Of a stretch of DNA of 64,000 bases, positions 1-64,000 are shown in pieces; position 1 is the first letter of the stretch; the number at the start of each line of letters is the position of its first letter. Source of the DNA: Modestobacter versicolor (GTDB lineage Bacteria > Actinomycetota > Actinomycetes > Mycobacteriales > Geodermatophilaceae). A program made the translations under genes and the position numbers. The stretch is taken from assembly GCF_014195485.1 (NCBI RefSeq), contig NZ_JACIBU010000001.1, positions 992,001-1,056,000 on the forward strand, in the 5' to 3' direction. The notes under the pieces are model-generated. The model did not search any database. It saw nothing but the letters and a program-made list of their open reading frames with translations, and was not told where the DNA came from.

Positions 1-988
1 GCGCGGTCTCCAGCCCCTCGGTGTCCACCCACTCGACCCGGTTGCGCTGCGGCTGGCCGGCGAGGTCCTCCTCGACCTGGCTGCCCAGCTCGGAGCCGAG
101 CCCGCGGGGCGCCACCAGGGCCACCCCGCCCAGGGCGACCCGGCCGAAGGCGGTCAGCGAGTGGTGGGAGACCCCGCGGTGCCGCGGCCGCGGGTCGGCG
201 TCGGAGATCCGCAGCGCCCCCACCGTCTGCCCGCCGAGCACGTGCACGGCGTTGCAGGCCTCACCGGCCGCGACGCCGGAGAACCCCCACGGCGTGCCGG
301 TGCCCAGGTTGCCCGGGCCCTGGGTGACCACGGTGACGTCGGCCTGCAGCACGTGCCGGGCGGCCAGCAGGCCGGTGTGCACGGTGACCGCCTCGAGGTC
401 GCCGCCGAAGGCCTGCCCGACGGTGACCACGCCGGCCAGCGACCCGGCCAGCGCGTCGAGCGTCCGGGAGAACGCCGCGGGCAGCGCTCCGCCGTCGGTC
501 ATCACGTAGGCCACCCGCAGCGCCGGGTCGGTGGCCTGCACGCCGGCCAGCACCGCGGGCAGCGCGGAGTGCAGGTCGGCCACCACGACCGGCATGCCGG
601 CGATGTCCTCGGCCGCGGCGATCACCGCGTGGTGCTCGGTCTCCTGCTCGTCGACGCCCTGCACGGTCACCTGCAGCGGCGAGTAGCGGCCCTTGACCAG
701 GTGCCCCGGCCCGGTGGGGTCGGCCGGCAGCCGGTCGGGGACGGCGACGACCAGCGCGTACCCGCCGGTGCCCAGCCGCTGCGCCCACGCGGTGGTGTTG
801 AGCAGCACCTCGTCGCCCACCACCGGGGAGCCCACGACCGAGGGGTGCGCCAGCGCCCGCAGCGTCCCGTCGCCGGGCACCTCGACGGTCATCTCCTGCG
901 CGTCGCGCCAGGACCGGCCGAGCGCGACGACCCGGCCGCGCCGCCAGCGGATGCGGGGACCGGGAGCGGGGGAGGGGGTGCTCGTCAC
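1..988 (-). CDS. DUF3866 family protein (3' end outside the window)
   Basis: The reverse strand is open from a GTG at 988 to the left edge, at least 329 codons, with the stop outside. The protein begins MTSTPSPAPGPRIRWRRGRV and contains a stretch resembling VLLNTTAWAQRLGTGGYALV and a Gly-rich GPGNLGTGTPWGFSGVAAGEA, which I recognise as the DUF3866 family often found beside pafBC in actinomycetes. Function is unknown; no membrane segment is evident. The start is supported by a -10 hexamer TAGCCT (reverse strand, 995-1000) six bases upstream, which implies a leaderless mRNA. It is divergent from pafB, with only about 40 bases between the two starts. Family naming is from memory of conserved context. 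Confidence 0.75.
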   Translation of the reverse strand, partial: MTSTPSPAPGPRIRWRRGRVVALGRSWRDAQEMTVEVPGDGTLRALAHPSVVGSPVVGDEVLLNTTAWAQRLGTGGYALVVAVPDRLPADPTGPGHLVKGRYSPLQVTVQGVDEQETEHHAVIAAAEDIAGMPVVVADLHSALPAVLAGVQATDPALRVAYVMTDGGALPAAFSRTLDALAGSLAGVVTVGQAFGGDLEAVTVHTGLLAARHVLQADVTVVTQGPGNLGTGTPWGFSGVAAGEACNAVHVLGGQTVGALRISDADPRPRHRGVSHHSLTAFGRVALGGVALVAPRGLGSELGSQVEEDLAGQPQRNRVEWVDTEGLETA

Positions 989-994
989 CCGCAG

Positions 995-1021
995 AGGCTA
1001 GCGAGCGCGGGGCACTAGCCT
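995..1021. promoter_or_regulatory. Back-to-back -10 elements of the DUF3866 gene and pafB
   Basis: TAGCCT on the reverse strand (995-1000) lies six bases before GTG 988, and TAGCCT on the + strand (1016-1021) lies six bases before GTG 1028. Identical hexamers and identical spacing suggest two leaderless transcripts leaving a shared 40-base region. Confidence 0.6.
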
Positions 1022-1027
1022 GTGCCC

Positions 1028-2005
1028 GTGGCAGCCAAGCGGGCGGAACGACTGGTCAACCTGGTCATCGCCCTGCTCGGCACCCGGCAGTACGTCTCGG
1101 CGGCGAAGATCCGCGCCACGGTGCCCGGCTACGAGCCCGACGACGGCACGGAGCGGGCCGACGAGGCGTTCAAGCGGATGTTCGAGCGGGACAAGGCCGA
1201 GCTGCGGGAGATCGGGGTCCCGCTGGAGACCGGCCGCACGAGCGTCTTCGACACCGAGGACGGCTACCGCATCGCCCGGGCCGAGTACGAGCTGCCGGAG
1301 ATCACGCTGACCGGCGAGGAGGCCGCCGCCGTCGGCCTGGCGCTGCGGCTGTGGCAGTCCGCCCAGCTCGCCGGCGCCGCGCAGAGCGCCCTGGTGAAGC
1401 TGCGCGCGGCCGGCGTCGAGGTCGACCAGTCCCGGGGCATCCCGATCCAGCCGCGGCTGGACGCCGGGGAGCCGGCGTTCGAGCCCTGCTACGCCGCCGC
1501 CCGCGACCGCCGGGTGCTCACCTTCGACTACCGCCGCCCCGACGCGGACAAGGCGTCCCGCCGCCGGGTCCAGCCGTGGGGCGTGGTCGCCTGGCACGGC
1601 CGCTGGTACCTGGTCGGGCACGACCTGGAGCGGGCCGCACCCCGGGTGTTCCGGCTCTCCCGGGTGACGGGCACGCCCAAGGCCAGCGGCCCCGCGGGCG
1701 CCTTCGAGCCCCCGGCCGACCTGGACCTGGCCGCGGTGGTGGCCGGCCAGGAGGCCCGCGAGGAGCACCTGGTGATCGTCCGGGCCCGGCCCGGCACCGC
1801 GATCGGGCTGCGCCGGCACGCCGAGCCGCTCGGCTCGGCCGAGGACGGCGACGACCGGCTGCAGGTGCGCACCACCGAGCCGTGGTCGCTGGCCGACCAG
1901 CTGGCCGCCTACGGGCCCGACGTGCTGGTGGAGGCGCCGCAGCGGATGCGCGAGGCCGTCGTCGAGCGGCTCACCCGGCTGGCCGCCCTGGACGGCCGGG
2001 CATGA
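1028..2005 (+). CDS. pafB: PafB, WYL-domain transcriptional activator subunit
   Basis: 325-residue WYL protein. An N-terminal winged-helix-type region (RAERLVNLVIALLGTRQYVSA) is followed by a WYL domain with WGVVAWHGRWYLVGHD and RVFRLSRV. In mycobacteria PafB and PafC act together as the activator of the LexA-independent DNA damage response; the name comes from their link to the proteasome accessory factor locus. GTG 1028 is preferred over GTG 1022 because TAGCCT ends six bases before it. The stop overlaps the pafC start (ATGA), so the two are translationally coupled. pafA itself is not in the window. Confidence 0.9.
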   Translation: MAAKRAERLVNLVIALLGTRQYVSAAKIRATVPGYEPDDGTERADEAFKRMFERDKAELREIGVPLETGRTSVFDTEDGYRIARAEYELPEITLTGEEAAAVGLALRLWQSAQLAGAAQSALVKLRAAGVEVDQSRGIPIQPRLDAGEPAFEPCYAAARDRRVLTFDYRRPDADKASRRRVQPWGVVAWHGRWYLVGHDLERAAPRVFRLSRVTGTPKASGPAGAFEPPADLDLAAVVAGQEAREEHLVIVRARPGTAIGLRRHAEPLGSAEDGDDRLQVRTTEPWSLADQLAAYGPDVLVEAPQRMREAVVERLTRLAALDGRA

Positions 2006-2967
2006 CCGCGCCCAGCACCGCCGAGCGGATGACCCGGCTGCTGGCCCTGGTGCCCTACCTGCAGGCCCGGCCCGACGGCGTCCGGCTGGCCGACGCGGCC
2101 GGCGACTTCGGCGTCACCGAGGCCCAGCTGCGCCGCGACCTGGACCTGCTGTGGGTGTGCGGGCTGCCCGGCCACGGCCCCGGCGACCTGATCGACCTGG
2201 CCTTCGAGGGCGACCGGGTGCGGGTGACCTTCACCGCGGGCATGGTCCGCCCGCTGAAGCTGTCCACCGACGAGGCGGTCGCGCTGATCGTCGCGCTGCG
2301 CACCCTGCTGGAGCTGCCCGGCCTGGCCGAGGGCGAGGCGGTCAGCCGCGCGCTGGCCAAGGTCTCCGCGGCTGCGGGGCACCCCGCGGAGGCCGCCGCC
2401 CCGGTCGTGGTCAGCGTCGACGCGCGGGAGCAGTCGCTGGCCGTCGTCCGCGCCGGGCTGGAGCGGCACCGCGCGCTGCACCTGCACTACTACGTGCCCA
2501 GCCGCGACGAGCGCACCGAGCGCACGGTCGACCCGATGCGGCTGCTGCTGGTCGACGGGCACTGGTACCTGGAGGCGTGGTGCCGCAACGTCGAGGGCAC
2601 CCGGCTGTTCCGGCTGGACCGGATCGACGAGGTCGCCGTGCTCGACGAGCCGGCCGCCCCGCCGCCGGAGGCGCACGAGCGCGACCTGGACGACGGGCTG
2701 TACCAGCCGGCGGCCGAGGCACCGCTGGTGCGGCTGCGGCTGGCCCGCACCGCCCGCTGGATCGCCGACTACTACCCGGTGGAGGAGCAGTCCGAGGTCA
2801 GCGACCCGCCCGGCGGGCTGGCGGTGACGGTGCGCACCTCCGACCTGGCCTGGGCCCGCCGGCTGGTGGCCTCCCTCGGGGGCGCGGCGACCGTCGACGA
2901 GCCCGCCGAGCTCGCCGCCCAGGTGGCCGGCGAGGCGCGGGCCGCGCTGGCCCGCTACACGGGCTGA
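2002..2967 (+). CDS. pafC: PafC, WYL-domain partner of PafB
   Basis: 321-residue WYL protein with an N-terminal helix-turn-helix (AERMTRLLALVPYLQARPDG, then GVTEAQLRRDLDLLWVCG) and a central WYL core (LLLVDGHWYLEAWC, RLFRLDRIDEV). It is the second half of the PafBC activator, which in mycobacteria senses DNA damage, reportedly through single-stranded DNA. Some actinomycetes fuse the two proteins; here they remain separate genes joined by a 4-base ATGA overlap. PafBC-type promoters carry TTGTCRGTG-N8-TANNNT; a relaxed match occurs at 38,823 in this window. Confidence 0.9.
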   Translation: MTAPSTAERMTRLLALVPYLQARPDGVRLADAAGDFGVTEAQLRRDLDLLWVCGLPGHGPGDLIDLAFEGDRVRVTFTAGMVRPLKLSTDEAVALIVALRTLLELPGLAEGEAVSRALAKVSAAAGHPAEAAAPVVVSVDAREQSLAVVRAGLERHRALHLHYYVPSRDERTERTVDPMRLLLVDGHWYLEAWCRNVEGTRLFRLDRIDEVAVLDEPAAPPPEAHERDLDDGLYQPAAEAPLVRLRLARTARWIADYYPVEEQSEVSDPPGGLAVTVRTSDLAWARRLVASLGGAATVDEPAELAAQVAGEARAALARYTG

Positions 2968-3006
2968 CGGCGCAGCGGCCGCATCCTGGCGGCTAGGGTC
3001 GTCCCC

Positions 3007-3225
3007 GTGTTGCTGATCGTGTGGATCGCCGTGGCCGTGCTCGCGCTGCTCGTGCTCGGCGTCCTGGGCTACGGCCTGCTCGGCGCCGCCGGGCGGCTCG
3101 GCCGTGAGCTGCGCGGACTCGAGCGCGACGTCCAGCCGCTGCTCGCCGAGGCCCAGGCAGCGGCCGCGCGGGCCGCCGCGCAGCGGGCCGAGCAGGGCGC
3201 CGACCGACCGGCGTCAGCCGACTGA
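3007..3225 (+). CDS. Small single-pass membrane protein between pafC and tatA
   Basis: 72 residues: an N-terminal hydrophobic segment (about residues 2-25, LIVWIAVAVLALLVLGVLGY) followed by a charged, Ala-rich amphipathic tail likely to be helical or coiled coil. The layout resembles TatA/TatB in miniature, but the TatA hinge is missing, so I do not call it a Tat component. TAGGGT (2994-2999) ends seven bases before GTG 3007, supporting a leaderless start. Its place between pafC and tatA suggests a conserved local gene of unknown function. Confidence 0.7.
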   Translation: MLLIVWIAVAVLALLVLGVLGYGLLGAAGRLGRELRGLERDVQPLLAEAQAAAARAAAQRAEQGADRPASAD

Positions 3226-3322
3226 ACCGCAGGTGGACGGGGCACGTACAGCTCCCGCAGCCCCTGGTACCGCGACCTCCCCGGCGTAGAGTCGGGCCCA
3301 GTCCCACGTCACGGAGGAACCC

Positions 3323-3673
3323 ATGCTCGGACTCGGCGCACCGGAGATCGGCCTGATCATCCTGGCCATCCTGCTGCTCTTCGGCTACAAGAAGCTGCCG
3401 GACGCCTCGCGCTCGCTGGGCCGCTCGCTGCGGATCTTCAAGGGCGAGATGAAGGGCATGAAGGACGACGACGTCCGCACCAAGGACGAGGCGCGCGTCA
3501 GCCCGGTGACCGGCACGATCGTGCCCCCGGTGACCCCGACCGCCGCCCCCGCCGTCGACTACGAGGCCGAGGCCCGCGCGGCCGAGGCCCGTGCCGCCGA
3601 CGCCCGGGTGCGCGCCGAGCAGGCCCGCGCCGAGCAGGCCCGCGCGTCGGCTGCTGCCCCCGACCACCGCTGA
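3323..3673 (+). CDS. tatA: Sec-independent protein translocase subunit TatA
   Basis: 116 residues. The N-terminus [20 protein letters not shown] is the TatA membrane helix with the early Glu, followed by a hinge and the amphipathic helix with the [20 protein letters not shown] signature. The C-terminal third is an Ala/Arg/Glu-rich low-complexity tail. A TAGAGT -10 element (3287-3292) and a GGAGG ribosome site (around 3315) precede ATG 3323, so this gene has a normal leader, unlike its neighbours. It works with tatC, 25 bases downstream, in export of folded proteins; a likely client in this window is the Tat-signal protein at 51,928-53,211. Confidence 0.95.
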
Positions 3674-3698
3674 CCGCAGCACCGGCAGACCTGCGCCC

Positions 3699-4643
3699 GT
3701 GACCCTGGCAGGGCGAACGCGCGACCGCCGCCCGCGGCGTCCCGAACGGGACGCCGCGGCGACGATGTCGCTGATCGGCCACCTCCGCGAGCTGCGCAAC
3801 CGCATCGGGATCGCCCTGTTCTTCGTGCTGATCGGCACCGCGGTCGCGTTCTGGTGGTACGAGCACGGGCTCGGCGACTTCATCCGGGCGCCCTACTGCA
3901 ACCTGCCCGACGACCTCCGCTACAACGACGCCGACGGCAGCTGCGGGCTGCTGGTCACCGACGTCTTCGGCGGTGCGCTGATCCGGCTGAAGATCTCCTT
4001 CATCGCCGGGATCGTGCTGTCGGCGCCGTTCTGGCTGTACCAGGTCTGGGGCTTCCTCACCCCGGGCCTGAAGAAGAACGAGAAGCGCTACGGCCTGTCG
4101 TTCGTGGCCGCCTCCACGCTGCTGTTCGCCCTCGGTGCGGCGCTGGCCTACCTCTCCCTGTCGGCCGGCCTGCGGCTGCTGCTGAGCCTGGCCGGTGACG
4201 GCGTGGTGGTGGCGCTGACCGCGCAGGACTACATCGGCTTCGTCATCTCCCTGCTGCTGGCCTTCGGGGTGAGCTTCGAGCTGCCGCTGATCGCCGTGGT
4301 GCTGAACCTGATCGGCGTCCTGTCGCACTCCGTGCTGTCCAAAGCAAGGCGCTGGATCTACTTCCTGACCATCGTCTTCGCCGCGTTCATCACCCCCACC
4401 CAGGACCCGTTCACCATGCTGCTGATGGCCGGGCCGATGTGCGTGCTGTTCGAGATCGCCATCCAGGTCGCCCGGTTCGTCGACAAGCGCCGGGCCAAGC
4501 GCGAGGCGGCCCTGGGCCTGGCCGACCTGGACGACGACGAGGCCTCCCCGCTGGACGCGGCCCCCAGCCCGCTGGACTCCGCCCCCAGCCCGTTGGACCC
4601 CGCCCCCAGCCCGCTCGACGCGCCGGCGCACACCCAGAACTGA
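3699..4643 (+). CDS. tatC: Sec-independent protein translocase subunit TatC with a heptad-repeat tail
   Basis: 314 residues from GTG 3699; ATG 3765 is a credible later start because the family core begins MSLIGHLRELRNR. Six hydrophobic segments are visible and conserved TatC features include GHLRELRNR, the FLTPGLKKNEKRY region and FAAFITPTQDPFTMLLMAGPM. TatC recognises twin-arginine signals. The C-terminus carries a tandem 21-base repeat (about 4,545-4,622) encoding three heptads of the form xAPSPLD after the last helix, an unusual proline-rich cytoplasmic tail. The gene sits in the usual tatA-tatC order upstream of the lipid kinase and helY. Confidence 0.95.
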   Translation: MTLAGRTRDRRPRRPERDAAATMSLIGHLRELRNRIGIALFFVLIGTAVAFWWYEHGLGDFIRAPYCNLPDDLRYNDADGSCGLLVTDVFGGALIRLKISFIAGIVLSAPFWLYQVWGFLTPGLKKNEKRYGLSFVAASTLLFALGAALAYLSLSAGLRLLLSLAGDGVVVALTAQDYIGFVISLLLAFGVSFELPLIAVVLNLIGVLSHSVLSKARRWIYFLTIVFAAFITPTQDPFTMLLMAGPMCVLFEIAIQVARFVDKRRAKREAALGLADLDDDEASPLDAAPSPLDSAPSPLDPAPSPLDAPAHTQN

Positions 4644-5546
4644 GTGCCCGTGCCGCTGCCCGAGGTGGCCGTGCTGGTCAACGGCGCCGCCGGCCGCGGC
4701 CGCGCGCTCCGCGCCCGGGCGGCGGTCACCGATGCGCTGACCGCCGCGGGCGTCCGGCCGCGGGTGCTGGCGGCCGCCGACCGGGACGACGCCGCGCGGC
4801 AGGCCGCGGCCGCGGTGGCCGACGGGGTGGCGGCGGTCGCCGCGCTGGGCGGTGACGGCGCCGCGCACGCCGTCCTGCAGGCCGTCGCGGGCACCGGCAC
4901 ACCGCTGGGCGTGCTGCCGGCCGGCACCGGCAACGACCTGGCGCTGGCCCTCGGCGTGCCGGCCGACCCGGTCGCCGCGGCCCGGGCGCTGGCCGAGGAC
5001 GTGCTCACCGGCACCGCCCGGCGGATCGACGCCGCCCGCACCGGCGACCGCTGGTGGGCCACGGTGCTGTGCTGCGGCTTCGACTCGGCGGTCACCGACC
5101 GGGCCAACCGGCTCCGCTGGCCGCGCGGCCCGCGGCGCTACGACATCGCCATCCTCGCCGAGCTGGCCCGCCTGCGGCCGCGCCCGGTGGCGCTGACCGT
5201 CGACGGGGCGGGCAGCGAGCGCGACGTCACCCTGGTCGCCGTCGCGAACACCGCCTGGTACGGCGGCGGGCTGCGGATCGCCCCGGGCGCCGACCCCGCC
5301 GACGGCCTGCTCGAGGTGGTCGTCGTCGGGCCGGTGAGCCGGCGGGAGCTGGTGCGCACCCGCCCCCGGCTGGCCGCCGGCACCCACGTCGGCCACCCGG
5401 CGGTCACCGTGCTGCGCGGCCGCGAGGTGTCGCTGCACGGCGCCGGCCTGACCACCTACGCCGACGGCGAGCCGGTCTGCGCCCTGCCCGCGCTGACGGT
5501 CTGCGTGCCCGGGGCGGTCGGCGTCGTCGGCACCGGGAGGACCTGA
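4644..5546 (+). CDS. Diacylglycerol kinase-family lipid kinase
   Basis: 300 residues, start GTG 4644 immediately after the tatC stop (GTG 4650 also possible). The catalytic-domain signature GGDGAAHAVLQAV and the substrate loop VLPAGTGNDLALALG are those of the DAGK/LCB5/YegS family, and the C-terminal part carries GGGLRIAPGADPADGLLEVV, also typical. It likely phosphorylates diacylglycerol or a related lipid using ATP. M. tuberculosis has several homologues; I do not assign a specific substrate. Probably co-transcribed with tatA-tatC. Confidence 0.85.
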   Translation: MPVPLPEVAVLVNGAAGRGRALRARAAVTDALTAAGVRPRVLAAADRDDAARQAAAAVADGVAAVAALGGDGAAHAVLQAVAGTGTPLGVLPAGTGNDLALALGVPADPVAAARALAEDVLTGTARRIDAARTGDRWWATVLCCGFDSAVTDRANRLRWPRGPRRYDIAILAELARLRPRPVALTVDGAGSERDVTLVAVANTAWYGGGLRIAPGADPADGLLEVVVVGPVSRRELVRTRPRLAAGTHVGHPAVTVLRGREVSLHGAGLTTYADGEPVCALPALTVCVPGAVGVVGTGRT

Positions 5547-5580
5547 GGCCGGACCGCCCGCGCGCGCATACGGTGGGGGC

Positions 5581-8442
5581 ATGTCCAGCCCGGCCGAGCG
5601 GTACGCAGCTGCCCGCCGGCGCACCGCGCACCCCACCCTCTCGGACTTCACCGCTGAGCTCGGCTTCTCCCTGGACCCGTTCCAGGTGGAGGCCTGCGAG
5701 GCGCTGGAGGAGGGCTCCGGAGTGCTCGTGTGCGCCCCGACCGGCGCCGGCAAGACCGTCGTCGGCGAGTTCGCCGTGCACAAGGCGCTGCAGGAGGGCC
5801 GCAAGGCGTTCTACACGACGCCGATCAAGGCGCTGTCGAACCAGAAGTACAGCGACCTCTGCGACCGGTACGGCGCGGCGAAGGTCGGCCTGCTCACCGG
5901 GGACAACGCCATCAACGGCGACGCACCGGTGGTGGTGATGACCACCGAGGTGCTGCGCAACATGCTCTACGTCGACTCCCCGGCGCTCACCGACCTCGGC
6001 TACGTGGTGATGGACGAGGTGCACTACCTCGCCGACCGGTTCCGCGGCGCGGTCTGGGAGGAGGTGATCATCCACCTGCCCGAGCACGTCCGGCTGGTCT
6101 CGCTGTCGGCGACGGTGAGCAACGCCGAGGAGTTCGCCGACTGGCTGGTCACCGTCCGCGGCGACACCAAGGTCGTGGTCAGCGAGGTGCGGCCGATCCC
6201 GCTGTGGCAGCACATGCTGGTCGGCGGGCGGGTGTTCGACCTGTTCGCGCTGCGGCCCGCCGCGCACGCGGGGGAGTGGGAGCAGACCCCCCGGGGGCTG
6301 TCGACCCGTGAGCGGGGCCGCGCGGTCGTCGACCCCGAGCTGGTGCGCTACGTGCACGAGCAGGAGCGGCGGTTCGACTCCTGGCACGGCGGCGGTGGCG
6401 GCGGGCTGCGGAGCACCGGCGGGAGCGGCCACAAGCCCCGCTACCGGCCGCCGTCCCGCCCCGAGGTGATCGACCGGCTGGACCGTGCCGGGCTGCTGCC
6501 GGCGATCACCTTCGTCTTCAGCCGCACCGGTTGCGACGCCGCCGTCCACCAGTGCCTGGGCGCCGGCATGCGGCTCACCGACGAGAACGAGCGGGCCGCG
6601 ATCGCCGAGGTCATCGATCGGCGCACCGGCTCGCTGCCCGAGGAGGACCTGCACGTCCTGGGCTTCTGGGAGTGGCGAGAGGGCCTGCTGGCCGGGGTCG
6701 CCGCCCACCACGCCGGTCTGGTGCCCGCGTTCAAGGAGACCGTCGAGGAGTGCTTCGTCCGCGGCCTGGTCAAGGCGGTGTTCGCCACCGAGACCCTCGC
6801 GCTGGGCATCAACATGCCGGCCCGCACCGTCGTGCTCGAGCGGCTGGTGAAGTGGAACGGCGAGGCGCACGCCGACGTCACGCCGGGGGAGTACACCCAG
6901 CTCACCGGCCGGGCCGGCCGCCGCGGCATCGACATCGAGGGCCACGCGGTGGTGGTCTGGGCGCCCGGGGTCGACCCGGCGGTGGTCGCCGGGCTGGCCA
7001 GCACCCGCACCTACCCGCTGCGCTCGTCGTTCCGGCCCAGCTACAACATGGCGGTCAACCTGGTCGGCGCCTTCGGCCGGGAGCGCGCCCGGGAGCTGCT
7101 CGCCTCCTCCTTCGCCCAGTTCCAGGCCGACCGCTCGGTGGTCGGGCTGGCCCGGTCGGCCGCCCGGCACGAGGAGGACGCCGCCCGGCTGCTCACGGAG
7201 ATGAACGGCGGGCTGCCCGACTCCGCCCTGGACGTCGCCGGGTACGCGCGGCTGCGGCTGGAGATCTCCGAGCGGGAGAAGGCGCTGTCCCGCGACTCGC
7301 AGGCGAAGCGTCGGATGGAGGCGACCGAGTCGCTGGCCGCGCTCCGCGCCGGCGACGTCATCCGGGTGCCGAGCGGGCGCCGGCAGGGCCTGGCCGTGGT
7401 GCTGGACCCCGGCACCACCGAGCTCTCCGAACCCCGCCCGCTGGTGCTCACCGAGGACAAGTGGGCCGGCCGGCTGGGCTCGGTGGACTTCCCCTCACCG
7501 GTGACGGCGCTGGCCCGGGTCAAGGTGCCGAAGAACTTCAACCACCGCAGCCCGCACGCCCGCCGCGACCTCGCCGCCACGCTGCGCACCGCACGGGTCG
7601 AGAACGACCTGGGCGCCCGACGCACCCGGGGCCGCTCGGCCGCCGCCGACGACCCGGTGCTCGCCGACCTGCGGCACGCCATGCGGGCCCACCCGGTGCA
7701 CTCGCTGCCCGACCGGGAGGAGCGGGTGCGCGCCGCCGACCGCTGGCTGCGCGAGCTGCGGGACGCCGAGCGGCTGCACCGGCAGATGGCCGAGCGCACC
7801 GGCTCGCTGACCCGGCAGTTCGACCGCACCTGCGACGTCCTGCAGGAGCTCGGCTACCTGCACCCGGTGGCCGAGCTGCCGGTCGAGCCACCGGAGGACG
7901 GCTTGCCCCCGGAGGAGTCGCCGGTGGTGACCGACGACGGCCGCCGGCTGAGCCGGATCTGGTCGGAGACCGACCTGCTCACCGCCGAGTGCCTGCGGGC
8001 CGGCGTCTTCCGCGGGCTCACCCCGGCCGAGCTGGCCGGCTGCGTCTCGGCGCTGGTCTTCGAGGCCCGGCGGGAGGGCCCCGGCTCGCCGTCCGTGCCG
8101 GCCGGGAAGGTGACCACCGCGCTGGCCGAGATGCGCCGGGTGCACGCCCGGCTGGCCGACGTGGAGCGGGAGCACGAGGTGCCGGTGACCCGGGACCTCG
8201 ACCTGGGGTTCGTCTGGGCGGCGTACCGCTGGGCCGACGGGCAGAGCCTGGACCGGGTGCTGGCCGGCGCCGAGCAGGCGGGCACCGAGCTGTCCGGCGG
8301 TGACTTCGTGCGGTGGGCCCGGCAGCTGATCGACCTGCTCGACCAGCTCGCCAAGGTCGCCGACCAGCCGCTGGCCGGGATCGCCCGCGCCGCGGTCGGC
8401 CGGGTGCGCCGCGGGGTGGTGGCCGTCGCGGTCAGCGGCTGA
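5581..8442 (+). CDS. helY: Ski2/Mtr4-like DEVH-box helicase HelY
   Basis: 953 residues. Walker A APTGAGKT (52-59), KALSNQKY motif Ia, DEVH box (145-148), SAT motif III, and motif [11 protein letters not shown] (about 442-450) define a superfamily 2 Ski2-type helicase; a long C-terminal DSHCT-like helical region follows. The size and order downstream of tatC match HelY of M. tuberculosis (Rv2092c). The role is presumed to be ATP-dependent unwinding of RNA or DNA. TACGGT (5569-5574) ends six bases before ATG 5581, supporting a leaderless start and a promoter of its own. Confidence 0.92.
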
Positions 8443-8551
8443 GCGCGCCGCACCGGACGTGCTGGGTGAGCGGGGCCGCGGTAGGACACAATCGGGCGCC
8501 CCGCGCGGAGCCACCGCGCCCGGGAGCCCGACGTCCGACCGAGGAGCGACG

Positions 8552-9505
8552 ATGAGCCAGCCGCCGCAGGGCGAGGAGCCGCAGGACCCCCGCCCGCCCG
8601 CGCCCGGCTGGGGCCAGCACCCCGACCAGCAGCCGGACCCGTCGCAGCAGCGGGGCCAGCAGCCCACCGGCCCGGACCGCGGCTGGGGCCCGCCGTCCGG
8701 TGCGTCCGGTGCGCCACAGCGGGACACCGGCTGGGGTCCACCCTCCGGGTACGGCAACCAGTCCGGTCAGCAGGGGCAGTACGGCCAGCAGCCGGGCCAG
8801 TACGGGCAGCCCGCCCAGTACGGCGGCCAGTACGGCCAGCAGGGCGGGTACGGGCAGCAGGGCGGGTACGGGCAGCAGGGCCAGTACGGGCCGCAGGGCG
8901 GGTACTCGCCGCCGAGCCAGTACGGCACCCCCGGCCAGTACGGCGCGCCCGCGGGTCACGGGCAGCCGGGGCAGTACGGGCAGCCAGGGCAGTACGGCCA
9001 GCCAGGGCAGTACGGCCAACCAGGGCAGTACGGCGGCCAGTACGGCCAGCCGGGTCAGCAGCAGGGCCAGTACGGCCAGCCGGGCCAGTACGGCGGCCAG
9101 TACGGGCAGCAGGGCGGCTACGGGCAGCAGGGCGGCTACGGGCAGCAGGGCCAGTACGGCCAGTACGGCGCGTGGGGGCAGCCCGAGCAGCCGGCCCGGA
9201 AGAAGTCGCGGTCGCCGAAGGTCGTCGGCCTCGTCGTCCTCGCGGTGCTGGTGATCGGTGCGGCGATCACGCTGCCGTTCCTGCTCGGCTCGACCCGGCT
9301 GGACCCGCAGTCGGTGCAGCGCGACGTGGCCGAGCAGTTCGAGCAGCGCGAGGGCGTCGCCCTCGACCTCAGCTGCGACCAGGAGATGACCGTCGAGACC
9401 GGCGAGAGCTACCAGTGCGACGGCACCACCGCCGACGACGACCCGGTGACGATCACCATCACGATCACCAGCGAGGACGGGGCCTACACCTGGTCGGACA
9501 GCTGA
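8552..9505 (+). CDS. DUF4333 membrane protein with prion-like Gln/Gly/Tyr repeat region
   Basis: 317 residues in three parts: a Pro/Gln-rich start (1-65), a repeat region of GQYGQP, GGYGQQ and related hexapeptides (about 65-212), and a single membrane helix (about 221-243) followed by an extracytoplasmic DUF4333 domain with two cysteines ([21 protein letters not shown]). Topology implies the low-complexity region is cytoplasmic. DUF4333 proteins are common in actinomycetes and their role is unknown. ATG 8552 has the GAGGAGCGACG ribosome site just upstream. The repeat region's composition (Q, G, Y, P) is far from that of the neighbouring proteins. Confidence 0.85.
8758..9171 (+). repeat. Degenerate 18-base tandem repeat encoding Gly-Gln-Tyr hexapeptides
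   Basis: Within the DUF4333 gene, units such as GGCCAGCCAGGGCAGTAC (GQPGQY) and GGCTACGGGCAGCAGGGC (GYGQQG) recur in frame. Copies near 8,985-9,040 are almost identical at DNA level, so copy number could change by slippage. No spacers exist, so this is not a CRISPR array. Confidence 0.9.
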
Positions 9506-9512
9506 GCCCGGC

Positions 9513-10430
9513 TCAGTCCTGCGGCCAGCCCAGCGCCGCGCCCAGCCGCCGCACCGACGACTCCAGGCCGTGCTGCTCGGCGAGGGCGGCCAGCGCCTCG
9601 GGGTCCGCGGGGCGGCGGGGCAGCTCGCCGTCCACCGGCGGCAGGTCGATGGTGGTGACGACGGCGACGACGGCCGGCGCGGCGTCCATGTAGTCGGCCG
9701 CCGCGTGCAGCCGCTTCAGCACCGCGGCGGTCAGCGGCGGCTTCGGGACGACGGCCCGCTCGGCGGCCGCCCGGATGCCGGCCAGCGAGCCGAACTCGTT
9801 GATCAGCGCCGCCGCGGTCTTGGCGCCCACCCCGGAGACGCCGGGGAGCCCGTCGCTCGGGTCGCCGCGCAGCACCGCGAAGTCGGCGTAGGCCCGGCCG
9901 GGGATGCCGTACTTGGCCGCGACGGCGGCCTCGTCGACGAACTCCAGGTCGTTGATCCCGCGGTTGGTGTAGAGCACCCGGACGGAGCGGGCGTCGTCGA
10001 CCAGCTGGAAGAGGTCGCGGTCGCCGGTGACGATGTCGACCGGCCCGCGGGCCCGGGTGGCCAGGGTGCCGATCACGTCGTCGGCCTCGTAGCCGGGTGC
10101 GCCGACCCGCTCGAGCCCGGCCGCGGCGAGCACCTCGACCAGCACCGGCACCTGCGGGCCGAGCTCGTCGGGAGTCTCCTCGCCACCCTCCGGCGCCACC
10201 CGGTGCGCCTTGTAGGTGGGCAGCGCGTCGACCCGGAACGCCGGGCGCCAGTCGTCGTCCCAGCAGGCCACCCAGCGGTCGGGGCGGTGCGCGACGACCA
10301 GCCGGGCGGTCATGTCCAGGAAGCCGCGGACGGCGTTGATCGGACGGCCGTCGGGGGTGGTGACGCTGGTCGGCACCCCGTAGAAGGCGCGGAAGTACAG
10401 GCTGGCGGCGTCCAGCAGCATGGTCGTCAC
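9513..10430 (-). CDS. 5'-3' exonuclease (FEN/Pol I N-terminal-like)
   Basis: 305 residues related to the 5' nuclease domain of DNA polymerase I, as a stand-alone protein. Seen: LLDAASLYFRAFYG at the start, PGYEADDVIGTLA and VTGDRDLFQLVDD carrying the acidic metal ligands, and the helix-hairpin-helix GDPSDGLPGVSGVGAKTAAALI. It probably removes RNA primers or flaps. GTG 10430 is chosen over ATG 10421 because TACGGT (reverse strand, plus coordinates 10438-10443) ends seven bases upstream. It is divergent from the M24 peptidase gene. Confidence 0.9.
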   Translation of the reverse strand: MTTMLLDAASLYFRAFYGVPTSVTTPDGRPINAVRGFLDMTARLVVAHRPDRWVACWDDDWRPAFRVDALPTYKAHRVAPEGGEETPDELGPQVPVLVEVLAAAGLERVGAPGYEADDVIGTLATRARGPVDIVTGDRDLFQLVDDARSVRVLYTNRGINDLEFVDEAAVAAKYGIPGRAYADFAVLRGDPSDGLPGVSGVGAKTAAALINEFGSLAGIRAAAERAVVPKPPLTAAVLKRLHAAADYMDAAPAVVAVVTTIDLPPVDGELPRRPADPEALAALAEQHGLESSVRRLGAALGWPQD

Positions 10431-10437
10431 GGCTGGC

Positions 10438-10490
10438 ACCGTAACGGTGCGGTGACGAGGGTCGGAGCTGCCGGAGCTGCTGGTTAGTCT
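10438..10490. promoter_or_regulatory. Divergent leaderless promoters for exonuclease and M24 peptidase
   Basis: The reverse-strand TACGGT (10438-10443) is seven bases from GTG 10430, and the + strand TAGTCT (10485-10490) is six bases from GTG 10497. Both fit the TANNNT pattern seen throughout the window. Confidence 0.55.
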
Positions 10491-10496
10491 GCGCAC

Positions 10497-11645
10497 GTGG
10501 TCGCCGTTCCCCCCTCCCCGTCCCCGCTGGTGCCCGTCGACCGGGTGCACGCCGCCCGCGCGGTCGCCGACGAGGTCGGCGTCGACGTCCTCGTGGTCAC
10601 GCCCGGCTCCGACCTCCGCTACCTGACCGGCTACCACGCGCACGCCATGGAGCGGCTGACCGCGCTGGCGGTGCCGCGCCGCGGTGAGCCGCTGCTCGTG
10701 GTGCCCCGCCTGGAGGCCCCGATGGTCGACGCCTCCCCGGCCGGCGCGCTGGGCCTGGAGGTGCTGGCCTGGGACGAGACCGACGACCCGTTCGCCCGGC
10801 TGGCCGAGGCGGTCACCGCCCGGCTGGGCGCCGCCCCCACCCGGGTGGCCGTGGGCAACCGCACCTGGGCCGAGCACGCGCTGGGCATCCAGCGGGCGCT
10901 GCCCGGCGCGACGCTGGAGCTGGGCAGCCCGGTGGTCGACCGGCTGCGGATGGTCAAGACCCCCGCCGAGGTCACCGAGCTGGCCCTGGCCGGCGCGGCC
11001 ATCGACCGGGTGCACGCCCGGATGGGGGAGTGGCTGCGGGTCGGCCGCACCGAGGCCGAGGTCGGCGCCGACATCGCGGCCGCGATCCTGGCCGAGGGGC
11101 ACGTCGCGGTCGACTTCACCATCGTCGGCTCCGGGCCGAACGGCGCCAGCCCGCACCACGAGCTCTCCGACCGGGTCGTGCAGGCCGGTGACGTGGTGGT
11201 CGTCGACATCGGCGGCGAGACCGCGACCGGCTACCGCTCCGACTGCACCCGCACCTACCTCGTCGGCGGCGTCGCCGCCCGCAGCCTGCGCGAGTGGTAC
11301 ACGGTGCTCCAGCGGGCCCAGGCGGCCGCCGTGGCAGCCGTGCGGCCCGGGGTCACCTGCGCGCAGGTCGACGCCGTGGCCCGCCAGGTGATCACCGACG
11401 CCGGGTGGGGCGAGTACTTCATCCACCGCACCGGGCACGGCATCGGCCTGGACAGCCACGAGGCCCCCTACATCGTCGAGGGCAACGACCTGCCGCTCGA
11501 GCCGGGCATGGCCTTCTCCGTCGAGCCGGGCATCTACCTGCCGGGCCGGTACGGCGCGCGCATCGAGGACATCGTCGTCTGCACCGACGACGGCGTCCGG
11601 AACCTGAACGAGGGCACCCGTGAGCTCGTCGAACTCCCCGGCTGA
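10497..11645 (+). CDS. M24-family Xaa-Pro aminopeptidase/dipeptidase
   Basis: 382 residues: an N-terminal creatinase-like domain (about 1-150) and a C-terminal pita-bread catalytic domain with the expected metal ligands, two Asp in VVDIGGETATGYRSDCTRTY, His in HRTGHGIGLDSHEAP, Glu in FSVEPGIYLPG and Glu in RIEDIVV. It likely cleaves N-terminal Xaa-Pro bonds or proline dipeptides with two bound metal ions. Leaderless start at GTG 10497 (TAGTCT six bases upstream). Its 3' end overlaps the downstream Lrp gene by 26 bases, suggesting coupled expression, perhaps amino-acid responsive. Confidence 0.9.
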   Translation: MVAVPPSPSPLVPVDRVHAARAVADEVGVDVLVVTPGSDLRYLTGYHAHAMERLTALAVPRRGEPLLVVPRLEAPMVDASPAGALGLEVLAWDETDDPFARLAEAVTARLGAAPTRVAVGNRTWAEHALGIQRALPGATLELGSPVVDRLRMVKTPAEVTELALAGAAIDRVHARMGEWLRVGRTEAEVGADIAAAILAEGHVAVDFTIVGSGPNGASPHHELSDRVVQAGDVVVVDIGGETATGYRSDCTRTYLVGGVAARSLREWYTVLQRAQAAAVAAVRPGVTCAQVDAVARQVITDAGWGEYFIHRTGHGIGLDSHEAPYIVEGNDLPLEPGMAFSVEPGIYLPGRYGARIEDIVVCTDDGVRNLNEGTRELVELPG

Positions 11646-12108
11646 CCCGGCGCCGGGTCAGCCCACCGTCGCTCTCGACGTCGACCGGGCCCTGCTCAGC
11701 GCGCTCGCCCGCGACGGGCGGGCCAGCTACACCGACCTGGCCGAGCTGGTCGGGCTGTCGGTGTCCGCGGTGCACCAGCGGGTGCGCCGGCTCGAGCAGC
11801 GCGGCCTGATCACCGGTTACGCGGCACACCTGGACGCCAAGGCGCTCGGGCTGCCGCTGACCGCATTCGTGTCGATCACGCCGATCGACGTCGGCCAGCC
11901 CGACGACGCCCCCGCCCGGCTGGCCCACCTGTCGGCGATCGAGGCCTGCCACTCCGTCGCCGGGCTGGAGAGCTACATCCTCAAGGTGCGGGTGGCCTCG
12001 CCGGACGCGCTGGAGGCGCTGCTGCACGAGATCCGGGCCGCGGCGAACGTCAGCACCCGCACGACCGTCGTCCTGTCCACGTTCTACGAGGACCGCCCGC
12101 CCGTCTGA
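11620..12108 (+). CDS. Lrp/AsnC-family transcriptional regulator
   Basis: 162 residues. An N-terminal winged helix-turn-helix (LLSALARDGRASYTDLAELVGLSVSAVHQRVRRLEQRG) is followed by the RAM/AsnC ligand-binding domain (about 85-155). Such proteins sense amino acids or their derivatives as octamers. The start is GTG 11620 inside the end of the M24 peptidase gene; the first 20 residues are Pro/Ala-rich and probably disordered. Regulation of the upstream peptidase is plausible but not shown. Confidence 0.9.
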   Translation: MSSSNSPADPAPGQPTVALDVDRALLSALARDGRASYTDLAELVGLSVSAVHQRVRRLEQRGLITGYAAHLDAKALGLPLTAFVSITPIDVGQPDDAPARLAHLSAIEACHSVAGLESYILKVRVASPDALEALLHEIRAAANVSTRTTVVLSTFYEDRPPV

Positions 12109-12117
12109 CCGGCTCGG

Positions 12118-12732
12118 TCAGGAGCCGGCCGGGGGCCAGGCCTGCAGCGCCAGGTCGGCCACCAGCTGGAGCTCCTCGCGGGGGGTGCCGCCCGCCGCCT
12201 GGACGGCGATCCCGTTGGCCACGGTCATCAGGTACCGGGCGAGCAGGGCGGGATCTGCCCCGGCCGGCAGGTCGCCCTCGTCGACCGCCCGCTGGAACCG
12301 GTCGCGCAGGTGGGCGGTGCCCCCCTCCCGCCAGGCGGCGAGCGTGTCGCGGGCCGGGCGGCCGGGCTCGCCGGCCGCGAGCGCGCCCTGCACGCCGAGG
12401 CACCCGGTGGGGGAGTCCGGCTGGGTGGTCGACCGGACGGCGCCGAGGAGGAACGTGCCGGCCACCTCTCGGGCGGTCGGCTGCTCCAGGGCGCGGACGA
12501 CGTAGGACGCCGTCCCCTCGGTGTAGCGCTCCAGGGCCTGGCGGAAGAGCTCCTCCTTGTTGCCGAAGGCCCGGTACATGCTCGTGCGGGTGATGCCCAT
12601 GGCGCCGGTCAGGTCGTCGAGGCTGGCGCCCTCGTAGCCGTGCGCCCAGAAGACCCGCACCGCCCGGTCGAGCGCCTCGTCGACGTCGAACGCCCGCGGT
12701 CTGCCGATGGGCGCCGTCCGCCTGGTCTCCAC
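12118..12732 (-). CDS. TetR-family transcriptional regulator
   Basis: 204 residues. The N-terminal helix-turn-helix is clear (GASLDDLTGAMGITRTSMYRAFGNKEELF) and the C-terminal domain has a TetR_C-type PTGCLGVQGAL segment typical of the AcrR/YcdC-like group. GTG 12732 is chosen since TAGCCT (reverse strand, plus 12740-12745) lies seven bases upstream; an upstream in-frame ATG at 12771 would fall inside the operator. It is divergent from an SDR gene across a region with twin palindromes, so it probably represses itself and the SDR gene. Confidence 0.9.
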   Translation of the reverse strand: METRRTAPIGRPRAFDVDEALDRAVRVFWAHGYEGASLDDLTGAMGITRTSMYRAFGNKEELFRQALERYTEGTASYVVRALEQPTAREVAGTFLLGAVRSTTQPDSPTGCLGVQGALAAGEPGRPARDTLAAWREGGTAHLRDRFQRAVDEGDLPAGADPALLARYLMTVANGIAVQAAGGTPREELQLVADLALQAWPPAGS

Positions 12733-12739
12733 GAATCCC

Positions 12740-12805
12740 AGGCTACGCCTTCGGTATCGATCGGTACACAAGTGCTACGTTCGTTCGGTACCGATCGATA
12801 CCGAA
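12740..12805. promoter_or_regulatory. Twin TetR operators in the TetR/SDR intergenic region
   Basis: TTCGGTATCGATCGGTAC (12750-12767) recurs as its exact reverse complement at 12788-12805. The right copy extends to a 22-base palindrome (12784-12805) with TTCGGTA and TACCGAA arms around CGATCG and one mismatched pair; the left copy is less symmetric. Centres are 34 bases apart. The left site lies just upstream of the tetR -10 (12740-12745), and TACGTT (12776-12781) is a candidate SDR -10 between the sites. This placement suits repression of both promoters. Confidence 0.8.
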
Positions 12806-12823
12806 TGAGGCGGAGGACGTGCC

Positions 12824-13543
12824 GTGGGCAGAGTCGTACTGATCACCGGAGGCACCTCGGGCATCGGCCTGGCGCTCGCCGAGGCCTTCGAGGCGGACGG
12901 GGCCGAGGTGGTCGTCTGCGGGCGGTCGCAGGCCGCCCTCGACCGCTTCGCCCAGGCGCACCCCCGGGCGCTCGCCGTCCGGGCCGACGTGACCGCGCCG
13001 GACGCGAGAGCAGCCCTGCTCGACGCGGTCTCCGAGCGGTTCGGCCGGCTCGACGTGCTGGTCAACAACGCCGGCACGTTCGTCGAGCGGGACTTCACCG
13101 GGGACGACGCCGCCACCGGGGAGCTGGACGCCGAGGTCGACCTCAACCTCACCGCGCCCATCCACCTGACCGGCGAGGTGCTGCAGCGCTGGCCGGCCCT
13201 GGGTGCGGTCGTGTTCGTGACCTCGGGGTTCGCCCTGGTGTCGCCCACCAGGGCCCCGACCTACGGCGCCGTCAAGGCCGGGTTGCACGGTTTCGCCGAC
13301 GGCCTGCGCCGGCAGCTCGCCCCCCGGGGCACCCACGTTCTCGAGGTCCTCCCGCCGACCACGGACACCCCGATGAACACCGGCACCACCGGGCCGAAGC
13401 TGTCCCCGGCCGAGGTCGCGGCGGTCACGCTGCGCGCGCTCCGGGGCCGCCGGCCGATGGCCCTGCCGGGCCAGACGCGGCTGATGCCGACCATGCTGCG
13501 GATCGCCCCGCAGTCCCTCGGCCGGATGGTCTCCCGGCTCTGA
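12824..13543 (+). CDS. Short-chain dehydrogenase/reductase (SDR), DltE-like
   Basis: 239 residues. A Rossmann nucleotide site (TGGTSGIGLALAEAFE), NNAG (in VLVNNAGTF) and a Tyr-x-x-x-Lys catalytic pair (YGAVKAG) with the upstream Ser (FVTSGFALVS) mark a classical SDR using NAD(P)H. The C-terminal MALPGQTRLMPTMLRIAPQ resembles DltE-type SDRs. GGAGGA (12812-12817) precedes GTG 12824 by six bases. Its expression is probably released when the divergent TetR protein binds a ligand; the substrate is unknown. Confidence 0.9.
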   Translation: MGRVVLITGGTSGIGLALAEAFEADGAEVVVCGRSQAALDRFAQAHPRALAVRADVTAPDARAALLDAVSERFGRLDVLVNNAGTFVERDFTGDDAATGELDAEVDLNLTAPIHLTGEVLQRWPALGAVVFVTSGFALVSPTRAPTYGAVKAGLHGFADGLRRQLAPRGTHVLEVLPPTTDTPMNTGTTGPKLSPAEVAAVTLRALRGRRPMALPGQTRLMPTMLRIAPQSLGRMVSRL

Positions 13544-13588
13544 CTCCCGGCGGCGTGGTCGTCGACCGACGCCCGGTGGGGCGGGACC

Positions 13589-13615
13589 GATGAGTTCTCC
13601 GCGCCGTGCGGGTCT
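13589..13615 (+). promoter_or_regulatory. Bipartite promoter-like motif GATGAGTT-N15-GTCT
   Basis: GATGAGTT (13589-13596), 15 bases, then GTCT (13612-13615), 36 bases upstream of the reductase start. The same motif with the same spacing occurs at 46114-46140, 34 bases before a VOC protein gene. A -10 of the GTCT/CGTC type is common for ECF sigma factors. Identification as an ECF promoter is inference. Confidence 0.5.
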
Positions 13616-13650
13616 GCCCCCTCGACACCGACCCACCGGAGGATGACCCC

Positions 13651-14214
13651 GTGCGGAGACTGACGTTCGGCATGAGCACGTCCCTGGACGGCTACGTCGC
13701 GGCGCCGGGGGACGACCTCAGCTGGGGCGTGCCGAGCGACGAGCTGTTCCAGTGGTGGTCCGACCGGGTGGGGGCGACCGGCCTGGCGCTGTACGGGCGC
13801 CGGCTGTGGGAGGGGATGAACGCGCACTGGCCGACCGCCGACCAGCAGCCCGGCGCCACCCCCGCGGTGGTCGAGTACGCCCGCCGCTGGCGGGACGTGC
13901 CGAAGGTGGTGTTCTCCGCGACGCTCCGCGCGGTCGACGGGAACGCCCGCCTGGTCACCGGGGACGCGGTCACCGAGATGACCCGGCTCAAGGCCGAGGA
14001 CGGCGGTCCGATGGACGTCGGCGGCGCCACCCTCGCCGCAGCGGCGGTGCGGGCCGGGCTGGTCGACGAGTACGCGGTCGTCACCCACCCGGTCCTGGTC
14101 GGCGGCGGCACGCCGTTCTTCCCGGCCCTGGACAGCCGGGTGGCCCTGACCCTGGTGGAGACCCGGACGTTCCCCGGCGGCGTGGTGCTGACCAGGTACC
14201 AGGTCAGGCGCTGA
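13651..14214 (+). CDS. Dihydrofolate reductase-family (RibD C-terminal domain) protein
   Basis: 187 residues with the RibD-C fold signature: RRLTFGMSTSLDGYVAAP at the start, ALYGRRLWEGM for cofactor binding, and DVGGATLAAAAVRAGLVDEY, HPVLVGGGTPFFP near the end. NAD(P)H-dependent reductase of unknown substrate; common beside stress-type small enzymes in actinomycetes. GGAGGA (13638-13643) precedes GTG 13651 by seven bases. A decayed copy of its region 13,921-14,030 is found at 16,086, about 89% identical at DNA level. Confidence 0.88.
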   Translation: MRRLTFGMSTSLDGYVAAPGDDLSWGVPSDELFQWWSDRVGATGLALYGRRLWEGMNAHWPTADQQPGATPAVVEYARRWRDVPKVVFSATLRAVDGNARLVTGDAVTEMTRLKAEDGGPMDVGGATLAAAAVRAGLVDEYAVVTHPVLVGGGTPFFPALDSRVALTLVETRTFPGGVVLTRYQVRR

Positions 14215-14227
14215 GCGCCCGGCGCGC

Positions 14228-15523
14228 TCAGGCCACCCCGCAGGTGCGCAGCGCCAGCAGGGCCAGGCTGCGGGCCGACAGCAGCAGGTCCTCGACCGGC
14301 ACCTGCTCGCCCGGACCGTGCGCCAGCCGCAGGTCGCCCGGGCCGTGGTGCAGCGCGGGGATGCCGGCCGCCGCGTAGAGCCGCAGGTCGGTACCGGCGG
14401 TGAGCGCCCGCTCCGGTGGCCGGGCGCCGCCGGCGTCGGTGACCGCCTGCTGGACGGCCGGGAGCAGCGGCGAGCCGGCCGGCAGCCGTCCGCTGGCGTA
14501 CGTGCCCCCGACCCACTCGACCTGCGCCGGGTGGTCGGCCAGCCAGGGGTGGGCCGCGCACGCCGCGGCCACGCAGCCCTCGAAGGCCGCCCGGGCCGCG
14601 TCCACCGGCTCGCCCAGCCGCACGCCGAACCGCCCCTCGGCGACCAGCCGGTCGGGCACGGTGCTCGCCCAGTCGCCGGCTCGCAGCCGGCCGATCGAGA
14701 GCCCGTAGGGGAACGGGTGGTCGCCGAACCGCGACCGGTCGGTGGGCTGGCGACCGGCCTCCAGCGACCGGATCGCCGCGTGCACGTGCTCGAAGAGCTC
14801 GACGGTGCTGACGCCGAGGTGCCGGTTCGCGGCGTGCGCGGCCAGCCCGGTGAGGGTGAGCCGGAAGGTGAGCGCGCCGGCGTGCGCGGTCATCACGGCC
14901 CCCGCGGTCGGCTCCGGGATGACGCAGGCGTCACCGCGGTGCCCGCGCCGCAGGGTGGCCCACGCGCCGAGCCCGCCGTCCTCCTCGCCCAGGACGCTGT
15001 GCACGGCCAGTGGCCGGGCCAGCCGGACGCCTGCCGTCCGCAGGGCCTGCACGGCGGCGAGCGCGGCGACCAGGCCGCCCTTCATGTCGCAGGTGCCGCG
15101 GCCGTGCACGGCACCCTCGTCGACCCGGGGCGTGAACGGGTCCCCGGGCCACAGCGCCGGGTCACCGGCCGGGACGACGTCGGTGTGCCCGCAGAGCACC
15201 AGCGCCGGCTGCCCGTCGTCCCGCCCGGGCAGGGTGCCCACGACGCCCCACGCCTCGCTCCGCTCCACCTCCTGGCCGGGCGCGTCCGGAGCGGCCGCGG
15301 CCTCGGCGAGGTCGATGGCCCAGCGGTCGACGTCGGTGCCGAGCTCGTCCAGCCAGCCGGCCACCAGGTGCTGCGCCTCGCACTCGGCGGCCGTACCGCC
15401 GAGCGAGGGGACCGCGACCAGCGTGACCAGCCGGTCGACCAGCCACGGCGCGTCGACGGCGTCGAGGACCGCAGCCTCGAGGGTGGAGAGCCCGGTGCCG
15501 GGGAGGGCAGGTGAGGAGGTCAT
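14228..15523 (-). CDS. M20-family metallopeptidase/deacylase (ArgE/DapE-like)
   Basis: 431 residues. Zinc ligands expected for M20 are visible: CGHTDVVPAGD, GRGTCDMKGG (bridging Asp), the catalytic GEEDGGLGAWA, and a C-terminal His within ALHHGPGDLRLAHGP. The dimerisation insert lies around residues 210-320. It hydrolyses an amide such as an N-acyl amino acid or dipeptide; the exact substrate is not readable. ATG 15523 has a GAGG-type ribosome site. It diverges from an Lrp gene, a common arrangement that suggests Lrp control by an amino-acid ligand. Confidence 0.88.
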   Translation of the reverse strand: MTSSPALPGTGLSTLEAAVLDAVDAPWLVDRLVTLVAVPSLGGTAAECEAQHLVAGWLDELGTDVDRWAIDLAEAAAAPDAPGQEVERSEAWGVVGTLPGRDDGQPALVLCGHTDVVPAGDPALWPGDPFTPRVDEGAVHGRGTCDMKGGLVAALAAVQALRTAGVRLARPLAVHSVLGEEDGGLGAWATLRRGHRGDACVIPEPTAGAVMTAHAGALTFRLTLTGLAAHAANRHLGVSTVELFEHVHAAIRSLEAGRQPTDRSRFGDHPFPYGLSIGRLRAGDWASTVPDRLVAEGRFGVRLGEPVDAARAAFEGCVAAACAAHPWLADHPAQVEWVGGTYASGRLPAGSPLLPAVQQAVTDAGGARPPERALTAGTDLRLYAAAGIPALHHGPGDLRLAHGPGEQVPVEDLLLSARSLALLALRTCGVA

Positions 15524-15547
15524 GACCGGACGGTGCGACGAGATCCC

Positions 15548-15563
15548 GCAGTGGCGCAACTGC
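15548..15563. promoter_or_regulatory. Candidate Lrp operator between M20 peptidase and Lrp genes
   Basis: GCAGTGGCGCAACTGC has 5-base inverted arms GCAGT/ACTGC and lies centrally in the 74-base divergent gap. Position suits an autoregulatory Lrp site; the motif itself is weak. Confidence 0.35.
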
Positions 15564-15597
15564 GCGGGTCCGCGCCATGCTCAGGCACAATGACGTT

Positions 15598-16146
15598 GTG
15601 CCGAACACCGCTCTGGACGCTCTTGATTGCGCGATCGTCGATGTGCTGCAGCGACAGGGGGACGTCCCCAACGTCGAGCTGGCCCGTGCCGTGGGGCTCT
15701 CCCCGGCGGCGACGTTGCGGCGGGTGGCCCGGCTGCGCGCCGACGGGGTGATCACCGGGGTGCACGCCCGGGTCGACCCCGAGCGGGTGGGTGCCGGGCT
15801 GCAGGCGTTCGTGCTGGTGGTGCTCGACGAGCACGACGAGGGCAGTGCTGAGCGCTTCGCCCGGGCCGTGGGGGAGATGCCGCAGGTGCTGCGTGCCGAC
15901 GCGGTCAGCGGTGCCGACGACGTGCTCCTGCACGTGGCCGCAGCCGGGACCGCTGACCTGCAGGACGTGCTCCGGGCCCTCCCGCGGATCGGGGCGCGCC
16001 GGGCGACGACCATGCTGCGGCTGGGGCCGGTGAAGGAGCAGAGCCCCACCCCGCTCGGCCCCGCTCCCGCGTCCGGCGTGGCGCAACGCTCCGCGAGGTC
16101 GACGGGAACGCCCGCTCGGTCGCCGGGGACGCGGTCGCCGAGATGA
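15598..16146 (+). CDS. Lrp/AsnC-family regulator with C-terminus running into a pseudogene
   Basis: 182 residues. The helix-turn-helix (GDVPNVELARAVGLSPAATLRRVARLRADG) and AsnC domain are intact and end near residue 145 (MLRLGPVKEQ). The last 20 or so residues (from about VAQRSARSTG) are translated out of frame from a reductase remnant starting at 16,086, so the tail is probably an accident of the junction. GTG 15598 has CACAAT (15586-15591) six bases upstream, a TANNNT-like element lacking the first T. It likely controls the divergent M20 peptidase. Confidence 0.88.
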   Translation: MPNTALDALDCAIVDVLQRQGDVPNVELARAVGLSPAATLRRVARLRADGVITGVHARVDPERVGAGLQAFVLVVLDEHDEGSAERFARAVGEMPQVLRADAVSGADDVLLHVAAAGTADLQDVLRALPRIGARRATTMLRLGPVKEQSPTPLGPAPASGVAQRSARSTGTPARSPGTRSPR

Positions 16147-16205
16147 GCCGGCTCGCGGCCGAGGACGGCGCTCCGGTGGACGTCGGCCGCGGCACTGAGC
16201 GGTGA
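16086..16205 (+). pseudogene. Remnant of a RibD-C/DHFR-family reductase gene
   Basis: In one frame this encodes TLREVDGNARSVAGDAVAEM and then SRLAAEDGAPVDVG, a gapless match to residues 91-127 of the reductase at 13,651-14,214 (TLRAVDGNARLVTGDAVTEM). Over 110 bases (16,086-16,195 versus 13,921-14,030) I count about 12 differences and no indels, close to 89% identity. Sequence before and after does not match, and there is no start. It overlaps the Lrp 3' end in another frame and stops inside the start of the next small gene. Confidence 0.85.
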
Positions 16206-16363
16206 CCGGAGAGCGGTGCACGAAGCGCCGCTACCGCGACGAGGCGGTCGCGCAGCTGGCCCTCGCCCGCATCCAGACCGTGGGTGAAGCGCGGGAGAAG
16301 ACGCCGCAGCGCGTCTACAGGTGCCCGCGCTGCCGCGGTTGGCACCTGACCTCGCGCGAGTGA
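16202..16363 (+). CDS. Small Cys-rich protein (53 aa), probable zinc ribbon
   Basis: From GTG 16202 an open frame encodes a 53-residue protein beginning MTGERCTKRRYRDEAVAQLA and ending YRCPRCRGWHLTSRE. It has one N-terminal Cys and a C-terminal CPxC followed by GWHLT, a layout I recognise from short actinobacterial proteins of unknown function with a CxxC...H zinc-binding look. It lies between the reductase remnant and the radical SAM gene, and GTGA overlaps the remnant's stop. It is too short for usual gene-length cutoffs. Its basic, Cys-rich makeup suggests nucleic-acid binding, which is inference. Confidence 0.75.
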   Translation: MTGERCTKRRYRDEAVAQLALARIQTVGEAREKTPQRVYRCPRCRGWHLTSRE

Positions 16364-16403
16364 CGGTCCCGGCGCCCACGGGGACGCCCTCATCGACAAC
16401 TCG

Positions 16404-16419
16404 TCGAACGTGTGTTCGG
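16404..16419 (+). promoter_or_regulatory. LexA-type SOS box upstream of the radical SAM gene
   Basis: TCGAACGTGTGTTCGG matches the actinobacterial LexA box TCGAAC-N4-GTTCGA at 11 of the 12 fixed positions. It ends eight bases before ATG 16428, so bound LexA would cover the promoter core or the start of a short-leader mRNA. Confidence 0.8.
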
Positions 16420-16427
16420 ATGGGGCC

Positions 16428-18584
16428 ATGCGATGGGACGCCCAGCGGCTCGACCTCGAGGAGCCGGAGGTGCTGCCGGGGCTGCCCACGGTGCGCGGCC
16501 TGCTGCGCAGCATCGAGGTGCCGGAGTTCCCGGGGCTGACGTTCCACGAGGTGCGGGCGAAGAGCGCGCTGAACGCCGTGCCGAAGGGCTCGGCCATGCC
16601 GTTTGCCTACACGGTCAACACCTTCCGGGGCTGCTCCCATGCGTGCGTGTACTGCATGGCTGGAGACACGAACGTGCTGATGGCCGACGGGTCACAGCGT
16701 CGGATCGCCGATCTCCGGGTGGGCGATCGGATCATCGGGACCGACAAGCGGGACGACTACCGCTTCTACGTGGAGACCGAGGTGCTCGCGCACTGGTCGA
16801 CCGTGAAGCCGGCACACCGGGTCAGCCTCGCCGACGGCACGCAGCTCGTGGCCAGCGGCGATCACCGGTTCCTGACGGGCCGCGGCTGGAAGCACGTGAC
16901 CGGCACGGGTCCCGGGCTCGGCCAGCGCCCGCATCTCACGACCAACGACAGCATGCTCGGCTTCGGGCGCACGGCGCCGACGACACCGGCGTGCCCGGAC
17001 TACCGCCGGGGCTACCTGACCGGCATGGTCCGCGGGGACGCACACCTCACGGTCTACCGGTACCAGCGTGCCGGCCGCGTGCACGGCGACGTCCACCGGT
17101 TCCGCCTCGCCCTGGCCGACGTGGCCGGCCTGCACCGGACCCGGGCGTACCTCTCCGAGGAGGGCGTCGCGACCGACTGGTTCGAGTTCTCGCCGGGCAG
17201 CGACCGCCGGCGACCCATGAGCGCGATCCGGACGTCGGCGGCCGCCTCGGTCGCCCGCATCGCCGATGTCGTCGAGTGGCCGGTGGCGCCGTCCCTGGCA
17301 TGGCACCGGGGTTTCCTGGCCGGTGTCTTCGACGCGGAGGGGAGCAGCAGCCAGCACGTCCTGCGGATCACCAACGCGGACGACGAGATGCTGGCCCGGA
17401 CGATGGACGCCTTCGCCGCCTGTGGCCTGGATGCCGTGCTGGAGGACCGGGGGCTGCCGAACGAGGTCCGGACCGTGCGACTGCGCGGTGGGCTCGGGGA
17501 GCACATGCGATTCGTCCACCTCGTGGACCCGGCCATCCGCCGGAAGTGCCAGGTGCAGGGAACGGCGATCACGTCGACGGCCGACCTCCGGGTCGAGCGG
17601 GTGGAGGACCTCCATCTGGAGATGCCGATGTACGACATCACCACCGGGACCGGCGACTTCATCGCCAACGGCGTGGTGAGCCACAACTGCTTTGCCCGGA
17701 GCACGCACGAATGGCTGGAGCTGGACTCCGGGAAGGACTTCGACCAGCAGATCGTCGTCAAGACCAACGTCGTCGACGTGCTGCGCCGAGAACTGTCCCG
17801 GCCGGGCTGGAAGCGCGAGCACGTGGCGCTGGGCACGAACACCGACCCCTACCAGCGGGCCGAGGGGCGGTACCGGCTGATGCCGGGCGTCATCGACGCG
17901 CTGGCCCGGTCCGGCACCCCGTTCTCCATCCTGACCAAGGGCACGCTGGCCCGCCGCGACGTCCCGCGCCTGGCCGCCGCCTCCCGCGACGTCCCGATCG
18001 GGATGGGGGTGTCCATGGCGATCTGGGACGACGACCTGCACTCCGCCCTGGAGCCCGGTGTCCCCACCCCCCGGGCCCGGCTGGACCTGGTGCGGGCGAT
18101 CACCGACGCCGGGCTGCCGTGCGGGGTGTTCCTCGCTCCGGTGCTGCCCGGGCTCACCGACCGGATGGACCACCTGGAGGCGGCGATCGGTGCCATCGCC
18201 GAGGCCGGCGCCACCGGTGTCACCGTGCTGCCGCTGCACCTGCGCCCGGGGGCCCGGGAGTGGTTCACCGCCTGGCTGGCCCGCGAGCACCCCAGCCTGG
18301 TGAGCCGCTACCGGCAGCTCTACGGCCGGGGGGCCTACGTGCCGGCCGAGTACCGCAGCTGGCTGGCGGCCCGGGTCGCGCCCGTGCTGGCCCGGCACGG
18401 CCTGGACCGGCAGAGCGGCGGCACCGCCCGAGGGCTGGCCGGCAGCACCGGCGCACCCGCCGGCTCGGACACCGGGCTGCCCGGCGACGAGTCCGCCGGC
18501 TTCCCGGCCGGCAGCCTCCCGGTGCGGCTGGACGACCGGGTGGCCGTCGCCCCGGAGGAGCCTGAGCAGCTGTCGCTGTGCTGA
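16428..18584 (+). CDS. Intein-containing Rv2578c-family radical SAM protein
   Basis: 718-residue precursor; ATG 16428 gives the family N-terminus MRWDAQRLDLEEPEVLPG. N-extein is residues 1-75, intein 76-420, C-extein 421-718, leaving a 373-residue mature protein. The joined exteins restore CSHACVYCFAR, a Cys-x3-Cys-x2-Cys [4Fe-4S] motif of SPL-like radical SAM enzymes; the third cysteine is the +1 residue of the C-extein. After that come KTNVVDVLRREL, GTNTDPYQRAEGRYRLMPG and a radical SAM barrel. Reaction unknown; the family resembles spore photoproduct lyase. The LexA-type box upstream suggests DNA-damage control. From memory, Rv2578c of M. tuberculosis is DNA-damage responsive; this needs checking. 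Confidence 0.92.
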   Translation: MRWDAQRLDLEEPEVLPGLPTVRGLLRSIEVPEFPGLTFHEVRAKSALNAVPKGSAMPFAYTVNTFRGCSHACVYCMAGDTNVLMADGSQRRIADLRVGDRIIGTDKRDDYRFYVETEVLAHWSTVKPAHRVSLADGTQLVASGDHRFLTGRGWKHVTGTGPGLGQRPHLTTNDSMLGFGRTAPTTPACPDYRRGYLTGMVRGDAHLTVYRYQRAGRVHGDVHRFRLALADVAGLHRTRAYLSEEGVATDWFEFSPGSDRRRPMSAIRTSAAASVARIADVVEWPVAPSLAWHRGFLAGVFDAEGSSSQHVLRITNADDEMLARTMDAFAACGLDAVLEDRGLPNEVRTVRLRGGLGEHMRFVHLVDPAIRRKCQVQGTAITSTADLRVERVEDLHLEMPMYDITTGTGDFIANGVVSHNCFARSTHEWLELDSGKDFDQQIVVKTNVVDVLRRELSRPGWKREHVALGTNTDPYQRAEGRYRLMPGVIDALARSGTPFSILTKGTLARRDVPRLAAASRDVPIGMGVSMAIWDDDLHSALEPGVPTPRARLDLVRAITDAGLPCGVFLAPVLPGLTDRMDHLEAAIGAIAEAGATGVTVLPLHLRPGAREWFTAWLAREHPSLVSRYRQLYGRGAYVPAEYRSWLAARVAPVLARHGLDRQSGGTARGLAGSTGAPAGSDTGLPGDESAGFPAGSLPVRLDDRVAVAPEEPEQLSLC
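16653..17687 (+). mobile_element. Intein with LAGLIDADG homing endonuclease (345 aa)
   Basis: Residues 76-420 of the radical SAM precursor. Block A starts at the nucleophile Cys (CMAGDTNVLMADGS), block B is GTQLVASGDHRFLT with the usual His, blocks C and E are the two LAGLIDADG helices YLTGMVRGDAH and FLAGVFDAEG, both keeping their acidic residue, and blocks F/G are MYDITTGTGDFIANGVVSHN followed by +1 Cys. All splicing residues (Cys1, penultimate His, terminal Asn, Cys+1) are present, so splicing and endonuclease look functional. No frameshift is seen. Confidence 0.93.
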
Positions 18585-18585
18585 G

Positions 18586-19431
18586 TCAGCCGGCCCGCCG
18601 GGCGGCCCGGTGCACGCTGCGCAGCGCGCGCACCGCACCGCGCGGGCCGACCGGTTCCGCGCCGCCGGCCAGGGCCAGCCGCCGGTAGGAGTCGTAGGAG
18701 AGGGTCAGGTAGTCGGCGGCGAGCGCCTCGGCGTGCTCCCGCCGGCCGGGCGGTGCGGTGGCGCGCAGGGCGGCGGCGGTGCGGACGGCGTGCTTGGCGA
18801 ACGTCACCTGCAGCGCCTGCGTGGACAGCTGGCCGCCGACGTGCGACTCGATGCCCGGTCCGCGGCGCAGCGCGGGCAGCACCCACGGGCTGGCGGCCAG
18901 GGCGGGGAAGCGCCCGCGGACGGTCTCCCAGGCGTGCCACGCGGTCAGCGCACCGGGCACCGCCCACTCGCCGTCCGCGGTGGAGATCAGCAGCCGGCGC
19001 GCCGTGGCACGGACCTGGTCGCGGCGCAGCGACCGGAACTGGCCCACGGTGCCGGGCCAGCCCAGCGCGATCGCGCACCAGGTCACCGAGCGCAGGTGCT
19101 CGGGGGCCTCACCGCGCACCCGGGTGAGCTCGCGGAGGTCCAGCGTCGGCGGGTCCGGCTCCGGAGTCGGGGGCTGCGGCACACCCACCCCGCCGTACCG
19201 CGCCACCTTGCTGTAGAGCGCGACGGTCGCCGGCTTCCAGTTCCGCGCCGCGACCAGCGGGGCCATGCCGGTCTCGGCCAGCGCGTCGGGACCCAGGTCG
19301 AGCTCCAGGGCTGCCTCGACGAGCCGCCGCCACTGCGGCTCGTAGCCCAGCGGGGGAGTGAGGCGAGCCCAGGCACGGGCAGCGGGCGGCGCCGGCATGT
19401 CCGGCAGCGGCGGCTGCCATCCACCTCTCAT
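18586..19431 (-). CDS. Uncharacterised protein, weakly recombinase-like
   Basis: 281 residues, not recognised. It has no signal peptide or membrane helix and is rich in Arg, Ala and Leu. The middle and C-terminal parts (FRSLRRDQVRATARRLLIST, then WAVPGALTAWHAW and LTLSYDSYRRLAL) loosely recall a tyrosine recombinase core, but I cannot point to the full Arg-His-x-x-Arg-Tyr set, so that is only a hint. TAGTGT (reverse strand, plus 19438-19443) lies six bases before ATG 19431. It converges on the radical SAM gene with a single base between the stops. Confidence 0.7.
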   Translation of the reverse strand: MRGGWQPPLPDMPAPPAARAWARLTPPLGYEPQWRRLVEAALELDLGPDALAETGMAPLVAARNWKPATVALYSKVARYGGVGVPQPPTPEPDPPTLDLRELTRVRGEAPEHLRSVTWCAIALGWPGTVGQFRSLRRDQVRATARRLLISTADGEWAVPGALTAWHAWETVRGRFPALAASPWVLPALRRGPGIESHVGGQLSTQALQVTFAKHAVRTAAALRATAPPGRREHAEALAADYLTLSYDSYRRLALAGGAEPVGPRGAVRALRSVHRAARRAG

Positions 19432-19442
19432 GCACGAACACT

Positions 19443-19458
19443 ACCGTTATCCCCAACA
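19443..19458 (-). repeat. 16-base intergenic motif TGTTGGGGATAACGGT, copy 1
   Basis: On the reverse strand TGTTGGGGATAACGGT ends where the TAGTGT -10 of the gene at 18,586-19,431 begins. An identical 16-mer lies on the + strand at 58,280-58,295, also intergenic. It contains the relatively rare ATAA in this G+C-rich background. It may be a regulator site; no function is known to me. Confidence 0.5.
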
Positions 19459-19682
19459 ATGTCGCGCTTCTTCTTTGTGGTCACCTGCCGATGCAGACAA
19501 CGGCGCCCTCCGGGCGCCGCATCACCAATCGCGGAATGGCGGCGCGCGGGCCGAGGTGACCACAGGAGGCGGGACCGGAGGTCCCGTTCTGAGATCCCGG
19601 GACAGATCTTGGGCATAACGGGACTGCCACGGCGAGTGCCCCACCGTGCAGATCGGCGGGCACCGGCGTGATCATGACGTCC

Positions 19683-20843
19683 ATGCGCACGGTGGGAGTC
19701 GAGGAAGAACTGCTGGTCGTGGACCCCGGGGGCCGCCCGGTGCCGCTGGCCCCCGAGGCGCTCGCGGTCGCCGCCCGCCGTGGTGAGGGAGAGACCGTCG
19801 AGGAGCACGACCGGGCCGAGCAGGCGGGCATCCGGCCGGCCGGCGACGGGCGCTCCGGTCCGGCTGCCCACCTGGTGCCCGAGCTGAAGGAGCAGCAGAT
19901 CGAGCTGGGCACCCGGGTCTGCCGGGAGCTCGGCGAGGTCGCCGGCGAGCTGCGGCACTGGCGGTCCCGCGCGGACGCCGCGGCAACCTCCGTGGGCGCC
20001 CGGGTGGCCGCGCTGGCGACGTCCCCGGTCCCGGTGCGGCCGGTGGCGACCCGGGGGGAGCGGTACCAGCTGATGCTGGACACCTTCGGGCTCACCGCGG
20101 TGGAGCCGCTGACCTGCGGCTGCCACGTGCACGTCTCGGTGGGCGACGACGAGGAGGGCGTCGCCGTCCTGGACCGGGTCCGGGGGTGGCTGCCGGTGCT
20201 CACCGCGCTCAGCGCCAACTCGCCGTTCTGGTCGGGGGAGGACTCCGGCTACGCGAGCTTCCGGTCCCAGGTCTGGGCCCGTTGGCCCTCAGCCGGGCCG
20301 ACCGGCCGCTTCGGCACGCCGGCGGCCTACCACCGGGTCGTCGCGGACCTGCTGGCGAGCGGGACTGTGCTGGACGACGGGATGGTCTACTTCGACGCCC
20401 GGCTGTCCGCCACCTGGCCGACCGTGGAGGTCCGGGTCGCCGACGTCGCCCTCCGGGTCGAGGACGCCGTCCTGCTCGCGGGCCTGGTGCGCGGGCTGGT
20501 GGAGACCGCGGCCCGCGACTGGCGGGCCGGCCGCCCGGCGCCGGACGTGCGCACCGAGCTCCTCCGGGTCGCCGCCTGGCGAGCCGGGCGCTCGGGGGTG
20601 TCCGCGGACCTGGTCGACCCGCGCAGCGGGCGGCCGGCACCGGCGGCCGAGGTCGTCGCCGCCCTGCTCGACCACGTGCGCCCCGCGCTCGAGGACAGCG
20701 GTGACCGGGAGCTGGTGGAGCACGGGGTGGCCGAGGTGCTGCGCCGCGGCACCGGCGCCGACCTGCAGCGCCGGGCGTTCGCCGAGACCGGCGACCTGGC
20801 CGCCGTCGTCCGGGCCGCGGTGGCGGCCACCCACGGGCGCTGA
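19683..20843 (+). CDS. GCS2-family carboxylate-amine ligase (YbdK-like glutamate-cysteine ligase)
   Basis: 386 residues from ATG 19683, which places the family signature MRTVGVEEELLVVDPGGRPV at the N-terminus; GTG 19668 and ATG 19674 are in-frame alternatives and no ribosome site decides. Further family marks are HLVPELKEQQIELGT, CGCHVHVSV and ANSPFWSGEDSGYASFRSQVW. Members form a gamma-glutamyl or similar amide bond with ATP; EgtA and YbdK are relatives, and I do not decide between them. The 236-base gap upstream holds the 16-mer motif and a GGGACC/GGTCCC inverted repeat. Confidence 0.88.
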   Translation: MRTVGVEEELLVVDPGGRPVPLAPEALAVAARRGEGETVEEHDRAEQAGIRPAGDGRSGPAAHLVPELKEQQIELGTRVCRELGEVAGELRHWRSRADAAATSVGARVAALATSPVPVRPVATRGERYQLMLDTFGLTAVEPLTCGCHVHVSVGDDEEGVAVLDRVRGWLPVLTALSANSPFWSGEDSGYASFRSQVWARWPSAGPTGRFGTPAAYHRVVADLLASGTVLDDGMVYFDARLSATWPTVEVRVADVALRVEDAVLLAGLVRGLVETAARDWRAGRPAPDVRTELLRVAAWRAGRSGVSADLVDPRSGRPAPAAEVVAALLDHVRPALEDSGDRELVEHGVAEVLRRGTGADLQRRAFAETGDLAAVVRAAVAATHGR

Positions 20844-20896
20844 CCGGCAGGTGGTCGGCTGAGCCAACCAGCAGGACCGTTGGTTAGGGTCCCGCC

Positions 20897-21757
20897 ATGT
20901 ACACCGCCAGCTGGGGCGACGTCGCCCGCCGCGACCTCTTCGGGTCCCGCCCGGACCGGCGCGACCGCCCGTACCGCATCGTCATCCGGCTGGCGCTGAT
21001 CGTCTTCCGGCTCTTCCGCTTCCGCTTCGACGTCCGCGGCCAGGAGCACGTGCCCACCGAGGGCGGGGCGATCATCTGCAGCAACCACGTCAGCTTCTTC
21101 GACTTCACCTACCTGGGGCTGGCGGCGCTCCCGCAGCACCGGCTGGTGCGGTTCATGGCGAAGGCGTCGGTCTTCACCCACTGGTTCTCCGGGCCCTTCA
21201 TGCGGGCCATGCAGCACATCCCGGTCGACCGGAAGGCCGGCGCGGCGGCGTTCGACTCGGCGGTGCGCGCGCTCAAGGACGGTCAGGTCGTCGGGGTGTT
21301 CCCGGAGGCGACGATCAGCAGCTCGTTCACCGTCAAGGACCTCAAGGCCGGCGCTGCCCGGATGGCCATCGACGCCGGGGTCCCGATCATCCCGGCGGCC
21401 GTCTGGGGCGGGCACCGGATCGCCACCAAGGGCCACGATGTCGTGCTCCGCCGCAACGTGCCGGTCACCGTGCTGCTCGGTGAGCCGCTGGTGCCCGAGC
21501 CGGGGGAGCGGGCGCAGGCGCTGCTGCGCCGCACCCGCGCGGCGATGGAGGCCCTGCTCGACGAGGCCCAGCAGTCCTACCCCGACCAGCCGGCCGGCGA
21601 CGACGACCGCTGGTGGCTGCCGGCACACCTGGGGGGCACCGCGCCGACGCCCGAGCAGGCAGCCGAGAAGGACGCCGCTTACGCCGCCGGGCACAAGGTG
21701 AAGGCGACGCGCACCCCGCCGCTGCAGCAGCTGAGGAAGCTCATCTCCCGCCGCTGA
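20897..21757 (+). CDS. 1-acyl-sn-glycerol-3-phosphate acyltransferase-like protein
   Basis: 286 residues. The PlsC-type acyltransferase motif NHVSFFD (His-x4-Asp) and FPEATIS (motif III region) are present, with a hydrophobic stretch near the start (RIVIRLALIVFRLFRF). It likely transfers an acyl chain to lysophosphatidate or a related acceptor at the inner face of the membrane. TAGGGT (20885-20890) is six bases before ATG 20897, a leaderless start. The 3' end overlaps the convergent lipase maturation factor-like gene by 17 bases. Confidence 0.9.
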   Translation: MYTASWGDVARRDLFGSRPDRRDRPYRIVIRLALIVFRLFRFRFDVRGQEHVPTEGGAIICSNHVSFFDFTYLGLAALPQHRLVRFMAKASVFTHWFSGPFMRAMQHIPVDRKAGAAAFDSAVRALKDGQVVGVFPEATISSSFTVKDLKAGAARMAIDAGVPIIPAAVWGGHRIATKGHDVVLRRNVPVTVLLGEPLVPEPGERAQALLRRTRAAMEALLDEAQQSYPDQPAGDDDRWWLPAHLGGTAPTPEQAAEKDAAYAAGHKVKATRTPPLQQLRKLISRR

Positions 21758-23183
21758 CGCCCGGCAGGTCGGCGGCGGTCAGCGGGGCGACCAGCTGCCG
21801 CTCGTACGTGCGGTGCCACCACGCCCCGGTCTCCCGCCGCTCGGCCCGGGTGGTGAACCGGTAGCGGTAGAGCAGCACCCGCACGGCCGCCGGGCGGTCC
21901 GACCCGGACGGCGCGGACCGCAACAGCCGCAGGGTCGCCGGGTCGGCCGCCAGCAGCTTGCCGAGGAACGTCGTCAGCCAGGCGCGGCCGTAGGCGGGGG
22001 AGAGGGCGACGAACCACATCAGCCAGTCCAGCCGCAGGTGGTACGGGGCCCACTGCGGGGGGCGTCGGTGCACGTCACCGGGCTTGCCGCGGAACTCGTA
22101 CTCCCGCCAGACGGCGTCCGGGCCGAGCGCCTCGGTGGCCTCGACCACCAGCTCCCGCCGCACCCGGGTGACCGACCCGAAGGCGCCGTAGCTGTTGACC
22201 AGCCGCAGCGGGTCGAAGCTGGTGTTCATCCGCTGGGCGGGGGAGAGCAGGTTGCGCACCGGACCGACGCTGAGCACGGCGACGACGACGGCCAGCGCGA
22301 TGCCGGCGGCGGTGTACCAGGTGGGGGAGGAGAGCTGCTCGGGCCGCTCGACCGGCAGCACGGCGGCCAGCCACCGGCCGTCGAGCACCGAGAGCCCCAG
22401 CACGAGGGTCAGGGCGTTGAGCCAGGCGAAGTTCCCGCTGATCAGCAGGTAGCCCTGGGTCACCACCATGACCGCCGCGGCCACCCCGGCGACCGGCTGG
22501 GGGAGCAGCAGGCCGAAGACGACGACCAGCTGGGTGACGTGGTTGGCCAGCGTCTCGACCCGGTGCAGCCGCGGGCTCAGCCGGTGGAACCACCAGCTCA
22601 GCGGGTTGGGCATCGGCTGGGTCTCGTGGTGGTAGGCCAGGCAGGTGAGGTCGCGCCAGCACCGGTCGCCGCGCATCTTGATCAGCCCGGCGCCGAACTC
22701 CAGCCGGAACAGCAGCCAGCGCAGCAGCCACATCCCCAGGGTGGGCGGGGCGACGTGCGCGGGGCCGAGGAAGACGGTCAGGAACCCGGCCTCCAGCAGC
22801 AGCGTCTCCCAGCCGAACCCGTACCAGATCTGCCCGACGTTCACGATCGACAGGTAGAGCGCCCAGAGCACCAGCCACAGCGCCATCCAGCCGGCGACCG
22901 GCAGCTGGTCGGCGAGCCCGACCAGGGCGGCCAGGGAGAGGACGACCCCGGTCCAGCAGCAGCCGGCGAAGAACCGGTCCGACCAGTGCAGGTGGAACAG
23001 GCTGGGCGCCCTGCGCCAGTCGGCGTGGCCGAGGAACCGGGGCACCGGGGTCAGGCCCTGGGTGCCGATCAGCGCCGGACCCTGGCGCAGCGCGGCGGTG
23101 AAGGCGATCAGGTAGACCAGCGCGATGCCGCGGGTGAACACCAGCCGGCCCATCCAGGCACCGGGGTCGGAGAACCACTCCAC
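21741..23183 (-). CDS. Lipase maturation factor family membrane protein
   Basis: 480 residues with about seven or eight hydrophobic segments and the LMF1-type signatures GQIWYGFGWETLLLEAGF, WLLFRLEFGAGLIKMRGD and a C-terminal soluble part with YEFRGKPGDVHRRPPQWAPY and RLDWLMWFVAL. Eukaryotic LMF1 helps fold lipases in the ER; bacterial members are of unknown role, perhaps envelope enzyme maturation. The 3' end overlaps the acyltransferase gene on the other strand by 17 bases. Start ATG 23183; the GNAT gene ends 15 bases upstream on the same strand. Confidence 0.9.
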   Translation of the reverse strand: MEWFSDPGAWMGRLVFTRGIALVYLIAFTAALRQGPALIGTQGLTPVPRFLGHADWRRAPSLFHLHWSDRFFAGCCWTGVVLSLAALVGLADQLPVAGWMALWLVLWALYLSIVNVGQIWYGFGWETLLLEAGFLTVFLGPAHVAPPTLGMWLLRWLLFRLEFGAGLIKMRGDRCWRDLTCLAYHHETQPMPNPLSWWFHRLSPRLHRVETLANHVTQLVVVFGLLLPQPVAGVAAAVMVVTQGYLLISGNFAWLNALTLVLGLSVLDGRWLAAVLPVERPEQLSSPTWYTAAGIALAVVVAVLSVGPVRNLLSPAQRMNTSFDPLRLVNSYGAFGSVTRVRRELVVEATEALGPDAVWREYEFRGKPGDVHRRPPQWAPYHLRLDWLMWFVALSPAYGRAWLTTFLGKLLAADPATLRLLRSAPSGSDRPAAVRVLLYRYRFTTRAERRETGAWWHRTYERQLVAPLTAADLPGVSGGR

Positions 23184-23198
23184 AGCTGCCCTCCCGGC

Positions 23199-23711
23199 TC
23201 AGTCGGCGGGCGCCTCGAGCCGGAAGGCCTCCAGCTCCCGGCCGTACCACCGGGTGGTGCGCCCCAGCGGCTGCATGCCCAGCCGCCGGCAGACGGCCAG
23301 CGAGGGCTCGTTGCCGGGACGGACGACGGCGAAGACCTCCAGCAGCCCGTCGTCGAAGGCCCGGTCGACGACCGCGCGGGCCGCCTCGGTGGCGTAGCCG
23401 CGCCCCCAGCTGTCCGGGTGCAGGTGCCAGCCGACCTCGACCTCGCCGACCCCGTCGGGCAGCGGCTTGAGCAGCACCGTGCCGGCCGGGGCACCGCCGT
23501 CGAGCGGGTCGACCGCCCAGCAGCCGTGCGCCGGGTCCAGCTCGTGCACCAGCCGCCACCGCTCGACCAGCTCGGCCGGGGTGACCGTGGGCGGGCCGCC
23601 CAGCCAGCGGGTCACCTCGTCGCGGCCGTAGAGGTCCGCGAGCCGGGCGAGGTCGGCGTCCGCCGTCGTCCAGGCGCGCAGCCGCAGCCGGCCGGTGCAG
23701 AGCAGTTCCAC
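23199..23711 (-). CDS. GNAT-family acetyltransferase (RimJ/RimL-like)
   Basis: 170 residues. Acetyl-CoA site DSWGRGYATEAARAVVDRAF and the N-terminal TGRLRLRAWTTADADLARL are typical of RimJ/RimL-type acetyltransferases. The substrate may be a protein N-terminus or a small amine; nothing here decides. It precedes the lipase maturation factor-like gene on the same strand by 15 bases and may be co-transcribed with it. Confidence 0.88.
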   Translation of the reverse strand: MELLCTGRLRLRAWTTADADLARLADLYGRDEVTRWLGGPPTVTPAELVERWRLVHELDPAHGCWAVDPLDGGAPAGTVLLKPLPDGVGEVEVGWHLHPDSWGRGYATEAARAVVDRAFDDGLLEVFAVVRPGNEPSLAVCRRLGMQPLGRTTRWYGRELEAFRLEAPAD

Positions 23712-23749
23712 CCGGGGGGAGCTACCCCTCCGGCCGGGGCGAAACCCCG

Positions 23750-23793
23750 GGAGGACCCCGTCCTCCTCCCCCTCGCAGGCTCGGGGCGAGCCT
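23750..23793 (-). terminator. Two tandem hairpins downstream of kamA
   Basis: AGGCTCG-GGG-CGAGCCT (23,777-23,793) and GGAGGAC-CCC-GTCCTCC (23,750-23,766) lie between the kamA stop (23,808) and the GNAT start (23,711). Neither has a T-tract, as is usual in high-G+C genomes. Termination is inferred from position. Confidence 0.5.
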
Positions 23794-23807
23794 CTGGACG
23801 GAGCCGC

Positions 23808-25199
23808 TCAGGCGGGGACGAGGTCCTCGGCGCGCTGGGCGGCCCACCACTCGCGGCCCTCGGCGGGGAGGGTGTGGATCGGGTCGTAGTAGGCGTAGCG
23901 GCGGTCCAGCGCGTCGGCGTCGGTGCGCTCGATGCCGGTGCGGTAGTTCTTCGTCCAGTAGCTGATGCCGCGCTCGCGGTCGTACTCGGCGACCTGGTGC
24001 ACCCAGCGCTTCCCGACGTAGGGCACGTCGCAGACGATCCGCGGCGTCGCGAAGCCGGGCAGGTAGCCCATCAGGTCGTGCTGCAGGGTCTGCGCGGTGG
24101 CCAGCGACACCCGCCAGTGCTCGGCGCTGGGGATCATGTCGCACATGTAGAAGTAGTAGGGCGTGATGGAGGCGCCGTCGAGCAGGGCGAAGCAGAGGTC
24201 CAGCAGCTGCCCGGCGCTGGCGTTGACCCCGTCGAGCAGCACGCCCTGGTTGCGCACGTCGCGCACGCCGACCTCGAGCAGCGCCCGCGCCGCCTCGGCG
24301 ACCAGCGGCGTCACCGACTGGGCCGCGTTGACGTGGGTGTGCACGGCCAGCGAGACGCCGCGGGCCTGCGCGGTGGCGGCCAGCCGGCCCATGCCCTCGA
24401 CGACCTCGGGCTGCAGCCAGTGCTGGGGCAGGCCCATCAGCGCCTTGGACGCCAGCCGGATGTCGCGGATCGAGTCGATCTCCAGCAGCCCGGCGACGAA
24501 GGCCTCGAGGTTCTTGAACGGCAGGTTGGCCACGTCGCCGCCGGAGACGACGACGTCGCGGACGCCGGGGGTCTCCCGCAGGTACTGCAGCATCGCGCCC
24601 TGCCGGTCGACCGGCTTCAGCTCGAACTTCAGCTTCGGGACGGCGGGGGTCGAGTTGCCCACCAGGTCCATCCGGGTGCAGTGACCGCAGTACTGGGGGC
24701 AGGTGGACAGCAGCTCGGCCAGCACCTTGGTGGGGTAGCGGTGGGTGAGCCCCTCGACCGCCCACATCTCGTGCTCGTGCAGCGAGTCGCGGGAGGCGTA
24801 GGGGTGGCTGCCCTGGTCGCCGGGCAGCCGGTCGGAGGCCACCGGGAGCATGTAGCGCCGCACCGGGTCGGCGAGCATCGCCGCGGTCGTGGGCGCCGCC
24901 GCCGGCACCATCGTGTTCAGCATCTGCGGCGGCAGCAGCAGCGACATCGTCGCGCGCCCAGCCTGGTCGGCCTCGACGTCGGCGTAGAACGCCTCGTCCA
25001 GCAGGTCGCCGTAGACCCCGCGGAGCTGGCGGACGTTCTTCACGCAGTGCGACCGCTGCCACTGGGCGCTGCGCCACTCCTCGGCGGTGACGTCGGCGAA
25101 GCCGGGCAGCCGGCGCCAGTCGGGCTCGACGAGCTCCCGGGCGGTGTACTCGTACGGCTGCTCCAGCACCGGTGCTCCATCCCAGGACGACGACGACAC
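23808..25199 (-). CDS. kamA: L-lysine 2,3-aminomutase
   Basis: 463 residues. Converts L-lysine to L-beta-lysine using a [4Fe-4S] cluster, SAM and PLP. The radical SAM motif is CPQYCGHC, followed by TRMDLVGNS. A Lys in DVPYVGKRWVHQ stands where clostridial enzymes have a Gly-rich PGGGGK PLP site, so the PLP loop is divergent. VVVSGGDVANLP and a C-terminal YDPIHTLP extension are also seen. GTG 25199 lies four bases from a reverse-strand TAGGGT (plus 25,204-25,209), slightly closer than elsewhere. It diverges from kdd and opens the lysine catabolic cluster. Confidence 0.88.
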   Translation of the reverse strand: MSSSSWDGAPVLEQPYEYTARELVEPDWRRLPGFADVTAEEWRSAQWQRSHCVKNVRQLRGVYGDLLDEAFYADVEADQAGRATMSLLLPPQMLNTMVPAAAPTTAAMLADPVRRYMLPVASDRLPGDQGSHPYASRDSLHEHEMWAVEGLTHRYPTKVLAELLSTCPQYCGHCTRMDLVGNSTPAVPKLKFELKPVDRQGAMLQYLRETPGVRDVVVSGGDVANLPFKNLEAFVAGLLEIDSIRDIRLASKALMGLPQHWLQPEVVEGMGRLAATAQARGVSLAVHTHVNAAQSVTPLVAEAARALLEVGVRDVRNQGVLLDGVNASAGQLLDLCFALLDGASITPYYFYMCDMIPSAEHWRVSLATAQTLQHDLMGYLPGFATPRIVCDVPYVGKRWVHQVAEYDRERGISYWTKNYRTGIERTDADALDRRYAYYDPIHTLPAEGREWWAAQRAEDLVPA

Positions 25200-25203
25200 G
25201 GCG

Positions 25204-25249
25204 ACCCTACGGGAAGAACTTCGGTGGATCGAGCAGATGACGATAGGTT
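25204..25249. promoter_or_regulatory. Divergent kamA/kdd promoter region
   Basis: Reverse TAGGGT (25,204-25,209) for kamA and forward TAGGTT (25,244-25,249) for kdd. The kdd transcript should begin near 25,255, giving a leader of about 14 bases with GGTGAG before GTG 25269. The same 14 bases also start a five-codon frame (GTG 25255 to TGA 25272) that overlaps the kdd start. Confidence 0.45.
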
Positions 25250-25268
25250 CTCCCGTGTTGGGTGAGAT

Positions 25269-26321
25269 GTGACGAGAGGGACGACGGTGGAGACCAGCGC
25301 ACTGCAGCGCAGCCTCGGGGTGCACCGGGTGCTCGAGCCGGTGGGTGTGCTGCCCCAGGCGGCCCAGCGGCTGGACGCCGACCCGGCCGTCGGCCCCGAC
25401 GAGATGCGGATCGCCGTCCGGCGGCTCAACCTCGACGCCGCCTCCTACCGGCAGCTGTCGGAGGCCCACGGCGGCGACGGCGAGGCGGTCCGCGCCGCGG
25501 TGCTCGGCATCGTCGGCAGCCGCGGGAAGATGCACAACCCGGTCACCGGCTCCGGCGGCATGCTCATCGGCGTCGTCGACGAGGTCGGCCCCGACTCCCC
25601 GCTGGGCCTCGAGCCCGGGCAGCGGGTGGCCACGCTGGTCTCGCTCACCCTCACGCCGCTGCGGATCACCGACGGGCTGGCCCGCTGGGACGGCCGCAGC
25701 GAGCAGGTCCCGGCCACCGGCACCGCCGTGCTGTTCGCCCGCTCCATCGCCGCCGTGCTCCCCGACGACCTGCCCGAGGAGGTGGCGCTGGCGGTGCTCG
25801 ACGTCTGCGGGGCCCCGGCCGCCACCGAGCGCGTCGTGCACCGCTCGGGTCACCGGCCCTCGGTCGCCGTCCTGGGCGCGGCCGGGAAGTCCGGCTGCCT
25901 GAGCCTGGCCGCCGCCCGCGACGCCCGCGCCGGCCGGCTGGTCGGCGTGGTCCGCGACGAGCGGGAGGCGACCGCCCTGCGCGCGGCCCGGCTGGCCGAC
26001 GAGGTCGTCGTCGCCGACGCCACCGACCCGCTCGCCGTCGCCGCGGCGGTGGGGGAGCCGGTCGACGTGACCGTCGTCTGCGTCGACGTGCCCGGCGCCG
26101 AGCACGGCGCGGTCCTCGCGACGGCCGACGGCGGCACCGTGGTCTTCTTCTCCATGGCCACGTCCTTCTCGGCGGCGGCCCTCGGCGCGGAGGGGATGGC
26201 GGCGGACGTGACGATGCTGGTGGGCAACGGCTACACGCCGGGGCACGCGGCCCTGGCGATGGACCTGTACCGGCGGTCGCCGGGCGTGCGGTCCCTGATC
26301 GACCCGCGGGTGCGCGCGTGA
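25269..26321 (+). CDS. kdd: L-erythro-3,5-diaminohexanoate dehydrogenase
   Basis: 350 residues. Oxidises 3,5-diaminohexanoate to 5-amino-3-oxohexanoate with NAD(P), the third step of the beta-lysine pathway. Seen: a nucleotide-binding loop VAVLGAAGKSGCLSLAAARD, the family-specific IVGSRGKMHNPVTGSGG and GGTVVFFSMATSFSAAALGAEG. Identification rests on these motifs plus the flanking kamA, kamD, kamE and kal. The stop overlaps the amidohydrolase start (GTGA at 26,318-26,321), so the genes form an operon. Confidence 0.9.
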   Translation: MTRGTTVETSALQRSLGVHRVLEPVGVLPQAAQRLDADPAVGPDEMRIAVRRLNLDAASYRQLSEAHGGDGEAVRAAVLGIVGSRGKMHNPVTGSGGMLIGVVDEVGPDSPLGLEPGQRVATLVSLTLTPLRITDGLARWDGRSEQVPATGTAVLFARSIAAVLPDDLPEEVALAVLDVCGAPAATERVVHRSGHRPSVAVLGAAGKSGCLSLAAARDARAGRLVGVVRDEREATALRAARLADEVVVADATDPLAVAAAVGEPVDVTVVCVDVPGAEHGAVLATADGGTVVFFSMATSFSAAALGAEGMAADVTMLVGNGYTPGHAALAMDLYRRSPGVRSLIDPRVRA

Positions 26322-27835
26322 GCTCACTGCTCGTCCGCGACGTGACGGTCGGCGACCGGCCCGGCCGCGCGGTGCACGTGGCCGACGGCCGGATCGGCTG
26401 GCTCGGCGACGCCGCCGAGGCACCACCGGCCGACCGCACGCTCGACGGTGGGGGAGCGCTGCTCACCCCGGCCTTCGTCGACGCGCACGTGCACGCCACC
26501 GCCACCGGGCTCTCCCTCACCGGCCTGGCCCTGCACGGCGCCGGCAGCCTGCGGGCCGCGGTCGCGCAGGTGGCCGACCACGCCGGCCCCGCGCCGACCG
26601 GCACGGTGCTGGGCACCGGCTGGGACGAGACCGGCTGGCCCGAGGGCCGCGGGCTGACCCGGCACGACCTGGACGCGGTGGTGGGGGAGCGGCCGGCCTA
26701 CCTGGCCCGGGTCGACGTGCACTCCGCGACGGTCTCCACCGCGCTGCTGGACCGGGTGCCCGGCATCACCGACCTCCCGGGCTACAGCCCCGACGGCCGG
26801 CTGCGGCTCGACGCGCACCACGCCGTCCGGCAGGCCGCCTACGGGTCGGTGCCGCCCGGGCAGCGCCGGGCGGCGCAGCAGGCCACGCTCGCCGCCGCGG
26901 CCGCGCTGGGCATCGGCAGCGTGCACGAGATGGCCGGCCCGGAGGTGTCCAGCGCCGAGGACCTCGCCGGGCTGCTCGCGCTCGCCGCCGGGGCACCCGG
27001 CCCGCGGGTCGTCGGCTACTGGGGCGAGCTGTCCGAGCGGGGCGGGCTGGACGTCGTCCGCGAGCTCGGCCTGGCCGGCGCCGGCGGCGACCTCTTCTGC
27101 GACGGCGCGTTCGGCTCGCACACCGCCGCGCTGTCCACCCCCTACCGCGACCGCCCCGAGACCGCCGGCAACCTGCGCTTCGACACCGGCTCGCTGGTCG
27201 AGCACCTGCGCGCGTGCACCCGGGCGTCGCTGCAGGCCGGGTTCCACTGCATCGGGGACGCCGCCGTCGACCAGGTGCTCGCCGCGGTCGCCGCCGTCGT
27301 CGAGGAGCTGGGGCGGGACGCCGTCCGGGTCTGCCGGCACCGGCTGGAGCACGTGGAGATGGTCAGCGACGCGGCGATCGAGCAGCTGCGCGACTGGGGG
27401 ATGGTGGCCAGCGTCCAGCCGGCGTTCGACGCCGCCTGGGGCGGGGCGAGCGGGATGTACGCCGAGCGGCTGGGCGTCGAGCGGGCCGCCGGCTGCAACC
27501 CGCTGGCCGACTTCGTCGACGCCGGGGTGGCGGTCGCGCTCGGCAGCGACGCCCCGGTCACCCCGCTGGACCCCTGGGGCGGTGTGCACGCGGCGATCGA
27601 CCACACGACACCCGGCTCGGGCCTGCGCCCCTTCGACGCCTTCGACGCCGCCACCCACGGCGGGTGGGTCGCCGCGCGTGCCGAGCACCCGGAGGGGCCG
27701 CTGTCGGTGGGCGCGCCCGCGGACCTCGCCCTGTGGGCGACGAGCGAGACCCTCTCCGCCGTCCTGGCGGCCCGCGCCCGCCCCACCTGCCGGCAGCTCG
27801 TCGTCGCCGGCGACCTGATCGGAGACCCCCGTTGA
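26318..27835 (+). CDS. YtcJ-like metal-dependent amidohydrolase in the lysine cluster
   Basis: 505 residues. Metal-site features of the amidohydrolase superfamily are present: VDAHVHA (His-x-His), GFHCIGDAA, HRLEHVEM and GSDAPVTPLDPW with the terminal Asp. The group hydrolyses amide-like bonds of unknown natural substrates. It sits inside the kdd-kamD operon with a GTGA overlap to kdd, so it may act on a lactam, acyl or formyl derivative of a pathway intermediate, which is inference. It is not a known member of the classical clostridial pathway. Confidence 0.85.
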   Translation: MSSLLVRDVTVGDRPGRAVHVADGRIGWLGDAAEAPPADRTLDGGGALLTPAFVDAHVHATATGLSLTGLALHGAGSLRAAVAQVADHAGPAPTGTVLGTGWDETGWPEGRGLTRHDLDAVVGERPAYLARVDVHSATVSTALLDRVPGITDLPGYSPDGRLRLDAHHAVRQAAYGSVPPGQRRAAQQATLAAAAALGIGSVHEMAGPEVSSAEDLAGLLALAAGAPGPRVVGYWGELSERGGLDVVRELGLAGAGGDLFCDGAFGSHTAALSTPYRDRPETAGNLRFDTGSLVEHLRACTRASLQAGFHCIGDAAVDQVLAAVAAVVEELGRDAVRVCRHRLEHVEMVSDAAIEQLRDWGMVASVQPAFDAAWGGASGMYAERLGVERAAGCNPLADFVDAGVAVALGSDAPVTPLDPWGGVHAAIDHTTPGSGLRPFDAFDAATHGGWVAARAEHPEGPLSVGAPADLALWATSETLSAVLAARARPTCRQLVVAGDLIGDPR

Positions 27836-27851
27836 CCACCACCTCGGCGTT

Positions 27852-27946
27852 CAGCGCCGAAACCCGGCCGGCTGCCAGCGCCGAAACCCGACCAGGTCTC
27901 GGCGCCGAAAGTGAGACCGTCGTCCTCACCTCCCGCGCGGGAGGTG
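27852..27946 (+). promoter_or_regulatory. Structured leader before kamD: repeats and a hairpin that hides the ribosome site
   Basis: CAGCGCCGAAACCCG occurs at 27,852-27,866 and 27,876-27,890, with a shorter third copy (GCGCCGAAA) at 27,902-27,910. GGTCTC/GAGACC (27,895-27,918) form a stem around the third copy. Then CACCTCCCGCGCGGGAGGTG (27,927-27,946) is a perfect 20-base palindrome whose right half holds the GGGAGG ribosome site for GTG 27954. Folding would hide that site. Confidence 0.6.
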
Positions 27947-27953
27947 GAGCTCC

Positions 27954-29525
27954 GTGAGCCGGCTGGAGCTGGACGGCGAGCTGGTGCGCCGGGCGCGGGA
28001 GCTGGCCGCCCGGGCCGCCGCCCCGGTCATCGACCTCGGGCGCACGCACACCACCGTCTCCGTCGAGCGGGCGACGCTGCGGCTGGCCGGGCTCACCGGC
28101 ACCGACCCCGTCCTGGGCGACGGCGAGGTGCCCTGGGTGAACCGGGTCGTCGACGCCGTCCGCGAGCAGGTCGGGCTGGAGCACGGGGTCGCGCTGCCGG
28201 TCTGGCACGCGCTCACCTCCGGGGCGGCGCCGGACCTGCAGGCGCTGGCCGAGCAGGTGGGCGCGGGCACCGCCCGGTTCGCCCTGCCCGACGACCCTGA
28301 GCCCGCCCGCGAGGCCGCGCGCGCCGCGGTGGGCGCCGGTCTGGCCCGGATCGACGCCAACCGGGCCCGGCGCGAGGAGCTGGTGACCACCCACGGCGAC
28401 CCGCCCCGCCGTCCGTGGATCTACCTGATCGTGGCCACCGGCGACATCTACGAGGACATCCCGCAGGCCCAGGCCGCGGCCCGCGCCGGGGCCGACGTCA
28501 TCGCCGTCATCCGCTCGACCGGGCAGTCGCTGCTGGACTACGTGCCCGAGGGCGCCACCCGCACCGGGTACGCCGGCACCTACGCCACCCAGGAGAACTT
28601 CCGGCTGATGCGGGCCGCGCTCGACGAGGTCAGCGCGGAGCTCGGCCGTTACGTGCGGCTGACCAACTACGCCTCCGGGCTGTGCATGCCGGAGATCGCG
28701 GTGCTCGCCGGCCTGGAGCGGCTGGACATGATGCTCAACGACGCGATGTACGGGATCCTCTTCCGCGACATCAACCCGCGGCGCACCTTCGTCGACCAGC
28801 GGTTCAGCCGGATGGTGCACGCCCGCGCCGGGATCATCATCAACACCGGCGAGGACAACTACCTCACCACCGCCGACGCCGTCGACGAGGCGCACACCGT
28901 CACCGTGAGCCAGCTGCTCAACGAGACGCTGGCGCACGAGGCCGGGCTCGAGGACTGGCAGCTGGGCCTGGGGCACGCGTTCGAGATCAACCCCGCGGTG
29001 CCGCAGTCGTTCCGGCTGGAGCTGGCGCACGCGCTGCTGGCCCGGGGCCTGTTCCCCGACGCCCCGCTGAAGTGGATGCCGCCGACCAAGCACATGACCG
29101 GCGACGTCTTCGGCGGCTACCTGCTCGACGGCTTCTTCAACCTGGCCGGGGCGCTGACCGGCCAGGGCATCCTGCTGGTCGGCATGATGACCGAGGCCGT
29201 GGTGACCCCGTGGCTGTCCGACCGGGACCTGGCGCTGCGCAACGTCCGCTACGTGCTGGAGGCCGCCGGCGAGCTGCACGAGGACTTCGCGCCCCAGCCC
29301 GGCGGGTTCATCGACCGGCGCGCGCACACCGTGCTCACCGAGGCGGTGCAGCTGCTGGAGCGGATCGCCGACCACCCGCAGGGGCTGATCCAGGCGATCG
29401 CCGACGGCACCTTCGGCATCACCAAGCGGACCCCGGACGGCGGCAAGGGCGCCACCGGGGTGTTCCGGACGGCGCCGGGGGCCTACAACCCGGCCCTCGA
29501 GCTGATGGAGCGCGTCGATGCCTGA
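27954..29525 (+). CDS. kamD: Beta-lysine 5,6-aminomutase alpha subunit
   Basis: 523 residues. Catalytic TIM-barrel subunit of the adenosylcobalamin- and PLP-dependent lysine 5,6-aminomutase, which moves the terminal amino group of beta-lysine. Recognised by length and strongly conserved stretches such as YLIVATGDIYEDIPQAQAAA, IAVIRSTGQSLLDYVPEGAT, LTNYASGLCMPEIAVLAGLE and WMPPTKHMTGDVFGGYLLDG. It overlaps kamE by eight bases. A 118-base structured leader separates it from the amidohydrolase gene; a ribosome site GGGAGG lies within a palindrome there. Confidence 0.93.
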   Translation: MSRLELDGELVRRARELAARAAAPVIDLGRTHTTVSVERATLRLAGLTGTDPVLGDGEVPWVNRVVDAVREQVGLEHGVALPVWHALTSGAAPDLQALAEQVGAGTARFALPDDPEPAREAARAAVGAGLARIDANRARREELVTTHGDPPRRPWIYLIVATGDIYEDIPQAQAAARAGADVIAVIRSTGQSLLDYVPEGATRTGYAGTYATQENFRLMRAALDEVSAELGRYVRLTNYASGLCMPEIAVLAGLERLDMMLNDAMYGILFRDINPRRTFVDQRFSRMVHARAGIIINTGEDNYLTTADAVDEAHTVTVSQLLNETLAHEAGLEDWQLGLGHAFEINPAVPQSFRLELAHALLARGLFPDAPLKWMPPTKHMTGDVFGGYLLDGFFNLAGALTGQGILLVGMMTEAVVTPWLSDRDLALRNVRYVLEAAGELHEDFAPQPGGFIDRRAHTVLTEAVQLLERIADHPQGLIQAIADGTFGITKRTPDGGKGATGVFRTAPGAYNPALELMERVDA

Positions 29526-30348
29526 CGACAGCCGCGGGAGCATCGCAGGGAGCGCCAGCGACCGAGGAGCGGACCGCGGCGCGGAGTCAGGCCGTCCCGC
29601 CATGCCTGACGGGACGATCGTGCGGCCCTACGGGGACACCACCGGCGACGGGATGGTGCAGACCTCGTTCACCCTGCCCGTCCCACCCGGGCCCAAGGCC
29701 GAGGGCGCGGCGCTGCAGCTGGCCACCAAGATGGGCATCGAGCCGGCGATGGTCGTGCACAGCCACGGCATCGGCGAGGGCTACACCTTCTTCGTCGTCT
29801 ACGGCAGCGTGCGGCACCTGGTCGACCTGGACGCCGTGCACGTCGAGGAGCGGCCCTACCCGCTGCTCTCGCCCGGCGAGGTCAACGCCGCGATCAAGAC
29901 CCGGCTCCGCCGCAGCCTCGTCGTCCTCGGCGCCTGCATCGGCACCGACGCGCACACGGTGGGCATCGACGCGATCCTCAACCTCAAGGGGTTCGCGGGG
30001 GAGAAGGGCCTGGAGTACTACCGGGAGCTGCAGGTCGCCAACCTCGGCGCCCAGGTCAGCGTCCCGGAGCTGGTGCACACCGCCCGCGAGCGCCGGGCCG
30101 ACGCCGTCCTGGTCTCCCAGGTGGTCACCCAGAAGGACGCCCACCTGCGCAACACCCGCGAGCTGGCCGGCGCCTTCCGCGAGGCGATGGGGGAGTCCCG
30201 GCCGCTGCTCGTGGTCGGCGGCCCCCGGTTCGACCCGCAGATGGCCGCCGAGCTCGGGGTCGACAAGGTCTTCGGCCGGGGGACGACGCCCGGCGAGGTC
30301 GCCAGCTACCTGGTCCACGCACTCGTCCCGGAGGAGAGCCCCGCATGA
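29518..30348 (+). CDS. kamE: Beta-lysine 5,6-aminomutase beta subunit (B12/PLP binding)
   Basis: 276 residues. The base-off cobalamin motif Asp-x-His-x-x-Gly is DAHTVG at 144-149, and Lys157 lies 11 residues after the His, the same distance as the PLP lysine (Lys144) from the cobalt-ligating His133 in the Clostridium sticklandii beta subunit as I recall it. The C-terminal LVVGGPRFDPQMAAELGVDKVFGRGTTP is a B12-binding Rossmann segment. The first 30 residues are a disordered-looking extension. Start ATG 29518 overlaps kamD; the stop overlaps the kal start (ATGA). Confidence 0.93.
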   Translation: MPDDSRGSIAGSASDRGADRGAESGRPAMPDGTIVRPYGDTTGDGMVQTSFTLPVPPGPKAEGAALQLATKMGIEPAMVVHSHGIGEGYTFFVVYGSVRHLVDLDAVHVEERPYPLLSPGEVNAAIKTRLRRSLVVLGACIGTDAHTVGIDAILNLKGFAGEKGLEYYRELQVANLGAQVSVPELVHTARERRADAVLVSQVVTQKDAHLRNTRELAGAFREAMGESRPLLVVGGPRFDPQMAAELGVDKVFGRGTTPGEVASYLVHALVPEESPA

Positions 30349-30749
30349 ACCCACCCCAGGACGCGGACCCGAGGGTCGGGCTGGTCGTCACCCACCGCCG
30401 CTACGTGCCCTACGCGCACGCCCACTACGGCGGGAACCTGGTCGACGGCGCGTACACCCTCGGCCTGTTCGGCGACGTGGCGACCGAGGTGGCCATCCGC
30501 ACCGACGGTGACGAGGGGCTGCTGGCCGGCTACTCCGAGGTCCGCTTCCTCGCCCCGGTGCAGGCCGGCGACGTGCTGGAGGCCTCCTGCGAGGTGGTCC
30601 GGGTGGGCCGGCGCAGCCGCGAGCTGCGCTGCTGGGCCGAGGTGGTCGCCCGCGCCGAGCCGGCCCGCGGGAGCTCGGCGGCCCGGGTGCTCGACCCGCC
30701 GCTGCGGGTCGTCGAGGCGGTCGCGGCGCTCGTCGTCCCCGGGAGCTGA
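30345..30749 (+). CDS. kal: 3-aminobutyryl-CoA ammonia-lyase, hotdog fold
   Basis: 134 residues. Hotdog-fold protein matching Kal by length and by VTHRRYVPYAHAHYGGNLVDGAYTLGLFGDVATE and EVRFLAPVQAGDVLEA regions (shortened here by position: residues 15-47 and 66-81). Kal removes ammonia from 3-aminobutyryl-CoA to give crotonyl-CoA, the last step before central metabolism. It is coupled to kamE by a 4-base overlap. A double palindrome follows six bases after the stop. Confidence 0.85.
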   Translation: MNPPQDADPRVGLVVTHRRYVPYAHAHYGGNLVDGAYTLGLFGDVATEVAIRTDGDEGLLAGYSEVRFLAPVQAGDVLEASCEVVRVGRRSRELRCWAEVVARAEPARGSSAARVLDPPLRVVEAVAALVVPGS

Positions 30750-30754
30750 CCGCC

Positions 30755-30784
30755 GCCGACATGTCGCCAGGTCGACATGTCGGC
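30755..30784. promoter_or_regulatory. Double palindrome CGACATGTCG after kal
   Basis: The perfect 10-base palindrome CGACATGTCG occurs at 30,757-30,766 and 30,773-30,782, centres 16 bases apart. Together with flanking GC pairs the two also form a 12-base inverted repeat with a six-base loop. There is no T-tract. Either a two-site operator or a terminator hairpin for the kam operon; the internal symmetry of each copy favours an operator. Confidence 0.55.
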
Positions 30785-31325
30785 TCCACCCGGACGCCGT
30801 GCGGAGCCGGGATGCTGCGGAGTTCGGCGCGACCCGCCGGAGAGGTCTTCCCTGCACGCGTGCGGCTGCCTACTGTCGTGCGGGTCACACACCGGGAGAC
30901 CGGGGTGTGCTTCCCCCTCGGCACAGCCGCACGCCCGCCCTCGGCGACGTCGGTCGCGGCGCCCCTCCGGCGCCGTCCTCCGGCGTGCCGCCAGGCCGAG
31001 GGGGAGCCGTGGACCCGAGGGGTACGCACCCCGCCTCCTGACGTCCGCCGTGCGGGGCCCCGCGTCACCAGACAACGGTGCACCGGCCGCAGCCAGCGAC
31101 CGGTCCCACCGGCCCGAAGGCGCGGGGTGCCCGGCCCGGAGGACGTCGGCCCGGCTGCCCGGCCACCGTCGCCCCACCTCCGATGCCCGGCGGTGGAGTC
31201 GTGCCCGGCCGGCCCGCCCGGGGTGGGATGCTGGGACCGGTCGCGGCGCCCTGCCGCGGCCCGGGTCCCGCGCCGCGGGGCCCTCGACGTCCCGGGCGCC
31301 GCCCGGGCCAGGCGGGGAGGCAGGG
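30785..31325. other. Gene-free 541-base stretch upstream of lnt
   Basis: No convincing gene. Open frames here are Arg/Pro-rich, typical of noncoding high-G+C DNA. A TACTGT hexamer (30,871-30,876) could start a transcript. Downstream lie CACACCGG-GAGA-CCGG-GGTGTG (30,887-30,909, one bulge) and a possible long-range pairing of CCCCCTCGGC (about 30,912) with GCCGAGGGGG (about 30,993). An untranslated RNA or a long lnt leader is possible; no known RNA family was recognised. Confidence 0.4.
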
Positions 31326-32951
31326 GTGCCGGCAGTGGTGGCGACCGGCACGGTGGCGGCGGACGCCGGAGCGGCCCCGCCTCCGCAGACCCCGCGCCGG
31401 CGGCGGCCCTGGCGCACCGCGCTGGCCGCCCTCGGTGGCGCCGCCCTGGTGCTCTCCTTCCCCGGCTACGACCTGCCCTGGCTCGCCGTCCTCGGCCCGG
31501 CCGCCCTCGCGCTGGCCGTCCGCGGCCAGCGGGTGCGCAGCGGCGCCTGGCTCGGCCTGGTGCTGGGGCTGGTCTTCATGGTCCCGCTGCTGTCCTGGAC
31601 CGGCATCTACGTCGGCCCGCTGCCGTGGCTGGCCCTGGCGGTCACCGAGGCGCTGTACTTCGCCGTGCTCGGCGCCGCCGCGGCCGCCACCTCCCGGCTG
31701 CCCGGCTGGCCGGTCTGGGCCGCCGCCCTGTGGGTGGCCGACGAGGCGCTGCGCGGTCGCTGGCCGCTGGGCGGGTTCCCGTGGGGCCGGCTGGGCTTCA
31801 GCCAGGTGGACGGTCCGTTCACCGCGCTCGCGGCCTACGGCGGCGTGCCGCTGGTCAGCTTCGCCGTGGCGCTCACCGGCGCCCTCCTGGCCGCCGCCGT
31901 CCTCGTGGTCGCCCGGGTGCTGCGCAGCCCCGACCGGGCGACCGGGCGGCGGGCGGCCGTGCTGGCCGTCGTCGGGGCGCTCGCCGTCCCGCTGGTCGGT
32001 GCCGTGGCCTGGCTGCCGCTGGCCGGCCCCTCGCTCACCGAGGGCGGGCCCACCCGCACGGTGGCGGTGATCCAGGGCAACGTGCCGCGCGCCGGGCTGG
32101 ACTTCAACGCCCAGCGCCGGGCCGTGCTGGACAACCACGCCACCCAGACCGAGGAGCTCGCCGCCGCGGTGGCCCGCGGTGAGGCGGCCCAGCCCGACCT
32201 GGTCGTCTGGCCGGAGAACAGCTCCGACATCGACCCCTACGCCAACGCCGACGCCGCGCGGGTCATCTCCCGGGCCGCCGAGGCCATCGGTGCGCCGATC
32301 CTGGTGGGCGCGGTGGTCGACGGCCCGGGGCGGTTCATCTCCAACACCGGCATCGTCTGGGACCCGGTCACCGGGCCGGGGGAGACCTACGTCAAGCGGC
32401 ACCCGGTGCCGCTGGCCGAGTACGTGCCCGCCCGGTCGTTCTTCCGCTTCTTCAGCCCGCTGGTCGACCGGGTCACCGACTTCGCGCACGGCACCCAGGA
32501 CGGCAACCTCACCATCGCCGGGGCGAACGTCGGCGACGTCATCTGCTTCGAGGTCGCCTACGACGGGCTGGTGGGCGACGTCGTCGACGGCGGCGCCGGG
32601 ATGGTCGTCGTCCAGACCAACAACGCCACGTTCGGCTTCACCGACGAGAGCGCCCAGCAGCTGGCGATGAGCCGGCTGCGCGCGGTCGAGTTCGGCCGCA
32701 CCGTGGTGGTGGCGGCCACCAGCGGCATCAGCGCGATCGTCGCCCCCGACGGCTCGCTGGTGCACCGCTCGGAGCTGTTCACCCCCGACACCTTCGTCGA
32801 GCCGATCGCCCAGCGGGACTCCCGCACGATCGCCGAGCGGCTCGACGCCACCCCGGAGTGGGTGCTGACCGCGCTGGCCCTGGGCGCCGTCCTCGCCGTC
32901 GCCGTCCCGGGTCTCACCCGCCGGCGGGCGGCCCGCCGGTCCGCCCGGTGA
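31326..32951 (+). CDS. lnt: Apolipoprotein N-acyltransferase
   Basis: 541 residues. Six to seven N-terminal membrane helices are followed by a carbon-nitrogen hydrolase domain (about 225-490) with the catalytic triad visible: Glu in VVWPENSSDID, Lys in VKRHPVPLAEYVP and Cys in GDVICFEVAYDG. It transfers an acyl chain to the N-terminal Cys of lipoproteins at the outer face of the membrane. GTG 31326 has a GGGGAGGCAGG ribosome site. In M. tuberculosis the homologue Rv2051c fuses this enzyme to Ppm; here they are two overlapping genes. Confidence 0.93.
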   Translation: MPAVVATGTVAADAGAAPPPQTPRRRRPWRTALAALGGAALVLSFPGYDLPWLAVLGPAALALAVRGQRVRSGAWLGLVLGLVFMVPLLSWTGIYVGPLPWLALAVTEALYFAVLGAAAAATSRLPGWPVWAAALWVADEALRGRWPLGGFPWGRLGFSQVDGPFTALAAYGGVPLVSFAVALTGALLAAAVLVVARVLRSPDRATGRRAAVLAVVGALAVPLVGAVAWLPLAGPSLTEGGPTRTVAVIQGNVPRAGLDFNAQRRAVLDNHATQTEELAAAVARGEAAQPDLVVWPENSSDIDPYANADAARVISRAAEAIGAPILVGAVVDGPGRFISNTGIVWDPVTGPGETYVKRHPVPLAEYVPARSFFRFFSPLVDRVTDFAHGTQDGNLTIAGANVGDVICFEVAYDGLVGDVVDGGAGMVVVQTNNATFGFTDESAQQLAMSRLRAVEFGRTVVVAATSGISAIVAPDGSLVHRSELFTPDTFVEPIAQRDSRTIAERLDATPEWVLTALALGAVLAVAVPGLTRRRAARRSAR

Positions 32952-33754
32952 CCGGCCGGGCACAGCCGCTGGGCCCGGTCCTCGTCGTCGTCCCGACGTA
33001 CGACGAGGTGGCGAACCTGGGCCCGGTGCTCGACCGGCTGCACGCCGCGGTGCCCACGGCGCACGCGCTCGTGGTCGACGACAACTCCCCGGACGGCACC
33101 GGCGCCCTCGCCGACGCCCGGGCGGCCGCCGACGAGCGGGTGCACGTGCTGCACCGCACCGCCAAGGCCGGGCTGGGCCCGGCCTACGTGGCCGGCTTCA
33201 CCTGGGCCGCCGAGCACGGCTACGCGGTCGTCGTGGAGATGGACGCCGACGGCTCGCACCCACCGGAGCGGCTGCCGGCGCTGCTGGCCGCGCTCGAGGA
33301 CGCCGACCTGGTGCTCGGCTCGCGCTACGTGCCCGGCGGCGAGGTCGTCGACTGGCCGCCGCACCGGCTGGCACTGTCCCGGGCCGGGAACCTCTACACC
33401 CGCTGGGCGCTACGGCTCCCGCTGGCCGACGCCACCGGCGGCTTCCGGGCGGCGCGGATGGAGCTGGTGGCGTCGCTGCCCTTCGACGAGGTGGCCAGCC
33501 AGGGCTACTGCTTCCAGGTCGACTGGGCCTGGCGCGCGGTCCGGTCGGGGGCCCGGGTGGTCGAGGTGCCGATCGCCTTCAGCGAACGCACAGCCGGGCG
33601 GAGCAAGATGAGCGGCTCGATCGTTGGAGAGGCACTGGCACGGGTGACCTGGTGGGGAGTCCTGGACCGGCTGGCCGATCGGCTGCCCGGACGGGTGACC
33701 CGTCCCGTGCCGGGACGTGCCCGAGGTGGGTGGCGGACGAAGGTGCTCCGGTAG
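32948..33754 (+). CDS. Polyprenol monophosphomannose synthase
   Basis: 268 residues, GT2 family. VLVVVPTYDEVANL, VVDDNSPDGTG, VEMDADGSHPPE (metal-binding DxD) and TGGFRAARMELV are diagnostic of DPM1/Ppm1-type enzymes, which make polyprenyl-phosphomannose from GDP-mannose for lipomannan and protein mannosylation. No membrane anchor is present, consistent with reliance on Lnt as membrane partner. GTG 32948 overlaps the lnt stop (GTGA). Gene name ppm1 is used for the fused mycobacterial protein, so I leave the symbol empty. Confidence 0.93.
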   Translation: MTGRAQPLGPVLVVVPTYDEVANLGPVLDRLHAAVPTAHALVVDDNSPDGTGALADARAAADERVHVLHRTAKAGLGPAYVAGFTWAAEHGYAVVVEMDADGSHPPERLPALLAALEDADLVLGSRYVPGGEVVDWPPHRLALSRAGNLYTRWALRLPLADATGGFRAARMELVASLPFDEVASQGYCFQVDWAWRAVRSGARVVEVPIAFSERTAGRSKMSGSIVGEALARVTWWGVLDRLADRLPGRVTRPVPGRARGGWRTKVLR

Positions 33755-33792
33755 GGGGCACCCGCCGCCCACCGGGCGGAGGAGGAGCGCAC

Positions 33793-34314
33793 ATGGCCAC
33801 CGGCTACTCGGCGCAACGGACGTCACGCCGCCCGTCGTCGCGACTGCGGACGGCGATCGGGCTGGGAGCCCTGGCCGAGGTCGTGGTCTACGTCCTCGTC
33901 GCCTCCTGGATCGGCGTGGGCCTGACCGTGCTCGCCACGCTGGCCACCAGCGCCCTGGGCTGGGTGCTGCTGGCCCGGCAGGGCACCAAGGCCCTGGGCG
34001 AGCTGCGCCAGCGGGCGGAGGAGCACCGCGCCCCCGGGCGCGCCCTGGGCGACGCCGGGCTGATCGCGCTCGGCGGGCTGCTGATGGTGCTGCCCGGCTT
34101 CATCGGCGACCTGCTGGGCCTGCTGTGCCTGCTGCCGTTCACCCGCGCGCTGCCCCGGGCGCTGTTCGCCCGGGCCCTGGCCAACCGGCTGCCCGACGCG
34201 ATGCGCGGCCCGGTGCGGGTGCGCTCGGTGCGCACGGAGACCGTCAGCGGTCCCCAGGAGCCGTTCCGCGCCGGCCCGGCCACCCGGGTCATCGAGGGCG
34301 AGGTCGCCCCGTAG
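33793..34314 (+). CDS. FxsA family membrane protein
   Basis: 173 residues with three to four hydrophobic segments and the FxsA signature (LAEVVVYVLVASWIGVGLT, then LIALGGLLMVLPGFIGDLLGLLCLLP). E. coli FxsA blocks exclusion of phage T7 by F plasmids when overproduced; its normal role is unknown. GGAGGAG lies seven bases before ATG 33793. The C-terminal 40 residues are soluble and charged. A perfect 19-bp hairpin after the stop separates it from rbpA. Confidence 0.9.
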   Translation: MATGYSAQRTSRRPSSRLRTAIGLGALAEVVVYVLVASWIGVGLTVLATLATSALGWVLLARQGTKALGELRQRAEEHRAPGRALGDAGLIALGGLLMVLPGFIGDLLGLLCLLPFTRALPRALFARALANRLPDAMRGPVRVRSVRTETVSGPQEPFRAGPATRVIEGEVAP

Positions 34315-34326
34315 CGGACCCCGGAC

Positions 34327-34368
34327 GCACGAGAGCCCCAGCGGGCGGACCCGCTGGGGCTCTCGTGC
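34327..34368. terminator. Bidirectional terminator between fxsA and rbpA
   Basis: A perfect 19-bp stem (34,327-34,345 with 34,350-34,368) around the loop CGGA, core AGCCCCAGCGGG. Both convergent genes stop within 15 bases of it, so it can serve both strands. No T-tract. Confidence 0.85.
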
Positions 34369-34378
34369 AGTGCTGGGT

Positions 34379-34723
34379 TCAGCTGGCGCGCGTGCGCCGC
34401 CCGCGGAGCACCTCGAGGCGCTCGGCCAGGACCTCCTCGAGGTCGTCCACCGAACGGCGCTCCAGGAGCATGTCCCAGTGCGTGCGCGGCGGCTTCACCT
34501 TCTTGGGGGCCGGCTCGGCGCCACCGACGAGCTTGGCGGCCGAACCGTCGTACTTGCACTCCCACGTGTCGGGGAGCTCCGCGTCGTCGGCGAAGGGCAC
34601 CGTGACGAGGTGGCCCTGAGGGCACCGGTACTCGGCGTACTGCCGCTCGATGGGCGCGGTGTTGCGCTCGGTCTCATAGCTCACGCTGCCCAGTCGGCTT
34701 CCGCGCAGGGATCGCTCGCCCAT
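34379..34723 (-). CDS. rbpA: RNA polymerase-binding protein RbpA
   Basis: 114 residues. Begins MGERSLRGSRLGSVSYETER, contains the Cys/His zinc-like region YRCPQGHLVTVPFADDAELPDTWEC (positions 32-56) and ends with the sigma-interaction part THWDMLLERRSVDDLEEVLAERLEVL. RbpA stabilises open complexes with the housekeeping sigma factor in actinomycetes. GAGAGGA precedes ATG 34723. A long upstream gap (192 bases) with TTGACC suggests its own well-regulated promoter. M. tuberculosis has rbpA (Rv2050) next to lnt-ppm (Rv2051c), the same linkage. Confidence 0.95.
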   Translation of the reverse strand: MGERSLRGSRLGSVSYETERNTAPIERQYAEYRCPQGHLVTVPFADDAELPDTWECKYDGSAAKLVGGAEPAPKKVKPPRTHWDMLLERRSVDDLEEVLAERLEVLRGRRTRAS

Positions 34724-34915
34724 GGCACACCGTCCTCTCGTGCTGATTCGGTCAGTCCTGGATGCCCGGGCAGCCGCATGCTCACGCATCCGGTGCGGGG
34801 TGTCGCAGGGGTCAACGACAGATGAAGGAAAAAGATTTCCGCGTCGTCAGCGCTCGATCATCCCACATGATGAGAGATCGACCGGCGGCCACCCCCAGCG
34901 GGTGAGGTGCCGGCC

Positions 34916-35650
34916 TCAGCGCAGGGCGAGCTGACCCGGCCCGGTCGGCATCGGGCCGAGCTGCCCGCGGCTGTAGTGACGGCGGCACAGCACCTGGTAC
35001 CGGACGGCGTCAGCACCCTCGCCGTCGGCCGCCGCGGCGGCCTCGGGCGCCGGGGCGGTGTCGGCGACCACCACCGTGGCGCCCTCGCGCACCATCTCGC
35101 CCCCGACGACGCGGGCGTTGAGCAGCCCGCGCAGGCCGCACCAGCACAGCACCTCGACCTGGACCCGCTGGACGTCGTCGGCGAGCTCGAACAGCCGCTG
35201 GGTGCCGGGGAAGAGCCGGGTGCGGAAGTCGGTGGTGAGGCCGAAGGCGTAGACGTCGACGTGGAACTCGTCGACCAGCTCGGCCAGCTGCTCGACCTGC
35301 GCGCCGGTGAGGAACTGCGCCTCGTCCACGATCAGGTAGTCGACCCGGTGCCCAGCGGCCCAGCGGTCGCGGACCAGCAGCCGCACGTCGGTGCCGGCGT
35401 CCAGCTCGACCGCCGCGCGGCGCAGCCCCACCCGGGAGCTGATCTGCGGGCTGCCGGAGCGGTCGCCCTGGGTCAGCAGCACACCGTGCCGGCCCTGCCG
35501 GCTCTGGTTGTGGTCGACCTGCAGCGCGAGGGTGGACTTCCCGCAGTCCATCGGGCCGTGGAAGAACACCAGGTGCGCCGGCGCGGGGTGCCGGCGGCGG
35601 TCGCCCGACGCCGGGACGGAGTCGGGCGCGGTCAGGGGGGAGGGGGTCAC
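34916..35650 (-). CDS. tdk: Thymidine kinase (type II)
   Basis: 244 residues. P-loop FFHGPMDCGKSTLALQ, the DEAQF Walker B-type motif, and Cys pairs near the C-terminus (VLCWCGLRG, VLCRRHY) fit the zinc-containing type II thymidine kinase. It phosphorylates thymidine with ATP in the salvage pathway. An acidic Ala/Glu-rich insertion (about residues 205-222) lies before the last Cys. Start GTG 35650 overlaps the MFS gene stop (GTGA), so it is second in an operon. Confidence 0.9.
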   Translation of the reverse strand: MTPSPLTAPDSVPASGDRRRHPAPAHLVFFHGPMDCGKSTLALQVDHNQSRQGRHGVLLTQGDRSGSPQISSRVGLRRAAVELDAGTDVRLLVRDRWAAGHRVDYLIVDEAQFLTGAQVEQLAELVDEFHVDVYAFGLTTDFRTRLFPGTQRLFELADDVQRVQVEVLCWCGLRGLLNARVVGGEMVREGATVVVADTAPAPEAAAAADGEGADAVRYQVLCRRHYSRGQLGPMPTGPGQLALR

Positions 35651-37035
35651 AGGCGCTCCGGAGGGGTGTTGCCGGCCTCGACGATCGCCTGCCGCAGGTC
35701 GAGCTTCGCCAGCAGGACACCGCCCACGACGAAGAAGACGACCAGGCTGATGATGGCGTAGCGGTAGGAGTCGGTCAGCTGGAAGGTCAGCGCGAACAGG
35801 AACGTGCCCAGCCAGCTCGTCCCGCGGTCGGAGATCGTGTAGAAGCCGAAGTACTCGGCCTCCTTGCCGGCCGGGATCAGCTGGCTGAACAGCGACCGGG
35901 ACAGCGCCTGGGTGCCGCCGAGCACGAAGCCGATGACGACGGCGAGCAGGTAGAACTGCACGGCGGCACCGGCGGTGAGGAAGCACGCCGCCACCAGGAC
36001 GCCGACCCAGACCACCAGCGAGCCGAGCACGGTGCGCTTGGCGCCGGCGGACTCGGCGACCCGGCCCATCGCCCGGGCACCGACGAAGGCGACCACCTGG
36101 ACCAGCAGGATGGCCGACACCAGGGTGGTCTGGGACAGGTCCAGCTCCTCGGAGCCGAACTGCGCCGACACGGTGATCACCGTCTGGACGCCGTCGTTGA
36201 ACAGCAGGTAGGCGCCGAGGAACCACAGCGTCAGCCGGTACTGGCGCATGTCGCGCAGGGTGGCGCGCAGCTGGCGGGTCGAGGTGCGCAGCGCCTGCCC
36301 GGTGGTGGGCACGACGACGCCGTCGCCCGGCCGGCGGTTGCGCAGCAGCGCGATGCTGACCACGGCGAACGCCGCCCACCACACCCCGGCCGAGGACAGG
36401 CAGATGCGCACCGCCTCGGACTCGGTGACCCCCAGCTGCTCGTACTGGGTGTAGAGCACCAGGTTGGCCGCCAGCAGCAGCGCGCCACCGAGGTAGCCCA
36501 GCGCCCAGCCCCGGCTGGAGACCGCATCCCGCTCGTCGGGGCCGGCCAGGTCGGGCAGCCAGGAGTAGTAGACGACGGTGGCCGCGCCGAAGGCGATGTT
36601 GGCCACGATGAACAACCCGGAGCCCAGCAGGTAGCCGTCGCCGGCCAGGAAGAACAGCGCCATGGTGCACAGCGACCCGACGAGGGTGAAGGCGGCCAGC
36701 AGCTGCCGCTTGCGCCCCGAGCTGTCGGCGACCGCGCCGGCGACCGGCAGCACGATCACCTGCAGCACCACCGACAGCGACACGACGTACCCGAACAGGC
36801 TGCCCGGCGGGATGCTGATGCCCAGCGGGTGGATCCGGCCGTCGGCGTCGGCGGCCGCCTCGGCCACCGAGGTCAGGTACGGCGCCAGGAAGACGCTGAT
36901 GACCGTGGTGTTGAAGGCCGACATCGCCCAGTCGTAGGAGTACCAGCCGAGCCGTTCCCGGCGCAGTGCCGGGTCGGCGGCGGCCGGCGGGGACGTCGGG
37001 GACGTCGCCCCGGCGGGGGCAGCGTGGTCGGTCAC
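35647..37035 (-). CDS. UMF1/Atg22-type major facilitator transporter
   Basis: 462 residues with about 12 hydrophobic segments. The N-terminal WYSYDWAMSAFNTTVISVFLAPYL and the DSSGRKRQLL loop are typical of the Atg22-like UMF1 family. The yeast relative exports amino acids from the vacuole; bacterial substrates are unknown. First gene of an operon with tdk. The N-terminal 25 residues are Pro/Ala-rich and probably disordered. Confidence 0.88.
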   Translation of the reverse strand: MTDHAAPAGATSPTSPPAAADPALRRERLGWYSYDWAMSAFNTTVISVFLAPYLTSVAEAAADADGRIHPLGISIPPGSLFGYVVSLSVVLQVIVLPVAGAVADSSGRKRQLLAAFTLVGSLCTMALFFLAGDGYLLGSGLFIVANIAFGAATVVYYSWLPDLAGPDERDAVSSRGWALGYLGGALLLAANLVLYTQYEQLGVTESEAVRICLSSAGVWWAAFAVVSIALLRNRRPGDGVVVPTTGQALRTSTRQLRATLRDMRQYRLTLWFLGAYLLFNDGVQTVITVSAQFGSEELDLSQTTLVSAILLVQVVAFVGARAMGRVAESAGAKRTVLGSLVVWVGVLVAACFLTAGAAVQFYLLAVVIGFVLGGTQALSRSLFSQLIPAGKEAEYFGFYTISDRGTSWLGTFLFALTFQLTDSYRYAIISLVVFFVVGGVLLAKLDLRQAIVEAGNTPPERL

Positions 37036-37081
37036 GGGCGGAGGGTGCCAGCCGGGCGGGGCCGGGTCCAGCAGGAGGTGG

Positions 37082-37963
37082 TCACGGGATGTCGTCCGGG
37101 ACGACGCCGCCCGGGAAGGCGGCGACCGCGGTGGCCGGGCGGGTGGCGTCGGGGAAGGCGATCCGGTCGGCCGGCTCCCCGGCCCGCAGCGGCGCCAGCC
37201 CGCGGGTCAGCGCGGCGGCGATCCGGGTGCGGGCCCGGTGGGCGTCGCCGAGCCGGCCGGGCGCCAGGTCCTCGAAGAACACCGGTGGTCCCAGGTGCAC
37301 CCGCAGCGCGGGCCGCCGCCGGACGGCGCTGAGCAGGGTGCGCACCTTCCCCCAGTCGGTGCGGTACTGCAGCACCTCGTGGGCGCCCCACTGGCTGACC
37401 GGCACCACCGGGACGCCGGCGGCCAGCGCCATCCGGGCCAACCCGGTGCGGCCGCGCTCAGGCCAGCCGTCCGGGGTCAGCCCGATCCGGCCCTCCGGGT
37501 AGGCGACGACGTGCCCGCCGTGGGCCAGCGCCACCTGGGTGACCCGCAGCGCATGCGGGGCCAGGTCGGTGCCGCGCTCCACCCGGATGCCGCCGCAGCG
37601 CTCCAGCAGCGGGCCGACGACCGGGACGGTCATGATCCCGCTCTTGACCAGGAACCGCGGCCGCACCCCGGCGCGGTGCAGCGCGACGCCGATCACGAAG
37701 GTGTCGAAGTCGCCGATGTGGTTGACCGCCAGCAGCAGGGGCCCCTCGCGCAGCTTCGGCGGGATGCTGCCGGTGACCTCGATGCGGCCGAAGACGCCCG
37801 GCACCCAGCCGAACCAGCGGAGCACGAACCCCCAGAACCACCAGTGCGGCGCCGCGGCGATGGCCAGCTCGCGGGCGAACCAGTCGGGGTCACCGGGCTG
37901 CAGCTGGTCGGCGAGCCCGGGTGGCAGCGGGGGAGCGGGCGGCCGCCAGTCGCGCAGCGTCAT
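37082..37963 (-). CDS. Lysophospholipid acyltransferase (PlsC-like)
   Basis: 293 residues. NHIGDFD is the His-x4-Asp catalytic motif, and YPEGRIGLTPDG the motif III equivalent. N-terminal residues 40-60 (WWFWGFVLRWFGWVPGVFG) form a hydrophobic anchor. Probably acylates a lysophospholipid or phosphoglycolipid. ATG 37963 overlaps the upstream GDPD stop (ATGA), so phospholipid degradation and reacylation genes are coupled, which fits phospholipid turnover. Confidence 0.88.
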   Translation of the reverse strand: MTLRDWRPPAPPLPPGLADQLQPGDPDWFARELAIAAAPHWWFWGFVLRWFGWVPGVFGRIEVTGSIPPKLREGPLLLAVNHIGDFDTFVIGVALHRAGVRPRFLVKSGIMTVPVVGPLLERCGGIRVERGTDLAPHALRVTQVALAHGGHVVAYPEGRIGLTPDGWPERGRTGLARMALAAGVPVVPVSQWGAHEVLQYRTDWGKVRTLLSAVRRRPALRVHLGPPVFFEDLAPGRLGDAHRARTRIAAALTRGLAPLRAGEPADRIAFPDATRPATAVAAFPGGVVPDDIP

Positions 37964-38736
37964 GCGCCGGTCCACTGACCCCGGGAGACGAGCAGGTCGC
38001 GGAGCATGGACGGGCGGTCGGTCATCACGCCGTCGACGCCCAGGTCGAGCATCTCGGTGGCCGCGGCCTCGGTGTCGACGGTCCAGACGTGCACCTGCAG
38101 GCTGCGGGCGTGGGCCGCGTCGATGAACCGCTCGTCGACCAGCGGCCGGCCACCGAGCTGCAGCGGTACCTGCGCGCAACCGGCCTGGATGCGCACCAGC
38201 CCGGCCGCGCGCGGCGAGTAGGAGGACAGCCGCAGCGCCGCGACCCCCCGCGGGCCCAGCGAGGTGCAGACGTCGGGGCCGAACAACCGGCGGGCGGCCG
38301 CGATCCGGGCGTCGGAGAACGAGCCGAGGCAGATCCGGTCCTCCACCTGCAGCCGGCGCACCAGCCGCACCAGCGGCGCGAGGACGCCGGCGGCCTTGAT
38401 GTCGAGGTTGAACCGGACGTCGGGCCAGGCGCCGAGCAGGTCCTCCAGCCGCATGATCGGCTCGCGGCCGCCGATCAGCGCCGTCCGCACCTCCCGCCAG
38501 GGCAGCGACTCGACCCGGCCGCTGCGGTCGGTGACCCGGTCCAGCGTCGGGTCGTGGAAGACCACCAGCTCGCCGTCGACGGTGACCCGGACGTCGGTCT
38601 CCAGGTAGCGGTAGCCCAGCGCCACGCACGCCTCGAACGCCGGCATGGTGTTCTCCAGGTGCTCGATGGCGCCCCCGCGGTGCGCCATCGCCACCGGGGT
38701 CGGCCCGTCGAGGAAGGCGTAGCGCGGGCCCGGCAC
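37960..38736 (-). CDS. Glycerophosphodiester phosphodiesterase
   Basis: 258 residues. MAHRGGAIEHLENTMPAFE and YLETDVRVTVDGELVVFHDPTLDRVTDRSG (residues 18-36 and 44-73) hold the His, Arg, Glu, Asp and His of the GDPD active site. It hydrolyses glycerophosphodiesters to sn-glycerol 3-phosphate and an alcohol with a divalent metal. No signal peptide, so cytoplasmic. TAGCGT (reverse strand, plus 38,743-38,748) is six bases before GTG 38736, a leaderless start. Confidence 0.92.
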   Translation of the reverse strand: MPGPRYAFLDGPTPVAMAHRGGAIEHLENTMPAFEACVALGYRYLETDVRVTVDGELVVFHDPTLDRVTDRSGRVESLPWREVRTALIGGREPIMRLEDLLGAWPDVRFNLDIKAAGVLAPLVRLVRRLQVEDRICLGSFSDARIAAARRLFGPDVCTSLGPRGVAALRLSSYSPRAAGLVRIQAGCAQVPLQLGGRPLVDERFIDAAHARSLQVHVWTVDTEAAATEMLDLGVDGVMTDRPSMLRDLLVSRGQWTGA

Positions 38737-38822
38737 GCCTCCACGCTAGTGCCGTGGTCGGACGGCGTGTCGGGGGGTTCCGGACGGCGGTGGTCGGCGG
38801 CCGCTGGCGTGTCCGGCCGGGA

Positions 38823-38845
38823 CTGTCAGCAGGGGCGTCTACCGT
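38823..38845 (+). promoter_or_regulatory. PafBC-like promoter, relaxed match
   Basis: CTGTCAGCA (38,823-38,831), eight bases, then TACCGT (38,840-38,845), seven bases before GTG 38853. The mycobacterial PafBC-type promoter is TTGTCRGTG-N8-TANNNT; six of nine positions of the first element match and spacing is exact. Assignment to PafBC is inference. Confidence 0.4.
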
Positions 38846-38852
38846 CGCTGGC

Positions 38853-39296
38853 GTGGCGGTGGACCGGGCTGAGCAGCAGGCCGAGCGCAGGGCCGAGCAT
38901 CCGGCCGAGCACGGGCTGCGCGCCCGGCCGGCCCCGCGGAAGCGGCGTGCCGACGGCGAGGAACGGCGCTGCGGCTGGTGCCGCAGCGTGCTGCCCGCCC
39001 AGGAGTCCGTGGGCCGGCCGCGGCTGTACTGCGGCCAGGCCTGCCGGCAGCGGGCCTACGAGCAGCGGTCGGCGACGGCGAAGGCGGGGTTGTCCGCCGA
39101 CGTCGTCCTGGTCACCCGGGCCGAGCTCGACGGCCTGCAGGACCGGCTGTTCCAGCTGCGCTGCGCGATCGAGGATGTGCAGACCCTGCTGACCGAGAAG
39201 CCGACCAAGGCCGAGCTCGAGCGGTCGCTCGCCGAGCTGGTCCGGTCGACGGGCCGGCTGGACCGGCTGTGGCTGAACGGCAAGACACCCGGCTGA
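38853..39296 (+). CDS. Small Cys-rich protein with coiled-coil tail
   Basis: 147 residues. After a charged, repetitive start (AEQQAERRAEHPAEH) come two Cys pairs, RRCGWC and LYCGQACRQRAYEQR, resembling a short zinc finger of the kind found in actinobacterial DNA-binding proteins. A Leu/Glu-rich helical region (about 85-140) is likely coiled coil. Function unknown. TACCGT is seven bases before GTG 38853, giving a leaderless start, and a relaxed PafBC-type motif lies further upstream. It is the last gene on the + strand before dif. Confidence 0.8.
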   Translation: MAVDRAEQQAERRAEHPAEHGLRARPAPRKRRADGEERRCGWCRSVLPAQESVGRPRLYCGQACRQRAYEQRSATAKAGLSADVVLVTRAELDGLQDRLFQLRCAIEDVQTLLTEKPTKAELERSLAELVRSTGRLDRLWLNGKTPG

Positions 39297-39383
39297 TCGC
39301 CTCGATACCGTCACTGTGACGGTGATCACCCGGGGGAGCGAGCACCACAGGGGAGGGGCACCCGGAGCACCCCTCCCCGCGGG

Positions 39384-39635
39384 TCAGTTGTTGTCGCCGT
39401 CCTCGTTGTTGTCCCGGTCCTCGTTGCCGGTGGTGTTGCGGTCGTCGTTGTCCGGCAGGTTGCCCTGCGAGGTGCCGCCGGGGTTCGCGCCGGAGGTGTT
39501 GGTGCCGTCGTCGTCGGTCGTACCGTCGTTGCGCTCCTGACCGCCGCCGGCCGGGCTGCAGGCGGTCAGCGAAGCCGGTCCGCCGACCAGGGCCAGTGCG
39601 ATGAAGATGCCAGCGACCGGGCGTCGGATGTTCAT
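39384..39635 (-). CDS. Small Asp/Asn-rich putative lipoprotein
   Basis: 83 residues. N-terminal signal (MNIRRPVAGIFIALALVGG) with a lipobox-like LTAC at residues 23-26, then a tail dominated by Asp, Asn, Gly and Thr (NDGTTDDDGTNTSG, and ending DRDNNEDGDNN). No folded domain is evident. TAGGGT (reverse strand, plus 39,642-39,647) is six bases before ATG 39635, which supports expression. Such acidic tails may bind calcium or act as a wall spacer; this is a guess. Confidence 0.7.
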   Translation of the reverse strand: MNIRRPVAGIFIALALVGGPASLTACSPAGGGQERNDGTTDDDGTNTSGANPGGTSQGNLPDNDDRNTTGNEDRDNNEDGDNN

Positions 39636-40073
39636 GGCTCGACCCTACGAAGGGATCCGCCCGGCCGCCCGTCGGAACGGCCGAACCTGGTTGATTTCGT
39701 CAGAGTGACGTATCGAGGCGGGTGCGGCGAGACCGGGGGACCGAGGGGTGGACGGCGTCCGACCCATCGACGGGCAGCACAGGGGCGCACGGGCCATGCC
39801 GGTGGGCGGAGCCGGTCACGATCACCATGGCGGGGGAGTTGATCATGGGGATCGAGGCCGGCGAGCATGATCGACATCATCGGAACGGCCGAGCCGGGAC
39901 GACGTCGACCCGGCGGCCTGGTGCGCGCACGAACGGTGTCGGAGGCGGGACTAGGCCGGCCGGCGTCCGGAGACCGCCCGGCAGTCGACGACGGCGTCCC
40001 GACCGGCTCACGAGCACGCATCGGCGGACGACGAGATCAGCTGACGGATCAGCCCCTTCCGGCCCGCAGGCTG
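39636..40073. other. Gene-free stretch flanking dif
   Basis: 438 bases with the lipoprotein -10 at one end and dif at the other. Open frames are Arg-rich and unconvincing. It includes ATGATCGACATCAT (39,867-39,880), similar to the core of dif (12 of 14) but lacking the flanking arms. Nothing else is recognised. Confidence 0.5.
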
Positions 40074-40101
40074 TCCGCCGATAATCGACATTATGTCAAG
40101 T
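40074..40101 (+). other. dif: dif site (XerCD chromosome dimer resolution site)
   Basis: 28 bases organised as an 11-base arm TCCGCCGATAA, a six-base centre TCGACA and an 11-base arm TTATGTCAAGT. The E. coli dif has the same plan (arms ending ATAA and starting TTATGT), and TTATGTCAAGT resembles the XerD arm of actinobacterial dif sites as I remember them. It is intergenic and lies exactly where the strand bias of GGGGGAG reverses. XerC and XerD genes are not in the window. Confidence 0.88.
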
Positions 40102-40119
40102 AGTGCAGAGCGGAGTGGT

Positions 40120-40512
40120 TCAGGACCCGCTGCCCCGGAGTCCGTCGACCAGCCGCTTCGCCGTTGTCAGGCTCAGCCTCGGGTCGGCCCTCCGCAGCGC
40201 CGCGATCAACGCCACCGGGTCGCCGGCCGGATCGACGCGGTGCTCGGCGGCGAGGGCCCGCAACCGCTCCGGTGACCACTCGGTCACCGCGACAGCCTCC
40301 CGCTGGTCCCGCTCCCGGACCGCGCCCGGACGGCTGCGGCGCAACCCGATCAGGCCGCCGACCGCCACGAGGCGACCCAGCAGGGCCCAGTACCAGCTCC
40401 CGGTGACCAGCGCCGCCACCAGCACGACTGCGCCGGCGACGGTCCAGCCGGCCTCCAGCCACCAGGTCAGCGCAGGACGCTCGTTCCGTCGTCCCCCCGC
40501 GGTCGACGTCAT
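40120..40512 (-). CDS. Membrane protein with ribosomal L7/L12-like C-terminal domain
   Basis: 130 residues. One or two N-terminal membrane segments (WTVAGAVVLVAALVTGSWYWALLGRLVAVGG, residues 23-53) are followed by a basic linker and a C-terminal DPVALIAALRRADPRLSLTTAKRLVDGL segment (97-124) resembling the C-terminal domain of ribosomal protein L7/L12 (AL...V.DGL pattern). Such domains occur fused to membrane segments in actinomycetes with unknown role. The stop is 18 bases from dif. A TACGTT and GGTGAGGG precede ATG 40512. Confidence 0.75.
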   Translation of the reverse strand: MTSTAGGRRNERPALTWWLEAGWTVAGAVVLVAALVTGSWYWALLGRLVAVGGLIGLRRSRPGAVRERDQREAVAVTEWSPERLRALAAEHRVDPAGDPVALIAALRRADPRLSLTTAKRLVDGLRGSGS

Positions 40513-40599
40513 CGGTCCCTCACCGGTTGCGGGTCCACTCGACCAACGTATCGCCCGTTCCCGCTCACCCGGTGAACGCGACGTCGGATGCCGGCTCGC

Positions 40600-41046
40600 T
40601 CAGTGCCAGTCGCTGACCTGCACGTCCCGCGGCGCGGGCGCGCCACGACCCGTCTCGACCAGCGACTTCAGGCTGAGCAGGAACGTCGCCCACTTGGTGC
40701 TGCAGTGGTGCATGAACTCCACCGGCTCGCGCCAGCCCGCGTGGGTGAACAGCACGACCGTCCAGTCGCCGTCCTGGCGCAGCTCCCAGTCGACCGTCGT
40801 CCCCACCCACTCCGCCGGGCCGTCGACGACCCGCCAGGTCACCCGCTTGCCCGGCGTCGCCTCGAGCACCTCCATGTCGAAGCCGCCGACCGGCGGGAAC
40901 CGGAACTCCAGGACGGCGCCCACCTCGGTGCTCCCCCGGACCTCGGCGGTCCACCAGCCGACCAGGCCCTCGACCGTCGTCAGCGCCTCGTACACGCGCT
41001 CCGGCGTCGGGGTCCGGACCCCGACCCGGTGCAGGACGTCCACCAT
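40600..41046 (-). CDS. SRPBCC/AHSA1-domain protein
   Basis: 148 residues. Hydrophobic-cavity START/AHSA1-type fold, recognised by TPERVYEALTTVEGLVGWWT, GAVLEFRFPPVGGFDMEVLE and a C-terminal FLLSLKSLVETG. These proteins bind hydrophobic ligands and are often encoded beside an ArsR regulator. AGGAGGAG precedes ATG 41046. Two ArsR-like inverted repeats lie just upstream (41,064-41,128), but no ArsR gene is adjacent. Confidence 0.88.
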   Translation of the reverse strand: MVDVLHRVGVRTPTPERVYEALTTVEGLVGWWTAEVRGSTEVGAVLEFRFPPVGGFDMEVLEATPGKRVTWRVVDGPAEWVGTTVDWELRQDGDWTVVLFTHAGWREPVEFMHHCSTKWATFLLSLKSLVETGRGAPAPRDVQVSDWH

Positions 41047-41063
41047 CTCGCTCCTCCTGACTC

Positions 41064-41128
41064 GTGCAACCCTTGGTTGCACAGAAGGTTAGCCACGCGG
41101 AACCAATATGTGCAACCCCTGGTTGCGC
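41064..41128. promoter_or_regulatory. Twin ArsR-like operators upstream of the SRPBCC gene
   Basis: GTGCAACC-CTT-GGTTGCAC (41,064-41,082) is a perfect inverted repeat; GTGCAACC-CCT-GGTTGCGC (41,110-41,128) has one mismatch. Centres are 46 bases apart. The gene start is at 41,046, so the nearer site begins 18 bases upstream of it. The repeat type suits a winged-helix dimer. Confidence 0.7.
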
Positions 41129-41142
41129 ATGGCAGGAACCGC

Positions 41143-41526
41143 TCACCCGTCGTCGCGCACCAGGCAGAACGGGTGCCCGGCCGGGTCGAGCAGCACCCGG
41201 ACGTCCGGCTGCGGCTGGTGGTCGGCGAGCATGGCGCCCAGCGCCACCGCGTCCTCGACGGCGGAGTCCAGGTCACCGACCTGGAAGTCCAGGTGCACCA
41301 TCGGCCGCTGCTCTCCCGCCACCGGCGGCCACACCGGCGGCCGGTAGTCGTCCGCCTGCTGGAACACGACGAACACCGAGCCCTCCGGAGCGGCCAGGAC
41401 CGTCGTCCCCGGCTCCTCGTGACCGATCGGCCAGTCCAGCAGCTGGGCGTAGAAGCGGGCGAGCGCGCCGGGGTCGGGCGCCTCGATCGCCGCTCCCCAC
41501 CACATGCCCGTCGTCCGGGATCGCAT
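41143..41526 (-). CDS. VOC-family (glyoxalase/bleomycin resistance-like) protein
   Basis: 127 residues from ATG 41526; ATG 41505 is an alternative. Two beta-alpha-beta-beta-beta modules are suggested by GMWWGAAIEAPDPGALARFYAQLL and MVHLDFQVGDLDSAVEDAVALGA, ending in VRVLLDPAGHPFCLV with typical VOC spacing. Metal ligands are incomplete, so it may bind rather than turn over its ligand. Single gene, divergent from the DinB/pentapeptide gene. Confidence 0.85.
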   Translation of the reverse strand: MRSRTTGMWWGAAIEAPDPGALARFYAQLLDWPIGHEEPGTTVLAAPEGSVFVVFQQADDYRPPVWPPVAGEQRPMVHLDFQVGDLDSAVEDAVALGAMLADHQPQPDVRVLLDPAGHPFCLVRDDG

Positions 41527-41621
41527 GCCGAGCAGCCTGCTGGTCGCGACCGGCCCGCGTCCACGGCGCCGGGGTGTCCTCCGGACGCGCACTGTCCGGA
41601 TGGCCCGTTACGGTCCGCGCC

Positions 41622-42371
41622 ATGGCCGAGTTCGCCGACGCCGACCTGCGCGGCTCCCGCTTCTCCCGCGTCGACCTCTCGGGCAGCCGGTTCGCCGAGG
41701 TGGTGCTCACCGGCGCGGTGCTCCGCGGCGTCGAGCTCGTCGACGTCGAGATCGACGGGTACCTGCAGCACCTGGTCGTGAACGGGGTGGACGTCGTCCC
41801 GCTGGTCGAGGCGGAGCTCGACCGCCGGGACCCCGACCGGGCGCTGCTGCGCCCCACCGACCCGGCCGGCTTCCGCGCGGCCTGGGACGTCGTCGAGCGC
41901 CGGTGGGCGGCCACGGTCGAGCGGGCCCGCCGGCTCGACCCCGCGCAGCTGCACGAGTCGGTGGACGGCGAGTGGTCGTTCGTCGAGACCCTGCGGCACC
42001 TGGTGTACGCCACCGACGCCTGGGTGCGGCGAGCCGTGCAGGGCGACCCCGCGCCGTGGCACCCGTGGGGCCTGCCGGCGGACGGCCTGCCCGGCGACCC
42101 GGGCGCCTCCCGCGACCCGGCGGTCCGGCCGTCGCTGGACGAGGTGCTCGCCGTGCGGCGGGAGCGGATGGCCGGCGTCCGCGCGCTCGTCGACGGCCTG
42201 ACCGCGGAGTCGCTGGCCGCGGACACCGAGCCGGTGGCCGCCTCGGGGGGCTGGCCGCCGCCGGTCAGCCACCGGGTCGCCGACTGCCTGCGGGTGGTGC
42301 TGGACGAGGAGTGGGAGCACCGGCGGTTCGCCGAGCGCGACCTGACCGTGCTGGAGTCGCGTCCGCAGTGA
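41622..42371 (+). CDS. Pentapeptide-repeat/DinB-like fusion protein
   Basis: 249 residues. Residues 1-45 contain pentapeptide-type repeats (ADLRGSRFSRVDLSGSRF), and residues 80-245 resemble a DinB four-helix metal-binding domain with His in VETLRHLVYATDAWV and HRVADCLRVVLDEEWEHRRF. TACGGT is seven bases before ATG 41622, and CTGTCCGGA-N8-TACGGT resembles a PafBC promoter at five of nine fixed positions. The GTGA overlap with the following ABC exporter gene suggests an operon. DinB-type enzymes often use low-molecular-weight thiols. Confidence 0.82.
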   Translation: MAEFADADLRGSRFSRVDLSGSRFAEVVLTGAVLRGVELVDVEIDGYLQHLVVNGVDVVPLVEAELDRRDPDRALLRPTDPAGFRAAWDVVERRWAATVERARRLDPAQLHESVDGEWSFVETLRHLVYATDAWVRRAVQGDPAPWHPWGLPADGLPGDPGASRDPAVRPSLDEVLAVRRERMAGVRALVDGLTAESLAADTEPVAASGGWPPPVSHRVADCLRVVLDEEWEHRRFAERDLTVLESRPQ

Positions 42372-45300
42372 CCAGGAGCCCCTCCTCCCCTGGGTTCGAC
42401 CCGATGACCGCCGAACGAGGGCCTGGCGACGAGCGGCCGAGCTGGCTGCGCCGGCTCTGGGGCTACGCCCGCCGGCACCCGGGCGTCGTCGCCGCTGCCG
42501 CCGCCGCGGCGCTCGCCGGTGCGCTGCTGCCCGCCGGGGTGCCGTTGCTCGTCCGCCACGTGCTCGACACCCTGGTGGCCGACCCGGGCAGCGACGTCCG
42601 GCCCTGGCTGGGCGTGCTGCTGGCCGTGGCGGTGGCCCAGTACGGCGTCAGCTGGGCCGGGCGCTACAGCTCCGCCCGGCTGGGCTTCGGCATCCAGCAC
42701 GACGTGCGCACCGACCTGTTCGCGGCGCTCACCCGGCTGGACGGGCGCGGCCAGGACCGGCTGGACACCGGGCAGGTGGTGAGCCGGTCGGTCACCGACC
42801 TGGCCGTCCTCGGCGGGGTGCTGGTGTTCGCCCCGGCGGTCGCGTCGGGCCTCGTGCTGTTCGGCCTCTCGCTGGCCGTGATGCTGGTGCTCTCCCCGCT
42901 GCTCACCCTGGTCACGGTGAGCGTCGCGCCGGCGCTGTGGTGGCTGTCCCGGCGCACCGCGCGCGACCTCTTCCCGGCCAACTGGGACGCCTCCCAGCGG
43001 GCCGGTGAGCTGGTCGGGCACGTGGACGCCGCGGTGGCCGGCGTCCGGGTCGTCAAGGGCTTCGGCCAGGAGGAGCGGGAGCTCGACGGGCTGGACCGGC
43101 AGGCGCGGCGGCTGTACGCCAGCCGGTTGCGGGCCGTCCGGCTGCAGTCGCGCTACGGGCCGGCGCTGGCCGCCGTCCCGATGCTCGGGCAGGTCGGGGT
43201 CCTGCTGCTCGGCGGCCTGCTGGCCCTCGACGGGCAGATCACCCTGGGCACCCTGCTCGCCTTCGCCACCTACCTGTTCCAGCTGGTCGCCGCCACGCAG
43301 ATGCTCTCCGAGATGCTGGTGGTCGGCCCGCAGGCCAGGGCCGGGCTGGAGCGGATCGGCGAGCTGCTGGACGCCCCCGCCGGCGTGCAGGACGCCGAGG
43401 ACGCCGTCGACCTGCCCGGCGGACCGCTCGCGGTCGAGTTCGACGACGTCTCGTTCGGCCACGGCGGCCGGCCGGTGCTCGCCGGGTTCAGCCTGACCAT
43501 CGCGCCCGGCGAGACGGTCGCCGTCGTCGGCGCCTCCGGCTCGGGCAAGTCGACGCTCGTGCAGCTGCTCGGCCGCTGGTACTCCCCCGACGCCGGCGCG
43601 GTGCGGGTGGGCGGCATCGACGTCCGCCGGCTCCGGTCGGCCGGCCTGCGGGGCAGCACCGGCACCGTCTTCGAGGAGAGCGTGCTCTTCTCCGACACGG
43701 TGGCGGCGAACATCGCCCACGCCCACCCCGACGCCGACCGCACCGAGGTGACCGCGGCCGCCACGCTGGCCGAGGCCGACGGTTTCGTCACGGCCCTGCC
43801 CGACGGCTACGACACCGTCGTGGGCGAGCGCGGGCTCACCCTCTCCGGCGGGCAGCGGCAGCGGCTGGCCATCGCCCGGGCGGTGCTGGGCGGCCCGCGG
43901 CTGCTGGTGCTCGACGACGCCACCTCCGCGGTCGACCCGCGGGTCGAGGCGCGGATCGTCGGGCGGCTGCGCGACGCCCCCGCCCGGACGACGCTGCTCA
44001 TCGCGCACCGCCGCTTCACGCTGCAGCTGGCCGACCGGGTGGTCGTGCTGGCCGGCGGCCGGGTGGCCGCCGTGGGCACGCTCGCGGAGCTGGAGGCCAC
44101 CAGCCCGGAGTTCCGCCGGCTCTTCTCCCCCACCGACGACGACGCGCAGGTCAGCAGCCACGCCCGGACGGCGCTCGCCGCCACCACGGCGAGCGCGTTC
44201 CGCTCGCCGCTGATGGGCGGCCAGGCTCCACCGCAGGGCGTGGGCGTGTCCGGGAGCATCGCCGGGGCAGCGGTGGCCGACCCCGAGCTGCTCGCCCGGG
44301 TCGCTGCCCTTCCCCCGGCCACCGGCGACCCGGAGATCTCCCCCGACCTGGCCCGCTCCCCCGACCCGGGGTTCTCCCTGGCGCGGCTGGTCCGCCCGGT
44401 GCGCCGCTGGCTGCTCGTCGGGCTGCTGCTGGTCGGGCTGGACGCCGCTGCCCGGCTGGTGCTCCCCGCGCTGGTGCGCAGCGGCGTGGACTCCGGGGTG
44501 ACGGCCGGCTCGTCCGCCGTCCTGCTGGCCGTCAGCGCCGCCGGGCTGGCGCTGGTGCTCGCCGACTGGCTGGTCGCCGCCGCCTCGGAGCGGGTGAGCG
44601 GGCGCACCGGTGAGCGGCTGCTGTACCTGCTGCGGGTGAAGACCTTCGCCCACCTGCAGCGGCTGGGGCTCGACCACTACGAGCGCGAGCCCGCCGGCCG
44701 GACCATGACCCGGATGACCACCGACGTCGACGCGCTGTCGGCGTTCCTGCGCACCGGCCTCAGCACCCTGGTGGTCAGCGTGCTGACGGTGCTCGGCGTG
44801 CTGCTGGCCCTGGTGCTGCTGGACGCCTCGCTGGCGCTCGTCGTGCTCGCGGTGCTCCCGCTGCTGCTGGTGGCCACGGTCGTCTTCCGGCGCACCACCG
44901 TGCCGCTGTACGCCGAGGCCCGGGACCGGGTCAGCGGCCTCAACGCGACGCTGCAGGAGACCGTCGCCGGGCTGCGGGTCGTGCAGGCCGACGTCCGGGA
45001 GGAGCACGACCGCCGGCGCTTCACCCGGCAGTCCGCCGAGCACCTGGCCTCCCGGCTCCGCGCCCAGCGGCACATGGCCACCTACTTCCCGCTGGTCGTG
45101 CTGGTCAGCGACGTCGCCGCGGTCGTCGTCCTCGGGCTCGGCGCCTCCGGGCTCCGCGACGGCACGCTGACCGCCGGCGTCCTGATCGCCTTCTTCCTCT
45201 ACCTCGACGCCCTGCTCGGGCCGGTGCAGCAGCTGTCCCAGGTGTTCGACGGCTACCAGCAGGCGTCGATCGGGCTGACCCGGCTGCGGGAGCTGCTGCG

Positions 45301-46111
45301 CACGGCGACGAGCACCCCGCAGCCGGCGCACCCGGTGCCGGTCGGGCGGCTGCGCGGCGAGATCAGCCTGGAGGGCGTCGCCTTCGGCTACGGCGGTGCC
45401 CACGACGTCCTCGCCGGCCTGGACCTGCACGTCCCGGCCGGGCAGACCGTCGCGATCGTCGGGGAGACCGGCGCGGGCAAGTCGACCGTGGTGAAGCTGG
45501 TGGCCCGGTTCTACGACCCGGCCCGGGGCACCGTGCGGGTCGACGGGCACGACGTGCGGACCCTCGACCTGGGCGGGTACCGCCGCCGGCTGGGGCTGGT
45601 GCCCCAGGAGCCCTACCTGGGCGCGGGCACGGTCGCCGAGGCGATCGCCTACGGCCGCCCGGAGGCGACCCCGGCCGAGGTCGAGGCGGCAGCCCGCGCG
45701 GTGGGGGCGCACGACGCGCTCGCCGCGCTGCCCGCCGGCTACGCCACCCAGGTCGGCGAGCGCGGCCGCAACCTGTCCGCCGGGCAGCGCCAGCTCGTCG
45801 CGCTGGCCCGGGCCGAGCTGGTCGAGCCCGACGTGCTGCTCCTCGACGAGGCGACCGCTGCGCTGGACCTCGCCAGCGAGGCCGTCGTGGCACGGGCGAC
45901 CGCGCAGCTCACCCGCCGCCGGACGACGCTGGTCATCGCCCACCGGCTCAGCACCGCCGCCCGCGCCGACCGGGTGCTGGTGCTCGACGGCGGGCGGGTC
46001 GTCGAGGACGGCACCCACGCCGACCTGCTCGCCGCCGGCGGGAGCTACGCCGAGCTGTGGGCCTCCTACGCCGACCGGCCGATCGAGAACGCCCCGCGCC
46101 CGAGCGGCTGA
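42368..46111 (+). CDS. Fused two-half ABC exporter (heterodimer-type, Rv0194-like)
   Basis: 1,247 residues: two full transmembrane plus nucleotide-binding halves in one chain. NBD1 has Walker A GASGSGKST (388-396), signature LSGGQ (492-496) and Walker B LLVLDD with Asp517 where the catalytic Glu normally is. NBD2 has Walker A GETGAGKST (1032-1040), signature LSAGQ, and Walker B LLLDE with Glu1161. So one ATP site is catalytically degenerate, as in heterodimeric exporters of the TM287/288 type. Substrate is unknown, perhaps drugs or lipids. M. tuberculosis Rv0194 has the same fused layout. GTG 42368 overlaps the previous gene; ATG 42404 is an alternative. Confidence 0.92.
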   Translation: MTRSPSSPGFDPMTAERGPGDERPSWLRRLWGYARRHPGVVAAAAAAALAGALLPAGVPLLVRHVLDTLVADPGSDVRPWLGVLLAVAVAQYGVSWAGRYSSARLGFGIQHDVRTDLFAALTRLDGRGQDRLDTGQVVSRSVTDLAVLGGVLVFAPAVASGLVLFGLSLAVMLVLSPLLTLVTVSVAPALWWLSRRTARDLFPANWDASQRAGELVGHVDAAVAGVRVVKGFGQEERELDGLDRQARRLYASRLRAVRLQSRYGPALAAVPMLGQVGVLLLGGLLALDGQITLGTLLAFATYLFQLVAATQMLSEMLVVGPQARAGLERIGELLDAPAGVQDAEDAVDLPGGPLAVEFDDVSFGHGGRPVLAGFSLTIAPGETVAVVGASGSGKSTLVQLLGRWYSPDAGAVRVGGIDVRRLRSAGLRGSTGTVFEESVLFSDTVAANIAHAHPDADRTEVTAAATLAEADGFVTALPDGYDTVVGERGLTLSGGQRQRLAIARAVLGGPRLLVLDDATSAVDPRVEARIVGRLRDAPARTTLLIAHRRFTLQLADRVVVLAGGRVAAVGTLAELEATSPEFRRLFSPTDDDAQVSSHARTALAATTASAFRSPLMGGQAPPQGVGVSGSIAGAAVADPELLARVAALPPATGDPEISPDLARSPDPGFSLARLVRPVRRWLLVGLLLVGLDAAARLVLPALVRSGVDSGVTAGSSAVLLAVSAAGLALVLADWLVAAASERVSGRTGERLLYLLRVKTFAHLQRLGLDHYEREPAGRTMTRMTTDVDALSAFLRTGLSTLVVSVLTVLGVLLALVLLDASLALVVLAVLPLLLVATVVFRRTTVPLYAEARDRVSGLNATLQETVAGLRVVQADVREEHDRRRFTRQSAEHLASRLRAQRHMATYFPLVVLVSDVAAVVVLGLGASGLRDGTLTAGVLIAFFLYLDALLGPVQQLSQVFDGYQQASIGLTRLRELLRTATSTPQPAHPVPVGRLRGEISLEGVAFGYGGAHDVLAGLDLHVPAGQTVAIVGETGAGKSTVVKLVARFYDPARGTVRVDGHDVRTLDLGGYRRRLGLVPQEPYLGAGTVAEAIAYGRPEATPAEVEAAARAVGAHDALAALPAGYATQVGERGRNLSAGQRQLVALARAELVEPDVLLLDEATAALDLASEAVVARATAQLTRRRTTLVIAHRLSTAARADRVLVLDGGRVVEDGTHADLLAAGGSYAELWASYADRPIENAPRPSG

Positions 46112-46113
46112 CC

Positions 46114-46140
46114 GATGAGTCCGCCGTCCGGCGCCGGTCT
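46114..46140 (+). promoter_or_regulatory. Bipartite promoter-like motif GATGAGTC-N15-GTCT
   Basis: GATGAGTC (46,114-46,121), 15 bases, GTCT (46,137-46,140), then 34 bases to GTG 46174. It has the same spacing as the motif before the reductase at 13,651. Likely an alternative-sigma promoter. Confidence 0.5.
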
Positions 46141-46173
46141 CCACCAGCAGTGCCCACCGACCGGAGGTCCCCC

Positions 46174-46533
46174 GTGCCCAGCACCGTCCAGCCCGTGATC
46201 GTCAGCCGCGACCTCGAGCGGCTGGCCGGCTTCTACCGGTCCCTGCTCGGTGCCGTGGAGACCGAGCGCGTCCCCGCCGAGGGGCCCACCTTCTTCGTCG
46301 GCCTGCGGATCGGCGACTCCGACCTCGGCGTGGTCTCCGACGGCGACGTCCCGGACGGCCCGCAGCGGATGCTGCTCAGCGTCGAGGTCCCCGACGTCGA
46401 CGCGCTCCTCCCCCGGGTCACCGAGCTCGGCGGGCGCGTCTCCGGGCCGGCGAACGACATGCCGTGGGGCCAGCGGGTCGCCCACGTGCAGGACCCCGAC
46501 GGCAACACCGTCAACCTCACCCAGCAGCTCTGA
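46174..46533 (+). CDS. VOC-family protein
   Basis: 119 residues. FYRSLLGAVETERVP, MLLSVEVPDVDALLPRVTELGG and VAHVQDPDGNTVNLTQ show the paired modules of the vicinal oxygen chelate superfamily. CGGAGG lies six bases before GTG 46174. A bipartite motif like that upstream of the RibD-C reductase precedes it, which suggests a shared stress control. Substrate unknown; such proteins cover glyoxalases, dioxygenases and antibiotic-binding proteins. Confidence 0.87.
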   Translation: MPSTVQPVIVSRDLERLAGFYRSLLGAVETERVPAEGPTFFVGLRIGDSDLGVVSDGDVPDGPQRMLLSVEVPDVDALLPRVTELGGRVSGPANDMPWGQRVAHVQDPDGNTVNLTQQL

Positions 46534-46575
46534 CCCGCCGCCCGGGAGGCCGGGCGGCGGGTCGGAGCCGGGGGC

Positions 46576-47361
46576 TCAGGCGATCTCGGACCGCTGGATC
46601 CGGACCCACCCGATGGCCATCGGCAGCACGATCCACACCACGGCGGAGGTGGCCAGCTGCACCCAGCCCTGGCCGTCGAGCTCACCCTCGAACATCGGCT
46701 GGGAGGTGGTGCCCAGGTCCAGCCAGTCGCGCACCCAGTCCAGCGCGCTGACCAGGTTCACCACGATGGTGAACACGGTCGGGAGCACGAAGTACAGGAC
46801 GATCGCCAGCGGCGAGCTGAGCAGCAGCATGCCGAACGCGACCCCGGAGAGCACGAACAGCACCTGCACGAGCAGCACCTGCCCGGCCTGGGCGCCGGAC
46901 AGCGACCAGTCCATCGCCTGGTCGGTGACGACCGGGGTCAGCACCGTGGCCAGCACCGTGGCCGCCACCGTGGCGAGCACCCCGAGCACGCCGAGCACCG
47001 AGGCCGCCAGCACCTTGGCGGTGAGCACCCGGGACCGCCGGGGCACCAGGGTGAACGTGGTCATCGCGGTGCGCTGCGACCACTCGCTGGTGACCAGCAG
47101 GATGCCGAGCACCGGCAGCAGGATGGCGACCGGGAGCTGGGTGAAGGAGAAGTAGTCGGGGAACGTCTTGGGCGCGTCCTCGACGAACAGCGAGATCGCG
47201 ACGACGGCCAGCGCCGCCAGCCCGATGGTGACCAGCAGCCACTTCCCGGCCCGGGTGTCGTAGGACTTGCGCAGCTCCACCCGGACCAGCGTGGGCAGGC
47301 TCGGCGGGGTCGGCTCCGGCAGCGTGCGGGGCCGGCCGGCGTCCAGGGTCGCGGCGCTCAT
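46576..47361 (-). CDS. ABC-2 type transporter permease
   Basis: 261 residues with about six membrane helices in the ABC-2 pattern: a cytoplasmic start (LVRVELRKSYDTRAGKWLL), then VLGILLVTSEWSQRTAMTTF, the family-typical substrate-side loop. Works with the ATPase encoded immediately upstream (ATGA overlap at 47,358-47,361). The gene pair is divergent from a histidine kinase/response regulator pair, which suggests regulation of an exporter by an envelope signal. Confidence 0.88.
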   Translation of the reverse strand: MSAATLDAGRPRTLPEPTPPSLPTLVRVELRKSYDTRAGKWLLVTIGLAALAVVAISLFVEDAPKTFPDYFSFTQLPVAILLPVLGILLVTSEWSQRTAMTTFTLVPRRSRVLTAKVLAASVLGVLGVLATVAATVLATVLTPVVTDQAMDWSLSGAQAGQVLLVQVLFVLSGVAFGMLLLSSPLAIVLYFVLPTVFTIVVNLVSALDWVRDWLDLGTTSQPMFEGELDGQGWVQLATSAVVWIVLPMAIGWVRIQRSEIA

Positions 47362-48269
47362 GCCAGCACCTCCTCGACCTGCTGGCCGGCGCCGGCGTGA
47401 CCGGTGAGCGACCGGAAGAGCCCTTCCAGGCCCTCTCCCCCGGCGGGGCGCAGCTCGGTCAGCACGACGCCGGCCGCGGCCACCGCCTGGCCGACCGCGA
47501 GCGCGTCGGCGTCGGCGAGGAGCGCGTCCTCCGGCCCCGGGCTCACCGCGATCCCGGCCGCCTGCAGCGCCCTGTCCAGCAGTGCCCGGTCGGGGCCGCG
47601 CACCAGGGTGCCCTTGCCGGCGAGCAGCTCGTCCTTGCTCCCCTGCGCCACGATCCGGCCGCCGGAGATGACCACCAGCTGGTCGGCCACCGCCTCGATC
47701 TCGTGCAGCAGGTGCGAGGAGAGCAGCACCGTGCCACCGCGGTCGGCGAACCCGCGCAGCAGGCCGCGCATCCAGAAGATGCCCTCGGGGTCCAGCCCGT
47801 TGGCCGGCTCGTCGAGCACCAGCACCTGCGGGTCGCCCAGCAGGGCGGTGGCCAGGCCGAGCCGCTGGCGCATGCCCAGCGAGTAGTTGCCCAGCCGCTT
47901 GCCGGCCGGCCGTCCCGCCAGGCCGACCCGGCCCAGCACCTCGTCCACCCGCTCCGGGCCGACGCCGAGCACCATCGCGGACAGGCTGAGCACCTCCCGG
48001 CCGGTGCGGCCGGCGTGCTGGGCGCCCGCGTCGAGCAGCACGCCCACCTGGCGGCCGGCGTTGGGGAGGTCGGCGTACCGGCGGCCGGCGATGGTGGCCG
48101 TGCCGCTGGTGGGGGTGGCGAGGCCGACCAGGGACCGCAGCGTCGTGGACTTGCCCGCGCCGTTGGGGCCGAGGAAGCCGGTGACCGTGCCCGGCTGGCA
48201 GCTGAAGGAGACGTCGGAGACGGCGACCTGCGCGCCGTACCGTTTGGTCAGGTGATCGATCGTGATCAT
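47358..48269 (-). CDS. ABC transporter ATP-binding protein
   Basis: 303 residues. Walker A GPNGAGKST, signature in NYSLGMRQRLGLA, Walker B VLVLDEPANGLDP and the switch His in LLSSHLLHE. A C-terminal extension (about 215-303) is rich in Ala and Glu and resembles the regulatory part of daunorubicin-type ATPases. It supplies energy to the ABC-2 permease encoded next. ATG 48269 lies 149 bases from the divergent kinase start. Confidence 0.9.
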   Translation of the reverse strand: MITIDHLTKRYGAQVAVSDVSFSCQPGTVTGFLGPNGAGKSTTLRSLVGLATPTSGTATIAGRRYADLPNAGRQVGVLLDAGAQHAGRTGREVLSLSAMVLGVGPERVDEVLGRVGLAGRPAGKRLGNYSLGMRQRLGLATALLGDPQVLVLDEPANGLDPEGIFWMRGLLRGFADRGGTVLLSSHLLHEIEAVADQLVVISGGRIVAQGSKDELLAGKGTLVRGPDRALLDRALQAAGIAVSPGPEDALLADADALAVGQAVAAAGVVLTELRPAGGEGLEGLFRSLTGHAGAGQQVEEVLA

Positions 48270-48418
48270 GGTGCAGAGCCTGGCCGGGCCGGGTGGCTGC
48301 GCGCATCGGCCGGGAGTAGGACATCCGCGGGGCCGGCAGGCCGGAAGACGCTCCCCACCCGGGTGGAGGTAGACCTTCGTCGGTTCCGGTGGACCGGCCG
48401 GGCTCGTAGCCTCCGACT

Positions 48419-49729
48419 GTGAGCGTGACCGCCGGAGCCCCGGCCGCACCGGACCCCGGCCTCGAGCACCCCTCCCTGGTCCCGGCCCAGCTGCTCGCCG
48501 CCGCCGACGCGGCCCCCGAGCGCGGTCCGGACGGCGTCGGCAGCACCGGCGGCCGGCGCCGCGTCCAGCGCTCGGTCCGCGACTGGGTCGTCGACGTGAC
48601 CTGCTTCCTGCTCGCCCTGCTGTCCGGCGCGGTCTTCGTCGGCGCAGCGCTGTCGGAGACGCCCCCTCCCCCGGACGGGCTCGTCCTCGCCGACGTCGTC
48701 GCCGGGGTCGCCGGGTGCCTGCTGCTGTGGTGGCGGCGGCGCTGGCCGGTCGCGGTCGCGGTGCTGCTCGCGCTGCTCGGCACCTTCTCCGACATGGCCA
48801 GCGGCGCCGTGGTCATCGCGCTGTTCACCGTCGCGGTGCACCGGCGGCTGCCGGTCGTGCTCGGGGTGGTGGCGGTCGGCCTGGCCAGCTTCGTCGTCTA
48901 CACGGTCGTGCGGCCGACCGACGAGGTGCCGTACCCGATCGTGCTCGGGTTCGGGGTGCTGCTGTCGGCCGCGGTGGTGGCCTGGGGCATGTTCGTCCGG
49001 GCCCGCCGCCAGCTCGTGCTGAGCCTGCGCGAGCGTGCCCTGCGCGCCGAGCGCGAGCAGGTGCTGCAGGTCGACCGGGCCCGGCAGATGGAGCGCACCC
49101 GGATCGCCCGGGAGATGCACGACGTGCTGGCCCACCGGCTGTCGCTGCTGAGCATGCACGCCGGGGCGCTGGAGTTCCGGCCCGACGCCTCCCCCACCGA
49201 GATCGCCCAGGCCGCGGGCGTGGTGCGGGCCAGCGCGCGGCAGGCGCTGGAGGACCTGCGCGAGGTGATCGGCGTGCTGCGCGAGGGGCCGGACGGGAGC
49301 TCCAGCACCCGCCCCCAGCCCACCCTCGGCGACCTCCCGGCGCTGGTCGAGGAGTGCCGGCGGGCCGGCGTGCGGGTCCGGGCCGAGTACCGGGTGCCCG
49401 ACCTGGGCTCCGCTCCCCCGGCCACCGGCCGCAACGCCTACCGCGTCGTCCAGGAGGCGCTGACCAACGTCCGCAAGCACGCCCCCGGCACGGTGGCCTC
49501 CGTCCGGGTCGAGGGCGGCCCGGGCACAGGGCTGACGATCGAGGTGCGCAACCCGCCCCCGGCCGGCGGTGAGCACCTGGTCCCGCTGCCCAGCGCGGGC
49601 ACCGGCCTGGTCGGCCTGCTGGAGCGGATCAGCCTCGGCGGCGGCCACCTCGAGCACGGCTGGACGGCGGACGGCGAGTTCCGGCTGCTGGCGACGCTGC
49701 CCTGGCCGGCCGACTGGGCGTCCGCGTGA
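48419..49729 (+). CDS. Two-component histidine kinase (HisKA_3/NarL-type partner)
   Basis: 436 residues. Four to five membrane helices (about 55-195), a dimerisation helix, HisKA_3 motif RIAREMHDVLAHRLS with the phospho-accepting His, and HATPase region NAYRVVQEALTNVRKHA plus GTGLVGLLERISLGGG. No large extracytoplasmic sensor domain is seen, so it may sense membrane stress within the membrane. TAGCCT is six bases before GTG 48419. GTGA overlap joins it to the response regulator. Confidence 0.92.
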   Translation: MSVTAGAPAAPDPGLEHPSLVPAQLLAAADAAPERGPDGVGSTGGRRRVQRSVRDWVVDVTCFLLALLSGAVFVGAALSETPPPPDGLVLADVVAGVAGCLLLWWRRRWPVAVAVLLALLGTFSDMASGAVVIALFTVAVHRRLPVVLGVVAVGLASFVVYTVVRPTDEVPYPIVLGFGVLLSAAVVAWGMFVRARRQLVLSLRERALRAEREQVLQVDRARQMERTRIAREMHDVLAHRLSLLSMHAGALEFRPDASPTEIAQAAGVVRASARQALEDLREVIGVLREGPDGSSSTRPQPTLGDLPALVEECRRAGVRVRAEYRVPDLGSAPPATGRNAYRVVQEALTNVRKHAPGTVASVRVEGGPGTGLTIEVRNPPPAGGEHLVPLPSAGTGLVGLLERISLGGGHLEHGWTADGEFRLLATLPWPADWASA

Positions 49730-50397
49730 GGGAGCCGGTCCGGGTCCTCGTCGTCGACGACGACCCGCTGGTGCGCGCCGCGCTGGCGATGGTGCTGGGC
49801 GGGGCCGAGGACCTGGAGCTCGCCGGCGAGGCGACCGACGGCGACGAGGTGGCCGCGGCCGTCGAGGGCTGCTCCCCCGACGTCGTCCTGATGGACATCC
49901 GGATGCCGCGCACCGACGGGCTGACCGCGACCGAGCAGCTGCTGGCCCGCCGCGACGCCCCCGAGGTGATCGTGCTGACCACCTTCGACGCCGACGACCA
50001 GGTGCTGCGCGCGCTGCGGGCCGGGGCGAGCGGCTTCCTGGTCAAGGACACCCCGCCGGCGGCGATCGTCGAGGCGGTCCGCCGGGTGGCGGCCGGCGAG
50101 CCGATGCTCTCCCCCACCGTCACCCGCCAGCTCATCGCGCACGTGGCGGCCGCGGCCCCGGCCGCGCCCGGCGACGCCCGCGCCGACCGGGCCCGGGCGC
50201 GGCTGGACCAGCTCAGCGACCGGGAGCGCGAGGTGGCCCTGGCGGTCGGCCGGGGGCTGTCCAACGCGCAGATCGGCGCCGAGCTGTACCTGAGCGTGGC
50301 GACGGTGAAGGCGCACGTGTCCCGGCTGCTGGTGAAGCTGGACGTCGCCAACCGGGTGCAGATCGCGCTGCTGATGCACGACGCCGACCTGGTCTGA
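49726..50397 (+). CDS. Two-component response regulator, NarL/LuxR type
   Basis: 223 residues. Receiver domain with VVDDDPLVRAAL and the phospho-accepting Asp in VVLMDIRMPRTDG, Lys in FLVKDTPP; C-terminal LuxR helix-turn-helix (LSDREREVALAVGRGLSNAQI, VATVKAHVSRLLVKL). Partner of the upstream kinase. The divergent ABC transporter is the most probable target, from position only. Confidence 0.93.
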   Translation: MREPVRVLVVDDDPLVRAALAMVLGGAEDLELAGEATDGDEVAAAVEGCSPDVVLMDIRMPRTDGLTATEQLLARRDAPEVIVLTTFDADDQVLRALRAGASGFLVKDTPPAAIVEAVRRVAAGEPMLSPTVTRQLIAHVAAAAPAAPGDARADRARARLDQLSDREREVALAVGRGLSNAQIGAELYLSVATVKAHVSRLLVKLDVANRVQIALLMHDADLV

Positions 50398-50448
50398 TGG
50401 AGGACCCTCACGCCCCCTGCAGGAGGGCCGAGAGGGACGGGTTCCTCC

Positions 50449-51063
50449 TCAGCGGTCGCGCCAGGGCCTCCCCTGGAGCCACCACTGCAGCCGCCGGGTG
50501 ACCCACGGCAGCAGCAGGTAGGTCATCACCGGGGTGAGGGTCAGCGTCATCGCGGCCACCCGCCAGACGACGTGCACGTCGGCCAGCAGCGCGCCCAGCG
50601 TGACCGTGGCCAGCAGGTTGAGCGGGAAGAAGACCAGCCAGATGGTGACCGCCTGCTTCCAGCGCGGCGGTGCGGCCGGCAGCGGCGCGGTCGGGATCTC
50701 GGCGGAGGCGTCGACGGGTGCGTCGAACCACCCCTCGATGCCGGTGCGGCGCTCGGTCCGGGTCATCTCGGCCAGGCCCTGCGCCGAGCCGAGCCACCAG
50801 CGGCGCTCCGAGCTGGCCTCCCAGGCGGCGAGCGTGGCCGGCGAGGCGAAGCGGCACAGCATGTGCCACTCGTCCGCGCCGTGCCGCGGGCGGACCCAGC
50901 CGCCGCCGAGGAAGCCCGGGAAGCTCTCGGCCAGGGTGAGGCCGGAGCGGATCCAGGCGGTCATCTCCACCGCGTGGGCCGGGTCGGCCCGCCTGGTGAA
51001 CGAGACGGTCACCGGCAGCTCCGGGGTCTCCGCAGCCGTCGGCACCGGGGTGGTGCTCTCCAT
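50449..51063 (-). CDS. Antibiotic biosynthesis monooxygenase-like protein with C-terminal membrane helices
   Basis: 204 residues from ATG 51063 (ATG 51075 would add four). The N-terminal 100 residues resemble an ABM/dimeric alpha-beta barrel domain (MTAWIRSGLTLAESFPGFLGGGWVRP), and the C-terminal part has two membrane segments (VTIWLVFFPLNLLATVTLGALL, VWRVAAMTLTLTPVMTYLLLPW, residues 143-190). The architecture is common in actinobacteria with unknown function, perhaps heme or redox handling near the membrane. Monocistronic; divergent from the M50 peptidase gene. Confidence 0.75.
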   Translation of the reverse strand: MESTTPVPTAAETPELPVTVSFTRRADPAHAVEMTAWIRSGLTLAESFPGFLGGGWVRPRHGADEWHMLCRFASPATLAAWEASSERRWWLGSAQGLAEMTRTERRTGIEGWFDAPVDASAEIPTAPLPAAPPRWKQAVTIWLVFFPLNLLATVTLGALLADVHVVWRVAAMTLTLTPVMTYLLLPWVTRRLQWWLQGRPWRDR

Positions 51064-51158
51064 GAGCACCAGCATCGCTGGCCGACGTGACGGACGCGTG
51101 ACGCGGGTGCCCGCGCGGCGCACCGCCGGCGCACAGCCGGGCTGGTGATGATCTCGGC

Positions 51159-51866
51159 ATGGAGGTCCTCGAGCGGTTCTGGACGCGCGTCTCGGCCACC
51201 TCTCCCCCGCTGCCCGGCTGGCTGCTGGCGGTCTGCGCGGTGGCCGCCCTGCTGGTGGTCGGCTCGCCCGCGGTGTGGCGGCGGGCCCGGCACGCGGTGA
51301 CGATCGCGCACGAGGGGGCGCACGGGCTGGCGGCGCTGGTCACCGGGCGCCGGCTGGCCGGCATCCGGCTGCACTCGGACACCTCGGGGGTCACCGTCTC
51401 CGCGGGCCGGCCGAGCGGCGCAGGGATGGTGCTGACCATCGCCGCGGGCTACACCGGGCCGGGGCTGTTCGGGCTCGGTGCCGCCGCGCTGCTGGCCGCC
51501 GGCGCCGCCGTCGGGCTGCTGTGGGCGCTGCTCGGCCTGCTGGCGCTGCTGCTGGTGCAGATCCGCAACTGGTACGGGCTGTGGTCGGTGCTGGTCACCG
51601 GGGCCCTGGTGTTCGCCGCGACGTGGTGGCTGCCCGCCGAGGGGCAGTCCGCCTTCGCGCACGGCGTCACCTGGTTCCTGCTGCTGGCCGCCCCGAAGAC
51701 GGTGGTGGAGCTGCAGTCCAAGCGCCGCCGCCGAGGGGGTGCCCCGGACTCCGACGCCGACCAGCTGGCCCGGCTCACCCGGCTGCCAGGGCTGTTCTGG
51801 GTGGCGGTGTTCCTGCTGGTCGACGTCGGCGCGCTGGCCCTGGGCACCTGGTGGCTGCTGCGCTGA
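51159..51866 (+). CDS. M50-family (site-2 protease-like) membrane metallopeptidase
   Basis: 235 residues. HEGAH (in VTIAHEGAHGLAAL) is the zinc-binding motif of the M50B group, placed in a membrane helix. Five to six more hydrophobic segments follow, with RNWYGLWSVLV between them. The second zinc-ligand Asp motif of site-2 proteases (LDG-type) is not obvious; NWYG may take its place. Possible role in intramembrane cleavage of regulators; substrates unknown. Confidence 0.8.
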   Translation: MEVLERFWTRVSATSPPLPGWLLAVCAVAALLVVGSPAVWRRARHAVTIAHEGAHGLAALVTGRRLAGIRLHSDTSGVTVSAGRPSGAGMVLTIAAGYTGPGLFGLGAAALLAAGAAVGLLWALLGLLALLLVQIRNWYGLWSVLVTGALVFAATWWLPAEGQSAFAHGVTWFLLLAAPKTVVELQSKRRRRGGAPDSDADQLARLTRLPGLFWVAVFLLVDVGALALGTWWLLR

Positions 51867-51927
51867 CGGCCGCCCTGCAGGGGCCCGCCGCGAGCTCGCG
51901 AGCGGTGGGGGGCAGCGGGGTCCCCGT

Positions 51928-53211
51928 TCAGGCGGTGGGGATGCGGCTGAAGCCGTCGGTGCGGACCAGGCCGTCGTAGCCGCCGCGCGGGGCGCCCAGG
52001 CCGAACAGCGCGCCCACCAGCGGGGCGACGTCGACCGTGCGCACCGGGGCACGGCTCGTCGTCCCCGGGCGGAGCGCCGGGTGGCCGCCGGTGACCATGA
52101 ACGGGATCGGCTCGGTCGCCGGGTGCCCGTGGTTGCCGGGGATGGGGTTGGACAGCGGCTGCGGGTCGGTGAACCGCCAGCCCGGCCGGGCGTAGGCGAC
52201 CAGGTCGCCGGCCTCCGGGCCGAGCCGCAGCTCCTTCGGCTCGTGCACCGAGAGCACTCCGGGGTGGGCCGCGACCAGCCGCCGCACGTCCCGCAGGCCG
52301 GCGGTGCGGGTCGCCGCCGGGCCGGTCCAGTAGAGCAGGTCGGCGCCGCCGTTCTGGGCGATCTGCACCGCGCGCTGCAGGTCCGGGCGGGCCGCGAGCA
52401 CCCGGTTGACCGAGATCAGCGCGGTGGGCAGCGACCAGTCCATCGAGTGGTCGGCCAGCACCACCAGCACGCTGCGCTCCCAGCGACCGGTCGCCTGCAG
52501 GTGGTCGACGAACCGGCCGACCTGCAGGTCGGTGGAGACCAGCGCCAGCTGCCGGGCCACCTGCAGCGAGGTGCCGGTGAGGTCGGCGTGCCCGACCCGG
52601 TCGACGTCGCCGAGGTTGACGAACACGAGGTCGGGGTCCGGGCCGTCGACCATGGCCAGCAGGGCGTCGGTCGTCGCGGCGTCCGGGGCGTGGCCGGTGA
52701 CCGGGAGGACCGGGAACGGCTCCCACCGGTAGGTCGCCCGCTCGCCGAAGATGCCGAACAGGTACTCCTTCGACAGCACCGTGCCGGTGGTCCGGCCCTT
52801 CTGCCGCAGCCGCTCCAGCACGGTCGGGAAGCGCAGGTCGGTGGGGCGGTCCAGGTCGCGCACCACGCCCTCGGCCCGGTCGAACACCGTGTTGCTGGGC
52901 ACGCCGCTCCGGTCCGGCCGCACCCCGGCCATCATCATCGTGTGGTTCGGGATGGTCTCCGTCACCGGCAGCGAACGGGCGGCGGAGAACCAGGTGCCCT
53001 GCTGGCGGAGCCGGGCCAGCCGCGGGGTCAGCACCGGGCTGACCTCCTCCGGCCGACACCCGTCGACGACCAGCACGTAGACCCGCAGCCCTCCCCCGGC
53101 CGCCCGGGCGGTCGGGGCGCCGGCGGCTCCGGAGAGCACCACCGCCGCCCCCGTCGCGGCGCCGGTGGCGAGGAAGCGGCGACGGCTGAGCGAGCGCTGG
53201 GCGGGGGCCAT
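51928..53211 (-). CDS. Tat-exported alkaline phosphatase superfamily (phosphodiesterase/pyrophosphatase-like) protein
   Basis: 427 residues from ATG 53211. Twin-arginine signal SLSRRRFLATGAATGAAVVL and an AxA site near residue 37 imply export by the tatA-tatC system above. The mature part has VYVLVVDGCRPEE (metal Asp), PVTETIPNHTMMMAG (nucleophile Thr) and NPIPGNHGHPATEPIPF with the His ligands, so it resembles nucleotide pyrophosphatase/phosphodiesterase. It probably cleaves a phosphodiester outside the cell; substrate unknown. A strong hairpin overlaps the start codon. Confidence 0.87.
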   Translation of the reverse strand: MAPAQRSLSRRRFLATGAATGAAVVLSGAAGAPTARAAGGGLRVYVLVVDGCRPEEVSPVLTPRLARLRQQGTWFSAARSLPVTETIPNHTMMMAGVRPDRSGVPSNTVFDRAEGVVRDLDRPTDLRFPTVLERLRQKGRTTGTVLSKEYLFGIFGERATYRWEPFPVLPVTGHAPDAATTDALLAMVDGPDPDLVFVNLGDVDRVGHADLTGTSLQVARQLALVSTDLQVGRFVDHLQATGRWERSVLVVLADHSMDWSLPTALISVNRVLAARPDLQRAVQIAQNGGADLLYWTGPAATRTAGLRDVRRLVAAHPGVLSVHEPKELRLGPEAGDLVAYARPGWRFTDPQPLSNPIPGNHGHPATEPIPFMVTGGHPALRPGTTSRAPVRTVDVAPLVGALFGLGAPRGGYDGLVRTDGFSRIPTA

Positions 53212-53229
53212 GCGCTGTACATGGCCCCC
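53203..53229 (-). promoter_or_regulatory. Inverted repeat covering the start codon of the phosphodiesterase gene
   Basis: GGGGGCCATG and CATGGCCCCC (10-base arms, seven-base loop) flank each other at 53,203-53,229. ATG 53211 sits in one arm, so an mRNA containing both arms would have its start codon paired. It could instead be a protein-binding site; sequence alone cannot decide. Confidence 0.45.
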
Positions 53230-53356
53230 GGACGCCGGGGGTAACGGCTCCCGCCCAGGGTTCACCCGACGTTCGCCGCCCGGTGACGTGCTGGAACGGC
53301 CCCCTCGCAGGGACCCGGGCCGACCCTGCGAGGCCCGGGGGCGAGGGGGTCCTTCG

Positions 53357-55729
53357 TCAGTCGCTGGTGGGGCGGTTGCGCCGCCGGGGGGCGGCGTGCG
53401 GCGGCTGCCGCACCGGCTCCACCTGCGGCGCGGGCGGGATCTCCAGGTCGGTCGGCTCGTGCGAGACGGTGAAGGGCTGCCCGTGGTGGGCGAGCTCCAG
53501 CGGCTCGTCGCCGTAGACCAGCCGGTAGGTGGCCCGCTGCGCCGTCACGGTCACCGCCAGGCAGCGGCCCCGGAAGACCACCCGGAACGCCAGCCGGCGG
53601 ATCCGCGGGGGCAGCCGCGGCGCGAAGCTGAGCTGCCCGCCGTGGTCGCGCATCCCGCCGAACCCGGCGACGGCGACCGTCCACCCGCCGGCCAGCGAGG
53701 CGATGTGCAGCCCGTGCCCGCTGTTGCCGTGCAGGTTCTGCAGGTCGGTCAGCGAGGCCTCGCCCCAGTAGTCGTGGGCCAGCTGCAGGTGCCCGGTCTC
53801 CGCGGCGACGACCGCCTGCTGGGCCGCCGACAGCGAGGAGTCGCGCACCGTCCGGGCCTCGTAGTAGGCGAAGTCGGCGATCTTCTCCTCGGCGGTGAAG
53901 GCGTCGCCGCGCAGGTGCAGCGCCATCACCAGGTCGGCCTGCTTGACGACCTGCTTCCGGTAGATGTCGAAGTAGGGGAAGTTGAGCAGCAGCGGGTACT
54001 GGTCGGGCCGGGTGCCCTCGAAGTCCCACTCCTCGTGGTGGGTGAAGCCCTCCGACTGCTCGTGCACGCCGAGCGCCTCGTTGAACGGCACCCGCATCGC
54101 CTCGGCCGCCCGCGACCACAGCTCGACCTCGTCGCGGGACACCAACAGCCGGCCCGCCGTCTCCGGCTGGCGCTCGACCGCGGCGACGGCCTCGCGCAGG
54201 TTCCGCTGCGCCATCAGGTTCGTGTAGACGTTGTTGTCCACGATGGCGTCGTACTCGTCGGGCCCGGTGACCCCGTCGATCCGGTAGCCGCGGCCGTCGT
54301 CGAAGTGCCCGAGCGAGGCCCACAGCCGCGCGGTCTCCACCAGCAGCTCGGTGCCGTAGTCGCGGTCGAACTCCTCGTCCAGGGTGGCGGCGAAGTAGCG
54401 GGCGACGGCGTCGGCGATGTCGGCGTTGATGTGGAAGGCCGCCGTCCCGGCCGGCCAGTAGCCCGACGTCTCCTCCCCCCGGATGGTCCGCCACGGGAAG
54501 GCCGCGCCGTCGTGGCCGAGCACCCGGGCGCGCTCGCGGGCCAGGTCGAGCGTCGAGTGCCGCCACAGCAGCGCGTCGCGGGCGGCGGCCGGCACGGTGT
54601 AGGTGAGAACCGGCAGCACGTAGGTCTCGGTGTCCCAGAAGGTGTGCCCGTCGTAGCCGTCGCCGGTGAGCCCCTTGGCCGGGATCGGCTGCCGCTCCGC
54701 GCGCAGCCCGGCCTGCAGGACGTGGAACATGCCCACCCGCACGGCCTGCTGCAGCTCGTCGTCGCCCTCGATCTCGACGTCCGCCTCGTCCCAGTGCCGG
54801 TCCAGCAGCTCGCGCTGCTCGCGCACCAGCCGGTCCCAGCCGGCCAGCTTGGCGGTGGCCAGCGCCCCCTCGACCTGGTCGCGGATGGCCGGCGCCGAGC
54901 GGCGGCTGGACCAGCCGTAGGCCAGGTACTTCACCAGCCGCAGCCGCGAGCCGGCCGGCAGCCGGGCGGCCAGGGTGTAGCGGGCCAGGTCCGGGGAGGT
55001 CTCCAGGTCCTCGCTGGCGGAGTCCGGGACGTCGACCTCGTGGTCCATCCCGGCGGCCATCCGCAGCCGGCTGCGCTTGGTCTGGTGCACCAGGACGGCG
55101 TGCCGCCCGCGGCCCACGTGCAGCTCCGAGGCCAGCGGCCGGTCCATCGCCGAGGCGGCCCGCGGGTCGTCGGTCGCGGCGGTGTTGCGCACCTCGTTGG
55201 CCAGCAGGTCCGACTGCAGGGCGATGTAGAGGTCGCCCTGGTCGTCGGTGCACTCGACCGTGTACTCCACCGCGGCGATCGACCGCCGGGTCAGCGACAC
55301 CAGCCGGGTGCTGGTGACCCGCACCTGGCGGCCGCTGGGCGAGCGCCACTCGGTGGTGCGGCGGAGCAGGCCGCTGCGCAGGTCCAACGTGCGGCGGTGG
55401 TCGATGACGTCGCCGTACTGCAGGTCCAGCGGGGTGTCACCGACCAGCAGCCGGATGACCTTGCCGTCGGTCACGTTGACCACGGTCTGGCCCTGCTCCG
55501 GGAAGCCGTAGCCGGCCTCGGCGTAGGGCAGCGGCCGCTCCTCGAAGAAGCCGTTGAGGTAGGTGCCGGGGACGACGACCGGCTCGCCCTCGTCCAGCGA
55601 GCCGCGCATGCCGATGTGCCCGTTGGCCAGCGCGAAGACCGACTCGTTGACCCCCAGCGAGGCCAGGTCGACACCGATCTCGGTCAGCGACCAGGGCTCG
55701 ACCAGGAAGTGCGCGCGCCCCTCGGTCAC
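53357..55729 (-). CDS. Glycoside hydrolase family 65 disaccharide phosphorylase
   Basis: 790 residues. The GH65 catalytic acid lies in GVTGPDEYDAIVDNN, and GYDGHTFWDTETYVLPVL plus HGNSGHGLHIASLAGG (phosphate-site region) are family signatures. Members phosphorolyse maltose, trehalose or kojibiose to beta-glucose 1-phosphate and glucose. The overlap (GTGA, 55,726-55,729) with a beta-phosphoglucomutase-like gene favours phosphorolysis rather than hydrolysis. Which disaccharide is used cannot be read. Long C-terminal Pro/Arg tail of about 40 residues. Confidence 0.9.
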   Translation of the reverse strand: MTEGRAHFLVEPWSLTEIGVDLASLGVNESVFALANGHIGMRGSLDEGEPVVVPGTYLNGFFEERPLPYAEAGYGFPEQGQTVVNVTDGKVIRLLVGDTPLDLQYGDVIDHRRTLDLRSGLLRRTTEWRSPSGRQVRVTSTRLVSLTRRSIAAVEYTVECTDDQGDLYIALQSDLLANEVRNTAATDDPRAASAMDRPLASELHVGRGRHAVLVHQTKRSRLRMAAGMDHEVDVPDSASEDLETSPDLARYTLAARLPAGSRLRLVKYLAYGWSSRRSAPAIRDQVEGALATAKLAGWDRLVREQRELLDRHWDEADVEIEGDDELQQAVRVGMFHVLQAGLRAERQPIPAKGLTGDGYDGHTFWDTETYVLPVLTYTVPAAARDALLWRHSTLDLARERARVLGHDGAAFPWRTIRGEETSGYWPAGTAAFHINADIADAVARYFAATLDEEFDRDYGTELLVETARLWASLGHFDDGRGYRIDGVTGPDEYDAIVDNNVYTNLMAQRNLREAVAAVERQPETAGRLLVSRDEVELWSRAAEAMRVPFNEALGVHEQSEGFTHHEEWDFEGTRPDQYPLLLNFPYFDIYRKQVVKQADLVMALHLRGDAFTAEEKIADFAYYEARTVRDSSLSAAQQAVVAAETGHLQLAHDYWGEASLTDLQNLHGNSGHGLHIASLAGGWTVAVAGFGGMRDHGGQLSFAPRLPPRIRRLAFRVVFRGRCLAVTVTAQRATYRLVYGDEPLELAHHGQPFTVSHEPTDLEIPPAPQVEPVRQPPHAAPRRRNRPTSD

Positions 55730-56457
55730 CGGTCGCCGTCCAGCAGCTCGTCCAGGTCCTGGACGACGACGTCCGCGCCGCGCTCGCGCAGCTGCTCGGC
55801 CTGGCCGACCCGGTCGACGCCGACGACGAACCCGAAGTCACCGGCCCGCCCGGCCGCGACCCCGGCCAGCGCGTCCTCGTAGACCGCGCAGCGGGCCGGC
55901 TCGACGCCCACCGCGCGGGCGCCGGCGAGGAACCCGTCGGGTGCGGGCTTGCCGCGCAGCCCGTCGCGCTTGGCCACCACCCCGTCGACGCGGGCGTCGA
56001 TCAGGTCGGCGAAGCCTCCTGCGGCGACGACCTGCGCGCCGTTGGCGGAGGCGGTCACCACGGCGGTCGCCAGGCCGGCCTCCTTGGCCGCGCGCAGGTA
56101 CCGCATCGAGCCCTCGTAGACCTGCACGCCGTGCTCGTCGAGCTCGCGCAGCAGCAGCTCGTTCTTGCGGGTGGCCACGCCGCGGACCGTCTCGGCGTCG
56201 GCCGGGTCGGCGTCGGTGCCCTCGGGCAGGGTGATCCCCCGGCTGGCGAGGAAGTCCCGGACGCCGTCCTCGCGCGGCTTGCCGTCGACGAACTGGTTGT
56301 AGTCGGCCTGGCTGAACTCGGCCGCGCCCGGGTCGCGCCTGCGCAGGAACTCGTCGAAGGTGCGCTTCCAGGCGGCCTGGTGCACCTTCGCCGTCTGCGT
56401 CAGGACCCCGTCGAGGTCGAACAGGCAGGCCCGGATGTCTTCGGGGAGTCCCAGCAC
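55726..56457 (-). CDS. Beta-phosphoglucomutase-like HAD protein
   Basis: 243 residues. The DxDx motif is FDLDGVL, motif II is VVTASANG, and KPAPDGFLAGA plus VYEDALAGVAAGRAG carry motifs III and IV, the pattern of the beta-phosphoglucomutase subgroup. It would convert beta-glucose 1-phosphate, the product of the co-transcribed GH65 enzyme, to glucose 6-phosphate. GTG 56457 has TAGCGT (reverse strand, plus 56,465-56,470) seven bases upstream, a leaderless start. First gene of the pair. Confidence 0.87.
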   Translation of the reverse strand: MLGLPEDIRACLFDLDGVLTQTAKVHQAAWKRTFDEFLRRRDPGAAEFSQADYNQFVDGKPREDGVRDFLASRGITLPEGTDADPADAETVRGVATRKNELLLRELDEHGVQVYEGSMRYLRAAKEAGLATAVVTASANGAQVVAAGGFADLIDARVDGVVAKRDGLRGKPAPDGFLAGARAVGVEPARCAVYEDALAGVAAGRAGDFGFVVGVDRVGQAEQLRERGADVVVQDLDELLDGDR

Positions 56458-56492
56458 GCCCGACACGCTACGGCGAGATGATCGTCGGGACC

Positions 56493-56518
56493 TGTCGAAT
56501 CCCACGGGGTCGCCCGTC
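56493..56518 (+). promoter_or_regulatory. ECF42-type promoter before the YciI gene
   Basis: TGTCGAA (56,493-56,499) and CGTC (56,515-56,518) are 15 bases apart, 46 bases before ATG 56565. From memory, ECF42 promoters have a TGTCGA-type -35 element and ECF -10 elements are often CGTC. Autoregulation by the sigma factor encoded downstream is the expectation. Confidence 0.5.
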
Positions 56519-56564
56519 GAGGGGGTGTCGACCGGATCGGCCGGCGACATCGAGGAGGCCTGCC

Positions 56565-56936
56565 ATGCCGCAGTACCTGTTCATGCTGTACGACCGCGAG
56601 GACCTCTACGCCGAGGGGGGCGAGGAGCTGGCCGACCAGACCGTCCAGCGGCACCGCGACTTCACCGCGGCCGTGGCGGCCACCGACGGCGCCCGCGTGC
56701 TGGGCGGTGAGGCGCTGCAGGACCAGGCGACGGCGACCACGGTGCGCCGGACGAGCCCGGACGGCGAGCCGCTGGTCACCGACGGCCCGTTCCTGGAGGC
56801 CAAGGAGGCGTTCGGCGGCTACTACCTGATCGAGGCCCGCGACCTGGACCAGGCGCTCGAGCTGGCGAAGGTCTGCCCGGTGCTGGCCGGGGGCGTCGAG
56901 GTGCGGCCGATCTGGGACACCAGCGAGCTGGGGTGA
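56565..56936 (+). CDS. YciI/DGPF-domain protein
   Basis: 123 residues. YLFMLYDREDLYAEGGEEL at the start, TDGPFLEAKEAFGGYYLIEA with the DGPF signature, and VEVRPIWDTSEL at the end. Dimeric alpha-beta barrel of unknown activity. The gene overlaps the sigma factor gene (GTGA at 56,933-56,936), the defining arrangement of ECF42 loci. GAGGAGG precedes ATG 56565. Confidence 0.93.
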   Translation: MPQYLFMLYDREDLYAEGGEELADQTVQRHRDFTAAVAATDGARVLGGEALQDQATATTVRRTSPDGEPLVTDGPFLEAKEAFGGYYLIEARDLDQALELAKVCPVLAGGVEVRPIWDTSELG

Positions 56937-58189
56937 CCACCGCCGGGGACGTCGTCGCCGAGGCCGTGGAGGCCGCCCACCGGGCGCACTGGCCGGTGCT
57001 GGTGGCCACCACGGTGCGGCTGCTGCGCGACCTGGACGCGGCCGAGGACTGCGTCCAGGACGCGTTCGCGGCCGCCGTGCGCACCTGGCGCACCGACGGC
57101 GTCCCCGGCAACCCCGCGGCCTGGCTGACGACCGCGACCCGCAACCGCGCGCTGGACCGGCTGCGCCGGTCGGCGACCGAGCGCCGGGCGCTGCCCGCGC
57201 TGATCGGCGAGAGCCAGCGGCTGGAGCGGGACGGTCCCGGCCGGGCGGCCGACGACGGCGTCCGGGACGACGGCGAGGACCTGCTGCGGCTGGTGCTGCT
57301 GTGCGCCCACCCCGCGCTGGCCCCCGAGTCGCGGGTGGCGCTGACCCTGCGGGCCCTGTGCGGCGTCCCGACCGGCGCGATCGCCCGGGTGATGCTGGTG
57401 CCCGAGCCCACCCTGGCGGCCCGGCTGACCCGGGCGAAGAAGAAGATCGCCGGCGCGGGCATCCCGCTGCGGCTGCCGGCGGCCGCGGAGCGTGCCCAGC
57501 GGGTGGCGGGCGCCCTGGACGTCGTCCACCTGGTGCTCACCTGCGCGCACGACGACCCGGCCGCCGACGACGGGCTCGCCGCCCGGGCGGTGATGCTCGC
57601 CCGCGCGCTGGTGCGGCTCGCGCCCGAGGACACCGAGGCGCGCGGCCTGCTGGCCCTGGCGCTGCTCACCGGCGCCCGCTCCGCCGCCCGCCGGGACGAC
57701 GCCGGTGCGGTGGTGCTGCTGGCCGACCAGGACCGGTCGCGCTGGGACGCGGCGGCGATCACCGAGGGGCTGGCGCTGGTGCGCGGGCTCCTCCCCCACC
57801 CCGCCGGCCGGTTCACCCTCCAGGCGGCGATCGCCGCCGAGCACGCCCGGGCGGTGACCGCCGCGGCGACCGACTGGCGGCAGGTGCTGCGGCTCTACGA
57901 CGCGCTCCTGGCCGAGTGGCCGACCCCCGTGGTGGCGCTCAACCGGGCGGTCGCGCTCGCCGAGGTGGACGGTCCGTCAGCGGCCCTGCGGGCGCTGCGC
58001 GCGGTCGCCGACGACCCGGTGCTCGCCCGGTACCCGTGGCTGCCGGCGACCCGGGCCGAGCTGCACCGCCGGTCCGGCGACCCGGTCGCGGCCGCCGCCG
58101 AGTACCGGGCCGCGTTGGCGATGCCGGTGTCCCCCGCGGACGCCGCCTTCCTCCGGGCCCGGCTGGCCGCGGTGACCGACGGTCGCTGA
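56933..58189 (+). CDS. ECF42-type RNA polymerase sigma factor with C-terminal TPR-like extension
   Basis: 418 residues. Region 2 (LVATTVRLLRDLDAAEDCVQDAF) and region 4 (LLCAHPALAPESRVALTLRAL, IARVMLVPEPTLAARLTRAKKKI) are followed by a C-terminal extension of about 220 residues with TPR-like helices (LLYDALLAEWPTPVVALNRAVALAEV). ECF42 factors lack an anti-sigma and are thought to be controlled through this extension. Co-transcribed with the YciI gene. Possible targets include that gene itself. Confidence 0.92.
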   Translation: MTTAGDVVAEAVEAAHRAHWPVLVATTVRLLRDLDAAEDCVQDAFAAAVRTWRTDGVPGNPAAWLTTATRNRALDRLRRSATERRALPALIGESQRLERDGPGRAADDGVRDDGEDLLRLVLLCAHPALAPESRVALTLRALCGVPTGAIARVMLVPEPTLAARLTRAKKKIAGAGIPLRLPAAAERAQRVAGALDVVHLVLTCAHDDPAADDGLAARAVMLARALVRLAPEDTEARGLLALALLTGARSAARRDDAGAVVLLADQDRSRWDAAAITEGLALVRGLLPHPAGRFTLQAAIAAEHARAVTAAATDWRQVLRLYDALLAEWPTPVVALNRAVALAEVDGPSAALRALRAVADDPVLARYPWLPATRAELHRRSGDPVAAAAEYRAALAMPVSPADAAFLRARLAAVTDGR

Positions 58190-58279
58190 TCGTCTCGTTG
58201 CCGCGTGGTCCTCATCCCTCTGCCTGTCCGCCGGCCGGTCCTCCCTGCCGGGGACGGCGGGGGTCTCCGACCCCGACCG

Positions 58280-58295
58280 TGTTGGGGATAACGGT
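58280..58295 (+). repeat. 16-base intergenic motif TGTTGGGGATAACGGT, copy 2
   Basis: Identical to 19,443-19,458 (reverse strand). Here it is flanked by CGACCGT and ACGGTCG (inverted, 58,273-58,297 with a central loop), so it may fold. It lies in the 240-base gap between the sigma factor and PEBP genes. Confidence 0.5.
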
Positions 58296-58429
58296 CGTAC
58301 GTCCGGCTGCGGACCGGGTCGGTGGCGGGCACCCGGGCGGTACCCCACCGGGCTGCCTAGGGTCGTGACCAGCAGCGGCGCCGCCGCACCCCGGCCCGGC
58401 CGGGGACCTGCGACCGAGGAGGACCCGGC

Positions 58430-58969
58430 ATGGCCGATCGGCCCACCGTGCCCAACCCCTACGACTTCCTCCCCCCGGTGCCCTCGTTCGAGGTGACCAG
58501 CACCGACATCGCCCCCGGCGAGCGGCTCCCCCTGCCCCACGCCAGCGGCGCGATGGGCGTCCCCGGCGGCGAGGACCGCTCCCCGCAGCTGAGCTGGTCG
58601 GGTTTCCCGGCCGAGACCAGGGGCTTCGCGGTCACCGTCTACGACCCCGACGCCCCCACCGGCAGCGGCTTCTGGCACTGGGCGGTCGCCGGCATCCCGG
58701 CCTCGGTGACCGAGCTGCCCAGCGGCGCTGCCGACGGCGGCCTGCCCGCGGGCGCGGTGCAGCTGCGCAACGACACCGGCTCCCCCGGGTTCGTGGGCGC
58801 CGCTCCCCCGGCGGGGCACGGCACGCACCACTACTACGTGGTGGTGCACGCGCTGGACACCGACGACCTGGGCGTGCCGGCCGAGGCGACCCCGGCCTAC
58901 CTGGGGTTCACCCTGTTCAGCCGCACGCTGGCGCGCGGCACGATCGTGGCGACCTTCGACGTCGAGTGA
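58430..58969 (+). CDS. YbhB/YbcL-type PEBP family protein
   Basis: 179 residues. [33 protein letters not shown] (residues 46-78) and [13 protein letters not shown] are the ligand-pocket signatures of bacterial phosphatidylethanolamine-binding proteins (Raf kinase inhibitor-like). Role in bacteria unknown. GAGGAGG ribosome site before ATG 58430; TAGGGT (58,358-58,363) is the likely -10, giving a leader of about 60 bases. Confidence 0.92.
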
Positions 58970-59002
58970 CCCCCGGCCCCGCTGGGCCGGCCCGGCGCCG
59001 GC

Positions 59003-59851
59003 TCAGCGGGGCGGGCGCTCCGCCGGGCGCTCGGCCAGGCAGCTGGTGCCCACCCGGGCGAAGCCGGCCCGCTCGTAGACCCGGGCCACGTCGTCGTCAC
59101 CGGCGGAGAGGAACACCAGGTCGGCGGTCTGCCGGGCGTGCTCGACCAGCGCCGAGGTGAGCCCGGCGCCGAGCCCGCGGCCGCGGAACCGGGGCAGCGT
59201 GGCCACCCCGACGACCTCGCTGACCTCGGTGCCGTCGACGTCCACCGGCTGGTGCGAGCCGATCGCGACCGGCTGGCCGTCGTCGACGGCGACCATCATC
59301 ACCGTGCGGCCCGACGCCACCCGCTCGCGCAGCGCCTCGGTGGGCGGCAGCTCGCCCGGCCCGGGGTCGCCCAGCGCCACGTCGGGCACCCCGCCGCCCG
59401 CGCCGGCCGGCACGGTGGCGGCCGGCCTCGGGTTGGCGAACGCCAGCTCGGCCAGCCGTTGGTACAGCCCCAGCCGCGGGTCGTCGGCGCCCACCAGGTA
59501 CAGCCGAACCTCCGCCGGCAGCAGCACCTCGACCGGGTCGTCGGCGACCAGCAGGGGGAGCTCGTCGACGGCCAGGCCGGCGGAGCGGGCGACGGTGGCC
59601 AGCCCCCGGCAGCGGTCGCCCAGCCACTCCAGGGCGGCCGGCAGCCCGGCCTGCTCCTGCAGCGCGACGGCGGCGCGCACGTCGGCCAGGGTGACCTCGC
59701 CCTCCCGGCCGGGGAGCGGCCGGGCGGGGTAGGGCCACTCCGGCGAGCCGATCGGCACCTGGAGCGGGCCGACGGTCCGCACCTGGGCGTCCGCCAGCGG
59801 CGCGAGGCTGAAGTAGCGCTCGATCCGGTCGAGCAGCCGTGGCGACGACAC
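59003..59851 (-). CDS. GNAT-family acetyltransferase with N-terminal extension
   Basis: 282 residues. C-terminal GNAT domain (about 165-275) with acetyl-CoA motif [21 protein letters not shown] and a downstream [19 protein letters not shown]. The N-terminal 150 residues ([23 protein letters not shown] onward) are a second, possibly degenerate GNAT-like half. TAGGGT (reverse strand, plus 59,859-59,864) is seven bases before GTG 59851. Divergent from coaA. Substrate unknown. Confidence 0.85.
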
Positions 59852-59941
59852 GCCCAGGACCCTAGACGCCCGTGCCGGCCCGGGGACCCCGCGCGCCCTG
59901 CGGACCACCCGGTCGGGGGGCCGGTGGAGCCCGACGGCACC

Positions 59942-60904
59942 ATGGGCGCCGTGACGGTCGGTCAACGCGCGCAGGTCTCGCCCTTCACGGCGTTCGACCG
60001 GGAGTCCTGGCGGGCGCTGGCGGCCGGCTCCGAGCTGCCGCTGGACGCCGCCGACGTCCGGGCGCTGGCGAGCCTCGGCGACCGGATCGACCTGGACGAG
60101 GTGGCCACCGTCTACCTGCCGCTGGCCCGGCTGCTGCACCTGCACGTGACGGCCAGCCGGCGGCTGTGGGCCGCGCAGACCCAGTTCCTCGGCGCCCGCA
60201 CCGAGAAGGTGCCCTTCGTGATCGCGGTCGCCGGCAGCGTCGCCGTCGGCAAGAGCACCACCGCCCGGCTGCTGCAGGCCCTGCTGGCCGCGGCCCCGGA
60301 CACCCCGCGGGTCGACCTGGTGACCACCGACGGCTTCCTGCTGCCCAACGCGGTGCTCGAGCAGCGCGGGCTGCTGGGCCGCAAGGGCTTCCCGGAGAGC
60401 TACGACCGGCGGGCGCTGCTGCGCTTCCTCGCCGACGTCAAGAGCGGCCGGCCCGAGGTCAGCGCACCGCTGTACTCGCACCTGTCCTACGACGTGCTGC
60501 CCGACCAGCGCCAGCTGGTCGACTCCCCCGACGTCCTGGTGCTCGAGGGCCTCAACGTGCTGCAGGCCGGCGGCCGCCCCGACGGCCGCGTCCCGGAGGT
60601 CTTCCTCTCCGACTTCTTCGACTTCTCCGTCTACGTCGACGCCACCGAGGCCGACATCTCCCAGTGGTACGTCGAGCGCTTCCTCGCGCTCCGGCGCACC
60701 GCCTTCTCCGACACCGCCGCCTACTTCCACCGGTTCGCCGACCTCACCGACGAGGAGGCGACGACGACGGCGCGCGGCATCTGGTCGGCGGTCAACGAGC
60801 CCAACCTGCGGCTGAACATCGCCCCCACCCGGTCCCGTGCCCGGCTGGTGCTGCAGAAGGCCGCCGACCACTCCGTCCGGCGGGTCCTGCTGCGCAAGCT
60901 CTGA
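59942..60904 (+). CDS. coaA: Pantothenate kinase, type I
   Basis: 320 residues. [20 protein letters not shown] (P-loop), [29 protein letters not shown] (residues 120-148, pantothenate-binding), and the C-terminal [20 protein letters not shown] mark type I CoaA. Phosphorylates pantothenate with ATP as the first step of coenzyme A synthesis. ATG 59942 or GTG 59951 may start. Single gene. Confidence 0.96.
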
Positions 60905-61062
60905 GCCGCTGACCGGGGAGGCGACACACTCTGCCAACCCCGGTGGGTGACCTCGTCACCTCCCGCCCGGTCGGCCCGACGTGACCGCGCGCACACTCGG
61001 GTCACCGCACGGATGCGGACCGACCCGTCCCCGCTCGCCGGGGCGACCAGGAGTTGACCAGG

Positions 61063-61260
61063 ATGTGTGCTCACGTACTGCCCTGCCCGTCCGCTGACGC
61101 CGACGACCGCGTGCTCGCCGTCCCCGTCAGCCGGCACCCCGAGCAGGGCTGGGCCCTGCTGTGCAACGGCGTCGTCCTGTTCGACGACGACGGTGAGCTG
61201 CTCCCCGACGGCCAGGTCGTGCTGACCCGCCCGTGGACGCTGGCCGCCGTCCCCGCCTGA
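61063..61260 (+). CDS. DUF5999 family small protein
   Basis: 65 residues, MCAHVLPCPSADADDRVLAV then HPEQGWALLCNGVVLFDDDGELLPDG, which I recognise as DUF5999, widespread in actinomycetes and of unknown function. Two Cys and a His near the N-terminus (CAHxxxC) could bind metal. AGGAG and CAGGATG precede ATG 61063. The 158-base gap upstream contains GGTGAC-CTC-GTCACC (60,946-60,960), an inverted repeat of unknown role. Confidence 0.85.
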   Translation: MCAHVLPCPSADADDRVLAVPVSRHPEQGWALLCNGVVLFDDDGELLPDGQVVLTRPWTLAAVPA

Positions 61261-61349
61261 CCCGGGGCCCCTCGGGGCCGACCCCGTTCTGAGCACTCGC
61301 ACCTGCCCGGCACAGGTGGCCCACAGCGGCACCGCCGACCGTCGGGGGC

Positions 61350-62261
61350 ATGCCCGGCCACTCCTCCCCCACGACCTCCCGGGTGCGGCGGTGGCTGCTG
61401 GCGACCGTGGCCGTGCCGGCCGTGGCCCTGGCCGGCGTGCTGGCGTGGCCGGGCGGCGGCGAGCGCACCAGCCCCGCCGCGGCGGTGGAGGTCCCGATCG
61501 ACGCGACCGTGGCCGACGGACCCGCCACCGTCCCCACCGTCGGCAGCGCGGCGGTGCTCTCCGCGGTGGGCGCCGCGGCGGCCCAGGCCGGCGGCAGCAT
61601 CGCGGTGGTGGTGCTGGACGCCGCCGGTGCCCCGCTGGTCACCGGCGACGCCGCGGACGACGCCGTGCCCACCGCCTCGCTGGTGAAGCTGCTCGTCGTC
61701 CAGCAGCTGCTGGCGCGGGACGCCGCCGGGTCGCTCAGCCTGGACGACGACGACCTGGCGCTGATGGAGCGCGCCGTCGAGGCCTCCGACGACGACGCGA
61801 TGAGCAGCCTGTGGGTGGAGTTCGACGGCGCCGCGCTGGTGGCCGACGCGGCCGCCGAGTTCGGGCTCACCGGGACCGCACCGCCGGAGACCGCCGGTCA
61901 GTGGGGCGGGTCGACGACCACGGCGCGCGACCAGGCGACGTTCCTCGCCGCGCTGGACGAGCACCTCTCCCCGGCGGACCTGGCGACGCTGACCGGCTGG
62001 ATGCAGGCGACGACCGGCACCGCGGCCGACGGCTTCGACCAGGCGTTCGGGGTGCTGGCCACCGGCTCGGGGGCCGGACCGGTCGCGGCCAAGCAGGGCT
62101 GGATGTGCTGCGTGGACTCCCGGCGGCAGCTGCACTCGGCCGGCGTGCTCGCCGACGGCCGGGTGGTGGTGCTGCTCGGCGACTTCCCGTCCGGCACCGG
62201 CTGGGCCGAGGCCCGGGCGGCGCTGGACGCCGCCGCGCGGGCCGCGGTGACCGCCGGCTGA
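61350..62261 (+). CDS. Secreted/anchored beta-lactamase-like serine hydrolase
   Basis: 303 residues with an N-terminal hydrophobic anchor (about 14-32). The Ser-x-x-Lys motif is in TASLVKLL (Ser at about 112), SDD in ASDDDAMSSLW replaces the SDN motif, and KQGWM stands at the KTG position. This pattern fits class A beta-lactamase relatives; activity on beta-lactams cannot be claimed. Positioned before a convergent lipoprotein gene. Confidence 0.8.
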   Translation: MPGHSSPTTSRVRRWLLATVAVPAVALAGVLAWPGGGERTSPAAAVEVPIDATVADGPATVPTVGSAAVLSAVGAAAAQAGGSIAVVVLDAAGAPLVTGDAADDAVPTASLVKLLVVQQLLARDAAGSLSLDDDDLALMERAVEASDDDAMSSLWVEFDGAALVADAAAEFGLTGTAPPETAGQWGGSTTTARDQATFLAALDEHLSPADLATLTGWMQATTGTAADGFDQAFGVLATGSGAGPVAAKQGWMCCVDSRRQLHSAGVLADGRVVVLLGDFPSGTGWAEARAALDAAARAAVTAG

Positions 62262-62343
62262 CCGGCGAGCCCGGCGGTCACCGGCCGGGCGCGGGGCGCC
62301 CGGCGGCTGCTCGGCGAGCGCGGCCAGGTCGGGGGCGACGCGG

Positions 62344-63180
62344 TCAGCCGACGTCGGCGGCGTCCGCGGCCTGGGTCAGCAGGGCGGTGAAGCCGGCCTG
62401 GTCGGGGGCGGCGCCGGCCGTGCCGGTCTGCGCCAGCAGCACCGCGCGCGGCCCCTCGGACACGATCCCGACCAGCGAGGAGACGGTGCCCAGCTGGTGG
62501 GTCAGCGTGATCGAGGCGGCGCCGGAGGAGTCGCCCCGGGCGGGGACGTCCACCGCGGCGACGGCGACGCTCACCTGCATCCCCCACGGTGCGTCGACGG
62601 TCGCCGAGGCGCAGGCCTGCACCAGCTGGTCCACCCGCAGCGCCAGCCCGTCGAGCGCTGGGCCCTCCGCGACCACCTGGTAGGTGCGCACCGCGTCGGT
62701 GGCGGCCACCTGGGCGGCGACCTCGGGCAGCTCGGCGTCCTCGAGGGTGGGCAGCGCGGCCAGCGCGTCGGCGCACGCGGCGGGCTCGATCGCCGGCTCC
62801 GCCGCGTCGTCGCCGCCGTGCCAGCCCCAGCCGTGGTGGCCGGACCCGCCGTGGTGGCGGTCCCACCAGCCGTGGCCGTCGTCGTCCCCATCGGCGTCGT
62901 CCCCGCCGCCGTGCCACCAGGACCCCGGCCAGGGCCCCGACCCGTCGGCGGGCAGCTGGTGCACGTCGGCGTCCGGCCCGAACGCGGACTCCGGCAGCAG
63001 CAGGCCGGTGAGGTCGTCGGGAGCGGGTTCGGCGCTGCTGGGGGCAGCGCTGCCGGTCGCCGCGGCCTCGCTGACCGCGGTCGGTCCGCCCGCGTCGGGC
63101 TGGCCGCCGCAGGAGGCGAGCACCGCCGTCCCGGCCAGCACCACCGCACCGAACGCCGACCGCCGCACCGAGGTCCTCAT
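62344..63180 (-). CDS. Lipoprotein with a His/Trp/Gly/Asp-rich insert
   Basis: 278 residues. Signal with lipobox LASC (residues 21-24). Between about 85 and 130 is an insert very rich in His, Gly, Asp and Trp (WWDRHHGGSGHHGWGWHGGD). The C-terminal 150 residues resemble actinobacterial sensor-like extracellular domains (PknH-type): LTGLLLPESAFGPDADVHQL and LTQAADAADVG. The insert may bind metal ions. Unknown function. The gene is separated from gcvP by 50 bases. Confidence 0.8.
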   Translation of the reverse strand: MRTSVRRSAFGAVVLAGTAVLASCGGQPDAGGPTAVSEAAATGSAAPSSAEPAPDDLTGLLLPESAFGPDADVHQLPADGSGPWPGSWWHGGGDDADGDDDGHGWWDRHHGGSGHHGWGWHGGDDAAEPAIEPAACADALAALPTLEDAELPEVAAQVAATDAVRTYQVVAEGPALDGLALRVDQLVQACASATVDAPWGMQVSVAVAAVDVPARGDSSGAASITLTHQLGTVSSLVGIVSEGPRAVLLAQTGTAGAAPDQAGFTALLTQAADAADVG

Positions 63181-63230
63181 GGACCGATGGTCCGCCTCCC
63201 CGGCTGCGGCGTCGACCCCCCTGCGGCGTG

Positions 63231-64000
63231 TCAGGACTGCGCGCCGACCACGTCCCGCGTCGTCCCCAGGTCGTCGGGGGCGCCCTCGGCGCGGCTCGGC
63301 TCGGTCGCCACCGGCGGGTGCGCCTCGTGCGGCTCCTCGAAGGCCTCCGGCGACGGGCACGAGCAGACCAGGTTGCGGTCGCCGTAGGCGCCGTCGATGC
63401 GGCGCACCGGGGCCAGGTAGCCCCGGCCGGCCAGCCGCGGCACCGGGTACACCGCCACCTCGCGGGGGTACGGGTGGGTCCACTCCCCCGCCAGCATCTT
63501 CAGCGTGTGCGGGGCGTTGCGCAGCGGGTTGTCGGTGGCGTCGTACTCACCGGTGGCGACCTTGTCGATCTCGGTGCGGATGAGCACCATCGCCTCGACG
63601 AAGCGGTCGAGCTCGGCCTTGTCCTCGCTCTCGGTCGGCTCGACCATCAGCGTGCCGGCGACCGGGAAGCTCATCGTCGGGGCGTGGAAGCCCAGGTCGA
63701 TCAGGCGCTTGGCGATGTCGTCGTTGGTCACGCCGGTCGCCTTGGTCAGCGGCCGGATGTCCAGGATGCACTCGTGGGCCACCAGCCCGGTGGCGCCGGT
63801 GTAGAGCACCGGGTAGTACGGCCGCAGCCGCTCGGCCACGTAGTTGGCCGCCAGGATGGCGTGCTCGGTGGCCCGCAGCAGCCCGTCGGGGCCCATCAGC
63901 CGCAGGTAGGCCCAGGAGATCGGCAGGATCCCGGCCGAGCCGAACGGGGCGCCGGAGACCGCCGGGCCCTGCCCGCCGGTCTCCACCAGCGGGTGGCCGG
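63231..64000 (-). CDS. gcvP: Glycine dehydrogenase (decarboxylating), C-terminal part (5' end outside the window)
   Basis: The last 256 residues of the P protein of the glycine cleavage system. Seen: [35 protein letters not shown] (about the first 35 residues), [51 protein letters not shown] (region after residue 85) and [14 protein letters not shown] protein decarboxylates glycine with PLP and passes the aminomethyl group to lipoyl-H protein. The catalytic Lys lies upstream, outside the window. A C-terminal tail of about 30 residues is extra. Confidence 0.96.

Follow-up and report, generated by a model that had tools for sequence, protein, structure and literature searches.

The question raised by this locus is whether an AT-rich 28-mer in the window, by which we mean the whole stretch of 64,000 nucleotides analysed here, is the chromosomal dif site recombined by XerC and XerD, and whether the window therefore spans the replication terminus, as an earlier note had claimed.

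Sequence and uniqueness of the site

The 28-mer TCCGCCGATAATCGACATTATGTCAAGT is located at 40074..40101 on the + strand and is read as TCCGCCGATAA-TCGACA-TTATGTCAAGT, that is, two arms of 11 bp (40074..40084 and 40091..40101, both +) around a 6-bp central region, TCGACA (40085..40090, +), in agreement with the dif plan published for the phylum. By analogy with the E. coli dif, which we take as the model, the first arm is presumed to be the XerC side and the second the XerD side. The dif of Frankia alni is given as CACGCCGATAATGCACATTATGTCAAGT in the available part of PMC3025954; counted by eye, 24 of its 28 bases are identical to those of the Modestobacter site. According to the same partial text, it is also 28 bp long and near the terminus; CGCCGATAAT..ACATTATGTCAAGT is common to both sites, which differ in two bases of the centre and in the outermost pair of the XerC-side arm. 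A dif of 28 bp near the terminus is likewise published for Corynebacterium aurimucosum, as far as the accessible portion of PMC2830990 goes. The actinobacterial XerCD dif plan advanced in the earlier note is thereby confirmed at these exact positions. The site is also intergenic, as had been stated, between ORFs at 39384-39635 (-) and 40120-40512 (-).

A genome-wide search (4,593,513 bases; contigs C1 and C2) allowing up to three mismatches for this or any better dif match elsewhere returned the 28-mer once, at C1:1032074-1032101, and its reversed control gave 0 matches at the same threshold. The 22-base core likewise has a single match in the window at up to three mismatches.

Conservation in relatives

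Relatives were searched with the 22-base core CGATAATNNACATTATGTCAAG, up to three mismatches being allowed. Of 59 genomes, the one with the window among them, 57 contained a single match and two (G045 and G055) contained 0, the reversed control pattern matching once in the same set, in G054. Among the family genomes (own included), it was present in 108 of 112, once in 107 and twice in one, four having none, and the reversed control gave 0 matches in these 112. The genome with two copies, G090, is a fragmented assembly in which the second copy is at a contig edge. Across 22 Modestobacter sequences, the mean column identity was 97% for the site against 48% and 50% for the flanks. Within the XerC-side arm, the outermost two bases are conserved at 68% and 64%, the next two at 95% and the rest at 100%, and the XerD-side arm is identical throughout (100%) in these sequences, its few changes being found in more distant relatives. 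The most variable positions of the core among relatives are 40086-40087, the second and third central bases.

On the basis of its sequence, its uniqueness, its conservation against divergent flanks, its position, the convergence of motifs around it and the presence of the genes, the 28-mer is almost certainly the chromosomal dif site of a Modestobacter-type actinobacterium. The example is clean but ordinary, a dif of this kind being already described in Corynebacterium.

Some observations concern the surroundings of the site in relatives. A diverged dif with three mismatches, CGATAAGACACGTTATGACAAG, was seen at G024:C1:4488261-4488282 (L236), with GGGGGAG directed towards it 12:0. The word CCCCTCT occurs within the left 100 bp of dif at 8 of 21 Modestobacter loci, where 0.2 would be expected. 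The accessory-motif search found CTCCCCG in the right flank at 14 of 115 loci (1.0 expected); on the left side, the named loci gave no motif that passed.

Position of the terminus and recombination machinery

The dnaA gene lies at C1:3182682 and dif at C1:1032074, 2.15 Mb apart for a half genome of 2.30 Mb, thus roughly opposite, the contigs (4,101,612 and 491,901 bases) being assumed to make one circle. GC skew was dropped as a terminus locator, being too weak in this genome (+0.006 on the left arm and -0.004 on the right arm in the sampled stretches), and because it is nearly zero on both arms, the switch in GGGGGAG polarity was used instead. The word terminus accordingly designates here the GGGGGAG polarity switch roughly opposite dnaA, not the meeting point of the forks, and the available part of PMC3025954 argues that replication termination need not happen at dif. 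With this meaning the claim that the window spans the terminus holds, the switch containing dif. On the origin side, GGGGGAG flips at approximately 3.26-3.28 Mb (G000:C1 about 3260001-3280000), 80-100 kb from dnaA. Near this flip the patterns used revealed no cluster of DnaA boxes (one TT[AG]TCCACA match in 72 sampled genome stretches), and no parS-like match was found in these 72 stretches or over 262 loci.

Concerning the machinery, XerD is found at C1:1091691, over the NCBIfam cut-off (339.6 vs 329.6 bits), and an FtsK gamma domain at C2:93773, over the curated cut-off. The best family of the protein at C2:160073 is XerC, with 288.6 bits, below the curated cut-off of 335.15. The PDB chains matched by the FtsK gamma domain, which we take to be those of Pseudomonas, read GYNRAARMIE where the Modestobacter domain has GFAKAGRLMD, a stretch that is presumably the DNA-reading segment.

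GGGGGAG polarity in the genome

The reversal of GGGGGAG strand bias reported in the earlier note is real. The left-flank array (968..39838, +) has 26 copies on the + strand, towards dif, and 1 on the - strand, and the right-flank array (40931..63489, -) has 23 on the - strand, also towards dif, and 1 on the + strand. The best-fitting breakpoint, 39840-40930, accounts for 49 of the 51 copies, and dif lies inside it; the corresponding switch interval, 39832..40937 (no strand), runs from the last inward + copy at 39832 to the first inward - copy at 40931. The array around this dif is unusually clean.

The same pattern extends to the genome, where 60 stretches of 20 kb showed a GC skew of about zero and a strong strand bias of GGGGGAG with a flip at dif. 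When all 7-mers were scanned over 1.084 Mb, made up of the window and 51 stretches that exclude the seven on C2 and two close to the origin, GGGGGAG was the top polarised word, with 371 copies towards dif and 29 away. The seven C2 stretches carry 0 copies on the + strand and 35 on the - strand, which fits C2 being turned round. Copies are densest in the 20 kb next to dif (0.90-1.05 per kb), against 0.31-0.44 per kb at 20-400 kb and 0.30 beyond. The E. coli KOPS GGGNAGGG was also considered as the polar motif of this genome and was rejected for its weak polarity, 137 copies towards dif vs 88 away.

GGGGGAG at other dif loci

The motif was then counted around at least 120 dif loci, which were selected by an exact match to the dif core and whose names cover at least 37 genera; two names are doubtful among the 120 loci listed (L068 'Bacillus' and L094 'Proteobacteria'). 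At these 120 listed loci GGGGGAG was again the top 7-mer, 457 copies being directed towards dif and 5 away; 112 loci lean towards dif and 0 away, 7 are without a copy and 1 is equal. Near dif, the counts were 49:1 at 21 Modestobacter loci and 64:0 at six other loci of the family, some of the Modestobacter and family loci used for the polarity and neighbour-gene comparisons coming from the same genomes (e.g., L013 and L235). Among the 21 single-base changes of GGGGGAG at the 120 listed loci, a fraction of 0.88 was reached only by AGGGGAG (182:8), GGGAGAG (129:17) and GGGGGAC (107:15).

With so near-absolute a polarity at the 120 listed loci, GGGGGAG stands out as the candidate motif by which FtsK would be oriented in the phylum. 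Alternatively, the convergence could be unrelated to FtsK, a by-product either of mutational bias between the strands or of the ribosome-binding sites of leading-strand genes, G-rich motifs following the leading strand in many bacteria. Such an origin would account for the polarity of related words at the 120 listed loci, partial for the reorderings GGGGAGG (173:33) and GGGGGGA (49:8) and weak for GGGNAGGG (145:60), and for the density, which showed no clear gradient towards dif within 8 kb there (0.33-0.69 per kb). It fits poorly with a GC skew near zero, with the roughly threefold rise in density that this genome shows in the 20 kb next to dif, and with the nearest ORF being on the - strand on either side of dif. 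Moreover, the other words made of six G and one A were weak (15:9 for one, GAGGGGG 69:47, GGAGGGG 112:57, GGGAGGG 109:50), as was the ribosome-site-like GGAGGAG (109:77), the four named words being far below 457:5. We therefore regard a by-product as unlikely and retain GGGGGAG as the candidate orienting motif.

Related motifs are known. In the parts of PMC2830990 and PMC3350403 available, the architecture imparting sequences of C. aurimucosum and C. resistens are given as G(A/T/C)GGGGGA and (T/C)GGGGGAG; they contain GGGGGA or GGGGGAG, are strand-biased like the Modestobacter motif (856 vs 61 in C. aurimucosum) and served to place dif. Unlike in these reports, the genome considered here is almost without GC skew, and the motif was measured around at least 120 dif loci. 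The E. coli KOPS is likewise polar, G-rich, directed towards dif and denser near it, whereas its sequence differs from GGGGGAG (PMC13342612 and PMC5357621, both in part). In the accessible portions of a 2025 paper on C. glutamicum FtsK and of a 2026 mycobacterial one, KOPS are presented either generally or on the basis of E. coli. In the literature searched we found no experiment on whether FtsK binds GGGGGAG; Hendrickson and Lawrence 2006/2007 and Nolivos 2012 may discuss this motif.

Neighbouring genes

The left neighbour of dif is a small lipoprotein-like ORF of 83 aa (39384..39635, -), with a lipobox-like start recognised by eye, and similar ORFs occur in many Geodermatophilaceae dif loci. 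The right neighbour (40120..40512, -) is a small membrane-protein-like ORF of 130 aa with a hydrophobic stretch, also seen by eye, for which no similar ORF was found in the relatives' dif loci searched. The lipoprotein and membrane descriptions given earlier to these neighbours thus stand by eye, but the label 'L7/L12-like' is without a family match, the best Pfam match of the 130-aa ORF being DUF4191 with an E-value of 0.08, below the cut-off.

A more constant neighbour is orf180 (38754..39296, +), which encodes a small zinc-ribbon-like protein, by its motif judged by eye, with CxxC...YCxxxC, QRAYE and then a further conserved tail; no Pfam or NCBIfam family was over the cut-off. Strong matches, all with E below 1e-29 (the following one was at 2e-10), were obtained in 39 of the 59 genomes, own included; those without one are 3 of the 35 from the family and 17 of the 24 from the order. 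As orf180 is missing from some genomes, dif does not need it in general. In 37 genomes orf180 and dif are on the same contig, and orf180 is always on the XerC side and reads towards dif (by eye). Thirty-one of these genomes belong to the family and have orf180 within about 3.5 kb of dif, most Geodermatophilaceae loci seen having it at 0.5-1.2 kb; in the other six the distances are 1.6, 8.5, 15.5, 20.7, 21.9 and 140 kb. The gene was also found in all five named Corynebacterium loci, 777-823 bp from dif, and five other window genes tested were not found in those 8-kb loci (E <= 1e-5). The place and direction of orf180 beside dif are thus kept from Geodermatophilaceae to Corynebacterium (the window plus L034, L057, L099, L129 and L136).

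The simplest reading of this linkage is shared ancestry of gene order. Any role of orf180 at dif is a guess: that it was kept beside dif as far as Corynebacterium as a dedicated terminus factor, either a MatP-like organiser or an accessory of FtsK/XerCD, appears doubtful to us.

Plasmids and virus-labelled contigs

A plasmid search with a 32-base query matched 80 records, and 13 large actinobacterial plasmids, taken from the best 30 of the 80, were analysed, the place of the dif-like site being that given by BLAST for all 13. Taken singly, these sites have weak E-values (2e-2 to 9). Around them (L238-L250), 72 GGGGGAG copies are directed towards the site and 6 away, a value of 72 that none of 2000 trials with random breakpoints attained (mean 56, maximum 71). 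Eleven of the 13 plasmids lean clearly towards the site, L242 does so partly (7:3) and L248 is contrary (0:1); a linear record of 716 kb (L240) is among them. This convergence around plasmid dif-like sites may be new. The resolution of plasmid and megaplasmid dimers is treated for Enterobacteriaceae in PMC11724359, where KOPS are often mentioned.

The 21-base dif core was also found on nine virus-labelled contigs, in one copy each. The exact core is present in L148 at 1327-1347 (-), in L153 at 1324-1344 (-) and in L154 at 2477-2497 (+), about 1.3 kb from the record end. In L148 and L153 an ORF looking like a tyrosine recombinase adjoins the core, and the ORF on the other side is UvrA-like by eye; the best family of the L148 recombinase ORF is XerC (166 bits, below the cut-off). 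These three contigs possibly represent a dif-using or self-resolving element.

Such contigs raise the idea that the Modestobacter 28-mer itself belongs to a phage or plasmid that integrated here and copies dif, either as its attachment site or as a remnant, an idea to which the nine contigs with the core, and the recombinase-like ORF alongside it in L148 and L153, lend some support. The single copy of the 28-mer in the genome and its vertical conservation already speak against it: the same site adjoins orf180 in family genomes, and, of the five matches to the phage-integrase domain that the genome contains, none is closer to dif than XerD, at a distance of 60 kb. Five dif-neighbouring ORFs were covered by the family searches. 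We thus consider an integrated element very improbable at this locus. It is less probable still, to the point of being negligible, that the 28-mer has no relation to Xer and is an AT-rich intergenic element, regulatory or due to chance. Its composition (57% AT amid a region of about 75% GC) would be in line with such an element, but 100 dinucleotide shuffles of the window gave no match to the 22-base core and the site occurs once per genome in nearly all genomes searched, so that this reading is refuted by the conservation data. The 28-mer is consequently retained as the chromosomal dif site.

Proposed mechanism and significance

The following sequence of events may be proposed, in which the loading on GGGGGAG, the binding of XerCD and the reaction itself are inferred from the E. 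coli system. After homologous recombination had produced a dimeric chromosome, FtsK, located at the septum, would be loaded onto the GGGGGAG motifs, which point to dif on both arms, and would translocate DNA until both copies of dif came together. XerD would then be switched on by the FtsK gamma domain, and XerD and XerC together would cut and rejoin the arms around TCGACA, thereby resolving the dimer.

The likely terminus is thus fixed in a GC-rich genome whose GC skew is too weak to be used, and dif together with the convergence of GGGGGAG can locate termini in actinobacterial assemblies. The presence of orf180 beside dif from Modestobacter to Corynebacterium may be new, and the plasmid data suggest that this pathway also serves some of the large plasmids of actinobacteria.
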